From NCBI GenBank assembly GCA_951799445.1, contig OX637297.1, forward strand, positions 1,364,001-1,428,000: DNA of 64,000 nt, read 5' to 3'. Below, piece by piece: positions 1 through 64,000 of this stretch; within the stretch, counting starts at the first letter, position 1, and the number at the start of each line of letters is the position of its first letter. The stretch is from Pseudisothecium myosuroides (lineage: Eukaryota; Streptophyta; Bryopsida; Hypnales; Lembophyllaceae). A program made the position numbers and the translations under genes. The notes under the pieces are model-generated. The model did not search any database and was not told the origin of the DNA. It saw only the letters and a list, made by a program, of their open reading frames with translations.

Positions 1-1071
1 TCCGCTTCATGCTGTAACTTCAAAACTTTACCTTTAGTTCTCCGCAGCACTCCTTCTTGTGAGGCCTTGGATTGCAATTCCGTTCTCTCTTTTCCAACAT
101 TGCCATAGTCTTCTGTTACAGCATGCAACTGTAATCCTACCAACTTTGTCAAGTCGATGAGGTATGTGATGTCTTTTTCACTTTTTGTACCGTCTCGTAC
201 AACACTGTCCATTTTGTACTGAGTCTTTCGAAGTTCTGCCGTAGGATCATTGAGAAGGTCGTCAATGCCTTCTGCCTTGTATAATTCCTTCTTGTTGGAG
301 CCGGTGATGTCGGCAATGGCCGCCAAACACAACGTAATCTTCTTGAACCATTTGCTCTGCTGATTTTTATTGGAAGTTCCTGCAAACTCTGCCCAACTTA
401 CAGGGTTTTTTCTATGCTTCTCCATGATGATCCCCCTAGCAAATCACTTTGCTTGAAAGATCTCGTAAATACACAAGTGGCAAAATTTGAAGAATACGAT
501 GAAGAACTTCTTCATCCTTGCATTCCGCATAACTGTACCCATCAGGGCATTTTTTTCTGGCGAAATTTCGCCAGATTCCAACTTCCTCTGACAGATTTCA
601 GCCACTATGCCTGGCTCCCTCCAAATATTCACCAACAAACGGAGGTCACAGAGGGACTCCACTGTTCATCTATAGTGCGAAAAAAAAGCCCTGGTACCCA
701 TATCTTCCATTTCTCCCCTTCGTTGGTCCAAAAACATCGCTCACATCTTTCTCAGCAAGATCGTGTGGAATTTTAAGTTTATGTGGGTTTTTACCGTGTT
801 TGGGTAAGCCATACTTGGTCTCAAACTCCTCCGTAGTAACAGCTCGAGGAGGAGGATGCTTCTTCAGAGAAGCCAACTTCTCTAATTCCTTCTCCAAAGG
901 ACTCTGCTCCACCTTCACGTCTACAGTATCGTCGGCCTCTGGCGAGGTAGCGAAAATATCCTCCATAGTGAATTTGTCGTTGCTGAAAACACTAATGCTA
1001 CAGTGCTCATCTTCCCCTGAAAAAAGACGGCTCCGAACCACCCACTCGTCGTCGAACGTCATCGTCTTCAA
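1..1071 (-). pseudogene. Broken copy of the coiled-coil/zinc-finger gene (5' part)
   Basis: The start at 1071 gives a peptide almost identical to the N-terminus of the intact gene at 50296-52345, including the element TTEEFETKYGLPKHGKNPHK. The copy is interrupted by a MITE at 543-693 and frameshifted by a 14-bp deletion near 454 relative to block E. Bases 1-400 still resemble the central part of the intact protein in another phase. The coiled coil and zinc finger would lie beyond the left edge. It cannot encode the full protein, and its function is unknown. Confidence 0.8.
543..693. mobile_element. hAT-type MITE, 151 bp
   Basis: The insert begins CAGGGCATTTTTTTC and ends in the inverted form GAAAAAAAAGCCCTG. 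It is flanked by a perfect 8-bp duplication, GTACCCAT (535-542 and 694-701). The corresponding site in block E (near 51968) is empty and reads GTATCCAT. Terminal CAGGG and an 8-bp target duplication are typical of hAT elements. It is too short to encode a transposase, so it is non-autonomous. Confidence 0.9.
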
Positions 1072-1139
1072 CGACTACCAAAAAAAGGTCAAAAAAAGTC
1101 GTTGTAAACAAATATGTCCGCAAACTCGTAAAAAATGTA

Positions 1140-1600
1140 TCTAAAAAGTACAAAATGTACTTAAACAATGTATGTATTGTTCAATGACTGTACTATTGAA
1201 CTCTCTCGTCTTGTTTCAAGGAAAACCATGTACCCTGCTCAGGACAATGTAGACTCTCGAAATTGTACGAAAACCATTGTGTACCTAACGACGGAAATGT
1301 TGTATTGAAACATTGTACATATTGCACAGTGATTGTACCTAATGAACTCCATGGAGGCATGTTGTATGTAACAAGTAACAACGTAACGGCTATATTAAAA
1401 GATTGTGCATATTGTACTTTGATTATACCCAATGAACTCCGTAAACAATGCCTGCACTCTGTAATCAAGGTGTGCTGAATCTAACAACGTACACACGGTA
1501 CTAAAACATTGTACATATTGTACAGTAATTGTTGCCACTGAACGCCGTGAAAGAGACGTGTTGTAAATCAACCGCGAAAAAAATGTAATCGGCAAATGAA
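1140..1600. other. GTACA/TGTAC-rich non-coding stretch
   Basis: This stretch lies upstream of the minus-strand gene. It is packed with short variants of TTGTACA and GTACAAAATG, including repeated forms of ACATTGTACATATTGTAC. The same stretch occurs at 52410-52860. Similar words recur in every DNA-element block of the window but are sparse in the LTRs and CACTA element. They may be internal transposase or host-factor binding repeats. Short ORFs here differ between copies and are not convincing. Confidence 0.6.
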
Positions 1601-2607
1601 CACCGTAGGTGAGCCTTGCATTGAGCATAAATCTAATATCGCATATTGTAAACAAAAGCAGTCGTTCTAAACAAGACAAGTGTTCTAATCTAAAGTACCG
1701 TAAACAAGAAATGCGTTTTCAAACAAACTGGGCAGAAATCAACCTTTGCGGAAATCGACCTCGGTGTGTTCAGCGTCCCTCCTTGCTACGCTCCCACAAA
1801 TCTACAAACTGTGAGGTCGATTTCTTCAACTTCCATTCACTGCAAATTCAAAGCAAGTAGACACAACTAGACACAACTAGACACATCTAGACAAGATTAG
1901 GATACCGCTCCATTTTTTCGAATGTGCACCTAGGAGAGAATGTCGCTGCAAAAGCACAGCGTAAAACTTGGAAGTTGCAGGTGAATCCCGATTTAGATGA
2001 TACGTGGTGGACGGCTATTGGTATATGCTGTACAACAGGTACTCACAGTACGCTCCATGTACGATGGGCGAACCCTAGAGGTTGTCACGGGGTTCAGGCT
2101 AAAAAATCTCTGATAGAGAAAACTGGAACCAAAACGTCATTTACACCAAAATGAAATGTTGGCCCATATCAATGAAAAGGTCTTCTCATAGATTCTGAAA
2201 TTTAAAATGAAAAAAACACATTTTAAAGTCAAAATTTGGGCCTTGTACCAAAATCACACATTTGTAAGGATATTTTCTTATTCTCTTTCCCAAATCCTAA
2301 TGAAATGCCAAAACATTGTACCTAAACATTAGAACATTGAATGTAGCTCTTTGCATTGCAAGAGTGAACCCCTAAACTTGACACAATAAGTACAACAATG
2401 CTAAAGCTGAATCTGTGACGGTACAAACATTTTATATTTGTATTCTTTATAATGAAAGTCACTTTTTGTTATGCAATTTTCAATGTACCCGAGACATAAG
2501 ACTTCACCTTATTTTTTTTTTCTCAAAAAAACGACCATAACTATAGTAAAATTGACTCTAAACTTTCATCCTGTGCAGAAATTCTGCCGTGACTATGATT
2601 TTGGACA
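1601..2607. other. Non-coding part of block A
   Basis: It holds a degenerate remnant of the 42-bp minisatellite seen in block E, a 10-bp tandem repeat (1858-1897), and a short ORF at 1924-2154 whose differences from block E are mostly amino-acid changing. No gene or RNA is supported. Confidence 0.5.
1858..1897. repeat. 10-bp tandem repeat GACACAACTA
   Basis: About three to four units are visible here. Block E (53222-53270) has about one more unit, so copy number has changed since the two blocks separated. Confidence 0.8.
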
Positions 2608-2627
2608 ACCGTAGTGTGCTTTCACCC
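2608..2627 (+). repeat. Right terminus of block A
   Basis: The sequence ACCGTAGTGTGCTTTCACCC ends the block A/E similarity. The same 20-mer with two variable bases ends block B/C (21807-21826) and block E (53990-54009). Read inward on the other strand it begins GGGTGA. It is a likely terminal inverted repeat; I did not find a partner left end in the window. Confidence 0.7.
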
Positions 2628-3507
2628 CTCAACATCTAACTCTTCTTTGACCCTCTCCAGATCCTCAATGATCCTTCCCAACGAGTCATCCCGGGGAACT
2701 TCCGATTTCGGGGATTCCCGACTCTCACTCTTGAATCCTTTCTTCTTCTCTGAGGCTGGAACTTTCTCTGGGTTTCCTCTTTCTTCTCTGACGATTCTCT
2801 CTCTGACTTCTCGTCTTTCTCTTCCTCTTCCTCTTCTTCTCCCTTTGGAGTGATATTCAGTTTCATGAGCGTGGCAGCAGCCTTATAGGCAATCCTCTCA
2901 GGACCTCTCAGGGTTCCTAAGAACTCATAAATGGTCCTATCGCGGTTGCCTTGGTATTTCCTAAAGATAAGACCATCTTTGCTACTCTCTCTTTCACAAT
3001 ACCAGCCCAGAACACTTTCCTTTCTCCACTCAGTGCCCCAAATATCGTATTGGCCCAAGTTACTGTAATCCGGATTGGCCGCTCCGGATACAGGATCGGG
3101 AGTAGGAACTCTAGCAACCTTTTCTCTCTTGCATCCTTGCAGTCTGATACGGTGTATCCATCATTGCTGTGAGGAGCTTCAGAGAACTTACCCTCATAAA
3201 ACTTGAGCGTTCGGGAAGCCATACCCTCTCCTGGACGAGGAAAATCGTAAACCCGTTTCCAGGTATTGATAGTCCAACTGCTAGGAAGCGCCCGGGAAGT
3301 CTTGTCCCACTCATTCGACTAGTCCCTCGTCAGCTCCCGGATCATGTCCTCGTTCCTCAGCTTCCAGGGTCGGCGTAGAAAACCCGCGCATCCCATTTGA
3401 CTCAGGTCCTCCTCCAATTGTTTTCGGTAACCAGGGTCTTTCGGGATAATCGGGAGAACGTTCTTGAACTTCAGGGTGGCAGCTCTGCTTCCTTCGCCCT
3501 TTACCAT
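2628..3507 (-). pseudogene. ORF-X fragment in LTR-2
   Basis: Segments in different frames align with the complete ORF-X at 7465-9363. At 3319-3507 is the N-terminal block with LEEDL..MGC....RPW. At 2917-3222 is the core with LLEFLLPILYPERP and ANTIFGALSGER. At 2630-2920 is an acidic and charged stretch. Stops and frameshifts separate these pieces, and the C-terminal half is missing at the block A junction. Confidence 0.75.
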
Positions 3508-4177
3508 TGCACTCTAAAGTTCTACCAATCGCTCTCAAAAACAATCCTCACACAGTCCCTCACTAATGCAAAACTATAGATTTTTCGACCCATCACTAGT
3601 CTTTATCTCTCTCCCGGGTCCAGAAACTCAGAGCTCTCTCTTTCTCCTCGCAACCTGACTCACCACAAAACCACTTCGAGCGCTCCAAGGTTTCTACAAC
3701 TCTCAGAATGAGAAGTGCGAGCAGAAACGCCGACCCCGAGGTCTTCTCCCGTCCAGCCGTTTTCTAGCCGTTAGGGTTTCCCGTTTCCGCCGGAATCCCG
3801 GAAGATTGTAACCGTTAAACGGTCTTCCTTATCTTTCGGTAGAGCCGTTGGATCGCAGAATTGCCCTAACGGCTTCCTCTAGGATCTCCGGTATCCTCTG
3901 GTATCCTCCGGTACATGTTCATACCCGGCCCCAGTATATTGAACAAGTCTAGATTTAATCCCCGGTTCCGTATCCGGTTCAGACATCTGGTAAAATCAGG
4001 AAATTCTAATTCCCTTTATTAACCTATTTATCTATTTACGATTATCCTATACTGGAGAAATCTTAATTTTGGTAAAACTCGTATTTAAGCCTTGCGAAAA
4101 GCTAAAAATTTTACCATTTCTCACTCCTTTCATATTACTAGCCAACTAACCTTATCCTTATATTTTGTGCTCCCACA
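2628..4177 (-). mobile_element. LTR-2, truncated by block A
   Basis: Read on the minus strand, the LTR begins TGTGGGAGCAC at 4177, like LTR-1 (9815) and LTR-3 (50248). It continues through a promoter region and the N-terminal half of ORF-X, and stops at the block A terminus. The missing 3' half should lie left of block A, outside the window. Base composition includes the frequent CCGG words of this LTR family. Confidence 0.75.
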
Positions 4178-4339
4178 GTGTTTTATGTGGAATGTAGGGC
4201 GAAGAGGCAGAGACCTGAAGGCACATCTGAAGACTTAAACCCTAAACCACAGGCTAAGAAGTCGAAATCCAAGAGACCCAAAGTGAGCAAATCAGCACCA
4301 ATCAATTGGGCCTCGAGGCCACCTCCTCACCCTTTATAA
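4178..4339 (+). pseudogene. Basic, nuclear-localization-like exon fragment
   Basis: An open frame starts right at the LTR-2 boundary, so its 5' part is probably cut off by the LTR. It ends at TAA (4337-4339). The peptide is rich in Lys, Pro and Ser, with a cluster like AKKSKSKRPKVSK, and ends WASRPPPHPL. It lies 87 bp upstream of the first recognised SET-gene exon on the same strand. It could be an upstream exon of that gene or an unrelated remnant. Confidence 0.35.
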
Positions 4340-4425
4340 TGTTTAATTTACATTTCCTTTACTCTAGAATATTAGATCTGTTATTATGAGCTAAAATGTT
4401 TTTGAGGGTGTATTTCTGTCCCTAG

Positions 4426-5725
4426 GAACACTTTTGGTATGATGCACGCGACTTGTCCAACGGACTAGAAAGAGTTCCAATCACGATATGTGTGCTAAGT
4501 GTGGAATTCTGTGCTTTAGAAGAATATACTTACTGTCCTCAGTCCACACTATCTGCAGTTGCATCTCTGAATCTGGCTGAAGTGAACGCTGATTTCTCTG
4601 CTATTTGCCAATGTGGTGAGCGTACTTGTCATGGGCATGCATGTCGTTGTGGGGGGAAAAACCTTTTTTGTTTGGCGTACGACAAACGAGGTCGTTTACG
4701 AAGATCCATCCTAAACCAGCATGTAAGTTTTTCATGAATTGAAAGGGCGCTGCTAATTTCGTCGCACTATACATGTTTTTTCTCTGCCTTTACAGTCATA
4801 CAATGTATCTTGTGTACAATTATTGTACTGATTTGTACAATTGATATTGATTGTGTACTCATTTGTTCAATTGGTACTGTCCGTGTACTGATTTGTACAG
4901 GTATTGTCGGAAGAGAAGTCATTTTGCAATTTACAATGTTGTGAGGAGCAAGGTTTTGCTTGCCCTGGTCATACCAATAGGGTTTATGTTCAAGAATGCA
5001 ACGACTCTTGCAGCTGCGGTACTTCCTATGGCAACAGAGTAGTTCAGAAGGGATTGCGCATTCCCATTGAGGTTTTCTGGGCTGGGGACTGCGGACGAAG
5101 AAGAAAATCTGCAAGGGGACTTTTTTCTCTTTTAATATGCAGGAGAGATCGTTACAAATACTGAGCTCATGCAACGTAGGGTTTTTTCAAGATTGGGGAA
5201 ATCGGAGGCTTTCACGCTAGCACTTGACGCTGATTGGAAATTTGAGCAAGCGGCGACCGATGATGTGGCATTGTGCATAGACAGCACTTTTTGTAGAAAT
5301 GTCAGTAGATATCTAAACCACAAGTATTTGCCAAAAATTGTACTTTATGATTCCGAACTACTTTTGTGTTGTGACGCATATTGTACAAATTGAAGGCTGA
5401 TTGTACTTGTGTTGCTGCGAATCTCATTATATGTAGTCGCTTGTCTCCAAGATGTGAAGACGCCAACCTCATTGATGTGCCCGTCAAAATGAGCTGCTCG
5501 GACCCAAGACTCTACCGTGTTGCAATCTTTGCACAAATAGACATTCCACCAATGGAAGAATTGAATTGGGATTATGGTTGTAGCTTCAAAATGCCAGAAG
5601 TCAAGGCTGTAGATGCTGTAATTCCCTTCCATTGTAAGTGTGGTAGCACTCACTGCCGTGACACAGTAATTGACGATCACTCAATTCATCCCATCACCAA
5701 TCGCTTTCCGTCACCTGCAAACTGA
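4426..5725 (+). pseudogene. SET-domain histone lysine methyltransferase-like gene, one frameshift
   Basis: Three exons are visible: 4426-4722 (donor CAT|GTAAGT), 4901-5323 (acceptor TTTGTACAG) and 5452-5725. They spell pre-SET, SET and post-SET regions. Pre-SET features are the start DLSNGLERVPI, a Cys-rich run and the NRVVQKGLRIPIEVF segment. SET features are AGEIVTNTEL, NVSRYLNHK then CEDANL across the second intron, and EELNWDYG. Post-SET is CKCGSTHC. Known proteins of this kind (SUVR/SUV39 class) methylate histone H3 lysine using SAM. A one-base shift near 5137 separates ARGLFSLL from YAGEIVTN, so this copy cannot make the full domain unless it is a sequencing error. GTACA words fill the introns, tying it to the surrounding DNA element as probable captured cargo. 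Confidence 0.75.
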
Positions 5726-6224
5726 TGCCGTAGGCTGCATTGTGGAGTATCTACTTTGGTGGATTTCTGAATGAATTAACCAATGTTGGGTGGCTATCTG
5801 ACATTTTTGAATCTACTGTTGCAATGTAATGTTCACAGCAGTCTCATATGTCTGGGTAACCGCCGAAAACATGTTAATATTCGTGGTACTTTTGGAAGGC
5901 ATCAACGTTGAAAGACAAGACGTTCTATACCAACAATAAGCCAGTTAATAACAAGGGGTGCTCACAGAAGGCATCATGTTTAGTTTTATACATCTTTGCA
6001 GAGTTTGTAGATTTTGTACAGAATTGTACGTAGTATATGGTATATGCATGCGTTGCAAAGTACCGTGACAACACAGACCTGTGGACAACGTGTATTTACG
6101 TACTCCGAGTAAATATTTTTAGAAGCGAAGCAAGTTTACTGATGAATTACAAACATACATGCACTCTACAAACTAACTCTGCAACAACTTCCTTAAGAAT
6201 GTACTTAAACAAAACAAAACCACC
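5726..6224. repeat. 3' flank unit, first copy
   Basis: From about 5860 this non-coding stretch matches 9890-10239: shared tracts include AAGCCAGTTAA, AACGTGTATTTAC and ATTACAAACATACATGCA. It contains several GTACA words. In both copies it lies immediately downstream of the C-terminus of the minus-strand 135-aa ORF family, so the two form a tandem duplication. Bases 5726-5860 show nothing recognisable. Confidence 0.65.
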
Positions 6225-6322
6225 CTACAATCGATTGTTCGCTCTCGTCTTCATAGCCCAGACATCCCGTATTATAGCCTCCATTTTCTGTTTCTGTGTA
6301 GCTGATACAGGATTCATAGTAA
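6225..6322 (-). pseudogene. C-terminal exon fragment of the 135-aa ORF family
   Basis: The minus frame reads NPVSATQKQKMEAIIRD and ends at the TAG at 6225-6227. It aligns with the end of the ORF at 10240-10647 (YTPEQQQLVDAVVRDAKAR). The frame continues on the other side of LTR-1 at 9816, so the LTR is an insertion within it. Confidence 0.65.
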
Positions 6323-7464
6323 TGTGGTAATTGTCGTACGCGTAATCTAGGTGTAAGTATCTTTAACCACAAAAACGTGCTAAGATGACACAAGTTATCG
6401 TCCCAGGAGATTCCAGACGTTGCTTCAAAATTAGTTTCTCGAGACCTCTAAGTTTCCGGACTTTGACCACCTTGAGAGGGGTCCTTTCAACACACAAACA
6501 CTTTTCCGGAACTACTTCCTTTCCGGATTCTCTTCCGGATCCGGCCCTATCCAATATTCCGGTTCCGTCTTTCTAACAAGTTGGTTTTCGATACCTCTGT
6601 TTTACCCTCAGAGGGTTCCTTACTTGCTCTTTCCGAGGGGTAGGGAACTGCACCACTCCGTATCTGACATAAACTCTAATAACATAAAACAAAACACAAC
6701 CCAAGAATAAATCTAGTTGAGTAAACAGGGTGGCCTCCTCACAACATTCCGGATGGCCTATCCGGAAAGCTGGTCACACAGGGTAGCGTTAGGTTCTCCT
6801 TACTACAACGACGGATACCGGACTTCCGGAACTAAGGGAATGACTTCCTAGCTCTCGACCGCTCATGAGGTTGACTAGCCTTCCGGACGGGTGGAAATAT
6901 TCCTCTGGCGGTTGCCTATCTCCGCACGGAACCGCCCCTGCGAATTCCGGACTAGCTTCCGGACCACTCCTTGGTCTCCACCGGATTACCGTACCAGCGT
7001 TTTAAAGGCGCCACTTTCTCACTGCGCAAGTCTAAAAACTCATCTGCAAGACACACTTAGCCTAATCCGGCAGTCCACAAATCCGGACTCCTCCCCCTTG
7101 CACACTCTCACTTACACATCCACACAAGTGACTATAGACGCGATACGCAAGAGAATAATCCAACGAGTGCTTTCCTGAATGCTTTAGATTAAATGAACAA
7201 GGAAAAAGGAATGACAGGCCAACAAACCGGCCTGCCCTTAAAAACCCACAAAAAGGCAGCCCAAACGGCCACCAGAAAACCGGCCAACGGCCAACTAAAA
7301 AGCAAAAAAAACAACGGCCCTGAAGACCGTTCCGGGAAAACTGCAAAACCGTTTAACTCCTAAAAGTCCGGAACTACTGGGCCTACATCCGGAAAATCCG
7401 GTTCCGGAACTACCATCCTGGTAAGAATCCTAACTACAATTACTGCTACTGCTACCCTAGATAG

Positions 7465-9363
7465 TCATTTATTTCTCTTAGCCTTCTTTACAGACGTGCC
7501 ACCCTGAGCTGGCGATCCACCTGTCTTCTGGGGTGGGGTGTTCTTCGTCTTCGACCTGGTCCGGGGAGGCTGCAACTCTTCCTCCTCCGATTGAGTCGTA
7601 TCCCCCTCTTCCGATTTCGGGTCCGTCTCGCTCAGTAGCCGTCGTCCCCTTGGTTTCGGAACAGTAAGATCGATGAGCTGGGACGGTGGCGGTGTCTGGA
7701 GAAAGGGCTGGAGCATGTGGGTGAAACTCACCGGATCCGTCCGGGCTGGATTCAACACCGTTCCGGGTAAAGCTGGTTCCCGGAAAGTAGAACCCACCGG
7801 TCTGTCGGGGAACAGATTTGCTACGGACGCAGTTCTTCCAACTGGGACGCCTAAGACAACATCTTTTACTGGAGTGGAGGCCGCAAACTGCTTCACCAGC
7901 GACCTCCTCTTCTGTGCCGATGCTGTTCCGGCTTGCGACGTTCCGGCGATTGTCTTGCTCTTTGCCGGAGAAGGCTGGTTCTGTGCCCCTCCTTCTTGGA
8001 GATCCTGACCTAGGTCAAAAAGGCCTTGGTCTAACCCCTCAAGCGGATCCAAGTTTCCCAACAGTTGCCGGACTTCCTTGAGCATTCCCTCAATCCGGAC
8101 TTCAAAATCCACAAGGATGCTCACCACCTTCGATCCCGCCACGTGACCATCCTTCACCATGTGATTATTCCAGAGTGTAGCTCTGGCAAGAATATCTGCC
8201 GGAGTGTCAAACAGACTTCTGACATTCCGGACCAGATCGAGGGCTTCTCCCTCTTTTGTTTCAGCGGCCATCCTCTCCTTCTCCGACCACGCAGCTTGTT
8301 CTCGAAACCGGTCCCGTTCTTGCTCCAAGGTTAGAATCCGGTCCTCCAGCTGCTTCACCGCTTCCGGATCTGGCCTTTCCGTCAGCGCCATGAGGATTTG
8401 GGTTTCTTCCTTCACACCCAATTTCTCGCACATTTGCCGGATCAGCGCCGACATCCGCTCATTCTGTGCCCGGGTAGCTAACAGCCATTTGATGGTGGCC
8501 TCTAGCTGATCTGTTTCCGGAAGTGGTTCTCGGGGCTTCTCTTCCTCCTCGGCTTCTTGCTTCCCCCGCGCACCCCGATCAGTCGATTTCCGGCGCGTCC
8601 CTCCAACGTTTGGTGATGTCTGCTCCGGTTCTGGTTCCTCTTCTTCCGGCTCGAGCTCATCCGGTTCATCTTCTGCGGGAAGTCCATACCTCAACAAATT
8701 CTCGCCCTTCCGGTATATGGTCATTTCCGGTCCGGCCAGTGCATCCTCGGAGTGATACAGATGAAAAAGATAGGGGCTAATCGGACTTGACTTCTTGTTC
8801 GCGATATTGACCGCTAACTTTTCCACTACGGAGTGAATGATCACTCCCCAGCTGACCGGCCTGGGAGCCGGATTCTCTCTATCTCCCAGCACTCCGAAAA
8901 TGGTGTTTGCCACGGTCATTGTAATCCGGGTGGGCTTTTCCGGATACAAGATAGGGATGAGGAATGCTAACAACTGCCCATCCCGTGGACTCTTACAATC
9001 ACTCGCGGTGTTTCCCTCCTTGGAATCCGCATGACTCCGGAATACCTCCACGGCGTAAGTATCCGTCCGGGACGCCATTCCAGAACCCCTACTCGGCGTA
9101 AAGTATGCCTTCGCCCACAATTCCGGAGTCCAGGCCCTAGATCGACCCCTAATCGTCAAATCGAACTGATTACCTACTCCGGAAACCAGCTCATCAATCA
9201 TCTCTTCACTCCGGACGTTCCATGGACGTTTTACCAATCCTAAACACCCCATGATTTCTAGGTCCTCTTCTAACTCCTTCAGGCACTCCGGATCCGATGG
9301 GACAACCGGACGTACGCCCCGGGCTGTCACTACCGACCTCCGGGATCGACTCGCTTCCGCCAT
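7465..9363 (-). CDS. ORF-X, LTR-encoded coiled-coil protein of unknown function (632 aa)
   Basis: This is the only uninterrupted copy of a protein family found at six or more places here. I use the ATG at 9363 (MAEASRS) because the LTR-3 copy starts at the matching place (MAESSN); the 37 upstream codons are leader. By residue: about 15-60, TARGVRPVVPS, LEEDL and RPW; about 110-200, LLAFLIPILYPEKP, ITMTVANTIFGVL, and SPYLFHLYH; about 225-290, acidic and proline-rich; about 290-370, coiled coil; about 375-435, a block conserved in every copy (DTPADILARATLW..., SILVDFEVRIEGML); the end is Ser/Pro-rich and basic (KKAKRNK). There is no protease, RT or zinc knuckle. Extra ORFs upstream of gag are known in Ogre/Tat elements, but this one lies within the LTR. 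Function unknown. Confidence 0.75.
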   Translation of the reverse strand: MAEASRSRRSVVTARGVRPVVPSDPECLKELEEDLEIMGCLGLVKRPWNVRSEEMIDELVSGVGNQFDLTIRGRSRAWTPELWAKAYFTPSRGSGMASRTDTYAVEVFRSHADSKEGNTASDCKSPRDGQLLAFLIPILYPEKPTRITMTVANTIFGVLGDRENPAPRPVSWGVIIHSVVEKLAVNIANKKSSPISPYLFHLYHSEDALAGPEMTIYRKGENLLRYGLPAEDEPDELEPEEEEPEPEQTSPNVGGTRRKSTDRGARGKQEAEEEEKPREPLPETDQLEATIKWLLATRAQNERMSALIRQMCEKLGVKEETQILMALTERPDPEAVKQLEDRILTLEQERDRFREQAAWSEKERMAAETKEGEALDLVRNVRSLFDTPADILARATLWNNHMVKDGHVAGSKVVSILVDFEVRIEGMLKEVRQLLGNLDPLEGLDQGLFDLGQDLQEGGAQNQPSPAKSKTIAGTSQAGTASAQKRRSLVKQFAASTPVKDVVLGVPVGRTASVANLFPDRPVGSTFREPALPGTVLNPARTDPVSFTHMLQPFLQTPPPSQLIDLTVPKPRGRRLLSETDPKSEEGDTTQSEEEELQPPRTRSKTKNTPPQKTGGSPAQGGTSVKKAKRNK

Positions 9364-9530
9364 CTCACCGACTGCTAGGACAATCCGGTGCAATCGGCAC
9401 CTTCCTCCCTTTCTCTCCCTAACACGCCCTAACTCACCACTCTTTCTCTCTTCTAACGCACCGTGGAAGAACACGGGTAAAAGAGACTGAATGAGGCTGG
9501 CGGTGGGGTTTAAGTACCTGTCGGAACCCT
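9364..9530 (-). promoter_or_regulatory. Leader and TATA-like site for ORF-X
   Basis: On the minus strand a TATA-like TACTTAAACCCC (about 9508-9519) precedes the ORF-X start by about 150 bp. LTR-3 (about 35738) and LTR-4 (about 63941) have GGGTACTTAAG at the equivalent place. The leader contains GGTGCCGATTGCAC in both LTR-1 and LTR-3. Conservation of this short segment in diverged copies supports a real promoter and leader. Confidence 0.5.
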
Positions 9531-9815
9531 AAGTTCCCGCCGCCAAAAACGTTCCCGTAAGTTCCCTAGCCGGAACCTAGGCGGTAGGTCCCTACGATCC
9601 GGAACTTTCTGGAACTTTTCGGAACTTTCCGGCTACGGCTTCCGGCAGCCTGCGTAACCTATTTAGAGTTTTATCCTTTCTACTTAGAAACTAATTTCTA
9701 TTTTTAATATCTAAGTCCTAACTTGGTATTTAAATACAAAAATTGAAAAAGTTCTGCTACTTTTATCTCCACTAAATTGCTAATTGGGACTTTCCGGATG
9801 ATACGTACTCCCACA

Positions 9816-9889
9816 GTAATGCTTGGTGTTGTCGTTTTCGTCACAACAGCACCCCATATCGGTGATGGATTTGGAACATTTTGTTTAGA
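9816..9889 (-). pseudogene. Other half of the exon split by LTR-1
   Basis: The minus frame reads NPSPIWGAVVTKTTTPSIT and joins directly to MNPVSATQKQ at 6322 when LTR-1 is removed. It resembles the ERYFPVIWDPYTPEQ part of the ORF at 10240-10647. Its upstream boundary is unclear because the second copy of the 3' flank unit starts about here. Confidence 0.5.
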
Positions 9890-10239
9890 ATTGTACGCCA
9901 AATACACGTTAATATTAGTGCTGAAGGCATCAGCATTGAAAGACCGTACTTTGGAATGGGGCAGCAAGAAGCCAGTTAACAGCCAGAGGTACATCCTTGT
10001 TGTACAATTTGTACATTTTGTATAGAATTGTACATAGCGTATGGCATATGCATGTTTTGCAAACTACCATCAGAACATAGACCTGTGAACAACGTGTATT
10101 TACATACTCTGAGTATCTATTTATGAAGGGAAGGAAATTTACTAATGAATTACAAACATACATGCATTGTACGAACTAAGTCTGCAACAATTTCTTTAAG
10201 ATTGTACTTTGAAAAAACAAAACCACCCTACCCTATGAA
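9890..10239. repeat. 3' flank unit, second copy
   Basis: This matches 5860-6224 with moderate divergence and is rich in GTACA words (for example TTGTACAATTTGTACATTTTG at 9998-10018). It directly follows the stop of the 135-aa minus-strand ORF. It is probably untranslated 3' DNA of the element gene. Confidence 0.6.
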
Positions 10240-10647
10240 TCATAGTGAGGGGCATTTTGATCCTCTTGCTTTTGCATCCCGTACTACAGCGTCTACTAAT
10301 TGTTGCTGTTCAGGTGTATAGGGATCCCAAATGACGGGGAAGTACCGTTCTGGCACCATGTCGTCGGTGAAATAGTATGTCGATTCCCCAAGCTCGCCCA
10401 CCCTGTCCTCATAGCTTGGTGCAGTTTTATCATCGTACAAAACTTCAGTATATAATTTGATAGCCCTGAACTCGTTAATCGCAGCTGCTGTCCACTCCAA
10501 TTCCTTGCCGTCTTCTCTCAATAGAAGTGCCTGCAACTCATCAGAACAAAAAATGGGAAGCTTTCCTTTACGCCTCTCCACCTCCCTGTCCACCTCTGCA
10601 AGGTACCAACGCAACTCAGCTTTGCAATTGGGAAGGGAAGACATCAT
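10240..10647 (-). CDS. 135-aa ORF of unknown function
   Basis: I start at the first of two adjacent methionines (10647; MMSSLPNCK). The upstream open frame is low-complexity and hydrophobic and unlikely to be coding. The peptide is charged and mostly helical in character: LRWYLAEVDREVERRKGKL, LQALLLRE, ERYFPVIWDPYTPEQQQLVDAVVRDAKAR. I see no known domain. The C-terminal third is shared with the exon split by LTR-1, so it is a duplicated element gene or captured host-gene exon. It may be the last exon of a longer gene. Confidence 0.5.
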   Translation of the reverse strand: MMSSLPNCKAELRWYLAEVDREVERRKGKLPIFCSDELQALLLREDGKELEWTAAAINEFRAIKLYTEVLYDDKTAPSYEDRVGELGESTYYFTDDMVPERYFPVIWDPYTPEQQQLVDAVVRDAKARGSKCPSL

Positions 10648-13073
10648 AACCCCACCGCAATCTGTCCAACAGTAGACGAAAAGAAGACAAAACAAGGTTA
10701 GCCTCGCAATTCGGAAGGAAAGACAGAAGAAAAAAAGGTATCGAAGCAGGAAAAAAGGAACTAGAACCACGAACCAAGACATGCGGCGACAGAACATGGA
10801 CGGGGGCATCGGAGGCAAGTATGAGGTGAACGACGCGCCAGAACAGGCTTGAACAAGAGGAGGTGTCGAGTGCAAAGTTGAACTAAGTGATTTTGCAAAG
10901 GCGGCGTTGAGGCAGACGTACACGTACACTAAATGTACACCAAACGTACACCAAACGTACACTAAAACGTACATGTACAATTTTCATAATCTCATTGTTC
11001 CATGAAGATTGATTAGTACTAATGTAAGTATCAAAAGTACATAATGCAAGTACAAACACTACAGACATTACAATTTGTACAGAACGTACTATTGGAAGCA
11101 TAGAATGGTAGTGCAGGAACTACGAACATTCCTTTCAGTCACCACTATCGGTACAAATGCAATTGCCCTACGACAAACACTACAAACACTAAAATTTTAG
11201 AATTGATTGTATTCCAATAATTATGAATCCTAATACAAACACTACGAACATTACAATTTCATAATTGAATGTATTCCAACAATTCTAAATCCTGCACCTC
11301 GGTTACAATTAGTACATTCCTTACTGTTGGAACCATAGGATGGTAGTGCAACACTCTAAGAACATTCCTTTCACTCACCACTACGGTACAAATGCAGTAG
11401 TCAGAGTACAATAGGTACCACACGTATAAAACTAGTACATGAACCAATATAGAAATTGACGATGTACAGTACAAGGAGATGAGGGAATTGACATAGTGAT
11501 TATACAGGTAGTACTTCCTGAATTGCACCTCCATTCCTGCCAATGTACAGTGTGTGAGCACTTGAAATACAAAGAGTCCATTGTCAAACTTGAAAGATGC
11601 GCCTAAATCCAGACAGTACGCTCATTTCTACAGAGAAATAGACCTTCATTCCATGCATCGACTGAAATGTGAAGTTTGCTACCACTTACAACACCCTCAA
11701 CCTTACAATTTCTTGGAAGAGTATAAGTCTGTATGATCATCCTACACTCAAGCTCAATCAAGGTCAATGCAATGAATGACTACAAAGGGTATAACATAGC
11801 AAGATAATAATGAGTACAGTAGGTAAGTTGAAATTTAAGTGGAATGAAACTAATAGGAATTGTGTATACAAACCTTCACATACTCTGATTAACTGAGTCA
11901 CACGAGACTGTAGGGGCATCAGTCGCCACTGCTCGCTCAAACAGTGCCTCGCTGCTCCTGACAACAGTAGTACTAGACATATGTCTAGTACTACAAAGTC
12001 CTAGGTAGTACGCAATGTTGCCTTGCTTGGACGTCAGTGTTTCTGAAACATACGATCCTTTTGTCAAAGTAATCAAGGAATCAAACTCTCTAGTACTACA
12101 AAATGGGAAGTAAGCCGTGATGCATTGTTGAACTAGTCTAGAGGTACGAAATGGAAAGTAATCCGTGATGCATTGTTGAACAAGTGTATAATTATGGTTA
12201 GCCATCTCCACACCACAAATTCAACTAGTGCAAGATTGAAAATAAGAAGCCAAACACGAGTACAAGACTGGAAACAAGAAGGCGAACACCCGTAAGTCTC
12301 TCGGGCACCAAAACTAATGCAATTTTGTAAGCAGCGACAAAGGTCAACATGAAACGAGAAGGCAAACACCCCTAAGTCTCTCAAGGCACCAAAGCGAATG
12401 AGCTATCAAAAGCGGCAACAAAGGTCAGCATGAAACAAGAAGGTGAACACCCCTAAGTCTCTCAGGCACCAAAGCAAATGAGCTATCGAAAGCAGCGATG
12501 AAGGTGAGCACGGAACCCAATGGCCCCGATTTCACAGGGCTAACAAGCCGCTCTATTTTGGGAGCCCTTTCCAGGGAATATGATCAGTCTAGATTTCACG
12601 ATGTAAAAGTCAATCCAAAATACTGTTACTGCGGCTTCCAAGATGATTCGGTTCGATACGACGGGTCACCACATCGCATGGACAAGAACAACAAAGTACA
12701 CATTTGTAGAAAGAGTATACAATTGTACAAAAAGTACAGAACTGTGGACGGAGAGTTGGAGAGGACCATAAGCTGAATTGAAATCGTGTACATGTTGCTT
12801 TGGACGCCCTTGTAATGCAAATGAGAAGCCACATTAAGAGCTGAAATGGTAGATTCAACAAATGGACAATAATAACGAGTGCACTTGTGTACAAAGAGTA
12901 TGAAATTGTATAAAACATATCTCTTAGTACTTACAAAAAGAAAAGTTCTGCACAGTTTCCACACCATGCACAAAAAAATTCCACAACATGAATAGCAAAA
13001 TTCAGTGGTCGACACCATAGTACTGTCTATTGTCCTGATTTACTCCGCGGCTTCTCCATCAAATTTGATTCCC
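10648..13073. other. Non-coding GTACA-rich interior of block B/C
   Basis: This 2.4 kb has dense GTAC words (10917-10980, 11020-11090, 11380-11480, 12700-12910), a direct repeat of about 65 bp (near 11100 and 11336), a 45-bp duplication (near 12075 and 12130) and an 80-bp tandem repeat (12272-12512). An open frame at 12498-12776 is not supported by any motif. No gene is called. Confidence 0.5.
12272..12512. repeat. 80-81 bp tandem repeat, three units
   Basis: Units start near 12272, 12352 and 12433. Each carries AACACCCSTAAGTCTCTC, then GGCACCAAA, then CAACAAAGGTCA-like words. Units two and three are the most similar. Confidence 0.8.
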
Positions 13074-13797
13074 CTATTCACTGCCTATCTCATCGTCACA
13101 CACTGGAAATGGCCATTGTACGTCGGAATTTCTCTGAACAGTAACATCATAAACACCCATCTCCAAGCGCCTGAATGTTACCCGATCACCTACCACTAAT
13201 TGATGGAATTCCCAATAAAATTTCCATCCTCTACTAAGCATCACTTGTGGCCGTCCCTGCCTGGTGCTTGATATTTTCACTTTGACAAGCAAAGTGTAAA
13301 GTTTCCCTATACTCCAAAGTCTAACAAATCCTTGGTTAGCCTCTCCATCGAAATCTTCTTGAAACCTCCGGAAGAACTGGACGGGCACCCTCTGAGACCA
13401 AATATTATAGAATAAGAGAGACACCCCTTTAAACAAAAAAACAAAAACCAAAAGCAAAACCAACATTTCTAATTACACACTTTGAATTAGAAATGAATTG
13501 TGCAGTTACCATGCGGAGGAGCGACGCCTTCTTCAGCGTCTTGTGAAAAACCTCTTCTGCTCGAATTGCCCCGGCTGGCACTCCTCCAACAAATGCCCGC
13601 GCCACTGCTCCATCTGGTGGCAGCACTCCTCCAGCGACTGCTTGGGCCGGCGCTCCTCCAGCGATTGCGGGGACCACCGATGTTCCTCCAGTGAATGCTT
13701 GCGCCGGCGCCAGTGGTCCATTTGGAGGCCCTCCTCCATGAACCGCCGATGCCACTGCGCCTTCCAGCGGAAGTCCATGAAATTCCCACTGCTCCAT
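13074..13797 (-). CDS. B3 DNA-binding domain gene (REM-like), element-borne
   Basis: Two exons on the minus strand: 13797-13510 (donor ATG|GTAACT) and 13391-13074 (acceptor CTCAG). Exon 1 encodes an Ala/Gly/Pro-rich repetitive stretch (AFTGG, AIAGGAPAQAVAGG) and then VFHKTLKKASLLRM, the usual opening of a B3 fold. Exon 2 continues RVPVQFFRRF, then VMLSRGWKFYWEFHQLVVGDRVTF (13190-13260), and ends in an acidic tail. The GW and GD.V.F motifs with this spacing are typical of B3. B3 proteins bind DNA in plant nuclei. The gene lies 1.1 kb downstream of the transposase gene on the same strand, and a damaged second copy keeps the same relation at 19934-20533. It could bind the element or regulate it; that is inference. 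Confidence 0.7.
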
Positions 13798-14920
13798 TCG
13801 GCACCTTTGCTTCGATTCACAGGGAGTTCGTACACAAGATGTGTTTACAATTTGAAAAGGGCAGTTTATAGCTGTATTAGTGGTGTTCAATTCCTTGTTG
13901 ATGATGCCTACTACATGGACTTAGGTCCAGTGATAAATTATCATTGTAGTTCATGGGAGAATGATGTGTAGTTAACGACTATCATGCATTTGGAGAGTGC
14001 CAAGGTAAGTAATCACACAAGTCCAAATGACTATGATGCATATTAAGTGTGCCGATGTAAGTTTTGAGTCTCAAGGTAATGCTTACAAAATAAATAAATG
14101 CACATGATAATTCAAAATGGCAAGTAAGTACTTACTGTACAAAGAAGCTGGATGGTAGTGTACAAATAGGTGTATAAGAGTACAGATTGTACAAAAACAC
14201 CGACTGAATGCTATTGCTATAAAAGTATATAAGCTAAGAGAAGTATACTACTAAGAAATTCATTTTCGATTATCCCTAGTACTCTTCTTCTACTAAAACT
14301 TTTTAGATTATTCAATCACAAGTATACTGTTAACGAATATGAGGTACACTGACTTCTTTGAAACCAAGAACTGGACTTAAAAAGTTTCCTTTTTCTTTTG
14401 AACAACCTATTCAAATGAAAAGAATCGCTATAGATAAAATAAAAAAAGACCTATAACTTGTGCTCACACAGCAATAGTGTTAACTTGTCGGTTTCGTCTG
14501 ATAAGTTCAAGAAACCCGGCGGTCAACTGTTAGTTCTCCCTCCGGCACTCTGAAACCATGTTGGTGTGCATATGAAGCATGAGTAGAGACAAGCTTAACG
14601 TGAATATGATACCTTGAGCTAAAACCGCAGTCGTAATTGACAATGCAGGATCATGGACCTTGTCTTCAGAGTAGATTCAAGAAAAGTCAGATAGAATGAC
14701 GAGAATGCATCAAAGACGACAGATGATTCCGTAATAATTGAGTAAAAATTACTTTGAACATCCTTCGAATGCACATGAATAGCAATCTCAGCTACAACGA
14801 TAGACACAGCGGACAGACAAGAATAACCCAGTACAAAATTGTACAAGGCGTATAAAATTATACAAAACGTATGGAATTATATACAAAATATCCCGGGTTG
14901 TACTTATAGAAGTAAAGGTG
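13798..14920. other. Non-coding spacer between transposase and B3 gene
   Basis: It contains GTACA words (14137-14200, 14831-14900). Segments 13895-14190 and 14340-14450 are repeated near 20730-21040 and 21180-21295, which shows how the second unit was derived. The tract around 14660-14800 is also repeated near 19595-19690. No gene is seen. Confidence 0.55.
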
Positions 14921-17900
14921 CTAGTCTTCTTCCTCGCTGAACCGATGTAAGCCAACCCTAATAGTAGCGAGGTTGTCGTCACTTATGTCATAAGTAACCT
15001 CCCCACCTTTCCGCCTACCTGGCTTCAAAATCATAGCAAATTTTCCATGCACCACAAGGTGTGCATCAATATGGGCTGGTTGGAAGTTGCCCAGATGAAC
15101 GTACCCATTATTCCACTTTTGATAGTAAGTTCCCCGTATGAGGAAGTCGCTAGCTTCAAACTCCGGGCCCCAAGCACATTTGAACCCGCGATCAACCTCA
15201 TACTTCCCCCTGATGCACTGTAAAATATAGAACTCCACTCCCTCGTTGTTGCCTTCTACAATAGGGAAAACAAAGTTGTCACCTGGCCGAATGAGATTGC
15301 CAAATCCCTCGCCTTCCACGACCTCCTCCCAATCCTTGTCATCTGCAACATCGTAGTCCGGCATGTGGTCAGCAACTAGTTGGAGATCGTATGGCTTCAA
15401 CTTTACCAAATCCCAGTTCTCAACATGGGACTTGTTAACGCAGTTGACGAAATTGCCGTCAAGGCAATAAACACAGAATCACGATAATTTGCGCACAAAA
15501 AGTTGCGTTGGGTCCGCAACAGCAAAAGAGTAAATCGAATGCAAGGCCTGGGAGCCTGAAACAATCTCGCAATGGTAACTGCGCTCCCTCGTGACGTCCT
15601 TCGGTATTTCCCAGAAGTATCTCTGAACCTCTTTGATGCCGGTCTTCTCGAAGTTCGTATCCACAATCCCTCCCATGGTCTCATTCAAAAACGCCACGGC
15701 ATCGTGGGCGTTTTGCATCCTCCTCCATGTGTTGTGTAACTGGGACTACCTTAGAGCGCGCTTCACAACAGCACTAGCTCCATCCCACTCTCCCTTCCTA
15801 TGACTTGTTCCAAAATAATTCCAGTTCGTAGTGCAACCATTTGTCAGGCCGGGATATCTGGCCACAAAATAAAATGGTCGGGCACCCTTGAACTGCCCCG
15901 CACAGCCATCGGACCACACGACGTGGTGCTTTGATTGAATCCTTGTCAATGCATGTACAGAAGTCAATACACTCTGTAACATTTACAAGTGCTATACAAA
16001 ATCGGTACAGAAAGTACATTTTACGATACACACGCATCATAGTCGGAGAGTTCCATGCTACCCACAATTAACTCTTATATAAGAACTAGGCATAGAGTGC
16101 AAATGAGAAAGAGATATGGTAAATACAAAACTTGGGGCAATGTGAAGCATACCTTGAGACTCTAGCCATCGCCACTATTGCATCAAGCAATGCTGTACAA
16201 AAAGGGAATCGTGCTTTTCATCATCAATTATGTAGAAATGGGATTCCTTCACCATAACTCCGTCTGGTTTAAAGCGATACGTGATGTGGACAAGGATACT
16301 GATCTGTGTGGAGCACCAATACATGCTTTGGATCTGATTTTGAATCTCAAAAGTGTAGTTCTCAACAAAATCAATATGTGACAAAATCACATCTTTGCCC
16401 AAACTCTGCATAGAACGCTTGCAGTGGTCGTCCTGCCACCTCGCAATGAAGTTGTGCTTCACAAATTGGGGCAGTTTAGACTTTAAGTATTCAAAGAACA
16501 CTTGTGGAGAGGTCTCTTTGTATACCTTGACAATCCTCTTCCGGGGCTTCCCATCCCGTGTCACCCCAATGATTTCATTCTCAAAACACTTCCAGGTGAC
16601 ATTTGAAGACGATGATAACTCAAGAGGGCAAATCGGAAGCTTCAAAATACCACAGTCTCCACACGTATCCTTGACACATTGCAAAGCATGCCACTCTTTG
16701 TTCTCAGGCTTAAGGCAAACGATCTGTTGCCACAGCGCTGTTGTACCTGCATATGTCTTCAGATGCGCTTTACACTTTGCTTCTTCTTCCAGTCGAAAGA
16801 GGCACACATCACACACGCACTGGCAATTCTCTAAGATGTGGATTCCCTTTGTGCCATCCCCAATCCGATTGAACCCCTCCCTGAGCATGTCGATCTCCAC
16901 GTGGTATCTACAACAGCAGATGTTCCTCTCATTGCACGCTCTAACAAAGTAAGGCTTTAGTTTCTCAGAGGCTCTCTGTTTGATTGCCACGTCTGGGTGT
17001 GCCACCTTAAATCGCTGGTGGAATGCAGCCTACATGAATGCAAATTTTTTTGAGAAATCAAAAGAGGTAATACAAAAGAGGTAATCAAAAGTACAAAGCC
17101 CGTACAAAACATACCTTGGACCGTAATGCCCAGAATAATACGTCAAGTAAAAGGCTCCAACAAAGCAGACCACCCGACTACAAAGACTTTCTGAATACTC
17201 AACCATGAGACCCACGGTACTCTTTGTACATAATGTATAGTTGTTAATACAGCATGTACCTTGTAACATTGTAATCAACGTATTGCAGGGTACACATTCA
17301 GACCATCAAAGAACTGAGGGAGATACAACAAGGTGCGTAGCGTACGTGTCGGATGGAAACGATGTCTAGGATTGTATATTTGACAATGCAACATTTGTAC
17401 AGGGTGCTGCGACACTGCAATCAAATCGATTTGTACCTGACTTTCGAGCAAATAGTGAGTGCAATGCTTGTCGTACGTATTTGGACTTATCCATTTCTGT
17501 ACAATTTCCGTCCTATTGGGACTTACACGGGTCTCTTCTGTCCACCACTTTGTAACGAGGTCTTTAATCTTGCCAGGCAGTCCTAGCCTCTTTCTACGTC
17601 TTACGAGTGCAAAAGATGAAGCTTGCAATCGTACACTACTTCGACGGGTTATTGCCACCCTCAAATTGGATGGGCAAACATTCAAAACCCGTGACAAAGC
17701 TTCGGTGTTTGTAACCCAAGTAGATATAGCCGCATCTAGGAGAACAGCCTTCCTAGCGAGCATATCTGCCGATTGAACACCCTTCACAGCATCCAACTCC
17801 AATTGATAATTTTTTAAGAATTCAAATTGAGCCTTGGCATCCTGCCCACGAGGATAATACTCAGGAAGAAATGGAGAAATACGTTCGTCCTCCAAAAAAC

Positions 17901-18208
17901 GCTCCATAATTTTTAGCCTAGAAGATGCCTCCGGACAACCTTGCATCTTCATTGTGAAAAAATCCACAATTTTGAACGAAACCTCCGCAAGCTGTCGTGA
18001 AGACATCTCCCTTTCGACCTCCAATTCATCCTGCACAGCAAGTAACCTTGCTGCTTCTTCTCTCTCCCTCAACAATTGTCTACGTTTACGTTGCCTCTCT
18101 GCTTCCCCATCTCTTAGACCCTCCCTCACCGCATTGTGATCCTCCGCCCTTCCACAAGGTCCCTTCCTCTTGAATCTGGCACGTCGCTCTCCAAGTCTTC
18201 TATTCCAT
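14921..18208 (-). pseudogene. Multi-exon DDE-type transposase (DFxENY / SDG / DGA family)
   Basis: Exons on the minus strand: 18208-17437, about 17230-17115, 17029-16153, about 15960-15750 and about 15725-14921. N-terminus: Arg/Glu-rich helix, then LVTKWWTEETRVSPNRTEIV. Middle: zinc-like CCCRYHVE and CQCVCDVC, then CGDCGILKLPICP. Catalytic-looking signatures: HIDFVENYTF, VVWSDGCAGQFKG, and WNYFGTSHRKGEWDGASAVVKR. The C-terminal domain has GYVHLGNF and ends EED. I know this arrangement from uncharacterised animal and plant proteins; treating it as an RNase H-like transposase is inference. In-frame stops occur at 16177-16175 (TAG) and 15481-15479 (TGA), and about 2 bp are lost just after the start codon compared with the second copy (21603). 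This copy is therefore probably dead but recently so. Confidence 0.65.
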
Positions 18209-18880
18209 TGTAAACCTTCAGAAGAAAATTGTAAATTCAAAAAGCATTGAAGCATTCAGGCGACTACCTGAAGCGCTTGAGTTCACGAGTCCTTTGTTAG
18301 AGTACCAGAAAACTCGCTGGAATACGAAGCGTACCAAATGTTATACAGTTTGTACTGTGCGTAAATGTTTGTATATCGGGCCAGGGGGGCGAGCGTTTCA
18401 AAACTATCTACAGGTTGCAAACTTGAATTTCATTGATGAACAAAGATAAGTAAAACCTTCTAGAATTGAACTAAATTGATCTCAAGTAATGCTCAGCCTC
18501 CTCTAGCTGTGTGAAACTTCGAAACTTTGAATTCCTGAAACCCTTGACCTCCCTCTCACATTCATGCCAAACATTGTATAATCTTGGGTGATAGCCGTGT
18601 CTAACAGCATAATATTTCTGTGTTCACTACACCAGTCGATGTAGAAATCGCATCGTCAATCTCACCGGAGGTGTGAGCTTTTTCTTCCATCACGTGAAGA
18701 GGGGTTGAACTTTGCAATTTGGTGAATCGTCCTAGGCAAAAGTGGAAGACTCGTTGAAGAATTGTCAAGAGCAAAGCAAGTATCAAAATCTCCACTCGCA
18801 AGGCAACCAAACCTCTACATTATTAATTGCGTCTTTGAATCTTGAAAACTTGATACATGTTCTTAGAATACTCACCATAT
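18209..18880. other. 5' flank of the transposase gene, then unassigned DNA
   Basis: Bases 18241-18390 match 21620-21800, the stretch leading to the element terminus, including GTAAATGTTTGTATATCGGG. After GGGGGGCGA at about 18390 the match ends, so this unit has lost its outermost tip. From 18400 to 18880 I see no gene. Confidence 0.6.
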
Positions 18881-19150
18881 CACTATAAGAAACCTCTGTT
18901 TTAGGTGACAAGCCCTAATTTTTTATGACGGATTTTAGGTGATGTCAATGTTGACAACCCAAAATTTTTATGTCAACAAAAATGTACAATTTAACATCAA
19001 TATTGACAATCCAATGTTTTCATGTCAACATTGATGTTACGTTGGACATTTTTGTTGACATAAAAGTTTTGGGTTGTCAACATTGACATCACCTAAAATC
19101 CGTCATAAAAAATTAGGGCTCGTCACTTAAAACAGAGGTTTCTTATAGTG
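18881..19150. mobile_element. CACTA-type fold-back MITE, 270 bp
   Basis: It begins CACTATAAGAAACCTCTG and ends in the exact reverse complement at 19150. It is flanked by TAT on both sides (18878-18880 and 19151-19153). Almost the whole length is an inverted repeat, with arms carrying ATGACGGATTTTAGGTGA and TTGACAACCCAAAA. The first 25 bases closely match the right end of the 14-kb CACTA element here (CACTATACGAAACCTCCG), which suggests that family can move it. Confidence 0.92.
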
Positions 19151-19933
19151 TATTCATGTTTGTGATCTGTGCCTGATACTGGATCTATCTCACCTCAACC
19201 CAAGACATTTAACTATCAAAGATACCACCTTTTAATCTTGTTATCTCGATGAAGGGGGGTGTTAACAAATATCAGTAGAGGTGCCTGGATATAACTTACT
19301 TCCATTCATTACACATTCATCCATAGTCGTAGTACCTACATATGAAGTTCTTTCACTAATTGTCTGATTTTCTCTTTTGAGTTTATCCGTGTATGTATGT
19401 ATTGACCTGCTTGCTCCATTGTAATGTCATTCTCTGACTTTTGATTTTGTATGTTTGTCGAGTTATGTGATTTGGTTCAACATATACATTTTTCCTGAAA
19501 TGCTTAAAATTTGACGCTTGCAAGTTGTACACCGACTTCTTTGAAACCAAAAACTGGACTTAAAAGTTTTCTTTTTCATTTGAACAACCCATATGATAGA
19601 ATGGAGATAATGCATCAAAAACAGTAGATGATTCTATGATAACCGAATGCAAATTACTTTGGAAATCCTTCGAATGCGCATAAGCAACCAGCTCAAGAGC
19701 TGCAATGGTAGACACAGTAAATGGACCAAAATAAACAAGTACAGGTATGTACAGAGAGTATGAAATTGTACAAAATATAGTAAATTTTCTAAAAAGTATC
19801 TCTTAGTACTTACAAAAAGTATAGTTTTGTACAGTTTCCAGACTGTGCACAGTAAAATTCAGTGCAGTAGTTGCCCCCAAAGTACCATCTATTGTCCTCA
19901 TTTATGTATTGGTGAACATATGCTTTGTGGCTT

Positions 19934-20533
19934 CTATGCTAGGTTCAAAGAGGGAGACGATGGTTCCCCAGATTCAATGGCTGTATCACCACCCACCGGA
20001 AATCCAACTTGTCTGCCAGTGGAACTTCTTTGAACAGTAACTTCAAATTCAGCCGCAGCCAAGCGCCTAAATGTGACCCGGTCGCCAACAACTATGCGAT
20101 GGAAACAACAATAATATCTCCATCCTTGAGTAAGCATAACTTGTATTCGTCGCTTCTTGGTGTACGATATTTTCACATTGACAAACAAAGAGTAAAGTTT
20201 CCCTATGTACCGAAGTCTAACAAATCCTTTGTAAGCCTCTCCTTCAAAATCATCTCAAAACTTCCGAAAGAACCATGCGGGCACCCTCTGCGACCAAATT
20301 AAAAAGAATAAGAGATGTGCCCCTTTGAAACCAAAAAAAACCCACCTAAAACCCAGCAATTCTTGTTACATTGAGAGACACAATCTTCAAAATAGTAATG
20401 AAATTGCAAATGCAGTTACCATGATTCGGAGGGACGCCTTCTTCAAGGTCTTATGAAAAGCATCCCCTGCACACGGCGTTGTTCCCTCAAACGCGTGGGC
20501 AGGCGCCACGACTCCATCCGGCTGCGCATCCAT
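19934..20533 (-). pseudogene. Second, damaged copy of the B3 gene
   Basis: Exon 1 (20533 to about 20420) encodes MDAQPDGVVAPAHAF and AFHKTLKKASLRIM. The B3 exon (about 20295-19934) includes VMLTQGWRYY and VVGDRVTFRRL. Where the first copy has RRFQEDF, this copy has a TGA stop. The exon order, donor and acceptor are preserved. The Ala/Gly repeats of exon 1 are mostly missing. Its C-terminus (GFPVGGDTAIESGE) differs from the first copy. Confidence 0.7.
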
Positions 20534-20699
20534 GGCAGACTCGAGCGGGCACCAAACAATGAGGAAGTAAAAGTGGGCACCAAACAATGGCAAAGGGGAA
20601 TGCGGGCGGCGGGAAGAAGTAAAAATAGCCTGCAGCGGCTCCACTACAGGTTGAGAGCCTCTACAAACGATGAATGTGCAAAGATAATTTGATGTTTAT

Positions 20700-21216
20700 A
20701 ATACTAGTCATTTTAATTTCATTTGAGGATGATGCCTACTACATAGAGTAGGTCCAGTAATTTCTAATCATTGTCATTCATGGGAGAACATAGTACAACT
20801 TTGTAAAACTTCAAATAACTATCATGGGTTTCAAGTGTGCCGATGACTATAATGCATTTCAAGTGTGCCGATGTGAGTTTTAAGTTTAGTAGTCATGCTT
20901 AAAAACTAAACAAATGCACATGAAGATTCAAAAAGGCAAGTGAGTACTTCTCTGTTAACACTCATTGTACAAAGAAGGTGGATATTGTGTACAACTACAA
21001 GTACAAACCGCGGTACAAACACGTACTTTTAAATACGTTTTGTACTGGTTAAGAAGCAGTGGTGAATGCTCACTTGTTTGCTCCATTGTAATGTCATTGT
21101 CTATTGATCTTGCATTTTTTTCTAGTTAAGTGATTTGGTTTAACATATACAACTTTCTTGAAATGCCTAAAATCTCACACTTGCAGGTAGTACACTGACT
21201 TCTTTGAAACCAAGAA
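20700..21216. repeat. Spacer matching 13895-14450
   Basis: It contains the GATGATGCCTACTACAT tract, GTACA words and the ACTGACTTCTTTGAAACCAAGAA tract in the order seen downstream of the first transposase copy. The similarity continues to about 21295 and then jumps straight into the 5' exon of the transposase, so the body of the gene was deleted. Confidence 0.65.
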
Positions 21217-21603
21217 TTAGACTCTAAAATTTTCTTTCGCTTTGAAAAACGTATTCAAATGACAACAATTGGAATACACAAAACAAAAAAGACCTATAAT
21301 CTTCAGCCTAGAAGATGCCTCCGGGCAACCTTGCATCTTTGAAATGAAGAAATCCACAATTTTGGACAAAATAAACAATTGCTCTTGTGGAGACATCTCC
21401 CTTCCTACCTCCAATTCCTCGTCCTGCACAAAAAGCAAACGAGCTGCTGCTTCTCTCTCCCTCACCAACTAACGACGTCGACGTTGCCTCTCTGCTTCCC
21501 CGTCTCTCAGACCCTCCCTCACCGCATTGTGATCCTCCGCCCTTCCACGAGGTCCCTTCCTCTTGAATCCGGCACGTCACTCTCCAAGTCTTCTGTTTGC
21601 CAT
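21217..21603 (-). pseudogene. Transposase exon-1 remnant
   Basis: The start (MANRRLGE, 21603) and following codons match exon 1 of the gene at 18208, through KGPRGRAEDHN, EEELEV and KMQGCPEASSRLKI. Two in-frame stops are present (in place of R of GERRA and near RRRR). The match ends near 21300, where it is joined to DNA normally found 3' of the gene. This is a deletion derivative of the element. Confidence 0.75.
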
Positions 21604-21806
21604 TGTAAACCTTCACAAGAAAACTGTAAACTCAAAAAGCATCGAAGCATTTAGGCGACTACCTGAAGTGCTCGAGTTCACGGGTTCATTGCCCGAGTTC
21701 ACGGGACCTTTGTTAGAGTACCGAAAAACCCGCCGAAATATGAGGCGTACCAAATGTCATACAGTTTGTACTGTGCGTAAATGTTTGTATATCGGGTTAG
21801 GGGGCG

Positions 21807-21826
21807 ACCGTAGTGTGCGATCACCC
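21807..21826 (+). repeat. Right terminus of block B/C
   Basis: ACCGTAGTGTGCGATCACCC differs from the block A and E termini only at two adjacent bases. The preceding 40 bp differ from A and E, so the elements are related only at the tip. The tip lies about 200 bp upstream of the transposase start codon. Confidence 0.7.
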
Positions 21827-21879
21827 TGGGAGAGGAGCAGTCAAGAGCGTATGTGGGCTGCTGGATGGGATTGAAGCAT

Positions 21880-22778
21880 CTGAACTCGCGGAGAAAGTAG
21901 AGAATTTACTCCGGGATAGGGAGAACTGAAAGTGGGAAACCCGGGGTAAGGAGTTGACTGATCAGAACCAGAAACTTACCTGGGAACTAGAAGAGAGTAA
22001 GGGGGGGAGGAAACTTTCCCCAGAGGCTGAGGAGACTCTTCGTAGGGTTAGGACTTTTGTGTCAAATTCGGGGAATGTGATTAACAAAGCCAAACTGTTT
22101 GATGAAGAAATCCATAAGTCCGGGACTGAGGCAGCCGTTAAGTCAGTAGAGGTCCTGGTTGAGTATTCCGATGTGATGGAGAAGTTCATGTACGAGATCC
22201 GGGATGTTCTCCAAGAATCGGGCCTGTTCAAGGGCTCTAAAAAGGTGCCAATGTCGCCTCCTACAAATGTGAGGCCAAAGAGTAAGTCCAAGGAAGAGAA
22301 GACACCCGCCAAGGAAACTTCCAAACGGAAGTCAGAAGGTGGAGAAGGGTCAAGACATGGATCCGGATCCAAGGAGAAGGCCCGGAAGTCCGGATCCGAA
22401 CTCGGGACACCCCAAAGCAAGGATTCGTAGCCATCTCCAACGATGCCAAGCACCACAAAGAAGAAGACGACACCAAAACAAGGAAGGGAGGTGACCCCTG
22501 TGAGTTACCATTTCGAGGAAGATGAGTCGCCGAGTAACTCAGCGAAGGAGGGCAGCCAGTCTGGATCCGGTTCCCAGTCCAAGTCACATCCAGGCATGGA
22601 ATCTAAAGAAGAGTCAGAATTGGAGGCTATCTCCCCTTCGCGGTTCAAGGGTAAGTCTGCCTCGGCGACTAAGGTGAATATGATGAAACCACCTAAACCG
22701 TCTCCAAGTAGGAAACAGCCCGCCCGGAAAGGAGCCGTCAAGCTAGAGGAACCTTCTTCGAAGCGTCAGAAGAAGTAA
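21880..22778 (+). pseudogene. ORF-X C-terminal half in LTR-5
   Basis: The frame covers the coiled-coil end (NQKLTWELEES), the conserved block (KAKLFDEEIHK, VEVLVEYSDVMEKFM), a Lys/Ser-rich region and the basic end SSKRQKK. A TAG at 22428-22430 interrupts an otherwise continuous frame, and further stops lie before 21954. The N-terminal half was lost or displaced at the block B/C junction. Confidence 0.75.
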
Positions 22779-23035
22779 TTAGGTAGTCCCTTGAGTTAAC
22801 CCTAGCATGGTTAATATTAAAACTCAAATTTTTGATAGGTAGGAAGCAGTCAGTTAGCTGCTTTTCAGTCGGATGAACCTGGACTTCACTTTCCAGGTTT
22901 TTAGGATCTGAGATCCACATTTTGTAGATCGGCTGGGTGTGATAGGAAAGTCAACGTGGGGAGGATAAGGGAATGACAGCTGTCATTCTCTGGTCCTCTG
23001 CTTTTGATTCCCAGTGGCCTTTAGGGTTCTCTGGG

Positions 23036-23056
23036 TATTTAGTATTTAAGGGGCTG
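23036..23056 (+). promoter_or_regulatory. Second TATA-like site in the LTR
   Basis: TAGTATTTAAGGGGCTGA lies about 265 bp after the ORF-X stop. LTR-6 has GCTATTTAGGGGATGA at the matching place (about 56018), and LTR-1 has TTTTTAAGGGCAGG (minus, about 7235). It is a candidate start for the genomic RNA, which would place ORF-X in U3. Confidence 0.4.
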
Positions 23057-23609
23057 ATTTTGGTTGGAAGCCCCGGGTATTCTTATGTGCATTTTCAGTA
23101 CTTTGCAAATTGAATTCAAATTTCCACTTTGCAAGTACTGGTCTGAAAAGTCTCAGTCTGTGTTGGTATGCCATCAGTGTGTTATGCATTGGTAGTGCGG
23201 GTAGCTGGTTTGCAGGTGTTGGAGCAGAATAGATAGCCCCCGGATTCTGTCTGGATCCGGTTCTAGGAGTAATTGGAATTGGGATTAGATACCTTGTGTA
23301 CCAAGAGGGAGTTTCAGCTGCTGATGTTTCTGGAGTATCTTCTGAGCGAGATAGCCATTCTTAGGCTAGGTAAGTTCTTCAGATTGGAGAGTGAGCGCTA
23401 GACGACGTCTGATGAGGTCCTGCTGTGTCCGGAAGGGAGGAACGGGAAGGTAGATGGGATCTCTTAGTATCAGGGTATATGATCCAGCTCTTGGAATTCT
23501 TTCTGGATAGATTTGTCGTTGTAGTATTGTGGGGATTGTAAGGGTCTTTTGAGTGACCTTCTTGTCTGGAGTAACTTCCTGGATCAGTTGTGAGGAAATA
23601 CTTGCTTTC

Positions 23610-24051
23610 GGGTCAAAACGAGGTAATAGGAGCGAACTTCGACGTCACCATTGCTTTATTGAAGTTATTATTGATTGTGTAGCTCAATTTTGTTTGGATT
23701 TGTCCCAAAAAAACATACCTCAATAATCATAATTATTATAGTGACACATTTGAATTATGTATAGTCTTTGATATCATTATTTCATCTAAATTAAGTACAA
23801 AATCCCTCCAAATTAAGCATGTAACCAGTGCTTAATGAAAATAAAAAAGATGAAAATCATACTCAATTTGATTTAAAATAACCACTTTAATGACGTTCAT
23901 GGACAATAAATAGATAAATGAAGCCATACATGAATGTTTAGGCATTCCAAGAGCTAAATGAACAAAAATAAAAATTCAAATTTCAACCAAAGCAGTCCAA
24001 TAAGCACTACAAAGCATGTCGCGAGTGGCTCCTATTACCTCGTTTTGACCC
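23610..24051. mobile_element. 442-bp MITE with 24-bp terminal inverted repeats
   Basis: The termini are GGGTCAAAACGAGGTAATAG and its reverse complement, extending 24 bp without mismatch. TTTC flanks both sides (23606-23609 and 24052-24055). The equivalent position of LTR-6 (about 56573) has no insert, which supports precise insertion. The interior is AT-rich with no ORF. I cannot assign the superfamily. Confidence 0.85.
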
Positions 24052-24581
24052 TTTCTGGTTTTCTTTGTTTTCTTTGTTATTCTTCCTTTAGTGGAACTTC
24101 AGCCACTTTAATCTAGTAAAGGGTAGGATTTACGTGTCCTTCCTTAATCTCAAGAGCGGACCCCTCTAATGAAGAGGTTAAATTATAACATGGTTCACTT
24201 TGCTTACTAGATCCGGAACCGGGAAAGGTACAGGATTACGACACTCATCCTAGTTCCTCATTTAGTCAAGTAGGATACTAAGTTACTATTATTTTCGTGA
24301 AGACATGTAAACCTGGTTCTTGTTGATTGATAATATGTTTGAGAGCTAGGTTAAAATAGGAGAAAGTTAAAGGAATACAGATCGGGAAGTCTAGATCCTC
24401 ATTCTTAGTCTCGGATTCTGTTTGCCTTGGGTTTGTGTTCCGAACCTTGTTCCGGGAATGTTGAAGAAAGTACTAGTTGAAATCCTGTGGGAACGATACA
24501 CGAGTCATCTTAGGTGTTTTTGTACTAGATTAACGCCTCAGGGAGGGATTTGTGCTTTCATGTGTTACGACACAACAAAAG

Positions 24582-24599
24582 TGGCACCGTTGCAAGGGA
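24582..24599 (+). promoter_or_regulatory. Primer-binding site, tRNA-Asp-like
   Basis: TGGCACCGTTGCAAGGGA lies a few bases after the LTR end and matches 15 of 18 bases of TGGCGCCGTTGCCGGGGA, the tRNA-Asp-type PBS I know from Tat-lineage plant elements. Gag begins about 155 bp downstream. Confidence 0.7.
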
Positions 24600-24753
24600 T
24601 TTCCGAAGACAGTGTCTTTGAGATTCCGGTTTAGTGTTAGGAACCGCCACAAGAATCTATTTTGTTGTAATGAGTAATTCTTTCGGATAAGCATACTTGC
24701 AGAAATCTTTTTCCTTTGAAAGGAGTCCTGGGATTGAAAAGGATTCCTTCCTC

Positions 24754-26394
24754 ATGAAAAGAAAGGAAAAAAGAGGAACTTCCAAAAGAAGATCTGCCCA
24801 GCTTAGGAGAGAGGAAGATCCTGTTCCTGAGTTTCCAAGTGTGAACTTAGAACCGCGAGTACGTCCTAGCTTAGAAGAAGAAGGGGAATTGGTCGTAGAA
24901 TCATTAGGAGAGGTAGGCGGTACTGATACTGTACCAAACCCAAATCTAGTGGTTGTGGAAGAAGCTCCGGTTTCATCTGAAGAAGAAGAGGATCGACTTG
25001 AACCTAAGCCTAGGAATCTCAACGTCATGGGTTCCACTTGTTTGAAGTATAGCAGTTTTAAGGGAGATGGAGGTCAGGATGTTGATGACTGGTTTTGTGA
25101 ATTTGAGTCCATTGCTATAGCAAATCAGGAAAACTTGGACGCAAAGCAACGTATATTTCAGGGTCTCCTTAAGGGAGAGGCTCTGAAATGGTATCAGGAC
25201 GTTCCGGTTGCTATCCGGGATGACTGGGAGCAGTTGACCGAATCCTTTGTCAGAACATTCCGGAAAGCCGGAGGTGAAGCTCGTGCCTTGGGTCGACTAA
25301 GTAGGATGAAAATGAAACCATCTAAATTAGTTCGTAGATATGGGCCGAGAGTGAAGGCCCTTATCCAAAAATTGACTACTGAAATTGCTCTAAGTGTGCA
25401 AGTTGAGTGGTATGTGGCAGGGTTTCCGGAAACAATGAATTTTCAGATCCGGCAGGCTCGCCCGGCCACGTTGAGAGCAGCTATGGAAGTCTCTCAAAAT
25501 TATGAGGATTCAACCCAATCACTTCAAAATGCTTTGAGAAGGACCGAGAGGAAGAGCAAGAAGCATTCCAAGAAAGGGAGAAGGCGAAGGAAGTACTTTG
25601 AGAGCTCAAGTTCGAGCAGTGGATCCACCACTTCTTCATCGTCATCTGATAGCTCAGAGACCGACCCTGGAGTGGCGTCCGGAACCAGATCCAAACATCA
25701 TCAACACAAGAGCTCCAAGGACGACAAGGGCAAGGGCATTGTCAAGGTCAAGATTGAAGAAGACGAAATGAAGAAGGTGATTAAGAGCATCCAAGAATTG
25801 CTTGAAGCCATCAGAGTCAACATGGTTGAGAACCGGAATCCAAGACGGACTGTCCCCACAAGCAGAGCAAATGTTTGGTGCCCCCGATGTGGAGAGGCAG
25901 GATACTTCCCTAGTGAATGTAATAGACCGTATGTGAAACGGGTCTACTACGTGAACCCGAAAGGAGAAGTCTACGTCACCATCCCGGAGGACGAGGAAGA
26001 GGAAGATCTGAATCCGGTTTTTCAAGTCCAACCCACTTACGGACGAGGAAAGGCACCCCAACAACTGATGAGAGCCAATGTCGTTCCCAGATCTGCTCAA
26101 GTCAGGATGAATCCAGGTATGATGTCTCAGCCAAAACCTTATGGGTTTTGCTTCATTTGTGGTAGCTCGAAACACTATGCCAATGGGTGTCCTTTTAAAG
26201 GACCCGAATAGGGAGCACTTGTGATTTTACCATGTCAAAATTGCCAGGAATATGGGCATGGTGCAGGCCAGTGTCCAAAGCCACCACAGAATAGAGTAAT
26301 CTACAAGCAAGTTGAGGTTCCTCCTAGAGATCAGACCGCACTCAACTATGGATCTAAAACCGGAATTGAAACCCCGGATAAATGACCCGTAGGG
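24754..26394 (+). pseudogene. Ty3/gypsy gag with zinc knuckles
   Basis: I start at the first in-frame ATG (24754, MKRKEKRG). The acidic N-terminal region is followed by a capsid-type core with DDWFCEFESIA, GEALKWYQDV, LTESFVRTFR and VEWYVAGFPETM. A Lys/Arg- and Ser-rich linker precedes three zinc knuckles. The first, CPRCGEAGYFPSEC, has Tyr in place of His. The second, CFICGSSKHYANGC, is canonical. The third, CQNCQEYGHGAGQC, lies beyond a TAG stop at 26209-26211 in the same frame. A TGA follows near 26383. Gag packages the RNA genome in the cytoplasm. The stops indicate an old or dead copy. Confidence 0.85.
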
Positions 26395-26787
26395 GTGGGG
26401 CTACCGGATAGAGTAGAAACGTCAGTTCATAGAGTAGATACACGTAGCTCCACCAAGAACCGGAAGGAAGCTAGGAATAGAACCAGAGCCAGTACTAGGA
26501 GTAGAAAAAGTAGGAGAGTGGATCCGGATTCAAGTGATTCTAATCACTCTGACAAATCCATTAGATCCCAACTTGTAGCAAACTCGGAAAATGGGGTACG
26601 CCCCAGAGGTATTTCAAAGGATATAGGTGAGGAAGTTAGACGTGAACTAAGGAATTCCAAATCCAGTAAACAGGACAAGGAAGTTCTGGGTTCCGGTTTA
26701 CCAACTTCCACTCAGGAAGTCAGGTTTAATGACACCCCAATTTTCATTGAACCAGAGAAAAGAGAAAACAATTACGACATTCTGTAG
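26395..26787 (+). pseudogene. Gag-protease linker segment
   Basis: This continues the gag frame after the TGA near 26383. It is rich in Arg, Ser and Asp with no recognised fold, and ends TPIFIEPEKRENNYDIL at a TAG (26785-26787). A residual open stretch (VTIEQLLNDNTNYQKLIWDAW) links it to the protease, interrupted by a TGA near 26890. Confidence 0.6.
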
Positions 26788-26892
26788 GACATCAAGGATC
26801 AGAAGGCCAACGTGACCATCGAGCAGCTTTTAAATGATAATACCAACTATCAAAAGTTGATCTGGGATGCCTGGACCAAGAGAAGAAAATGA

Positions 26893-28268
26893 CGGTTTAA
26901 GCTTCCGGCTGTAGCTATAAACTTTGCCCAAGTTGAGGATTACGGACCACCTGAGCTGGTCGTGGAGATAGAAGGATGTTCCGTCTCCAAAGTCTTGGTA
27001 GATGGAGGATCTAGGGTAAATCTGATGTTGGAGGATACGGCCTTCGATTTGGGGTTTACCACATTCGAATCCACTGACCAAGTACTAAGGATGGCGGATC
27101 AATCTAGGGTTGATCTAGTTGGAAGGCTCTCTCAAGTAGCAACCCGGATTGGGAAGGTAACTTATCTTCTTAACTTCGTCATTATCCGGGTAGACAAAGG
27201 AAGACCGTTTCCTATGTTACTAGGTAGACCTTGGTTATATGCTGTCAGAGTGATTGTGGACTGGGGACACAAGGAATTCATTGTTGGAAAACCCAATATC
27301 CGGATTCCTTGGAAAAATGAAGAACACAAGGGAGAGACAAGTGAATCGGAAGGATACACTACGGACTGGTCAGATCCGGAAGGTTCTTCCTCCATATCTG
27401 TCAATTTTGTTGGGGAGTTTGCTAGGATGACTGAAGCAGATTTTGAGTTTCCGCAACTCGTCGTGGAGTTGGGTCAACCAGAGGAACAAGAAATCCCGAA
27501 TCCTGCTCAAGGATCCACAGCCGGTCAAACGGACGACCAATCACTGGGAGAAGCTAGCGTGCCACTGACAGCAGAATGGATAAGGTGCCAGATCCAGGAA
27601 GGCAACTTGTCTACTTTAAGTTTGACAGAGGGTAAGACTGATATCCCTTGGAGCGAGTTCCGAACCCTGTCGGAGGAACTGGAACCGGATCGGATTAAGA
27701 ACATAGTGAATCTTTCAGACTATGAGAAGGTGGAGGTTGAGCCAGGGAAGTTCTTTGTCCTGGAAAAATCTTTGATTAGAAATGAGAAGAGAAACTATGT
27801 TAGGTTATTGAGAAAATACATAGATGTATTTGCTTGGATTCCACCGGATCTGGGGGAACACCGGATTGACCTAGTTGATGGAGCTGTTCCTATCCGACAG
27901 CGTTAGTATAGACTAAATCTGAAGTACTCACTCATGGTAAAAGAAGAAATTGACAAACTGTTGGAAGCTGGGTTTATCTACCCGGTTAACAACTCAGAAT
28001 GGATTTCACCTATTGTGGTTGTTCCCAAAAAGGTGGGGGCAGATGGGAAGGTGAAGATCCGGGTCTCTCAAGATTTCTGGAAACTAAATGCAGCTACAAA
28101 GAAGGATTATTTTCCATTACCATTCACAGATATAATCCTTGATAAAGTTTTCGGTCAGGAATGTTACAGTTTCCTGGATGGGCTTTCCGGATACAATCAG
28201 GTGACTATCCGATTGATGGACCAGTTGAAGACCACCTTTACAACGGAGTGGGGGACATTTGCCTTCAA
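26893..28268 (+). pseudogene. Ty3/gypsy protease and truncated reverse transcriptase
   Basis: The protease active-site motif reads VLVDGGSRVNLM (26992-27027); the DGGS form is usual in several plant gypsy lineages. It is followed by PMLLGRPWL (27212-27238) and a long acidic linker. A TAG near 27904 separates this from the RT start: IDKLLEAGFIYPV, WISPIVVVPKK, VRVSQDF-like IRVSQDFWKLN, and FLDGLSGYNQV, then TTFTTEWGTFAF. The sequence stops just before the expected PFGL segment, so the catalytic YxDD motif, RNase H and integrase are absent. The junction is at about 28268. Confidence 0.85.
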
Positions 28269-29030
28269 CACACATTCTGGTACAATCAATTCTAAAATTG
28301 TATGCACAGTACAACTGGGAAGTAAGGCTTGTTCATCGCTTGTCTTCTACACCCTAAAACGGGATTCACTCCACCGATTTGGCCATAAGGGCTATAACAG
28401 AAAACATTGTCGTTGACATCTAAATCCTAAACGCGCAGATTATTGTCTTCTAGAAGGAAAAGAGTAAAGCAATGCAAGAGACCACCTACTACAACAATAA
28501 AATCAGAGGTAAGGGGAAAAGGAAACAAGTGAAGGCACACCGTAATCCGTCAAAACCGAGTATGAGACCTTGTAAGACAGCAAACCAAAATTCTTACGCA
28601 CAACACATACAATGGCTTTACCAAGAGGGACAGCCTTGACGCAATTCACCTTCTCCCTTCCCAATCCGTGGTAGCTAACAACAATGCTTCGCGCCCTCCT
28701 CAGCCTCCTTGCCCTCCTCGCCAAACTGAATTTCTCCTTAAAGCGCCAGCATGAGATCCACAATTCGCCAACCACCGAAGTCGCTCAAAAGCTTCGGAAT
28801 CAAACACATTTTGACAAATGGAATTGGGATTTTCACATAAATCCACCGTAAATCAAAGATTGAGAACAGTACTAAAATGTAAAACACAACGACGCTAAAT
28901 CGAACACAACGTCGCTAAACAATCGGGGTGAGAATTGAGAACTGGAGTCAGCGAGCGAGAAAGAGCTCTCTCATCTCCAAACCGCTGTCAATCACAGGTG
29001 TCGCCGGAACTCCAACCGGGTACCACCAGT
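28269..29030. other. DNA-element fragment replacing the rest of pol
   Basis: It opens with GTACA-type words (CTGGTACAATC, ACAGTACAACTG) like the DNA-element blocks. A minus-strand open frame at 28503-28775 (90 aa, basic, RRARRLRRARSIVVSYHG) is not recognisable. The adjoining minus-strand leader to 29000 could be a 5' untranslated region, but no promoter is clear. Confidence 0.4.
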
Positions 29031-29356
29031 CACCGCGGGAGTTGACATGACCGCTTGCTTTAAGAAACCGGTTTTATTCATGAATGCAAAGAATTATTGT
29101 AAATAATATGCATTTCAACTTATCATCATTTCACCAAATGATGTATTGGAAGTTTTAAAAATATTGAATTCTTGGTTTTCAATTGGTTCCACATTTAATA
29201 AAATTGTCAATTGTGTCCTTATTCAAAAAAAAATACTGAATCATATGAATGTAAAAAAAATGAATGTTTTTACTCTTATAAAACAAACATTCTTTCAACC
29301 TAGACGAGAGTAACTATTTCTATATTTTTCTAAAAGAGATATTCACCCGTAGTAAT

Positions 29357-29430
29357 GAAAAAGAAGGGTATTATGGGTAATCTACAATCACAAATCAAAC
29401 TGTAGGTTACCCATAACACCCTTCTTTTTC
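29357..29430. repeat. 74-bp hairpin
   Basis: Two 30-base arms (starting GAAAAAGAAGGGT, 29357-29386, and ending in its complement, 29401-29430) pair at 28 of 30 positions around a 14-base loop. No target duplication is obvious. It may be a tiny fold-back element. The surrounding 29031-29940 is AT-rich with no gene. Confidence 0.75.
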
Positions 29431-29944
29431 AAGTATTGGAAGTTCAAAGTGGCCATCCGGAAATCCCTCCTTTTTTGTTTCCATTTTATATACTGTGAGC
29501 TCCCTGTTTGTCACTTGGGACTCACAGTCATCTTTTTTCTGTTTTTAATTATTTTGAGTGTAGTTTTATATATAAAAAACCCAAAAAAGAGTGTAAAACC
29601 AAAATATGTATGTCACATGCTATTATAGGTATTTGGTCTTAAATAGAGTATTTCCCTAAATTAAACTAATTATCACATGTAAATAGGATAGAAACCTGTG
29701 AATTGTACAAATTGTAGATATTTAGTAGAAAAGGCCAATTTACCTGAGAATACCATGCATGTGACAAAATTTGGCTAAAATTGGTCCGAGAGAACTTGGT
29801 GAGAAACCTAGAAGCCAGTTCACGGATAGGTTTCAAATTCCAATCAATTTTCACTTTCCGTAGAAACTCCAATTGTTAGCTTGTAGGTTGAAGAAACGCA
29901 GCACAACCTGATGAAGGAGGTTTTATATTCAAAGACGATATTTT

Positions 29945-32160
29945 AGGGATAAATTGTCGCAGCACAGAGTAAGCGAATTCCCTGTTATACTCCCAAAAAC
30001 CACTTTAAAGCATAACAAAATGACTCTAAAGATCGAACCCACGAGATTCTGTGAAGTGTCTAGCACTATTCCCAACTTAAGCTCAGCCAGTATCTAATTT
30101 CTCCTTTCCGGTCCTAGATCTAAAACCGGAAACAACAACACACCGAAAACAACGACCAGACCTCTCTCTATTTCTTCCGGTCTGTCAAGCTATTTGGTCC
30201 CGTAAAACTTCCACGACCCAGGATCCTAACACTTCTGATCCTGGAACTCCTCTGGACCGATCCGATCCGGTCCTCACACACGTACTCTCACTCCACTCCG
30301 GTTTAGTTTAGCCTCTGTTTCACCATCAGAGGGTTCGCCGCTTGCTTTTGAGAGTGGCAGGCCCGCCACTCCTTCCGTGACTTATAGTGGCTGAAGACCC
30401 ACTTCTCTAATCCACTACTTCCTACACTAGCGCGGATCCGGTTTGATCTCTCACAGCCACCCGGACAGCGATCCGGTTGGCAGGTCACACAAAGACCCCC
30501 CGTACGATCCTCTCATACTACAACGACCTTGATGCCAAGTTCCCTCCGTGCGGAGTTAGGTGGTTACAAGCGAACTCATCCGTTCCAACATCAACTAAAG
30601 TTCTTCCGTTTACCAACTAGGGCAGCGAGACCTCACGGGAGATCGGGCACTCAACCGGATTTCCTATCCAGGAGTTCTAGCGCGTTTAAGGACTCCTTCC
30701 CTATCCGCCTAGCCTAACAACGGCTTTCTCGCCCGGAATCGTGAACTATAGAGACGCTGAGGAACTGAAATCCGCTCCCAACACTTAGAAAACCCACTCA
30801 CATGCACATAAGAGCAAAACAAACACACCAAGGGGAGAAATCTCTCTAGAATCTGCACACATTTTCCTAACTCCTCACTAAAACAGCCCTGCCACGCGCG
30901 GGAGAGACGTACAACAAGAAATCAATAGAAAATGCACAAAAAACTCAAGGGAAAAGACTCTCAGTCTCCTTCGCAGAGACTGACTATATACATTTTAAAA
31001 CTCAAAAAGTCAACATAAAGCGGCCCGGAAAGTCCGCGCGAAACTTTCGGTCCCCGCCGAGCCGGCCAGACCGGAAAACATCCGATCCAGACCAGGCACA
31101 TCCGGATCAAATCCGGTCCGGTCCTAACTAACAAATATTTACAACTAAAATCCTAACTACCCTATCATAACCGGATCTACTCCTTGATCCGTTCCTTCGT
31201 CCATGACTTCGTCTTCGCCTTGGTCCACGCTCTGTTCTTGATCCTCACCCTGATCTGGGGTCAGATCCATACTTTGATCTTTCCCCGGGTTCAGTGTGGG
31301 ACTTCTCGGCGGTTCCGTTCCAAGCTGCTCGAAAACGTCCGTCAGGTTCCGGTTCCGCTCCCCTGTTTCACGTTCTGGGAGATCCGGTGACGAATCCAGG
31401 TTGATGGTGTGCGCGAGTTTCCTCCCACTCTTCTTTGACTGGGGAGTCCGATCCTTTCCTTCCGTTGGAATGCCCACGTTCGGAAAAGATCCGGGCATTG
31501 AAAGGTCGGACAGATGGAACGATCGTGACAACGTCACTCCGTTCAGCTTCCTGCTGCTCTCCTCCATCCGGTTTGCAGCCTCTCGTGCGTCCATCATGAC
31601 TAACTCCACCTTTTCGGAGTAGTCTGTCAAAATTCGGACCAACCTGGTCCCGGATATCTTTTTCTCCTTGAGGACTCCCTCGTCAAACAACTTTGACTTG
31701 GTGATGGCCTCTCCGGTTGCTCCGAATGTGGCCTTCACGTCCTCCGCTACTTTCCCTCTCCTAGCCGCACGTCCCGTTTCTCACCTTCGCTCTTCCGATC
31801 TCAACCGGAATACCTCTAAACCTGCAACGCACACTAAAGCGCTGCGCGCCCTAACACTCTAACACGCACATACAAACCAACTCAAAATAAGAAAGCAAAA
31901 CGCTGGGAAGAGAGGCTAAGTACGCGCTGGAGCGAGATTTCCGCAAATGAAGATTGAAAAAGAGTGGCCACTGGATTGGTCAGCCCATATATAGTCTGAT
32001 CTATCATCATGACCAAATCCGTTCTTGACCCATTCCGATCCAACTCAGATCCGTTCTAACTCTAATCCGGTTCAGATTCAGATCAAATTCGGATTGTCAT
32101 CTATTCCGTTCCATTAGTTAATTTCCGGTTATCGGTTACCTCCTACTTGAATCCGGATCC
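29945..32160 (-). mobile_element. LTR-7, diverged copy with deleted ORF-X N-terminus
   Basis: Read on the minus strand it has a TATA box (TATATATG, about 31986-31993), a leader, the ORF-X C-terminal half, a second TATA-like GTATATAG (about 30983) and a 1-kb tail sharing GTTTAGCCTCT and CAGAGGG tracts with LTR-6. The 3' end has GCGACAATT near 29947, like LTR-1. No PBS follows, so it is probably a solo LTR. The outer start beyond 32160 is not clear. TCCGG words are dense. Confidence 0.6.
31157..31738 (-). pseudogene. ORF-X C-terminal part in LTR-7
   Basis: It aligns with the conserved block of ORF-X: KSKLFDEGVLK, VRILTDYSEKVELVM. The tail is acidic and repetitive (DQGEDQEQSVDQGEDE) instead of basic. 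Upstream, a short leader-like stretch joins it directly with the N-terminal 60 percent missing. The 193-codon frame itself is uninterrupted. Confidence 0.65.
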
Positions 32161-33762
32161 CAGATCACGGTTTCCGTTCCAAGATTTAGATAACTTACAA
32201 AAAACCAAAAATTTACCTTGCGACATAAATTACATTGGAAGCTTGATGGCAAAGTTGCTTTGCCGAGAGTTCTTTCTATGTAAAAGACTCCCTTAAATTG
32301 ACAATTAAGGGAGATTGTAAAATTTAATTCTCCCTTGACCATTGTATAAGTCAAGAGATGGACTTACACACCTTTTGTAGAATTCAATGAGAGATTCTGC
32401 AAGAAGTTTCGGAATTTTCTGATCCTCAGAAGATGCTTTTCCGAACGGTAAACCGCCAAAACCTAAGATGGAAAATTCTTGGAAATTACCCAGGTTGCGG
32501 TAAAATCTCACTAAAAATTAGAATAGCTTCTTTTATGTTAATAAGACGCTTCAACAAGTTTCAAGGTATTCCGATTGCCAAAAGTACCCGAATTGACAAG
32601 ATTCTCCTTGTACCGGCAAAATTGAAGATTACGGTGGGAGTTAACCGGCATCCCGGGAGCATACGAATTCGGAATAGGGTCAAAATTAGGTCTTTCCTTA
32701 CTCCCTCAAATCTACTAAAGAGCCTAGGCTAGTTACTTTTCTCAGAAAAGTCAAACTCCAGGAACTGAGTTTTTTAACCCATTTTGGTGTTTAGTTAGCG
32801 CTAAGTTTTATTGAGTTTTTGACGTCAAATTAGGGGGTAGGGGAACCCTTGGACTAAAAATGGCCTTCTGAAGCTAATGGCGCAATCCGTTTGTGATTTG
32901 GAGTTAATCTCCAAAAGTTAGAAAATGGTCCAGCGTAGAAAGTCAAAATTGGTAATTTGAGATTAAAATCTCAAAAGATAGGTTTACCGCAAAGAAATGA
33001 GAGGAGGTGGGTGCCCTTGGAAGAGTATTTAAGGGGCACCTCTTCTCCTCTCAACTCACCCCTTTGTACCATTTTTGTTAACAATCTTTCCACGTTGTTC
33101 TACTTGGGCCAATTTTCGGTTCCAAATTTGTAAAACGTGTGTTTTCGGTTTCAGTTGTTGTTATTTTGTAAAGCTTTGAAGGACTTGGGGTCCCTTCAAA
33201 GTTTTGTTGAATTATGATGTGTTTTGTGGAGATTTTTGTGTACTAATTATGTCTCTTTGGGTGTTATACTAATCCCCAAGATACCCCCTTCCGTACCTTG
33301 GCGATGCCGCTTTAGAGGGCCTTGGGTTCTTTTAATTGTGTGTTTTTGTACTAACATTTGATCTAACCAAGTTTATGTGATTATCTTGTACTAACTTTCC
33401 AATTAACCAAGTGGTAGTTGTGTGTTGTACTAACCTTCGTGTGCATTCTTTGTTTTTCTTGTCCCATTTGGGATGGCGAAGCTTTGACTTCGAGCCTAAT
33501 TTGTTGGTCCTATTTTGTATTTTCCTCTTTGATTGTTGTTCAAATTGGGGCCTCAACCCCCCGAACAGCAAAGCTTTGCCTTTAAACTAATTTTTTCCGT
33601 ATTTGTTTTTTTTAGAAAGAATTCTCCACTTCTTCTTCTCCAAATTTTAGAATTTTCACAGGTTAGAGTGAACCAAAATTTCAGACTATAGCTGTCAACC
33701 AAGTTGAACCAAAACCAAAGTGACCCCCTTGTGCACCTACAATCGCCAGAGAGTCTGTGAAG

Positions 33763-33783
33763 AAAAAAAAAAAAAAAAAAAAA
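33763..33783. repeat. A21 tract
   Basis: An uninterrupted run of 21 A. It could mark the 3' end of a retroposed sequence inserted to its left, but I see no flanking duplication. Confidence 0.9.
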
Positions 33784-33837
33784 TGTTTACAGAGAGTACT
33801 CAAGTGATCCAAGCACTGAAGTGAATGGAGAGGAGAG

Positions 33838-34052
33838 GTCTGAAATTTCAGATGGGAGAGTCAACCTGAGTTGACTGAGAAGGTTGAAGTCCCTTAGACA
33901 TCCAGGGAGTGCATAGAAACTCAAAGAATGCGAAAAAATTTCAGATTTTCAGAGAGACCCCATGGAGTGATTGTGAGGGGAGTGGTCTGTAATTTTAGAT
34001 GGTGAGTGCATGAGAGAGGTCTGAAATTTCAGATGGAGAAATCAAACTGAGT
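33838..34052. repeat. Direct repeat GAGGTCTGAAATTTCAGATG
   Basis: A unit containing this 20-mer, itself partly palindromic, followed by a TCAA and GAGTTGACT tract occurs at about 33836 and 34016. A degenerate relative lies near 33989 (GTCTGTAATTTTAGATGG). Confidence 0.7.
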
Positions 34053-34617
34053 TGACTAAAGCACAGAGTGAATGGAGAGATCCAGGCCCTGTCCAAAGCA
34101 GGAATTTGTGACATTCAAGCCATAATATCAGAAAATTGAGGTACACAGGAAGTGTGTTAGCCTTACTGAAGTTGGTTGAGAAGTGTGCTAACAAGTTGTA
34201 TACTAGTTATTGGAAATCTCCATCTGTGCGCATACTTGACAGGCCAAACACTGCCAGATTCCATTTAAAAACCAACATTTCAACTCAACAACACATACAC
34301 ACAAAACATTCTCCAAACTCTCAAGCTCTCAAGCTCTCAATTCCTTCAATGTGGAAGGAGGAGATGATGAGTAAAGTTAGAACTAAGAGAAATTAGTAGA
34401 AGAAGAGGATTAGGAAGGCGCACGAGAAACTCATTAAAAAGTAGCCAAAGAATTGGGGGAAAAGAATCAATGGCAAAGTAGTGGTTAGAAAATCCTTAGA
34501 ATATTCAAAGTCAACGATTAGAACATTCCAAATAGAGTAGGATAGTATTAGAAGGAAAAAGAAGAGGTGGGAAGAGAAAGTTAGAAGAATAGAAGATAGT
34601 TTACGTTGACTTTGAAA

Positions 34618-34661
34618 TTAAAAACAAAACAAAACAAAACAAAACAAAATAAAAATAAAAA
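34618..34661. repeat. (AAAAC)n microsatellite
   Basis: About six AAAAC units grade into AAAAT, just upstream of a short ATG-initiated frame. Confidence 0.9.
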
Positions 34662-35418
34662 ACCCATCAAAAATGGACCAAGTGGAGGAGTTTGAGGAGG
34701 TTCAAGAAAATCGATTTGAAGACACAAGCCCCGAGGTATTCTTCTAAAAGCTCTCTCTTTTTATTTTATTAGTAAAATTAAGTAGAGCCGAAGCTTAGGA
34801 GCAAGTCAGACCTCTAAAACTAGCGGTCAGGTCATTTGTGAATTTAGAATAGTGTAGAACATACACGGAGGTTTCCAAAAACATAAAATACTTAGAAATC
34901 GGAGTTAAAACAAGTAAGATATGGGTGGATGAAGATTAGGGTCAAAATTGGATGAAAAGTTAAAGGAAGTACTCACATGGAGTGAAACTTAGGATTAAAG
35001 TATAAGATAATTATTTAATCATATCTGTAAAATTCCAAATTATTCTAAAATAGAGAACTAAGTAAAAGGTGTGGATGAAGTTTTGCTTCTAAAGGCCAAA
35101 ACTTCATCCGTCCATAACCTTGGCTAGGAAGGTCGGATAAGAACGAATTTTATATTTTTAGAAAGGGCGTAAAATTCTCTAGAACTTCATGCTATTAGAT
35201 TTAGATTATCTTAACCTGAACAAAAAACCACAGTAGCTTGATCTATTCGGCCAATAGTTCTATTTATCGCATTTAAGTTATACTTAGTAGTAGAAGTTAC
35301 AAGTTTAACTACAAATTAGGCATTTAAGAAGATCCATTGCTTGGAAGGAATAGTGGACAACGCTTAGGCACCCAAATTAAAATAAGAATCTGTTAAATTA
35401 AAACAGAACCTGGTTGTG

Positions 35419-35994
35419 TTCGTTTATTTACCAAGGGTGGGTAAATAAACACTCACAGCATCCCATCCATGTCAAATCTTCCTCTAATTGTTTCCGGAAG
35501 GTCGGTTCAGACGGAATAAGCGGCCTAATTATCCGAGCCGTGACTGAGTACCGATGCGCTGCCGGGTTGCTAGACTCCGCCATAGTTTACCGACACAAAC
35601 TAAATCCAGTGCAATCGGCACCGACCTCACCTTTCTCTCCCTGTCGCGATCTCTAGCTCATCACTCTTTCTCTCAACTAAGCACGCAAGAAGATCTGTAA
35701 AGTAAGAATGGAAGAAACTAGGGCTAGCGAGGGCTTAAGTACCCATTGAGCTGCCGACCGTTCCCGGTTGCAAATGGAAAGAGGTCTGTTCCCGTAATGG
35801 TTCCCTAGGATCGTAGGCCGGAAACCTATTTCGTAGCCTGTTCCGATCCGATCCGACCCGGATTTAAGATCCGTTCCTTCTTCCGGAAAAATCCATTTTA
35901 ACGGATCTTGATCCTCGGAATCTGAATACCCGATATTTATCCGTATTCGGATCTAATTTATTATATCTTACCAGAATTTTGAAATTTTTGACTA
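35419..35994 (-). mobile_element. LTR-3, internal part left of the CACTA element
   Basis: Read on the minus strand, this continues from 50190-50248 across the CACTA insertion. It has the TATA-like CTTAAG (about 35738), leader and ORF-X start (ATG at 35583; MAESSNPAAHRYSVTARIIRPLIPSEP). The frame runs through LEEDLTWMGC and stops at HPW, where an 11-bp perfect palindrome arm pair (GTTTATTTACC and its complement, 35419-35449) marks the break. The rest of ORF-X and the LTR is missing. Confidence 0.7.
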
Positions 35995-36012
35995 CACTAG
36001 AAGAAACCATCG

Positions 36013-37650
36013 TTCATGGTGGCAAGTGCCCAAACATGTATATGCATCTCCAAAAACGTTTACTGCCGTGGACATGGACATCATCCAAAATCCCTTATGA
36101 AAGACATGAACAAAACGCACTGAAATTATTCGGAACAATGTCCTCACTTGAACGTTCTCAGTTCACATCAGTCACAGCAACTCGTTTTCAGCAGTTGACG
36201 GACCTGCCATCTGGCAAGCACGTCACAGCCACTGAGGCTGGCACTGACACGTGGCAAAATCGGAGCCGGAATCTTATCGTGATGTGGAGCATGCGGATAT
36301 TTTCTGCACCTGTGATATCGCTGCTGCAATGTTGTGTGGTCGACATTGTGATCGACCAACCTGAAGACTGAGTGGACGTCTTTATTCACGGCATCAGTCG
36401 ATTCTACAAGCGCAACGGCTGTGGAAGGGACGTGCATTTCACCGGCTGCCCTTATGAATATCACGTCCGCATGCTTGTCACCGTCGATTCTACAGTTGTG
36501 ATTTGCATGTCATGGACTAGAGTTTCCAGAAGTGCACCACATGCAGTGCTACGTGGTGTTGTCGCTTCTTCGTAAGAGCAAACTTAAAACCGCCAAAGCA
36601 GATTGTGTCGCCGGTGTTCTGCATCAACTTCGGTGCTGAATGGAACGTGCTATTTGTAGAAAAACAAAATCCCTAAACAGCTTGGCGGTGTAACCAGTCG
36701 CTGTGGGAACGTTGTCTCAGAAGAGTGCAACTTTGACTGTGCCCTACATGGCAACCTGCGACAGCAACTAAGACGTTTGTGGGTCATCTTGTGCTGTACC
36801 ATGGACGTTCACGTGATGTGCTTCTGCGAACGCTATGTTTTTTACGACGTTGCATGAACACATGGACTGATCAGGCTGTTAACTTTCCTGGTAGTTTCTC
36901 ACATCGATGGACACTTACTTTGCCTTCAAGAAGATGAACATGCTGTCATAAACCTTTGCGCCCCTCGCACATCCCGTCATTACTTAAGTGCATGTCTCAT
37001 TAGACGTTCCCGTCGTTGAACTGAATTATCAACGTCGTTTTACAGCACAACCTTCAATGTCACAACAACATAACATTCAAAGCCACTGGCATGTAGGGTT
37101 TGACGACTGCTGCTTTTTGGGAACCGTTTATGCCGGACTCTCAATCACGGAGAATGGTTGCCTTAGTGTGGAATCCGTAATGCGAAAGAAAACATTGATG
37201 ATTTTGTGAAGATGGCTGCAGAAGACATAGGACGGCCTAATTTGCGGAAACATTTGCAAAACCACTAAACACATTCACGGGGAGTTTTGACCACTAACCA
37301 TGCGTTCATGTACAAACTGTGCATTGAAAAGCACTCTTTTCATGAAAACTGTATCTTACATGCAAAAGTGAGTGCTGCTACCTAATTTTTTTTTTGCTCA
37401 AGAGCTACAACCGCTTCATTTACAGTTCGGTACAGTGCTATAGGTAAGACTGCCCTTGCATGGCCGCAGATGTGATCAACCTAGACAGAAACCCTTGCAT
37501 ACATTCCACCATCTCCCAAACTCGTATCACCATACAGAGCTGGATGCTTGGTGGACAGCACGCGGCCGCAGAAGGCTCCTAACAGCAGGACGTGCTCGGT
37601 GTGAATAATGGCGGCCTCACTGCATCGTACCACACGTAGACAAAAACACT
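36013..37650. repeat. Left subterminal repeat region of the CACTA element
   Basis: Words built on ACGT (GAACGT, GGACGT, CACGTC, GACGTT) occur roughly 15 times between 36140 and 37040, in both orientations, for example CACGTC near 36221, GGACGT near 36372 and GACGTT near 36800. In characterised CACTA elements such arrays bind the TnpA protein. No gene is called. Confidence 0.65.
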
Positions 37651-38076
37651 ATATTAGGCTCAGCACTGTCTCCTTCTCTCATGAGTAACATCAATGGCAA
37701 TTGAACCGCCACTGAGTGAAGGTAAGGCTAGGTACGAAGACAGCCTACTTGTGCGTTTATTTCTAACTGTATTTTCTGATGAATACAAGCATATACACGG
37801 GATGCAACAACTAACTCTCTGAGCATAGAAACCATGGACAAGCCTCACATGCCCTCATTCTGCTCAGTCAAGTGGATTACCCAGCACTCTGTACATGACA
37901 ATGCCAATCATTTCTTCACGCGTGGCGCCTCAGCCTTCTTGACGACCTGCACCTGATTGGTTGAAAACCCACTTAGCATCCAATTAGTCACCATGTAAAC
38001 TCAGAGAACCATGACAATCTCACTTGAAACATGTCAAGTGATCAGTCCACTCTACTTACTTCTGAACATTACTTTC

Positions 38077-41000
38077 CTAAGACAAGAACTTGACAACCAA
38101 AAGTAGAAAGAAGTAATGCTTTACCTTACTGGTCGGTCCAGTTGGTTTTAAAGCACCAGACTTATTCGCAACTCCTGCCTTCGTGGTCTTGGCGGAGCCA
38201 CTGCCGGAGGTTGCTTTGCCCGGATTTGCTTTAATCGAGTTCCGTCTCAGGCGAGAATTGGATTCCTCCACGGCGTTGCACACCTCCGTCCAACTTCTGC
38301 ATAACTGACATCTATAATCGTGGACTGAAGTCCTCGTCACAGCTTCCACATTAATCGGGATCACTGTCTTGACTTTCAAAGATAGTTTCGTTATTCAAGT
38401 AATGGACTAACGACACTGCAGAGTCAGTGCCCACCTTCGTTGGCACTTCACGACAATCTTCAGGTGCCACTGGGTCGGCACTGACCACGTTGTTGGAAAA
38501 GTTGTCGCTCCGTCCACTGAGCAGGATCGTGCTTGCGGATTTGGCCCCCTCCGCTTCAACGACAGATGCATTAGGGTCCTCCAGAAGACCTTCAAGAAAT
38601 TCCTCGACCTCGTCGTCATCTCCGTCCAATTTATCGGGCACTGCAGCTGCGGTGGTCCCTGGCAATCCTGTCGTCCCCGCTCCGACCTCGGACGCGAACA
38701 AGTCCACGACGGCGACATGTATGTGCGCTGCCGCTCTGTTTGCGATCGGCTCCGTCCCGGACGCGTCCGGGACCACCTCAGCCGTCGCTGCGGTCTAAGT
38801 GCCTTCATGCAATGCAGAAGGAGCGACAGTTTGGGAGGAAATCAAAGACTGCAACATGTCTTCCATGCACTTGTGGGACTCACCAATTCTCTCTTCAAGC
38901 CGAGAAACACTCCCCTCTATGTTGACCACACGAGTTCGAACATCCTCCATGTCAGCTCCCTTGCGAAGAGCGGCCTTCCTTCTCTCAAGTTGTTGTCGCG
39001 TGTACTCTCTTGCAACTTCATCGGTGATTTCAATTTGGTATGGCTTGCGACTGTGCTGCAGAGTCTGCAATACAAGGCGAAACATCTTCCCGGAGTTTTT
39101 AGCTTGTTAGAAGCATGCCCAGAACTTTTGAAAACTCATACTGTACGATGTAAACAGCTGAACGCATGGAACATGCATTCAGTGCATGCTAAAAAAGTTC
39201 ATAGCACGAAGCAAAACGACCGAGTCACAACCACTGATAAATGGAACTAGCACCTCATGAATAGTCTGACCACGTGCATCAAGGGACCTCAGAACTTACA
39301 GAAGTAGCACCACTAACTTCACTATGACAGATGCTTACCAACTTCACTATAGCATCTCGTTCGATAGCTTTCAACTATGTAGTCCTCAATCCCTTTCCCT
39401 GCAAAATAGAACGCATGTGCTCTGAAGTGATTTGAGACTCCTCTGTATTTCTTCTTTGAACAAGTGTATTCCACTGCTCCTGTGTAACGTCCGCTGGCTT
39501 CGGTTGACCAGCGTCAATTAGTGTATTTAACCTCCACCGCATAGTTATGAGGACCTTCGTGATAATGGGGCCCACCTATTTTTTGCTTAATCTAAAAGCC
39601 TGACCGAGCATGTCCCACTCTACGTACACCCAAACCAAATGGCATCAGGAACGTCACCAATTCCCTTGCCACGGATGTCCTCGTTTGTTCTGTCATACAA
39701 TTTAAAAACGTCGCTTTTAAAGCAACCGCTGGTTCAGCTCCCCATCGCACTGGCAAACCATGCTTTACCACGTAAAGCATAAATCCTGGAATTGCAGCCA
39801 CGCTAAACTACAACTGCCGTGCACCTATCTCACAAACTAGTACCTCAATCTTACACGACGACGCTCTCTGCACTTACTGAACATGGACCTCCGTCTTTCA
39901 GTATTCACAACAAGTACATAGACGTCACTTAGTACGCAGACTGTGTCCACGTGAGAATGGAAACTGTGTCACATACTAACACTTATCCTTGTACAGACGA
40001 CGGAACAATTGCAACCTGAGGGGTCCTGGCTGGGATTCCCAGTTTGCAGTGGGATCCAAGCTTTTGGCGTACTTTTTGATGTCATCCGACAGGCATTCTT
40101 TCATGTTCTCCCATGGCAAGCCCTTCACGTCAAGAGTTACTGGTTTCTTCATGACTCTCTGTCGCCCTTGCTGGCGACTGTCGCCAGCCTCCGACAGGCT
40201 GCCGCTCCTATCCGTGTCAACACTTTCGTTTCGCTCGCCCTCCGCCCCGTCTCCGGCACTGCACGTCACAACCCATTCCAGCAATCATGATCAGTTCACT
40301 TCAACAATGCCCGGTGAAAAACTGTTGCGCTGCTGACCGTGACATGGGGAAAAAATTTGACGTCCACTAGGACGACTGTCAAGACGTTCCACAGCAAACT
40401 CTACATCCAACATTCCTATTCCACTACATGGATGGCACTCTTAGGAAGACCACGTCTGCCCATCATACTGAAATACGTCCAAAATGCATCAGAAACAACG
40501 ATGACTGTCGGCAAGGTGTTCACGGCATTCTTTTGATCTTCCAATGACTGCCAAAGATGCTCATCGACTCAGACAAAAAGATTGATGACAATATGCCTGC
40601 TCAAAACCTCTGTTCTAACAATGCTGACCAGTTCTGAGATGGCATACAAACACGACATCCCACCTTTGCAAAAACTAAGCAATCAACGTGACGACTGCAT
40701 CCGTCTGAAAAGGAACAATTTTTGACAACTACGTGACTGCAAGATTTGACCACTGCACATAGTAGAGAACACGTTCCTCTGCACATTACCATTACTCGTT
40801 GTACGTGTGGATCAACAACGAAAATCCGCACAACATACTGTCCACCAAACATATAAAAGTGTCACGATCTGTTACTTGAAACGGGCTCAGCGGATTGGTT
40901 TCACTGCGGGCCCGCTTGACGAAACATGTTCAACAGTGAAGTGACGTCAACTGACCTCCAGTCCTCATCATCTTCATCGCCAGTGTCGTGCGTCGATGAC

Positions 41001-41263
41001 TCCCACTCAGGAAGTTCCGCCACCTTTTTTTTCTTTTGAACAGGACTACGTTGCTTCGCTTTGCCTTTGGTTTTCAAAGCGCCGGTGGACTGTCGATCAT
41101 GCATTTCCTTCAACCGCCGTTCACCATCGACTCTCACTTGCATTTGCTCAGGGCGACGTTTTTCTCGAGCATCATCGCCATCGCCCCTGGACGGCAAATT
41201 CCTTCGCTTCACGGCTTTACCTGCAGACGACTTCATTCGTAATCTCAATTTCCCCCACTTCAC
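38077..41263 (-). pseudogene. TnpA-like gene of the CACTA element
   Basis: Several minus-strand coding segments in order: 41263-40901 (basic, KKKKVAELPEWESS), 40284-39976 (VTLDVKGLPWENMKECLSDD), 39801-39592 (KATFLNCMTEQTR), 39575-39375 (PADVTQEQWNTLVQRRNTEE, like the plant Ptta/En/Spm transposase family), 39085-38349 (coiled coil VRTRVVNIEGSVSRLEERIG, then acidic tail), and 38340-38080 (HDYRCQLCRSW). A TAG at 38797-38795 splits the coiled-coil exon. Exon borders are not certain. In known systems TnpA binds the subterminal repeats. An extra upstream segment may lie at 42435-42240. Confidence 0.55.
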
Positions 41264-42239
41264 GAAAGACTCTCCCTCCTCCTGCGCAGCTAAATAAGGT
41301 CACCATCGTCAGTCTCCGGACTGAAAATGCCATGCCAATGTACACTACACGAATTGACCTCAGCATATGGCATCAGTGAGTACTGGACTTCGGATGCAAA
41401 CTATGAGACAATGTTGAATTAGCTATTACTGCAGCTGAATCACAATTGCAGGCCGCTGTGGATAACTGTACACATCAGACGAGTACAAGAACACAATAAC
41501 AATAATAGAAATGCGTACTGTAACGATGACAATCCCCGGGCACTGATGCAAGAGCTGTCGACTTCCAAACGTCAACTAAAACTTGCAAAACAATTGATCA
41601 GGAAAGGGACGTCTGAATACGGCTCTCCATCTCTCAAATACCCAAACAGCGGGCCTACCACCGCCCAAAGAATTTCTATGACCGTGTAAACATGAATTCC
41701 AAAATCCAAAAAAAAGGTGGGCCCTGCCTCACTCACCTGGGATTGCGCACCGCGCCCACAAACCTCTTCAATTCCTTAATGCTCTGTTCCATGGAATACA
41801 GATGAGGCTACTGCTCAGGGTTACGAGGAAGACATGTCCACCAATTTGCAAGTGCAACATTCAAGACAGCGAACGTACCTGCAGGTTTCGCCCTAGTCGT
41901 GAAGCCGCCGTTGCAAATTCGGGCGGCATTGAGCTGCAACCTAGAGTGTTGGAGTGTTGTTGCTCCTTGTCCGTCCGCAATCTCGCACTGCGCCTTCTCC
42001 CACAAATCACGACGGATTCCTGAGCTTCCACCACTGCGTCGTGAGATGCCAACTCTCTCATTTCTCTCACGAAGTTCAAGTAAACGATGAGCGCGGCTTC
42101 AGTGACTTCAGGATCAACGGCTTGCGAGCGCGTCGGTGACTGCGTGAGTTCTCCCTCCTATACTTCACTCTCCAATCGTCTGTGCACTTCCATTTTTGAA
42201 TCCTGAATGAAGTGAGTGACTGCGAGAGTTTCAGTCCCT

Positions 42240-43777
42240 AGGGTTTCGACAACTCTACCCGCGAAGTAAAAACCCCTTCCGGAAAACACAGTGGATTGTC
42301 TGGTCGTCCACATCCGCTGCAGCTGACGTCACTGTCAGCGGCAACCCTGTTCGGTTTGCCAGACGCTAACGTCATGCTGGGGGGTTTCCGCCACGCGCTG
42401 TCCAACACGTCAGCTGCCACAGCAACCTCTGACATTGAGGACGTCAGCAGTTCCGAGTCTCGTCCGCCTTGACGTGGGGAAGGTTCTCTCCATGCCGGAA
42501 TAGTCCCTTCTTTGTTAGGTTCAGCATTAGCCTCGGTGGCTACATTTTGATTTCGTCAAAACAGGGAATAGTCCTCCACCTACAAGTACCTCTGTGACCA
42601 ACAAGTGTCACTCTTCTACACTAGAAAACACTTCCACTAGAACTCATGATTCCGTTCCCAGAGAGTGTATACCGAGACATGAAGTGCTTCTATATAAGCC
42701 TTTCCAGCACAACACATAGGCTTTCGTCAACTCCCCCAAGAGAACTGTCGGGTGCTAGGATTTTTTTTTTTTACTCCCAGGCGTGTTCAGAATAATTGAG
42801 TTCTTCCAAAAGACCTACCTTCCTCTGAAGCAAATGTGGAGTGCATAGTGTTTTATCAGCTAATTCACGCATTCTTTATACATAGAGTGTGAATGTGTCA
42901 TGAATTTTTTGTAATGTGCTGAGGATTCACTATTTGTTGTGTGGTTCCATTGTGGACGTAGCCATCGGAAGAGTGGCACTAGTCAATGGGCATAAATTGG
43001 AAACTGCTGCAACGCTTGGTGTAAATATAATAGAGTCTTCAGTTGCAGGTAATTGAGAACTATAAAGTTATATCCTTTCATATATCTCTACAAGTATTTT
43101 TAGAACAGAGCAATCTGTAATCGACACAGTGTGTGTTGTTTTCCCCATTCACATGAAAGTGCCATAGTGGTGATATTGAATGTTATTGTGGTGCTCTGAA
43201 TTTCAACATTCGGCCTCATGTTGGATAAAAAATATGATTTTCGCACATACCACATATAAGAAAAATCTTTTTCTTTTTGAATGTGGAGTTTTCATTTTGA
43301 ACTCTTTTTTTTTTTAATTGCCTACCAAGTCTTCCCCCTCATAGTACCATTTTTACATATGGATGTGGTGCTGGGCCATAAGATTTGGTGTTGCTTTCAA
43401 CCAAGTTCATTGGGGGAAAAAATTACAGTAGCTAGTTGCCCATGTACATAAGCATCAGGCTATGGTCCGTAGGTACAGATTCAACGGACACTGCAACAAA
43501 TTTTGTGCAGCATATAGCTTAGTAGAATTTAGGCAAATACGTTGTGGAGGACGAATTCAGAAATTACTGCCCAGACCTAAACATCTTGGACTGGCGTGGT
43601 CATTGTGTGTGCAGTACAAGACCTTCATGAAGCTGTCACTTCTAGATACACGTTGCACCAACTTCCGGAGCTTAGAGTGACCGTTGACAAACTTTCCTGT
43701 GAAGAACAGTACGGACAAAAGTAGTGCTTGTTCCTTGACACTACACTGTGGAGTCTCAACCAAAAGGTACTAATTCC
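42240..43777. promoter_or_regulatory. Divergent intergenic region in the CACTA element
   Basis: It lies between the minus-strand tnpA-like gene and the plus-strand genes. GACGT/ACGTC words are dense at 42320-42480 (CTGACGTCACTG, CACGTCAGC, GGACGTCAGC), like the subterminal arrays. The rest, 42700-43740, is AT-rich with poly-T tracts and no ORF of note. It could serve as a shared promoter with binding sites for the element's own protein. Confidence 0.45.
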
Positions 43778-44281
43778 ATGTACAACGACATGGATTCCTC
43801 TATAAGTAGTTCGTCTTCCGTGTCTGAACCGATGCACTCATCATTGGCTGCATCTGAAAATAGTCTCATTTTATCCTCAGACGGTGAGTCCACGGAATCT
43901 AGTGGGTTCTTCCCATTCGATCAGTATGCATATTTCTCCTCACCATCTGAGGAAAGTATTTCTTTGCCATCTTCAAACGGTAGTCATGAAAGCATGAGCT
44001 TGTATCCGTTCGAAGAATATGATAGGATGCACGAACGGTATTGGGAAGAGCTAGTGCTGCAGTACATGGAGCATGCTTCGTGGTATAGTGCAGGCTTTGT
44101 GAGTTCCAGGAATTTCACTCCCGACACGGTAACAGAGGTTTACAACAACCATTGGTACTGCATGTCCTGGTTTTATGATGACGTGTTCCCGTTCGACAGT
44201 TGGGAAACACAATATGATGACTGGCTTTGCGAGCTGTCCATGGCAAATATGGATACGATTGACAGGGCAGTTGTACAATGA
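43778..44281 (+). CDS. Unknown 167-aa Ser/Trp/Tyr-rich acidic protein in the CACTA element
   Basis: I start at ATG 43778; the frame is also open for ten codons upstream. The first 75 residues are Ser-rich and acidic (SSISSSSSVSEP, LSSDGESTESSGFF). The second half has regularly placed aromatic residues and acids (FPFDQYAYF, YPFEEYDRMHERYWEEL, FPFDSWETQYDDWLCEL). FPFD, YPFE and FPFD look like three repeats of a short motif. There is no signal peptide or membrane segment. It lies between the two transposition genes and is uninterrupted, unlike the transposase. I recognise no family; an acidic activator-like role is speculation. Confidence 0.55.
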   Translation: MYNDMDSSISSSSSVSEPMHSSLAASENSLILSSDGESTESSGFFPFDQYAYFSSPSEESISLPSSNGSHESMSLYPFEEYDRMHERYWEELVLQYMEHASWYSAGFVSSRNFTPDTVTEVYNNHWYCMSWFYDDVFPFDSWETQYDDWLCELSMANMDTIDRAVVQ

Positions 44282-45098
44282 AGGACACTTCCATTTGTGT
44301 AATAGCATTCTACATAACAAGGAAAGAATATCGTCGTACTCATAGTTTCCGAGAACTTGTAGTACCACTGAACAGGCATAAATTTTATCCTTCACGTTTG
44401 TTCATGCATCAGTTCTTTATATACTAGTTAATCAGTACTCCTATAGTGTTTTATGAGATTTGGGAGAACTGTCCTGGGGTCCTGTTCTGCAAATTCTGCA
44501 AAGAGCGTTTATGACACATGCAGAAGTAGTGCTTCAGGGGCCAAACGCCCATGCTGTACAGGAGAGTAGAAACTGGAATGCCAACCTTCAGCGTGGTTTA
44601 GCGCATGTGCTCTAGCTATAAGTCACATTTTTCCCACTTGTTTTGAACATAAAAATTACAGAGGTTTTACATGTATTCTACATGGCGTTCCACCTGAGAT
44701 GTTTTTTTTTTCTATGCTCAAATTCTGGTGTTCATGTGTGGTGTGGCAAAGTTCGCTCCTGTTCATTGTTTCATCCGTACTGTAAGAAACATTAGAACGC
44801 ACACCGTGGACTCAGAAGTGTTTTGGAAACTGCGTTCATATTCATGACATCATTATTCCATGACTGCCACCGTAGTTGTCAGTGTCCTCGTTAGTGCCTC
44901 GGTAACCAAATATGGTTACAGTGAAGAGTATATGTGCAGTACCATTTGTCAACGTGGAATTGTGGATGTGTAGCATTTCCCTAGAAGTTGCAGAGCAAGG
45001 GGATAGACAACACGTCCAGAAAGATGAGCGCCAACGTTCACGGATCATAGGCACGGATACGTTTCTGTACAGATGGTCGAGCCCTGCGTCATATACCT

Positions 45099-48000
45099 GT
45101 GGGAGATTTGATTGTGCAAACTGAGTTGCATGTGGCTACAGAGCGTGATGTTCGAACCTTTCGATGTCCGTGTCGAGATTATCGTGGAGGACGACGAAAA
45201 ACAATAGAAGTCATACGAAAACACCATGCTGCAGTTGGTAGAGATCTGTTTCTCTTGAAGTCAATGATTGGAGGGGACCCGCTCAATGGCTACCCAGTGA
45301 ACGGTTTGTGGGTTGAAGACGTTGCGTATGACAACGATATAGTGGATGTTGCACCCCTTGAAGAGGATGTTCTGCTTAACGGTGAAAAGAATGTTCCTCC
45401 ACCTGTACACGCTGACAACAATGCTAACGAACGTCCGGAGCTAGATGAATTTCATGAAGTGCATCGACAAGTGATGGAGGCATTTGACCAAGGTGATGCA
45501 CTGCACGTGGAGGTTGGCGAAAATGTCGATGCGGTGGACAACGAAGATGAGGGTAGCAACATTGTTGATGGTTTAGAAGATTTGTATGAACAAGCGACCA
45601 CTCCTTTGTACGTTGGGTTGAAGTGCAGTGTGGTTTCAGCGACGATCGTCATCATGAATATGTGCACAGTTTTCCGGGTGAGCAACAAATTTACGGATGA
45701 GTTGTTGCGGTACTTGTCAATGGATTTGCTTCTACAGCAGAACAAATTGCCGAGCAGTCATTATGTTGCACGACATACTATAAGGAAATTAGGATTGAAC
45801 TATAACAACGTGCATGCATGTCTTGACGGCTGTGTTTTGTTTGAAGAGGGAAATGCATCATTAGATTGTTGTCCCAAATGTAAAAAATGTAGATGGATTG
45901 AAGGCAGCTCTGCTATTCCCGCTAAAGTCATACGCCACTTCCCCCTCATACCGCGTTTGAAGCGCATGTGGAGGTCTGCTGAAATAGCTGGTATGCTGAC
46001 AGGCTACACCAAACACGTCAGTTCGGACGATGTCATGCGGTCAGTGGTGGACAGTCCAGCATGGAAGCACATAGACAGTCATCCTGCGTTTGGCAATTTC
46101 GGATCAGAGGTGCGGAACATGCGTTTTGCATTATCCCTTGATGGAGTGAACCCCTTCAAATTGAGCAATACGAATTGGTCAACGTGGCCGGTGCTCATGT
46201 TGTGTTACAATTTTGAACCGTGGTTTGTCACCAAAAAGTTCTTCATATCCTTGTGTCTTTTGATTTCTGGCAAACATTCGTTGACGTCGAAGAACTTAGA
46301 CGTCTTCTTGAGACCTCTGATGAGGGAGTTACTGCAGCTGTGGACAGGTGTTCATGCTTTGGATTTCTCTTGTCTTGAAGGTTCGCGGAGTTTTACGGTA
46401 CGAGGTTTGGTCATGTAGACAATTTCAGATTTCCCAGCGTATGGACTAGTGTTTGGACTCTGTTGTAAAGGCTAAAAAGGATGTCCACCTTGTGGCCCTG
46501 AAACGGATGCGCGCATGGCAAGAATTGGTGATGTTATAGCAGAGGGGAGAACGAGAGGTTCGAAAATTGTATATGGGGGGGCCCGACGTTACTTACCACA
46601 TCACCATCCGTACCATCGGAACAAGAGGTTCAATGGCAAAGTGGAACACAGAACAAGTCCTCCAATTGTGTCGGGGCTGGACGTGATACAGTATGCTACA
46701 TGGCGGCAAGTGTACTTTGATCTTGGAGGGAAGGAAAATGGTGAATATGATCCAGTGCACTGGACGGGTGTGAAACGACTGTGCGTTCTCTACGAACTCC
46801 CGTATTGGTAGGTATTGATGAACTTACAAGGGTACTTCATGTTCATATGCATTGTTAGAACCTCTAGTGCTATTTATTTTTTAAAAGTTAAATGGACGAG
46901 ACCAATTGTATTGTTCAAAGAACTTGTACAATGACAGAGTTGCAATGGTATAGAAAGAGTGAGCTCAAATTTGTAGTTTCAAACATTGAATTTCTGCACC
47001 AGTATGAAAATGGGACTGACACGTGCAGTTGCATGCATCGAAAACGATGACAGTATTTGCTGATCCGACATTTACTGGACGTGATGCATTGTGAGAAGAA
47101 TATGTGCGAGAACATTGTGAAAACTCTGTTGGCATTGAACGACAGTCCTGGGAGTCGAATAGATGCTGCACATGAAGGCATACGTGAAGAGATATGGCTC
47201 CAAGCATCGGAACAACCAGACACTGATTACTACATGCCGCAAGCTCCTTTTATATTGACAACAGCTGAGCGAAAGGAGTTTGTGGACATTATTACAAGTA
47301 TACGCACGCCAACAAATTATGTTGGTGCCATACACAAGCGATTGCAAGACGGCAAACTACATTACATGAAAACACATGACTACCATGTGTTGATGCAGCA
47401 GGTGACATGGCTACACCATGGATAGATTGTATGGTAGAAAATGTATCATCATTTGAAATAAAGAAGGGCTGCAGGAAGTTGGGACAATTGATATGCAATT
47501 CAATTTGTAGGTGGCAAAGTGGAAATCATTTAGATGTATTAAATGTCTATGAACTTAAACGTATGCTGGTATGTTAAAAGATATATGAAGATTTGAAGTT
47601 CCTTTGACTGTTTCTGGAATAACTCCAGTTGATTCCTATACAGATCCTTCCAGTGGCTGTAAGAATCGTGCTGGACGAAAATGTACGTTCGGCCATTATT
47701 AGAATGAGTCGCGTTTTCCAAAAACTGTGTGAAAAGCAAATACAAAGTTCAGATCCAGAAGACATGATGAATGACGTGGTCATAGCTGCGTGCATGCTAG
47801 AGAAGGAGTTTCCACCAACGTTCCTGAACGTCATGACTCATCTTCTAGTGCATCTCGTGCAGCAATTATTCATGTATGAACCCGTGCACTGTCGATGGAT
47901 GTTTCCAATTGAAAGGTACATGAAGACGTTAAAGGATTATGTGCGCACATATGCACATCCGGAAGGAAGTATTGCAGAAGGTTATCGTATGGAAGACACA

Positions 48001-48201
48001 CTAGGTTTTTGCACTGAGTACATGAAACAATACCAAGGGACATCGCATCGTATATGGGATGCTATGGAAGATGCTATTATGAATGATGAGGTACTCGGTG
48101 GAATAGAGTCAAAGAAAAGAAAGATGTCATCAGAGATGCGAACCCATGTGCACGCATTTGTTTTGGACAATGTCGCATCTCTACAACGTTGGCGAGAGTA
48201 A
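45099..48201 (+). pseudogene. TnpD/tnp2-type CACTA transposase
   Basis: N-terminal transposase-associated zinc-like region (RCPCRDY, about 45160), then the tnp2 core: ALSLDGVNPFKLSN, SDFPAYG, RRYLPHHHPY, RRFNGK-like KRFNGK, ELPYW, then HLLDVMHCEKNM, HDYHVLMQQ and ILPVAVR across an intron (47402-47643), and the DUF4218 part with LLVHLVQQL, CRWMFPIERYMKTLK and EGSIAEGY. A further intron lies about 46810-47049. Two nonsense codons, TAG 46416-46418 (at the Trp before TISDFPAYG) and TAA 46473-46475, interrupt one continuous frame. The protein would bind and cut the element ends in the nucleus. Without readthrough this copy makes only the first 439 residues. Confidence 0.85.
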
Positions 48202-48449
48202 ATGCTTGTTTTCATTGTATATGACGGCTGTTTAGAAGTTCTGTAAGAGTATTTTCTTCCATTTGAAGGAGAAGCAAGTACTGTTCAGTGGAGGTCACCA
48301 ATGTGGAAGGAAAATACCATTTATTTGTGACCTCATGTGATCGTTAAAGTCATTGCTAAGCCAATTCTGCATTAAGAGGAATTGAACGTGATGTTCAACT
48401 TTTCGTTGTGAGGACCTCCTAGAACAGGACTTGAACTTCACAAATTAAA

Positions 48450-49357
48450 AGCTTCTTTAAGACGTTTGTGGATGAATTAGAGCGGCCTAAGAATGTTTAT
48501 GTCCGCATGGCAGTGAATACGCAGTACAGAAAGCACGAATATGGGAGGCCCGTGAATCATATCGGCTTCAGAACAGGCGTCGACTGGGATCAGGTCCAAT
48601 GCGATATCCAATTGAATTAAGCGAGTTGGTACCCTTTGCTAACTGGTTCCGTGTAAAAATTGGCGATGCTCTGAACGAAGGTGCTGAACTAGATGCGGAC
48701 ATGGTACAATACAGTGAACCACCTGAACGTTACGCCATGCCTCACAGACACATGTATTGTTTTGGAGTGCATTTTTGTGTCTGGAGTGCTGAAGCTGCTT
48801 TAGTCACGAGAGACTCATGTGTGGTGGCCTCTTTCACACGTGAACTTCAATGGGGCGTTTTAAATGGACGACCCACTGAGACTACCGATGATTACGTTGG
48901 GTACATTGAAGAAATTCTGGAAATTGACTACCGCAATCATTGCACTACGGTACTGGTGTGTGATTGGGTATGTGCATCACGAGATGCTCGGTGCCCCAAC
49001 ATTGTGCGAGACAAGTACGGTTTCATCGTAGCCAATTTCAATCACATGGATGGAAAAATGCACGCTGACTCATTTGCATTTCCTCTACACTGTTCACAGG
49101 TGTTTTTTTCAGACGATCCACATCGACGAGGGTGGAAAGTGGTTTGCAAAACAGATGTTCGTGGTAGACGGACGGAACCGTTGTATGCAATGAATAGTTT
49201 GAACGTTTTGCAGGTAGGAAATGATGCTCACTTTGAGGGTTTGCAACCCATGATGGAGGTAGATGAACCTGTACATGTTCTCTCAACCATTGGAGGAGAG
49301 CACATAAGAACCTCTGAAGGTCCAGCTGCCATGCAACAACCAACTGCAAGCGAGTAG
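48450..49357 (+). CDS. DUF4216-type C-terminal part of the CACTA transposase
   Basis: The frame from 48599 is open to 49357 (252 aa) and contains GYIEEILEIDY, VLVCDWV, DKYGFIVANFNHM, SQVFFSDDPHRRGWKVV, the pattern of the DUF4216 domain that follows DUF4218 in plant CACTA proteins. A related stretch just upstream in another frame (48450-48620, TFVDELERPKNVYVRM and NHIGFRTG) is probably the preceding exon. It is likely a separate exon of the tnpD gene rather than an independent gene. Confidence 0.7.
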
Positions 49358-50171
49358 GTTGTGGATTGTTTGCACGTTAGGGAGTACAGAGTGTTCCAAC
49401 GGGAACACGTAAATTAAGCAAAATGTATGTTGCTATATTTTTAGGGCATCTCCATGTGCTACATTTCATGTCTGTAGTTATTATTCACTTCTATTGAATG
49501 AAAACATTTTCTTGCGTTACCATAACATTAAGGAAACAAGCGTTCTGCAAGTAAATGAAGTTCTATTCCAACATAGTAGTTTGCAGACCCAGCACCGCAG
49601 TTGGCATGAACTCTTGGCATTTTCTAAAAAATTGCTTCCAATGTCCACTATCTCTTTTTGCCACATCTAGGTTCGTCAAGAGAGGACTGCAAGTTTCTGG
49701 GGAAGGAAGATGTGTACTATGCAAATGTACGTACACCTTCAGATGGCATGTCTGCAGTATGTTAAAAAAGAACGTAAGAAACAGTATCAAACTCTGGAAT
49801 TTCTAGCTTGCGCCGCATAGTTTTCACTATTGATTTCGCCATTGTTTCATTGCAACACAATTTATTGGTGGACATCCTGTTGCGTTCATGTACAATTTGA
49901 CATAGCAAAGCACACTTGAGACACCGTTCCCATGTGACATCATTTCAGGCAGTAGACTACTTCTTTGCAGACACTTATCAAAAAACTAGGTCTAATGCCT
50001 ATTAATGTTTTTCGAAACGGAAACACGATGTGCAACATCACCTTGTTTTTGTAGCAATGTCAGCACGCCCAGGTCTACATCTAGCAAAACTGAAATTATT
50101 AACGCCTCTCATCTTGTGACGTTCAATTGTTTTTCAAAACGTGCTCTATTTTTTGCTAACATCACCCAAAA
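49358..50171. other. Right subterminal region of the CACTA element
   Basis: It has ACGT-type words at lower density than the left side (CACGTT, GAACACGTAA, GACGTTC near 50118, AACGTGC). An 83-codon open frame at 49555-49806 has no support. The last bases form the terminal inverted repeat at 50172-50189. Confidence 0.5.
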
Positions 50172-50189
50172 CGGAGGTTTCGTATAGTG

Positions 50190-50248
50190 CTAACTTCTAT
50201 TCTATTTCTATGCTACCTACCTTCTTTATGAGGTTCCGTGCTCCCACA
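50190..50248 (-). mobile_element. LTR-3, outer end right of the CACTA element
   Basis: Read on the minus strand the LTR starts TGTGGGAGCACGGAACC at 50248 and reaches the CACTA target duplication at 50192. It continues at 35994. The next bases (50249 onward) belong to block E. Confidence 0.7.
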
Positions 50249-50295
50249 CAAGACATACTAGAAAAAACAGCAAGAGGCTCTATGATAGCATCAGG

Positions 50296-52345
50296 CTAAA
50301 TTTCAACTAGAACCTCTAGGCTGTTCTTAATAGGATCTACGACTTCATTTATAGACGGTAGGTGGGAACGTTTGACAAACTTTCCCCTACCAGCGGCACT
50401 GCTGTTGCCCAAACCTTGTGACAAATTAGTCCCACCAGTCGAGCCATCGGTCCCGACGGTCCCACTGAGGCTCATCACAGGAAGTGTGCTTTCTGTATAA
50501 ATCGCAGTTTTAGAGTCGTCCAAATCTCGAGTCCGTGTGGACACCGTGTATCTTTTCAATTGCTCTTGGTATAGTTTCTCTGGATCTGAACAACAAAAAA
50601 AACCAGGTAACTTAGTGAGTTTGTAAATCAATAGATGGGGACCAAAAATCAATAGGCAACCCTTAGTAGTTCGTACCATTATGTGGATGTTTTTCTACTG
50701 CTGCGTACCAATTGTACAGAGGTTTGTACTTGACATTAGATTTTCGTGTACCAATATCTCTCTCACGTACTAAATATTTATTGTTTGTACTAAATAGTTT
50801 AAAATTTGTGACTATTTGCATAAGGCTGTATTCAACAGGACAGAATTGTGTACCAATATGTGGATGGGAGTCCAAAACTGTCGATGTCAAGCTTGCGAGG
50901 AGCCTCTCTTGCTCCTCCTCTAACTTCGAAGATTGTACCAGTTGTTGAAGAGTTGTGTGTAATTTGCCGAATCCGAAACTAGTAAACCAAGAAGGATGCA
51001 CTATTGTACCGCAAGATGTATCTGCGCAGTGGCTAGAAACTCCAAACCAGACCCCCGCGCACCATGGATGATATAAGTGGCCGCATGTGCATACTATAAT
51101 GTCCTTGCGGGGAAATCCGCTAAAGCAAAGTGCATAGTCTTTCAAAGAAATGGTGTCAAAGTTGGAAACGATGTTGGGTTCAAATTGAAAGCACAAAGGT
51201 CGTGGTCTCAAATCTATTCCAACTTCACCTCTCTTCATTTTAGCAATTTGAGATGACAAGGCATCAAATTGCCTCTTCAAACATTTCTCCCGAGCTGGGA
51301 GATCTTCGTACCTCAAAGTACATTGGTCCAACTCTAGTATAGCTGCGTCGTAATTGTACACAGCATCCTTTACCATCTCATTGTACGCTTCTAATTTATC
51401 CGTGGCAACCTCCACATACTCCGCTTCATGCTGTAACTTCAAAACTTTGCCTTTAGTTCTCCGCAGCACTCCTTCTTGTGAGGCCTTGGATTGCAATTCC
51501 GTTCTCTCTTTTCCAACATTGCCATAGTCTTCTGTTACAGCATGCAACTGTAATCCTACCAACTTCGTCAAGTCGATGAGGTATGTGATGTCTTTTTCAC
51601 TTTTTGTACCGTCTCGTACAACACTATCCATTTTGTACTGAGTCTTTCGAAGTTCTGCTGTAGGATCATTGAAAAGGTCGTCGATGCCTTCTGCCTTGTA
51701 TAATTCCTTCTTGTTGGAGCCGGTGATGTCGGCAATGGCCGCCAAACACAACGTAATCTTCTTGAACCATTTGCTCTGCTGATTTTTATTGGAACTTCCT
51801 ACAAACTCTGCCCAACTTATAGGGTTTTTTTTGCGCTTCTCCATGATGATCCCCCTAGCAAATTGCTTTGCTATCACCTTGGACCTTGGAAGATCTCGTA
51901 AATACACAAGTGGCAAAATTTGAAGAATACGATGAAGAACTTCTTCATCCTTGCATTCCGCATAACCGTATCCATATCTTCCATTTCTCCCCTTCGTTGG
52001 TCCAAAAACATTGCTCACATCTTTCTCAACAAGATCGTGTGGAATTCTAAGTTTATGTGGGTTTTTACCGTGTTTGGGTAAGCCATACTTGGTCTCAAAT
52101 TCCTCCGTAGTAACAGCTCGAGGAAGAGGATGCTTCTTCAGAGAAGCCAACTTCTCTAATTCCTTCTCCAAAGGACTATGCTCCACCTTCAGGTCTACAG
52201 TATCGTCTGCCTCTGGCGAGGTAGTGAGAATATCCTCCATAGTGAATTTGTCGTTGCTAAAAACACTAATGCTGCAGTGCTCATCTTCCCCTGAAAAAAG
52301 ACGGCTCCGAACCACCCACTCGTCATCGGACGCCATCATCTTCAA
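50296..52345 (-). CDS. Intact coiled-coil and zinc-finger protein (652 aa), element-borne
   Basis: Two exons, 52345-50677 (donor AATG|GTACG) and 50585-50296 (acceptor TTCAG), give 653 codons including the stop. Residues about 75-110 carry TTEEFETKYGL and GPTKGRNGRYGYGY. Residues 110-240 are basic and helical. Residues about 250-390 are a coiled coil (KAEGIDD to RQFDALSSQIAK). Residues about 415-475 form a RING/PHD-like Cys-His cluster: CTCGHLYHPWCAGVWFG, then C....C....HPSW. The C-terminus is Ser/Thr-rich. It might act as a ubiquitin ligase or chromatin reader, but the cluster is not a canonical RING. It starts 1.65 kb inside the right terminus of block E. It is the only fully intact multi-exon gene in the window; a broken copy is at 1-1071. 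Confidence 0.7.
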
Positions 52346-52927
52346 CGACTACCAAAAAAAAGTCAAAAAAAGTCGTTGTAAACAAATATGTCCGCAAACT
52401 CGTAAAAAATGTATCTAAAAAGTACAAAATGTACTTAAACAATGTATGTATTGTTCAATGACTGTACTATTGAACTCTCTCGTCTTGTTTCAAGGAAAAC
52501 CATGTACCCTGGTCAGGACAATGTAGACTCTCAAAATTGTACGAAAACCATTGTGTACCTAACGACGGAAATGTTGTACTGAAACATTGTACATATTGCA
52601 CAGTGATTGTACCTAATGAACTCCATGGAGGCATGTTGTATGTAACAAGTAACAACGTAACGGCTATATTAAAACATTGTGCATATTGTACTTTGATTGT
52701 ATCCAATGAACTCCGTAAACAATGCCTGCACTTTGTAATCAAGGTGTGCTGAATCTAACAACATACACACTGTACTAAAACATTGTACATATTGTACAAT
52801 AATTGTAGCCACTGAACGCCGTGAAGGAGACGTGTTGTAAATCAACCGCGAAAAAAATGTAATCGGCAAATGAACACCATAGGTGAGCCTTGCATTCTCA
52901 ATTGGCCTTTGAGCATAAATCTAATAT

Positions 52928-53078
52928 CAAGACCGATTCATATCATAAACAAGGCAGTTGTTCTAATCTCAAGACCGATTCATATCGTAAACAAGGCTGT
53001 CGTTCTAATCTAGAGACTGATTCATATCGTAAACAAGACGAGCGTTCTAGTCTAAAAACAGGTTCGTACCGTAAATAA
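52928..53078. repeat. 42-bp minisatellite, about four units
   Basis: Units start at 52928, 52970, 53012 and about 53054, with consensus AAGACCGATTCATATCGTAA followed by ACAAGGC and GTTCTAATCT. Because 42 is a multiple of three the array stays open in frame and gives a 14-residue repeat (TDSYRKQGCRSNLE). Block A has at most two degenerate units at 1630-1705. Confidence 0.85.
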
Positions 53079-53989
53079 GAGATGCGTTTTCAAACAAACT
53101 GGGCAGAAATCAACCTTTGAGGAAATCGACCTTGGTGTGTTCAGCGTCCCTCCTTACTACGCTCCCACGAATCTGCAAACTATGAGGTCGATTTCTTCAA
53201 CTTCCATTCACTGCAAATTCAAAACAACTAGACACAACTAGACACAACTAGACACAACTAGACAAGAGTAGGATACCGCTCCATTTTTTTGAATGTGCAC
53301 CTGGGAGAGAATGCCGCTGCAAAAGCACAGCATAAAACTTGGAAGTTGCAGGTGAATCCCGATTTAGATGATACTTGGTGGACGGCTATTGGTATATGCT
53401 GTACAACAAGTATGCACAGTACGCTCCATGTACGATGGGCGAACCTTAGAGGCTGTCACAGGGTTCAGGCTAAAAAATCTCCGATAGAGAAAACTGGAAC
53501 CAAAACGTCATTTACACCAAAATGAAATGTTGGCCCATATCAAAGAAAAGGTCTTCTCATAGATTCTGAAATTTAAAATGAAAAAAACACATTTTAAAGC
53601 CAAAATTTGGGCCTCGTATCGAAATCACACATTTGTAAAGATATTTTCTTATTCTGTATCCCAAATCCAATGAAATGCCAAACCTTGGACCTAAACATTA
53701 GAACATTGAATGTAGCTCTTTGCATTGCAAGAATGAACCCCTAAACTTGACACAATAAGTACAACAATACTAAAGCTGAATCTGTGACAGCATGAACATT
53801 TTATGTTTGTACTCCCTATAGTAAATTAATAGATGAAAGTCACTTTTTGTTATGCAATTTTCAGTGTACTCGAGATGTAAGACTTTGCCTTATTTTTTTT
53901 TTTCTCAAAAAAACGACCATAACTATAGTAAAATTGACTCTAAACTTTCATCCTGTGCAGAAATTCTGCCGTGACTACAATTTTGGACA

Positions 53990-54009
53990 ACCGTAGTGTG
54001 CTTTCACCC
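53990..54009 (+). repeat. Right terminus of block E
   Basis: ACCGTAGTGTGCTTTCACCC is identical to the terminus of block A. The following DNA is LTR-6, inside ORF-X. Confidence 0.75.
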
Positions 54010-57000
54010 AGCTGTCAAGGGTTTCTGAATCTGCCCTAGAATTTGAGAGATGAAAGGATGGTGCGTGAGCTCATGGCGGAGCAATGAAGTGAATGGGAGC
54101 GGATAGTAAGGGCGCAACCATCTAAGTGGACCTCTGAGCTGTAGGGGACGGTGTACGGTTTCCCAGCGGAAGGTGAAGGATTGGCTTCACAGATGGATAA
54201 ATATAGGAATGGTAAATTTGCCAACCCTGTAAACCCCAAGGATGGTTATGCAGTCGCAGACTGCAAGAGCGTGAGAGCTAGGAGGGTCTTAGAGTTTCTA
54301 GTTCTGATCCTAAATTCCGAAAATAATGGCCTACTTGGATCACAGTTACACTTGCAAACACTATCTTTGGTGCACTATCCAGGAATAGAAAGGTGAATTG
54401 GGGGATAGTGATCTGAGATCTACTAGCCAAAATGTGTGCGGTGGTCGGAAAGTCAAAACCTTCCGGTCTTAGTCCTTTTTTCTTCCTCCTCTACCATTCC
54501 TGAGAGATAAGGAGAGGTCAACATATAAGGCTACAGAGGTTATGCTTCAGTAAACATTAGTCCAAAATCAAAAGCTGAAGTAGCAAAGGAGGTATTAGGA
54601 GAGGGTTCTTCCGATCCAGAAAAAGAAAAGGAAGCCCCCCGAGAGGAAGGAAAGGGGTTAGCTGAGGGGTCAGGAATGAAAGATCATGTTTGGGCACTTG
54701 AGGGGAAGGATGATTCCATAAATAAGGTCATAAAGGAACTTAAGGGGATTTGGGATCGCATTTATGTGGAGAGAGATGACCCAGAAAGTTTGTGAGTTGA
54801 TGGGTAAGGCAAACCCATCAAACCTCTATGAGGAAGTGGAGATTCTTCTCCATGGCAAGAATGTGAGTAAGTTAGAGGACCAGGTAGAGGAATTGTCCGG
54901 TCAAGTGAAAGCCCTCCGGACCAAGCTAAAACAGAAGTCTGAAGAGGCTATTAGGGAGAGGAAACTTTCGGTTGATTCCACGGAAACTCTTACCCGGATT
55001 TGGAACTTCATGGGGAATCCGGGTGACATAGTGAACAAGGCCAAGTTGTTTGAGGCCAGGGTTCTCAAGGAGGGATTGCAGATAGGGCCCAAAATTGTGT
55101 TAATACTGGTAGATTATGCGGAGAAAATGGAGTGTATGTTGGCCGAGATTAGACTGGTTATGATGGAGGTAGCCCCGGAACCGGAAACGGTAAAGGGAAC
55201 TGGCCGGTTAACGGAAGCAACTCCTTCGAAGGCAGCTCCCTCATTTTCTTTGCCTGGTTTTGCTGAGCGGAAGGACAAGAGCGGATCAAAGGACAAGACC
55301 CCGCAGTCTACCAAACCCTGTAGCCGGGTTGATTCTGGAACCAGAAAAGGGTCAATACCTAGATCCCAGACCAGAAGTCACTCAAAGACTGTGGAAGAAG
55401 ACCTGGAGACCCCAAAGAGTAAGATTTCCGGTCTTCCCTTGAAGACCACAAGTGCAGTGAAGCAGAAGACGACCACTAAACGAGTAAGGGAGTCAACTCT
55501 GCCCATCGAGTTTGAATCTGATGAAGAAGAGCCGCCTGAGACAACGGAGAACAAAGGCAGCACGGTTGAGTCGGAAGAGGCCTTGGAACCAGAACCGGAG
55601 TCTCCTCCATGCAGAAAGGAAAAAGGGAAGACTCAGACCCCAGCTTAGGGCAAGGTGACGCGTGGTACTCAACCCTTAGGCAGTAGGAAGCAACCAACAA
55701 AGAAGGGAGCCACCAAGCAAATGGAGAAGATCCAAAAGCGGTTGAAGAAGACTTAGATTCAGTAATTTTTTGGAGCAGAAGTAGGTAGGCAGATAAAAAC
55801 CAAAGTTTTTGACTTAAGAAGCAACTTACGAGTTAGTTTTGATGGTGATGAACCTGGACTTCCCGGATCTGGATTTGTTGGATCTGAGATCCATCTTTTG
55901 TGGGTGGGACCGCGTGTTAGGAAGTCAACGTGTTTTGGATTAGTAGAATGTGTCGTGTCATTCTCTGGTCTATTACTTTGATTCCTTAGGGGCTTTTAGG
56001 GTTCCCCGGATGTTAGCTATTTAGGGGATGAAGTTGGATTGATGCCTCGGGTGTTTTCATGTTTTTGTTTTCCTTCTTTAAGCGAATATTTACAGATTTT
56101 TACTTCATGGTGTTGAGTTTATCACTTTGCACTGAGTTGGTATGCCGACAATGCTAGAACCATTGTTTAGTGCGGGTAGATGGTTTTGCTGAATTAGGAA
56201 GGGAGAGTAACCCCTGGATTCTGTCGAGATCCGATTTCGGGCACTGAAAGGAGTTGGTCGGAAAACTGTGTGTACTAGATTTATCTCTCTGTTCTTGTTT
56301 GCCATCTAGGAACTTCTATGTGGGATAGCCGTTCTTAGATTGGGTATAATCCGTATCCGGATGTACGCTAGTCAACGTGTCAATGAGGTCCTATTATAAC
56401 CAGAAGTGGTGATGAGTAAGGGGATAGGGATCATTTAGTTATCTGGTTACCAATCCCTACCAAAGGGATACAGATAAGATAGGTTTGTTGTTGTAGCAAG
56501 GGTGGATTGTGGAGGTTTCTTGAATGACCTGCTAGTCCGGATTGACTTTCGGATCAGTTGTGAGGAAGAACTTGCATCCTGGTTTTGTATCTTTTCTATT
56601 TTCTTTGAGTGGAACTTCAGTCACTTTAATCCTTTGACGGGTAGGATTCAATGCATCCTCCCTCAACTCCAATAGTGGAGCCCTCTGATATAGAGGCTAA
56701 ACTTCTTGTACTGGTTACTTAAAATTCGATTAGGAAGTAGATCTGGAAGAGGTACAAGATTAGACACTCCTTCCGGTTCCGCATCCGTCTAGTCAAATTG
56801 ATGTTTTCTGATCTTAGATATGGAGAGGTACAGGTATAGGACACTCCTCCTTGTTTTGGTGACTGTACGATATATGTGTGGTACAAGAGAGAAAATATTT
56901 TAGAGAATAATGGAGTGTGGAGACATTATCCGGTTATGTTAGGCCTGGGTTGTTTTCCACGTCTCGTTCCGGTTATATTCTAGGAAAGTACAAATTAAAT

Positions 57001-57091
57001 CCTTTGGGAATGATACACAAGTCACTTGAACGGTGTTTTAGTCATTTTGAACACCTTCAAGAGTAATTGTGCTTCCTTGTTCTATGACACA
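54010..57091 (+). mobile_element. LTR-6, 5'-truncated
   Basis: It begins within ORF-X at the block E terminus, and runs through the ORF-X stop, a TATA-like site (about 56018) and a 1-kb tail. It ends near CTATGACACA at 57091, like LTR-5 (24574). No PBS follows, so it is a solo or truncated LTR. Tracts such as CCTCTGATATAGAGGCTAAA match LTR-5 and, inverted, LTR-7. Confidence 0.7.
54040..55755 (+). pseudogene. ORF-X copy in LTR-6, broken by stops
   Basis: Segments cover most of the protein except the first 50 residues: MVRELMAEQ, then GYAVADCKSVRARRVLEFL (54245-54300), a degraded core, then an open stretch 54764-55648 with coiled coil (SKLEDQVEELSGQVKALRTK), the conserved block (KAKLFEARVLKEG, VLILVDYAEKMECML), a Ser/Lys-rich region, and a basic end (KRLKKT) after a TAG at 55646-55648. 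Several stops lie in the first third. Confidence 0.75.
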
Positions 57092-57094
57092 CCT

Positions 57095-58249
57095 TCATCC
57101 TGTCACCATGTGCAGGATGAGGCATCCAGGGTGGTACACATGTGGACATGTATCTAGGCTCCATCCACCCTCGGGGCCGAAAGGCTCAAGACAAATTATA
57201 CATGTCGTCCCATCGTAGACAAATTTTGTTATAGAGGGCCACAAGAGAGGGTGAGGGCCACGGTGACCCTCACCCACATAGGTGTACCAAGCCGTATTGT
57301 ACTAGAACTCAAGGGATGGATCGTGATTCCAATCAATGCTCTTGTTCACAACCCCGTCGTGTGCCGGTAACGTCTCAGGAAACATGTCTTGTAGGACAAG
57401 CTATGACGTCAAGCCAAAATAGCGTTGACCATGGTCACCAAATTGAGCGGCCACTTTCTTCAATTCACGTTGTAGTTGCTGTGATTTGTTCATTGCCAAG
57501 ATACAAGTGAGCTTCATATTGCACATGGCTAACATCTTCCTTTCCCTTTCAAGGTCTTTAAGCATTTTGGGATTCAATAATTGCAATTCAACAATCTACG
57601 CATGCAATGCGGTGTTTTCCCTCTCCATTTCAACCTTTGCTGAGTTTAATTGCTCAACATTTGCTTCAGCTATGCAGGCACAACTTTCCATAACACGGGT
57701 GGCAGTCAACATTTCTGACAACGCGGCCTTTGTTTGTTGTACCTCTATCTCCGCTTGCATTGCTTGTGTCTGCATGGCTTCAACGGTGGTCTGATTGATT
57801 GTGCCCAAATGTGGATTGTCCTCCGATACGCTTTGACAACTTGAGCTCACTATTCCAAACCCTAAATTGAAAAGAAGGGGGCACAATTGCTGTACGAAGC
57901 CATCTTATGAAGTGGAGCCCACATCAACCTCCTCAACCACACCATATGTAGCAGTTGCCACCACGTTGTCTAAGGAGGATGTGTCATCCCTACTCAAGCG
58001 GTGTTGGGGATTTAAAGCTTCATCTAAACGGACCTTCAATCTCCCATTTTCATCTACAAGAGCTTGAGCCTTCTCCTTCTTCCTATTCATATTCTCTGTG
58101 TGCCTCCTAGACATTTCAACCTTCTCAAACTGCATTGCTACCACCACGTCTTGTACGCGCTCAACCTCTGAACTACCAACAACCATTCCAAAGAATCCGT
58201 TCATAGATTGAATAGGTGGGGTTCCGTTTGCAATGAAGTAGATGCACAA
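57095..58249 (-). pseudogene. Coiled-coil plus RING-like gene, minus strand
   Basis: From 58249 leftward: an N-terminal segment with long helices (FEKVEMSRRHTENMNRKKEK), a stop at 57905, then coiled coil (MQAEIEVQQTKAALSEML) with a TAG at 57596-57598, continuing as LLNPKMLKDLERERKML in the same frame to 57401. A further segment at 57277-57095 has CIICLEPFGPEGGW and CPHVYHPGCL, a RING-type Cys-His pattern. Order and composition resemble the intact gene at 50296-52345 although sequence identity looks low. It adjoins the end of LTR-6, which may have truncated it. Confidence 0.5.
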
Positions 58250-58622
58250 ATTGGGTGGCTCAATTCTGGCAAAAGTCCAAGTCCAAAATGTCCCTTGATG
58301 GCATGTTTGTAAATGAAAACTTGGATGAGTTGGCTCGATGGATTTTCAAAGTGCTGGTCAGGTAGGTTTGAAAGCGGGGCGCTGGAAGGAGGCGACGCCT
58401 AATCCCAGCCGTGGATCATCTTGGGGCCAAGTAAGATCGATAGCTTGGATTCATTAGGGTTATGGGACTTGCAATCTCACTGTCCTTATCATCCTTGTCG
58501 TCCTTGTCTAACGGGCACGCTTGTTAGGACTCGTGTGTCACGGATCGGTTTTCATGATTGCAGTGTGGAGCTTGACAACTGAGTAGTGTAGTCTTTGATT
58601 TGATTTCATTGCAATTTCAGCT

Positions 58623-60106
58623 ATGAGTGGTAGCAAGGACAAGAGTGTGGAGTGGGATGACGTCAAAGAACAAGGTGTAAGAGTGAAAGCAAAGAAAGTA
58701 GACATTCAATGGGCACCGCCGCTGTATGCTGAAGAACCCACATTGTTTTTCGATTTGGAGAATGCAACCTCGATTACTTGCAAGCAATTTGAAGACGTCT
58801 ATGGCCTGTGCAATAGAGGTCCTTCCTTGAAGCGGCTGAAGATAGGTTGTGATGTTACAGAGGCAAAGGTGGAAAAGTTTTTTTGGGCCCTGGAATGGCA
58901 AAAATTCTTATTGCTACAACTACCACGAGGACGAGGTAGTTATCAAAGAGGTGGAACGGTTGTGGATGATTTGCCACCAACGAATGGTGGTGCCATACAA
59001 TCGCACCATCAACAAAGCTGAGGCTCATGGGTTTGCATTGTAGAAGAGGGAAACCAACGTGCCAGTCAATTGCTGCATTTTTGCTAAATGGACTATAAGG
59101 GATCAGCTTAGGCAATTATAGAGAGTAGAAGCCAAGAAATTTTTAGGGGGTGGGGTTAGTAAAAGTGGGAGATGAGAATAATCTTTATATACAACTGGTC
59201 CTTGCAAGCAAGAGGTTCACATTTGGGACGACGAGTTGCCACTTGTCAAGATGCCCCCACTTGCCATTAGAAATAGAGCAGCTATCGACGACCTAATTTT
59301 TAGAGTAGATCTAGTTGTTCGTCGCATTGGAAAACAAGTTGTCCACTTCCAATGTTGGAATGAAGTCGCTCTCCAAGAGAAAAGAGCATTGTAGCCAAGA
59401 GCTCTTACGGTGTACTGCCCAACTTACAGATTGGTAGCAACTGCGTGAAGGTGCCTTTGCTAAACTCGCACAAATTGAAGCAGATTTGGCAGTGTTAAGA
59501 ACTCAAGTGGTTGATACTCTAGAAGTTTGTTTTGAGACCTTACCAAGTGCTGTTCTGTTGTTGCAAAGCTTCCACTTGCATGTGGATATGGTGCAGACCT
59601 TTACGGGGATGTTTAAGAAAGGTGAACGGAACCACGCCAAGGCAATAGATGAGTGTAATACAGCTTAGATAGAGTAGGATGCCACTGCTAAAAAAAACTA
59701 AGTTCTTGTAAGGTAGAAGGTGGAGGTTCAATCATAGCTGCGATTGTTGAAGTTGGGATATGAGCTACCAGGGCTGCATCCACAGCTGCCATGTTTTGCA
59801 AGATCAGGGAGTACCGACTTCGATGACTGTTGCGTGATTTTCCACCTTTATTCATACTGCTTAGGCCCTTTTGCACCTGCATGGGATTGTACAATTTCTT
59901 CATGTAGGCATGGTTACCATTCCTGGTGTGCAAAATTGTGGTTTGGAAACAATACAAAGTATTGTTTTATGGGCTGTGAGGAAATGCACCCTCGTTGGTG
60001 GGCGCTTTTTGGACTTCCAAAGCCTCCTTCAACAAAAGAAGAAAGCAAATTGCTTGAAGGAATCCTTGACGGACTTGGTGAGTTCTTTTGCGATGGCTCA
60101 GTTTGA
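58623..60106 (+). pseudogene. Degenerate relative of the coiled-coil/zinc-finger gene, plus strand
   Basis: The start at 58623 gives MSGSKDKSVEWDD and then ATSITCKQFEDVYGL, paralleling TTEEFETKYGL in the gene at 50296-52345. A middle part with several stops retains helical segments (FAKLAQIEADLAVLRTQ, 59455-59510). The end at 59744-60106 has a Cys-His cluster: CTISSCRHGYHSWCAKLWFG, then C...C..MHPRWW, closely matching CTCGHLYHPWCAGVWFG and HPSWF. Frames change repeatedly, so it is non-functional. Confidence 0.6.
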
Positions 60107-60110
60107 TACG

Positions 60111-61934
60111 GAGCTGCCCATTTTTTGGTTGAAGTTTCCTTAAGTTGTAACCTGGATTTCCTCTACCAAGATATAGCAGTTCTCTTATGGTGACTTTGTT
60201 TGCCTAAGAATGTTATTGCACTCTTAAAAATTTCTTCACTGTCCTTAATTATTGTAGAAGTTCGTGAATGATGAAAAATTTCCTTCGGTGTTGACCTTAG
60301 TTTCTTCTGCTGGGCCTTAAAGTAACAATTTGCAATTGAGAGTACATCACGAGGTATTTGAGAGTCATTGGAACTGCCCAATGCACTTTGCAATTGCTTG
60401 AAATGGATTCAGGGTTTAATTTTTGATGATACTCGCTCTTCATGGTGAGTGACATGGACTAATCTCTAGGCTGCTAGTGACTCTCAGGTCCCTCAAGCAT
60501 TTCATAGGCAACTGTAAAGATCTCTATAATGGTTTTCTGTGACTCCTTGGAGTACAAGGACTTTTAGATAATTAACTGGGATTTTGTAACGGTGATGGGT
60601 ACGTGACTCTTAAAAATTACGTAGCATTTTGGGGTGACATGTGAGAATTATGTAGCATTTTGGGTGACTTCGGTTAATTCTCTAATGGGTTGAAGTGATT
60701 GTAAGGGTGTGCTAATAGCATTTTGGGTGATTACAAGAGTTCTCTAACGAGTCCAAGTGAATCTCAGGGCGTGCTGATAGCATTTTCTGTCACTGTATTA
60801 CATTCTTTAGTGGCTTCCAATGACTTTAAGGGTGTGCTAGTAAGTGCATGTCAATTAGATGGACACTCATAATTTTTAGGTGAGTCTAGAAGAGTGGAAG
60901 TACCTTCATGTGAATTAGATAGACCTTGTAATTTTTTGAGGTGACTTTAGGATAGTGTGAGTTTTCTTTTAGGTTTCACATATGTATTTTTACTTCCTTT
61001 GAACTTTGGTGTATCCCTCCCAATGAATGTTGCTTTTGTATTGTGTACATACCCTACACCTACGCACATAATTAAAGAAAATTTCAATTTTTTCTAATGA
61101 AGATATGAAAAAAGTCCTTTCTTAAGCAAATAACTGACATGCAATTTTATGATTTGGACTCACTTTTAGCAGACATGCATCTCTATAGTGAAGACCAAAA
61201 TATCACAGAAGCTAATGTGTGACCTTCTTCCCGCTTATGGTTTAGGGTTTAGGGTACAAGAAAATTAAACAATGTTCCAGGTAGGAAAGGGCAATTGAAT
61301 GAAAGCCCAACCACTGCATATTATCCTCTACGGGCAAATGCATGGTTAAGTGGCTCAATTTCTTGTTACACTCTTGAAAATTGCAAACAACTCATTTTCA
61401 AATTGATTTACACGTCACTTAGATTTATTTTTTCTATGAAACAACTTGATTTAGGTAGATTAACTTGATGACCTACAATTCTATGATTTTTTTATTTTTT
61501 TTGTATATAGTATGTGAGTGCTAGGGACTTTTGAAAAAAAGTGGGTGTGACAAATCTGTTATCATTAAAATTAAAAAGGACTTTTTAAACTCCTTTACCT
61601 TAACCAAATGAATTATAGGTACTATGTTTCCAATAGAGTTCAAACTAATGTTTCTAGAGAACAATGGCTAATAATGTAGATCTTCTTTATGTGTTTGCTG
61701 GGAATTTTTAACAACTTTTCAAACAATATATTTTATGAAGTCCTTTTCTCTTAGCCAATATTTTTTTTTCCAAAAAACATTTTTCTAAAGTATAATAATT
61801 TTCAAGGTCTAGGGGCGTCCAAAAAGCTAGGTATTTTTAGATTTAAAAAAAAATTTGTTTCTTCTGGAGGTCACTCCCAAGCATTTCATTCTCAAACATT
61901 TTTCTCACAGAAAGGACTTTTTGGACTTGGAATT
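60111..61934. other. AT-rich non-coding DNA
   Basis: No gene, promoter or element end is recognised apart from the degenerate tandem repeat at 60620-60850. Poly-T and poly-A runs are common (61490, 61765, 61840). Confidence 0.5.
60620..60850. repeat. Degenerate tandem repeat around TAGCATTTTGGGTGA
   Basis: TAGCATTTT occurs at about 60629, 60653, 60717 and 60778, each followed by GGGTGA-like or TGTCAC-like bases. A second word, AAGGGTGTGCTA, occurs between units at about 60702, 60763 and 60829. Spacing is about 61-64 bp for the later units. Confidence 0.65.
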
Positions 61935-63357
61935 TTGCCAAAAATGAATCACTCAACCATGCATCCACCTCTACTTGTGAAGCTTAGTACTCCTCCTCCA
62001 AGCTGGCTTGTTTTGCTTACATCATTTAACAACCTGCTCCAAACTGGTCTAGCAGATGGTCACCAGGATAAATGGGCAATTCTCCCAACGAGGGGTCGCT
62101 TCCCTTTTGGAGGGCCGCGCAAATGAGTGAAACAAACCAGCAAGGACAATGTGCAAGACTGATTCATGGAAGCATTGCCTCAAGAAATAAACGCTTTTGA
62201 CAATCTTCCTGCCATGTGGACAAAGTCCGTTGCACCCATCACTTCCCGTCAATGGACTGACCGTCGCAGGCCCCAAATTATTAATGGTGCGCCCGTCCCA
62301 GACCCTGAATTGTTACTGGTGTAGCTGTCCTTCTAGATAAGGTGACCGTTGCAAGGACATACTTTCTGTCCACGGGACAAAAAAGCCGTCCGCTTCAATG
62401 GACTATGCGACTTTGCTTAGTGAATGTATATAGCACTAAAGCTTTACTTGCATTTCTAGTCTCTCTTGCGCTGATGGTGCTCTTGGGTCCTGGATTGAAG
62501 ACTATCCTTGCTTGGGAGCGCAAGTGCTTGCAGAGGGACTCATTGAAGGACACCAGGTTTTTGTTTGCATGGAATTGGGCCACTAAATCCTACTTGCGTC
62601 AGAGGGGCGGGCCAACGAACTAGTTGTAGCCATGATGGAAAGACCGTCCCGGAAAAGGAAGGTACCAGAATGGTTGGACGCCAGTGCCACCCTTGAGGTG
62701 GTTTCATTGCTCGGATTGCGCGTCAAATCTGGAAAAAGTCACTCCTCTTGGCATTGCGGAGTCGAAGAAAGAGAAGAGGAAGAAGAAAAGGAATCGACAA
62801 AAAAGTGATCAGGAGGGGAAGTGGCTGTCAAAGAAGCAACGATGGCCGTGCATAGTATGGCTACTAGAAGAAGCCCTTGTTTTTTTTGGTGTCACCAAAA
62901 AGGACTAGTGTCAAAGTTGACGGATTTTGCTAGACATCCTACGTAACAGCCTATGGTTTTATGTCAACAATGACATCCAAAGTAACATCTTGATGTTACT
63001 TTGGAATAAGATCAAGATGTTACTTTGGATGTCATTGTTGACATAAAACCACGGGCTGTTACGTAGGATGTCTAGCAAAATCCGTCAACTTTGAAATAGA
63101 GAAATTAAAAAAAAGACAGGCTTCATCTAGTAGGCGTTAGGTTTTTTTGGGAAATATACGGTGGATCAACTGAACAAAACGTTTGTCCAGCTCAGGTCCG
63201 CTCGAATGGATCGAATTAAGAACAAGCTACAATGTATATTCAGGGTGCTCATGAACAAGAATCAATGGCATGATGATTGCCTGAAGGAAGGCTTTGACCA
63301 GTGGTTGGAGGATCACCAATTGCAGACACTGGTAGACCCTGCAATACATCGATAAAA
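61935..63357. other. Possible decayed coding region, unassigned
   Basis: Several short open frames show coding-like composition (62637-62780, starting MMERPSRKRKVPEWLDA; 63161-63355, ending at TAA, with MDRIKNKLQCIF and CLKEGFDQWLEDHQLQ), but none gives a recognised domain and frames change often. The hairpin MITE at 62911-63094 interrupts the stretch. Confidence 0.3.
62911..63094. mobile_element. 184-bp fold-back element
   Basis: The two halves are inverted copies with few mismatches: TCAAAGTTGACGGATTTTGC at the left end and its complement at the right. The centre carries GTTACTTTGGA in both orientations around AATAAGATC. Interior words TGACGGATTTT and TATGTCAACA resemble the CACTA MITE at 18881-19150, but the ends are not CACTA and no target duplication is clear. 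Confidence 0.8.
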
Positions 63358-63576
63358 AATCTTTGAGAAACGATAGAGAAGAAATATCTACTTGACAAAG
63401 ACGGGATTTGCTCAAAGGACAATTTAAACTAAAGAAAACATTATTACATACACATGCAACTCAATGTTTTTTTTGAAGCAACCCCAACATAGCTAATGAA
63501 GTTTGACTCTTCTCAATATGTAATTTGGAAACTAAATTTTTTTTTGACAATTGTATGCCATATTTTATTAGTTAAG
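63358..63576. other. AT-rich spacer
   Basis: Nothing recognised. Confidence 0.4.
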
Positions 63577-64000
63577 TGTGGAAGTACGAAAATGCCAAGT
63601 GCTTATATGGACGCTCATTTGAATCTAATACTCTGATTTTTAATGTAAGTAACGAGCGAATTGCAGATTAGAATAGGATTAGAATTAAGCCAAAAAATTT
63701 CAAATTTTGGTAAGACATAGAGAATTAGATCCAATTATGAATAACTTTAGAGTAGTCAGTTTTTGTGTAACTAGATCCTTTACGGCTGGTTTATTACCGC
63801 CAGTAGCCGGATGCGGAATCCGGAATTTTTTGGATGAACGGAACCTAGGGCCTAGACTTCCGACCTATGCACCTAGCGTACCGTTACGGGAACGGTCTCC
63901 TATCCGTTCTCCACCGGGAACGGTCGGCAGCTTGATGGGTACTTAAGTCCACACCAACCCTATTCTTCTTCCTTTTTACTTCGCAGACTTCTGCGCGCAC
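63577..64000 (+). mobile_element. LTR-4, 5' end, continues beyond the window
   Basis: It begins TGTGGAAGTACG, like the TGTGGGAGTACG start of LTR-1. The stretch at 63690-63750 (AAATTTCAAATTTTGGTAAG, AATTAGATCC) matches LTR-3 near 35935-35990 in reverse. A TATA-like GGGTACTTAAG lies at 63938-63948. The ORF-X start codon should lie about 150-200 bp past 63945, outside the window. Confidence 0.65.

What the first reader, a model, noticed from the sequence alone, without database searches (positions are those of the whole stretch)
6323..9815. A retrotransposon LTR that encodes a 632-aa protein
The unit has TGTGG/CCACA ends and GTAA on both sides, and its removal restores an exon. The same module lies immediately upstream of a PBS and gag (24577-24754). 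ORF-X therefore lies inside the LTR, probably in U3, with its own TATA-like site and a second TATA-like site downstream. LTR-encoded proteins are known in a few retroviruses; extra ORFs in Ogre/Tat elements lie between LTR and gag. An LTR-embedded ORF in a plant gypsy family would be unusual and may be undescribed.
Basis: partly seen in the sequence, partly recalled or inferred. Interest (0 to 1): 0.9.

Follow-up and report, generated by a model that had tools for sequence, protein, structure and literature searches.

The report
Retrotransposon LTR encoding a conserved protein
The end repeat of this retrotransposon carries a complete gene of its own, so that even a leftover single repeat could still make the protein, which may help the element manage its own copies in the genome.

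The parts
6323..9815 (-). S: solo LTR, 3,493 bp
   Evidence: ends and flanks, no internal repeat; homologous to B, C, E
6319..6322 (.). target-site duplication GTAA, left
9816..9819 (.). target-site duplication GTAA, right
7465..9363 (-). ORF-X, 632 aa, intact
   Evidence: homologues; profile E 3.1e-142
9510..9516 (-). TATA-1, TACTTAA, 153 nt upstream of the ORF-X ATG
   Evidence: also in C and F, not in A
7238..7244 (-). TATA-2, TTTTTAA, 221 nt after the end of ORF-X; presumed start of R shortly after
   Evidence: similar site in B and E
9598..9632 (.). tandem array TCCGGAACTT, 3.5 copies
2628..4177 (-). LTR copy A, 5' part with ORF-X N-terminus (one stop)
21827..24577 (+). LTR copy B, 5'-truncated, with ORF-X C-terminal half; unrelated insert about 23618-24052
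24582..24599 (+). PBS-like site TGGCACCGTTGCAAGGGA
   Evidence: sequence; likeness to tRNA-Asp type is recalled
24754..26211 (+). gag of B
   Evidence: Retrotrans_gag 29 bits, above cut-off; Ty3_capsid 29 bits, just below cut-off 29.1; 137 homologues
26962..27906 (+). protease ORF of B
   Evidence: Asp_protease_2 21 bits, below cut-off 24.3
27934..28247 (+). start of RT of B, then truncated
   Evidence: RVT_1 E 0.089, below cut-off; RT motifs recalled; end judged by eye
30050..35996 (-). LTR copy C with a large insert about 32200-35430; ORF-X pieces at both sides; 5' end uncertain
54010..57097 (+). LTR copy E, 5'-truncated, broken ORF-X; 3' end by eye
63693..64000 (+). LTR copy F, region upstream of ORF-X, cut by the window end
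   Evidence: matches C; TATA-1

Best explanation
S is a solo LTR of a gag/protease-bearing Ty3/gypsy family (probably of the plant Ogre/Tat/Athila group, by recalled motifs) whose U3 holds a complete accessory gene, ORF-X, in the same sense as gag and behind its own TATA-like site. Reverse transcription copies the gene into both LTRs at each insertion, and LTR-LTR recombination leaves an intact gene behind as a solo LTR. I hold this anatomy at about 0.85. Function is inferred: an N-terminal globular domain, a long coiled coil and a basic tail, in an element packed with CCGG sites, suggest a nuclear DNA-binding protein that recognises sites of its own family and regulates or de-silences those copies in trans, as VANC does for VANDAL (about 0.25 to 0.3). 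Shown: position in the LTR, conservation, motif excess. Inferred: presence in both LTRs of a full element, expression, DNA binding, the motif as target, anti-silencing.
Confidence: 0.8

Rival explanations
1. The anatomy is right but ORF-X does not bind DNA: it is an accessory protein of the particle cycle, RNA packaging or RNA-level defence, and the CCGG excess has another cause (composition, or another element protein).
For: Coiled coil and disorder fit many roles; gag and protease ORFs also carry extra CCGG; the fold match is weak; a Tekay extra ORF was likened to dsRNA-binding proteins (PMC11728184 passages).
Against: CCGG excess survives dinucleotide shuffling in S and codon permutation in 4 of 7 pieces and is absent in 4 of 4 control ORFs; it forms a short tandem array in U3.
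Confidence: 0.5
2. S is not an LTR but a separate transposon with short inverted ends and ORF-X as its transposase; the PBS-like site next to B is a coincidence.
For: Ends are inverted TGTGG/CCACA; the duplication is 4 bp; C, E and S have no PBS-like site after them.
Against: TG...CA ends; B's homologous 3' end lies 4 nt before an 18-nt PBS-like site followed by gag on the same strand; no transposase family found.
Confidence: 0.07
3. ORF-X belongs to the internal region (between pol and the 3' LTR, or before gag) and S is an internally deleted element.
For: Described plant extra ORFs lie in the internal region (PMC6317226 sections 9 and 13; PMC11963269 passages).
Against: S has no internal direct repeat; A and S share a 5' end upstream of ORF-X, and S, B, C, E a 3' part downstream.
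Confidence: 0.06

Closest known systems
Extra ORFs of plant Ty3/gypsy elements (Ogre, Retand, Athila, Tekay)
   Same: Accessory protein of unknown role in a plant LTR retrotransposon with gag-pol; often a predicted nuclear protein
   Different: Those are described in the internal region, 5' or 3' of gag-pol, sense or antisense (PMC6317226 sections 9 and 13, PMC11963269 and PMC11728184 passages); ORF-X lies inside the LTR
Retrosat2 / RIRE3 / RIRE8 (rice) with ORF0
   Same: LTRs over 3 kb and an extra sense ORF
   Different: ORF0 is described upstream of the gag-pol ORF and the LTRs as not coding for enzymes (PMC3485330 passages)
MMTV sag and other U3-encoded retroviral proteins (recalled)
   Same: Gene within U3, hence in both LTRs
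   Different: Animal retroviruses; no sequence relation was found or tested by name
VANC proteins of VANDAL transposons
   Different: VANDALs are Mu-like DNA transposons; VANC21 motifs sit in non-coding parts; no sequence match of ORF-X to a VANC domain was found

Membership tests
LTR of an LTR retrotransposon | TG...CA ends and target-site duplication | tested here: met
   S, 4 bp; C has no matching duplication, others cannot be tested
LTR of an LTR retrotransposon | one copy directly before a PBS and gag | tested here: met
   B
LTR of an LTR retrotransposon | two copies flanking one internal region | tested here: inconclusive
   no such pair in the window; own-genome search unanswered
Ogre/Tat/Athila superclade | phylogeny of RT, RH and INT | not tested
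   B is truncated in RT; likeness by recalled motifs only
Tat clade | additional RNase H (aRH) | tested here: inconclusive
   none found in the protease ORF; the rest of pol is missing
VANC (DUF1985 / DUF287) | sequence match to the VANC domains | tested here: inconclusive
   no match for S at E up to 10; for 47 members 25 of 47 families were shown, neither among them
VANC (DUF1985 / DUF287) | VANC fold | tested here: inconclusive
VANC (DUF1985 / DUF287) | own-element short motif in tandem in non-coding DNA | tested here: inconclusive
   CCGG excess and one short array in S, but coding DNA too
VANC (DUF1985 / DUF287) | binds the motif and removes methylation in trans | not testable with these tools
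   needs experiments
Plant extra ORF in the internal region | ORF between LTR and gag-pol or between pol and LTR | tested here: not met
   ORF-X lies inside S and inside the LTR part of B

The most novel reading that the evidence does not exclude
A plant Ty3/gypsy family carries, inside U3 of both LTRs, a gene for a sequence-specific DNA-binding anti-silencing factor that reads WTCCGGAW sites spread over its own element. Each solo LTR is then both a binding platform and a stand-alone source of the factor, so the family keeps protecting itself in trans after gag-pol is lost: a retrotransposon counterpart of VANC, in a different element class.
Probability: 0.25. Interest if true: 0.92.

Novelty: new variant of a known kind. 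Interest (0 to 1): 0.75.

Why it matters
Plant LTRs are treated as regulatory DNA. A conserved gene inside the LTR would mean that solo LTRs, usually counted as relics, can remain genes, and that pipelines which mask LTRs discard a protein family. The motif makes an open question, what extra ORFs of plant retrotransposons do, directly testable: one binding assay with one domain and one 8-bp site would say whether a retrotransposon also uses sequence-specific recognition of its own copies.

Full report
WHAT IS THERE. It starts TGTGGGAG and ends TTACCACA, with TTAC after the 3' end and ATTAC before the 5' end in element orientation. Its first 1,400 bp against the rest give no match beyond 12 nt, so it is a single LTR. 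By eye neither flank shows a primer-binding site or purine tract. It seems to interrupt the last exon of a minus-strand gene: the joined flanks restore a frame whose C-terminus resembles, by eye, that of a tandem paralogue, and the two share a 3' region 84% identical over 233 nt.

THE FAMILY IN THE WINDOW. Six copies of the module can be recognised: S, A, B, C, E and F. To avoid circularity I built a profile from seven homologues, leaving the window protein out, and searched the 818 stop-to-stop ORFs of at least 40 aa in the window. All 9 ORFs with E up to 1 lie in S, A, B, C or E; the best per copy are 3.1e-142 (S), 5.3e-62 (A), 2.9e-26 (E), 3.5e-17 (B), 8.1e-11 (C). The non-coding 3' parts of S, B, C and E score above all 200 dinucleotide shuffles and above the reverse complement in 6 of 6 pairs, z 5.6 to 42.6. 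F holds only the region upstream of ORF-X. Direct DNA similarity between S and the other copies is otherwise slight (three short matches), so these are old, diverged subfamilies.

WHY AN LTR, AND WHY U3. B's module ends ACACAACA, then AAAG, then TGGCACCGTTGCAAGGGA (PBS-like; tRNA-Asp type by recall), then gag with Retrotrans_gag above and Ty3_capsid just below cut-off, a protease ORF (below cut-off) and the start of RT (E 0.089; motifs recalled). ORF-X's C-terminal half is in B upstream of that site; S is the full unit with its own duplication; A gives an independent 5' end. ORF-X ends 221 nt before a TATA-like site with counterparts in B and E, hence U3. That U3 is copied to both LTRs is established knowledge, not a result of mine. 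TATA-1 lies 153 nt upstream of the ATG and is kept in C and F, not in A. S, C and E are not followed by a PBS-like site, as expected for solo or 3' LTRs; C has no matching duplication.

THE PROTEIN. 632 aa: N-domain, acidic linker, coiled coil about 283-440, disordered part, basic end. B and E also end basic (KRQKK, KRLKKT, beyond an internal stop in each), as do several homologues. Protein searches gave 46 hits of 7,992 scored candidates and 78 of 7,991, 80 proteins in all, none with a precomputed Pfam domain. At 60% identity the first 46 form five groups, one of 42. Homologues of B's gag (137 of 7,989 candidates, 120 listed) share at least three contig lengths with ORF-X homologues (750066, 770113, 326974; compared by eye), so both probably occur on the same contigs of another genome; the distance is unknown. 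S against A: codon positions 0.58, 0.60, 0.37 identical over 194 codons, dN about 0.55, dS 2.26 by one method and saturated or not computable by three others.

AN UNEXPECTED SIGNATURE. Against a first-order expectation CCGG ranks 1 of 136 tetranucleotides in S, A, the LTR of B, B's gag-pol and E, 2 in C, and 100 in the remaining 46 kb (102 against 126). Against a second-order expectation the excess is modest (z 3.3 in S, 2.5 in gag-pol, 0.2 to 1.9 elsewhere in the element). S has 26 TCCGGA, expected 1.6, maximum of 300 shuffles 6; A, B, C and E have 2 to 3 each, which shuffles also reached. Inserts inside the LTRs hold few CCGG (B 0 in 435 bp, C 3 in 3.2 kb). Codon permutation: ORF-X of S 39 against 19.0 (0 of 1000), gag 12 against 6.2 (4), protease ORF 8 against 3.6 (4), E C-terminus 10 against 4.8 (2); B, C and A pieces 96, 174 and 263 of 1000; four control ORFs 671 to 1000 of 1000. 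A 10-bp array TCCGGAACTT lies in U3 of S and a 2-copy array with CCGG in A. Flanks favour WTCCGGAW without pairing beyond column frequencies.

KNOWN OR NEW. Plant extra ORFs are described in the internal region (PMC6317226 sections 9 and 13; PMC11963269 and PMC11728184 passages). U3-encoded retroviral proteins such as MMTV Sag are recalled. Phrase searches listed no plant case, within a CC-licensed library. I file it as a new variant of a known kind. The host is unknown; plant origin rests on tnp2 and DUF4218 matches, whose plant link is recalled.

LIMITS. Own-genome search unanswered (16 tries), so no two-LTR test; no DNA outside the window; no expression data.

Noticed in passing
2609-2627, 21808-21826, 53991-54009: CCGTAGTGTGCNNTCACCC occurs three times (0.03 expected), each time directly beside an ORF-X LTR copy (A, B, E): apparently the end of a DNA transposon that cuts these LTRs; the other LTR halves were not found in the window.
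   Followed up: partly
1-2627 and 51420-54009: Long duplicated stretches, 90 to 94% identical; the second overlaps a minus ORF with a RING-like match below cut-off.
   Followed up: no
45099-48201: tnp2 transposase (PF02992) and DUF4218 matches, as in a CACTA element; a CACTA-like sequence abuts LTR copy C near 35994 (by eye).
   Followed up: no
window outside the element copies (46 kb): GTAC is strongly over-represented (574 both-strand counts, 252 expected); unexplained.
   Followed up: no
18881-19150 and 62911-63094: Near-perfect inverted repeats with short loops (95% and 97% complementary), perhaps foldback elements.
   Followed up: no
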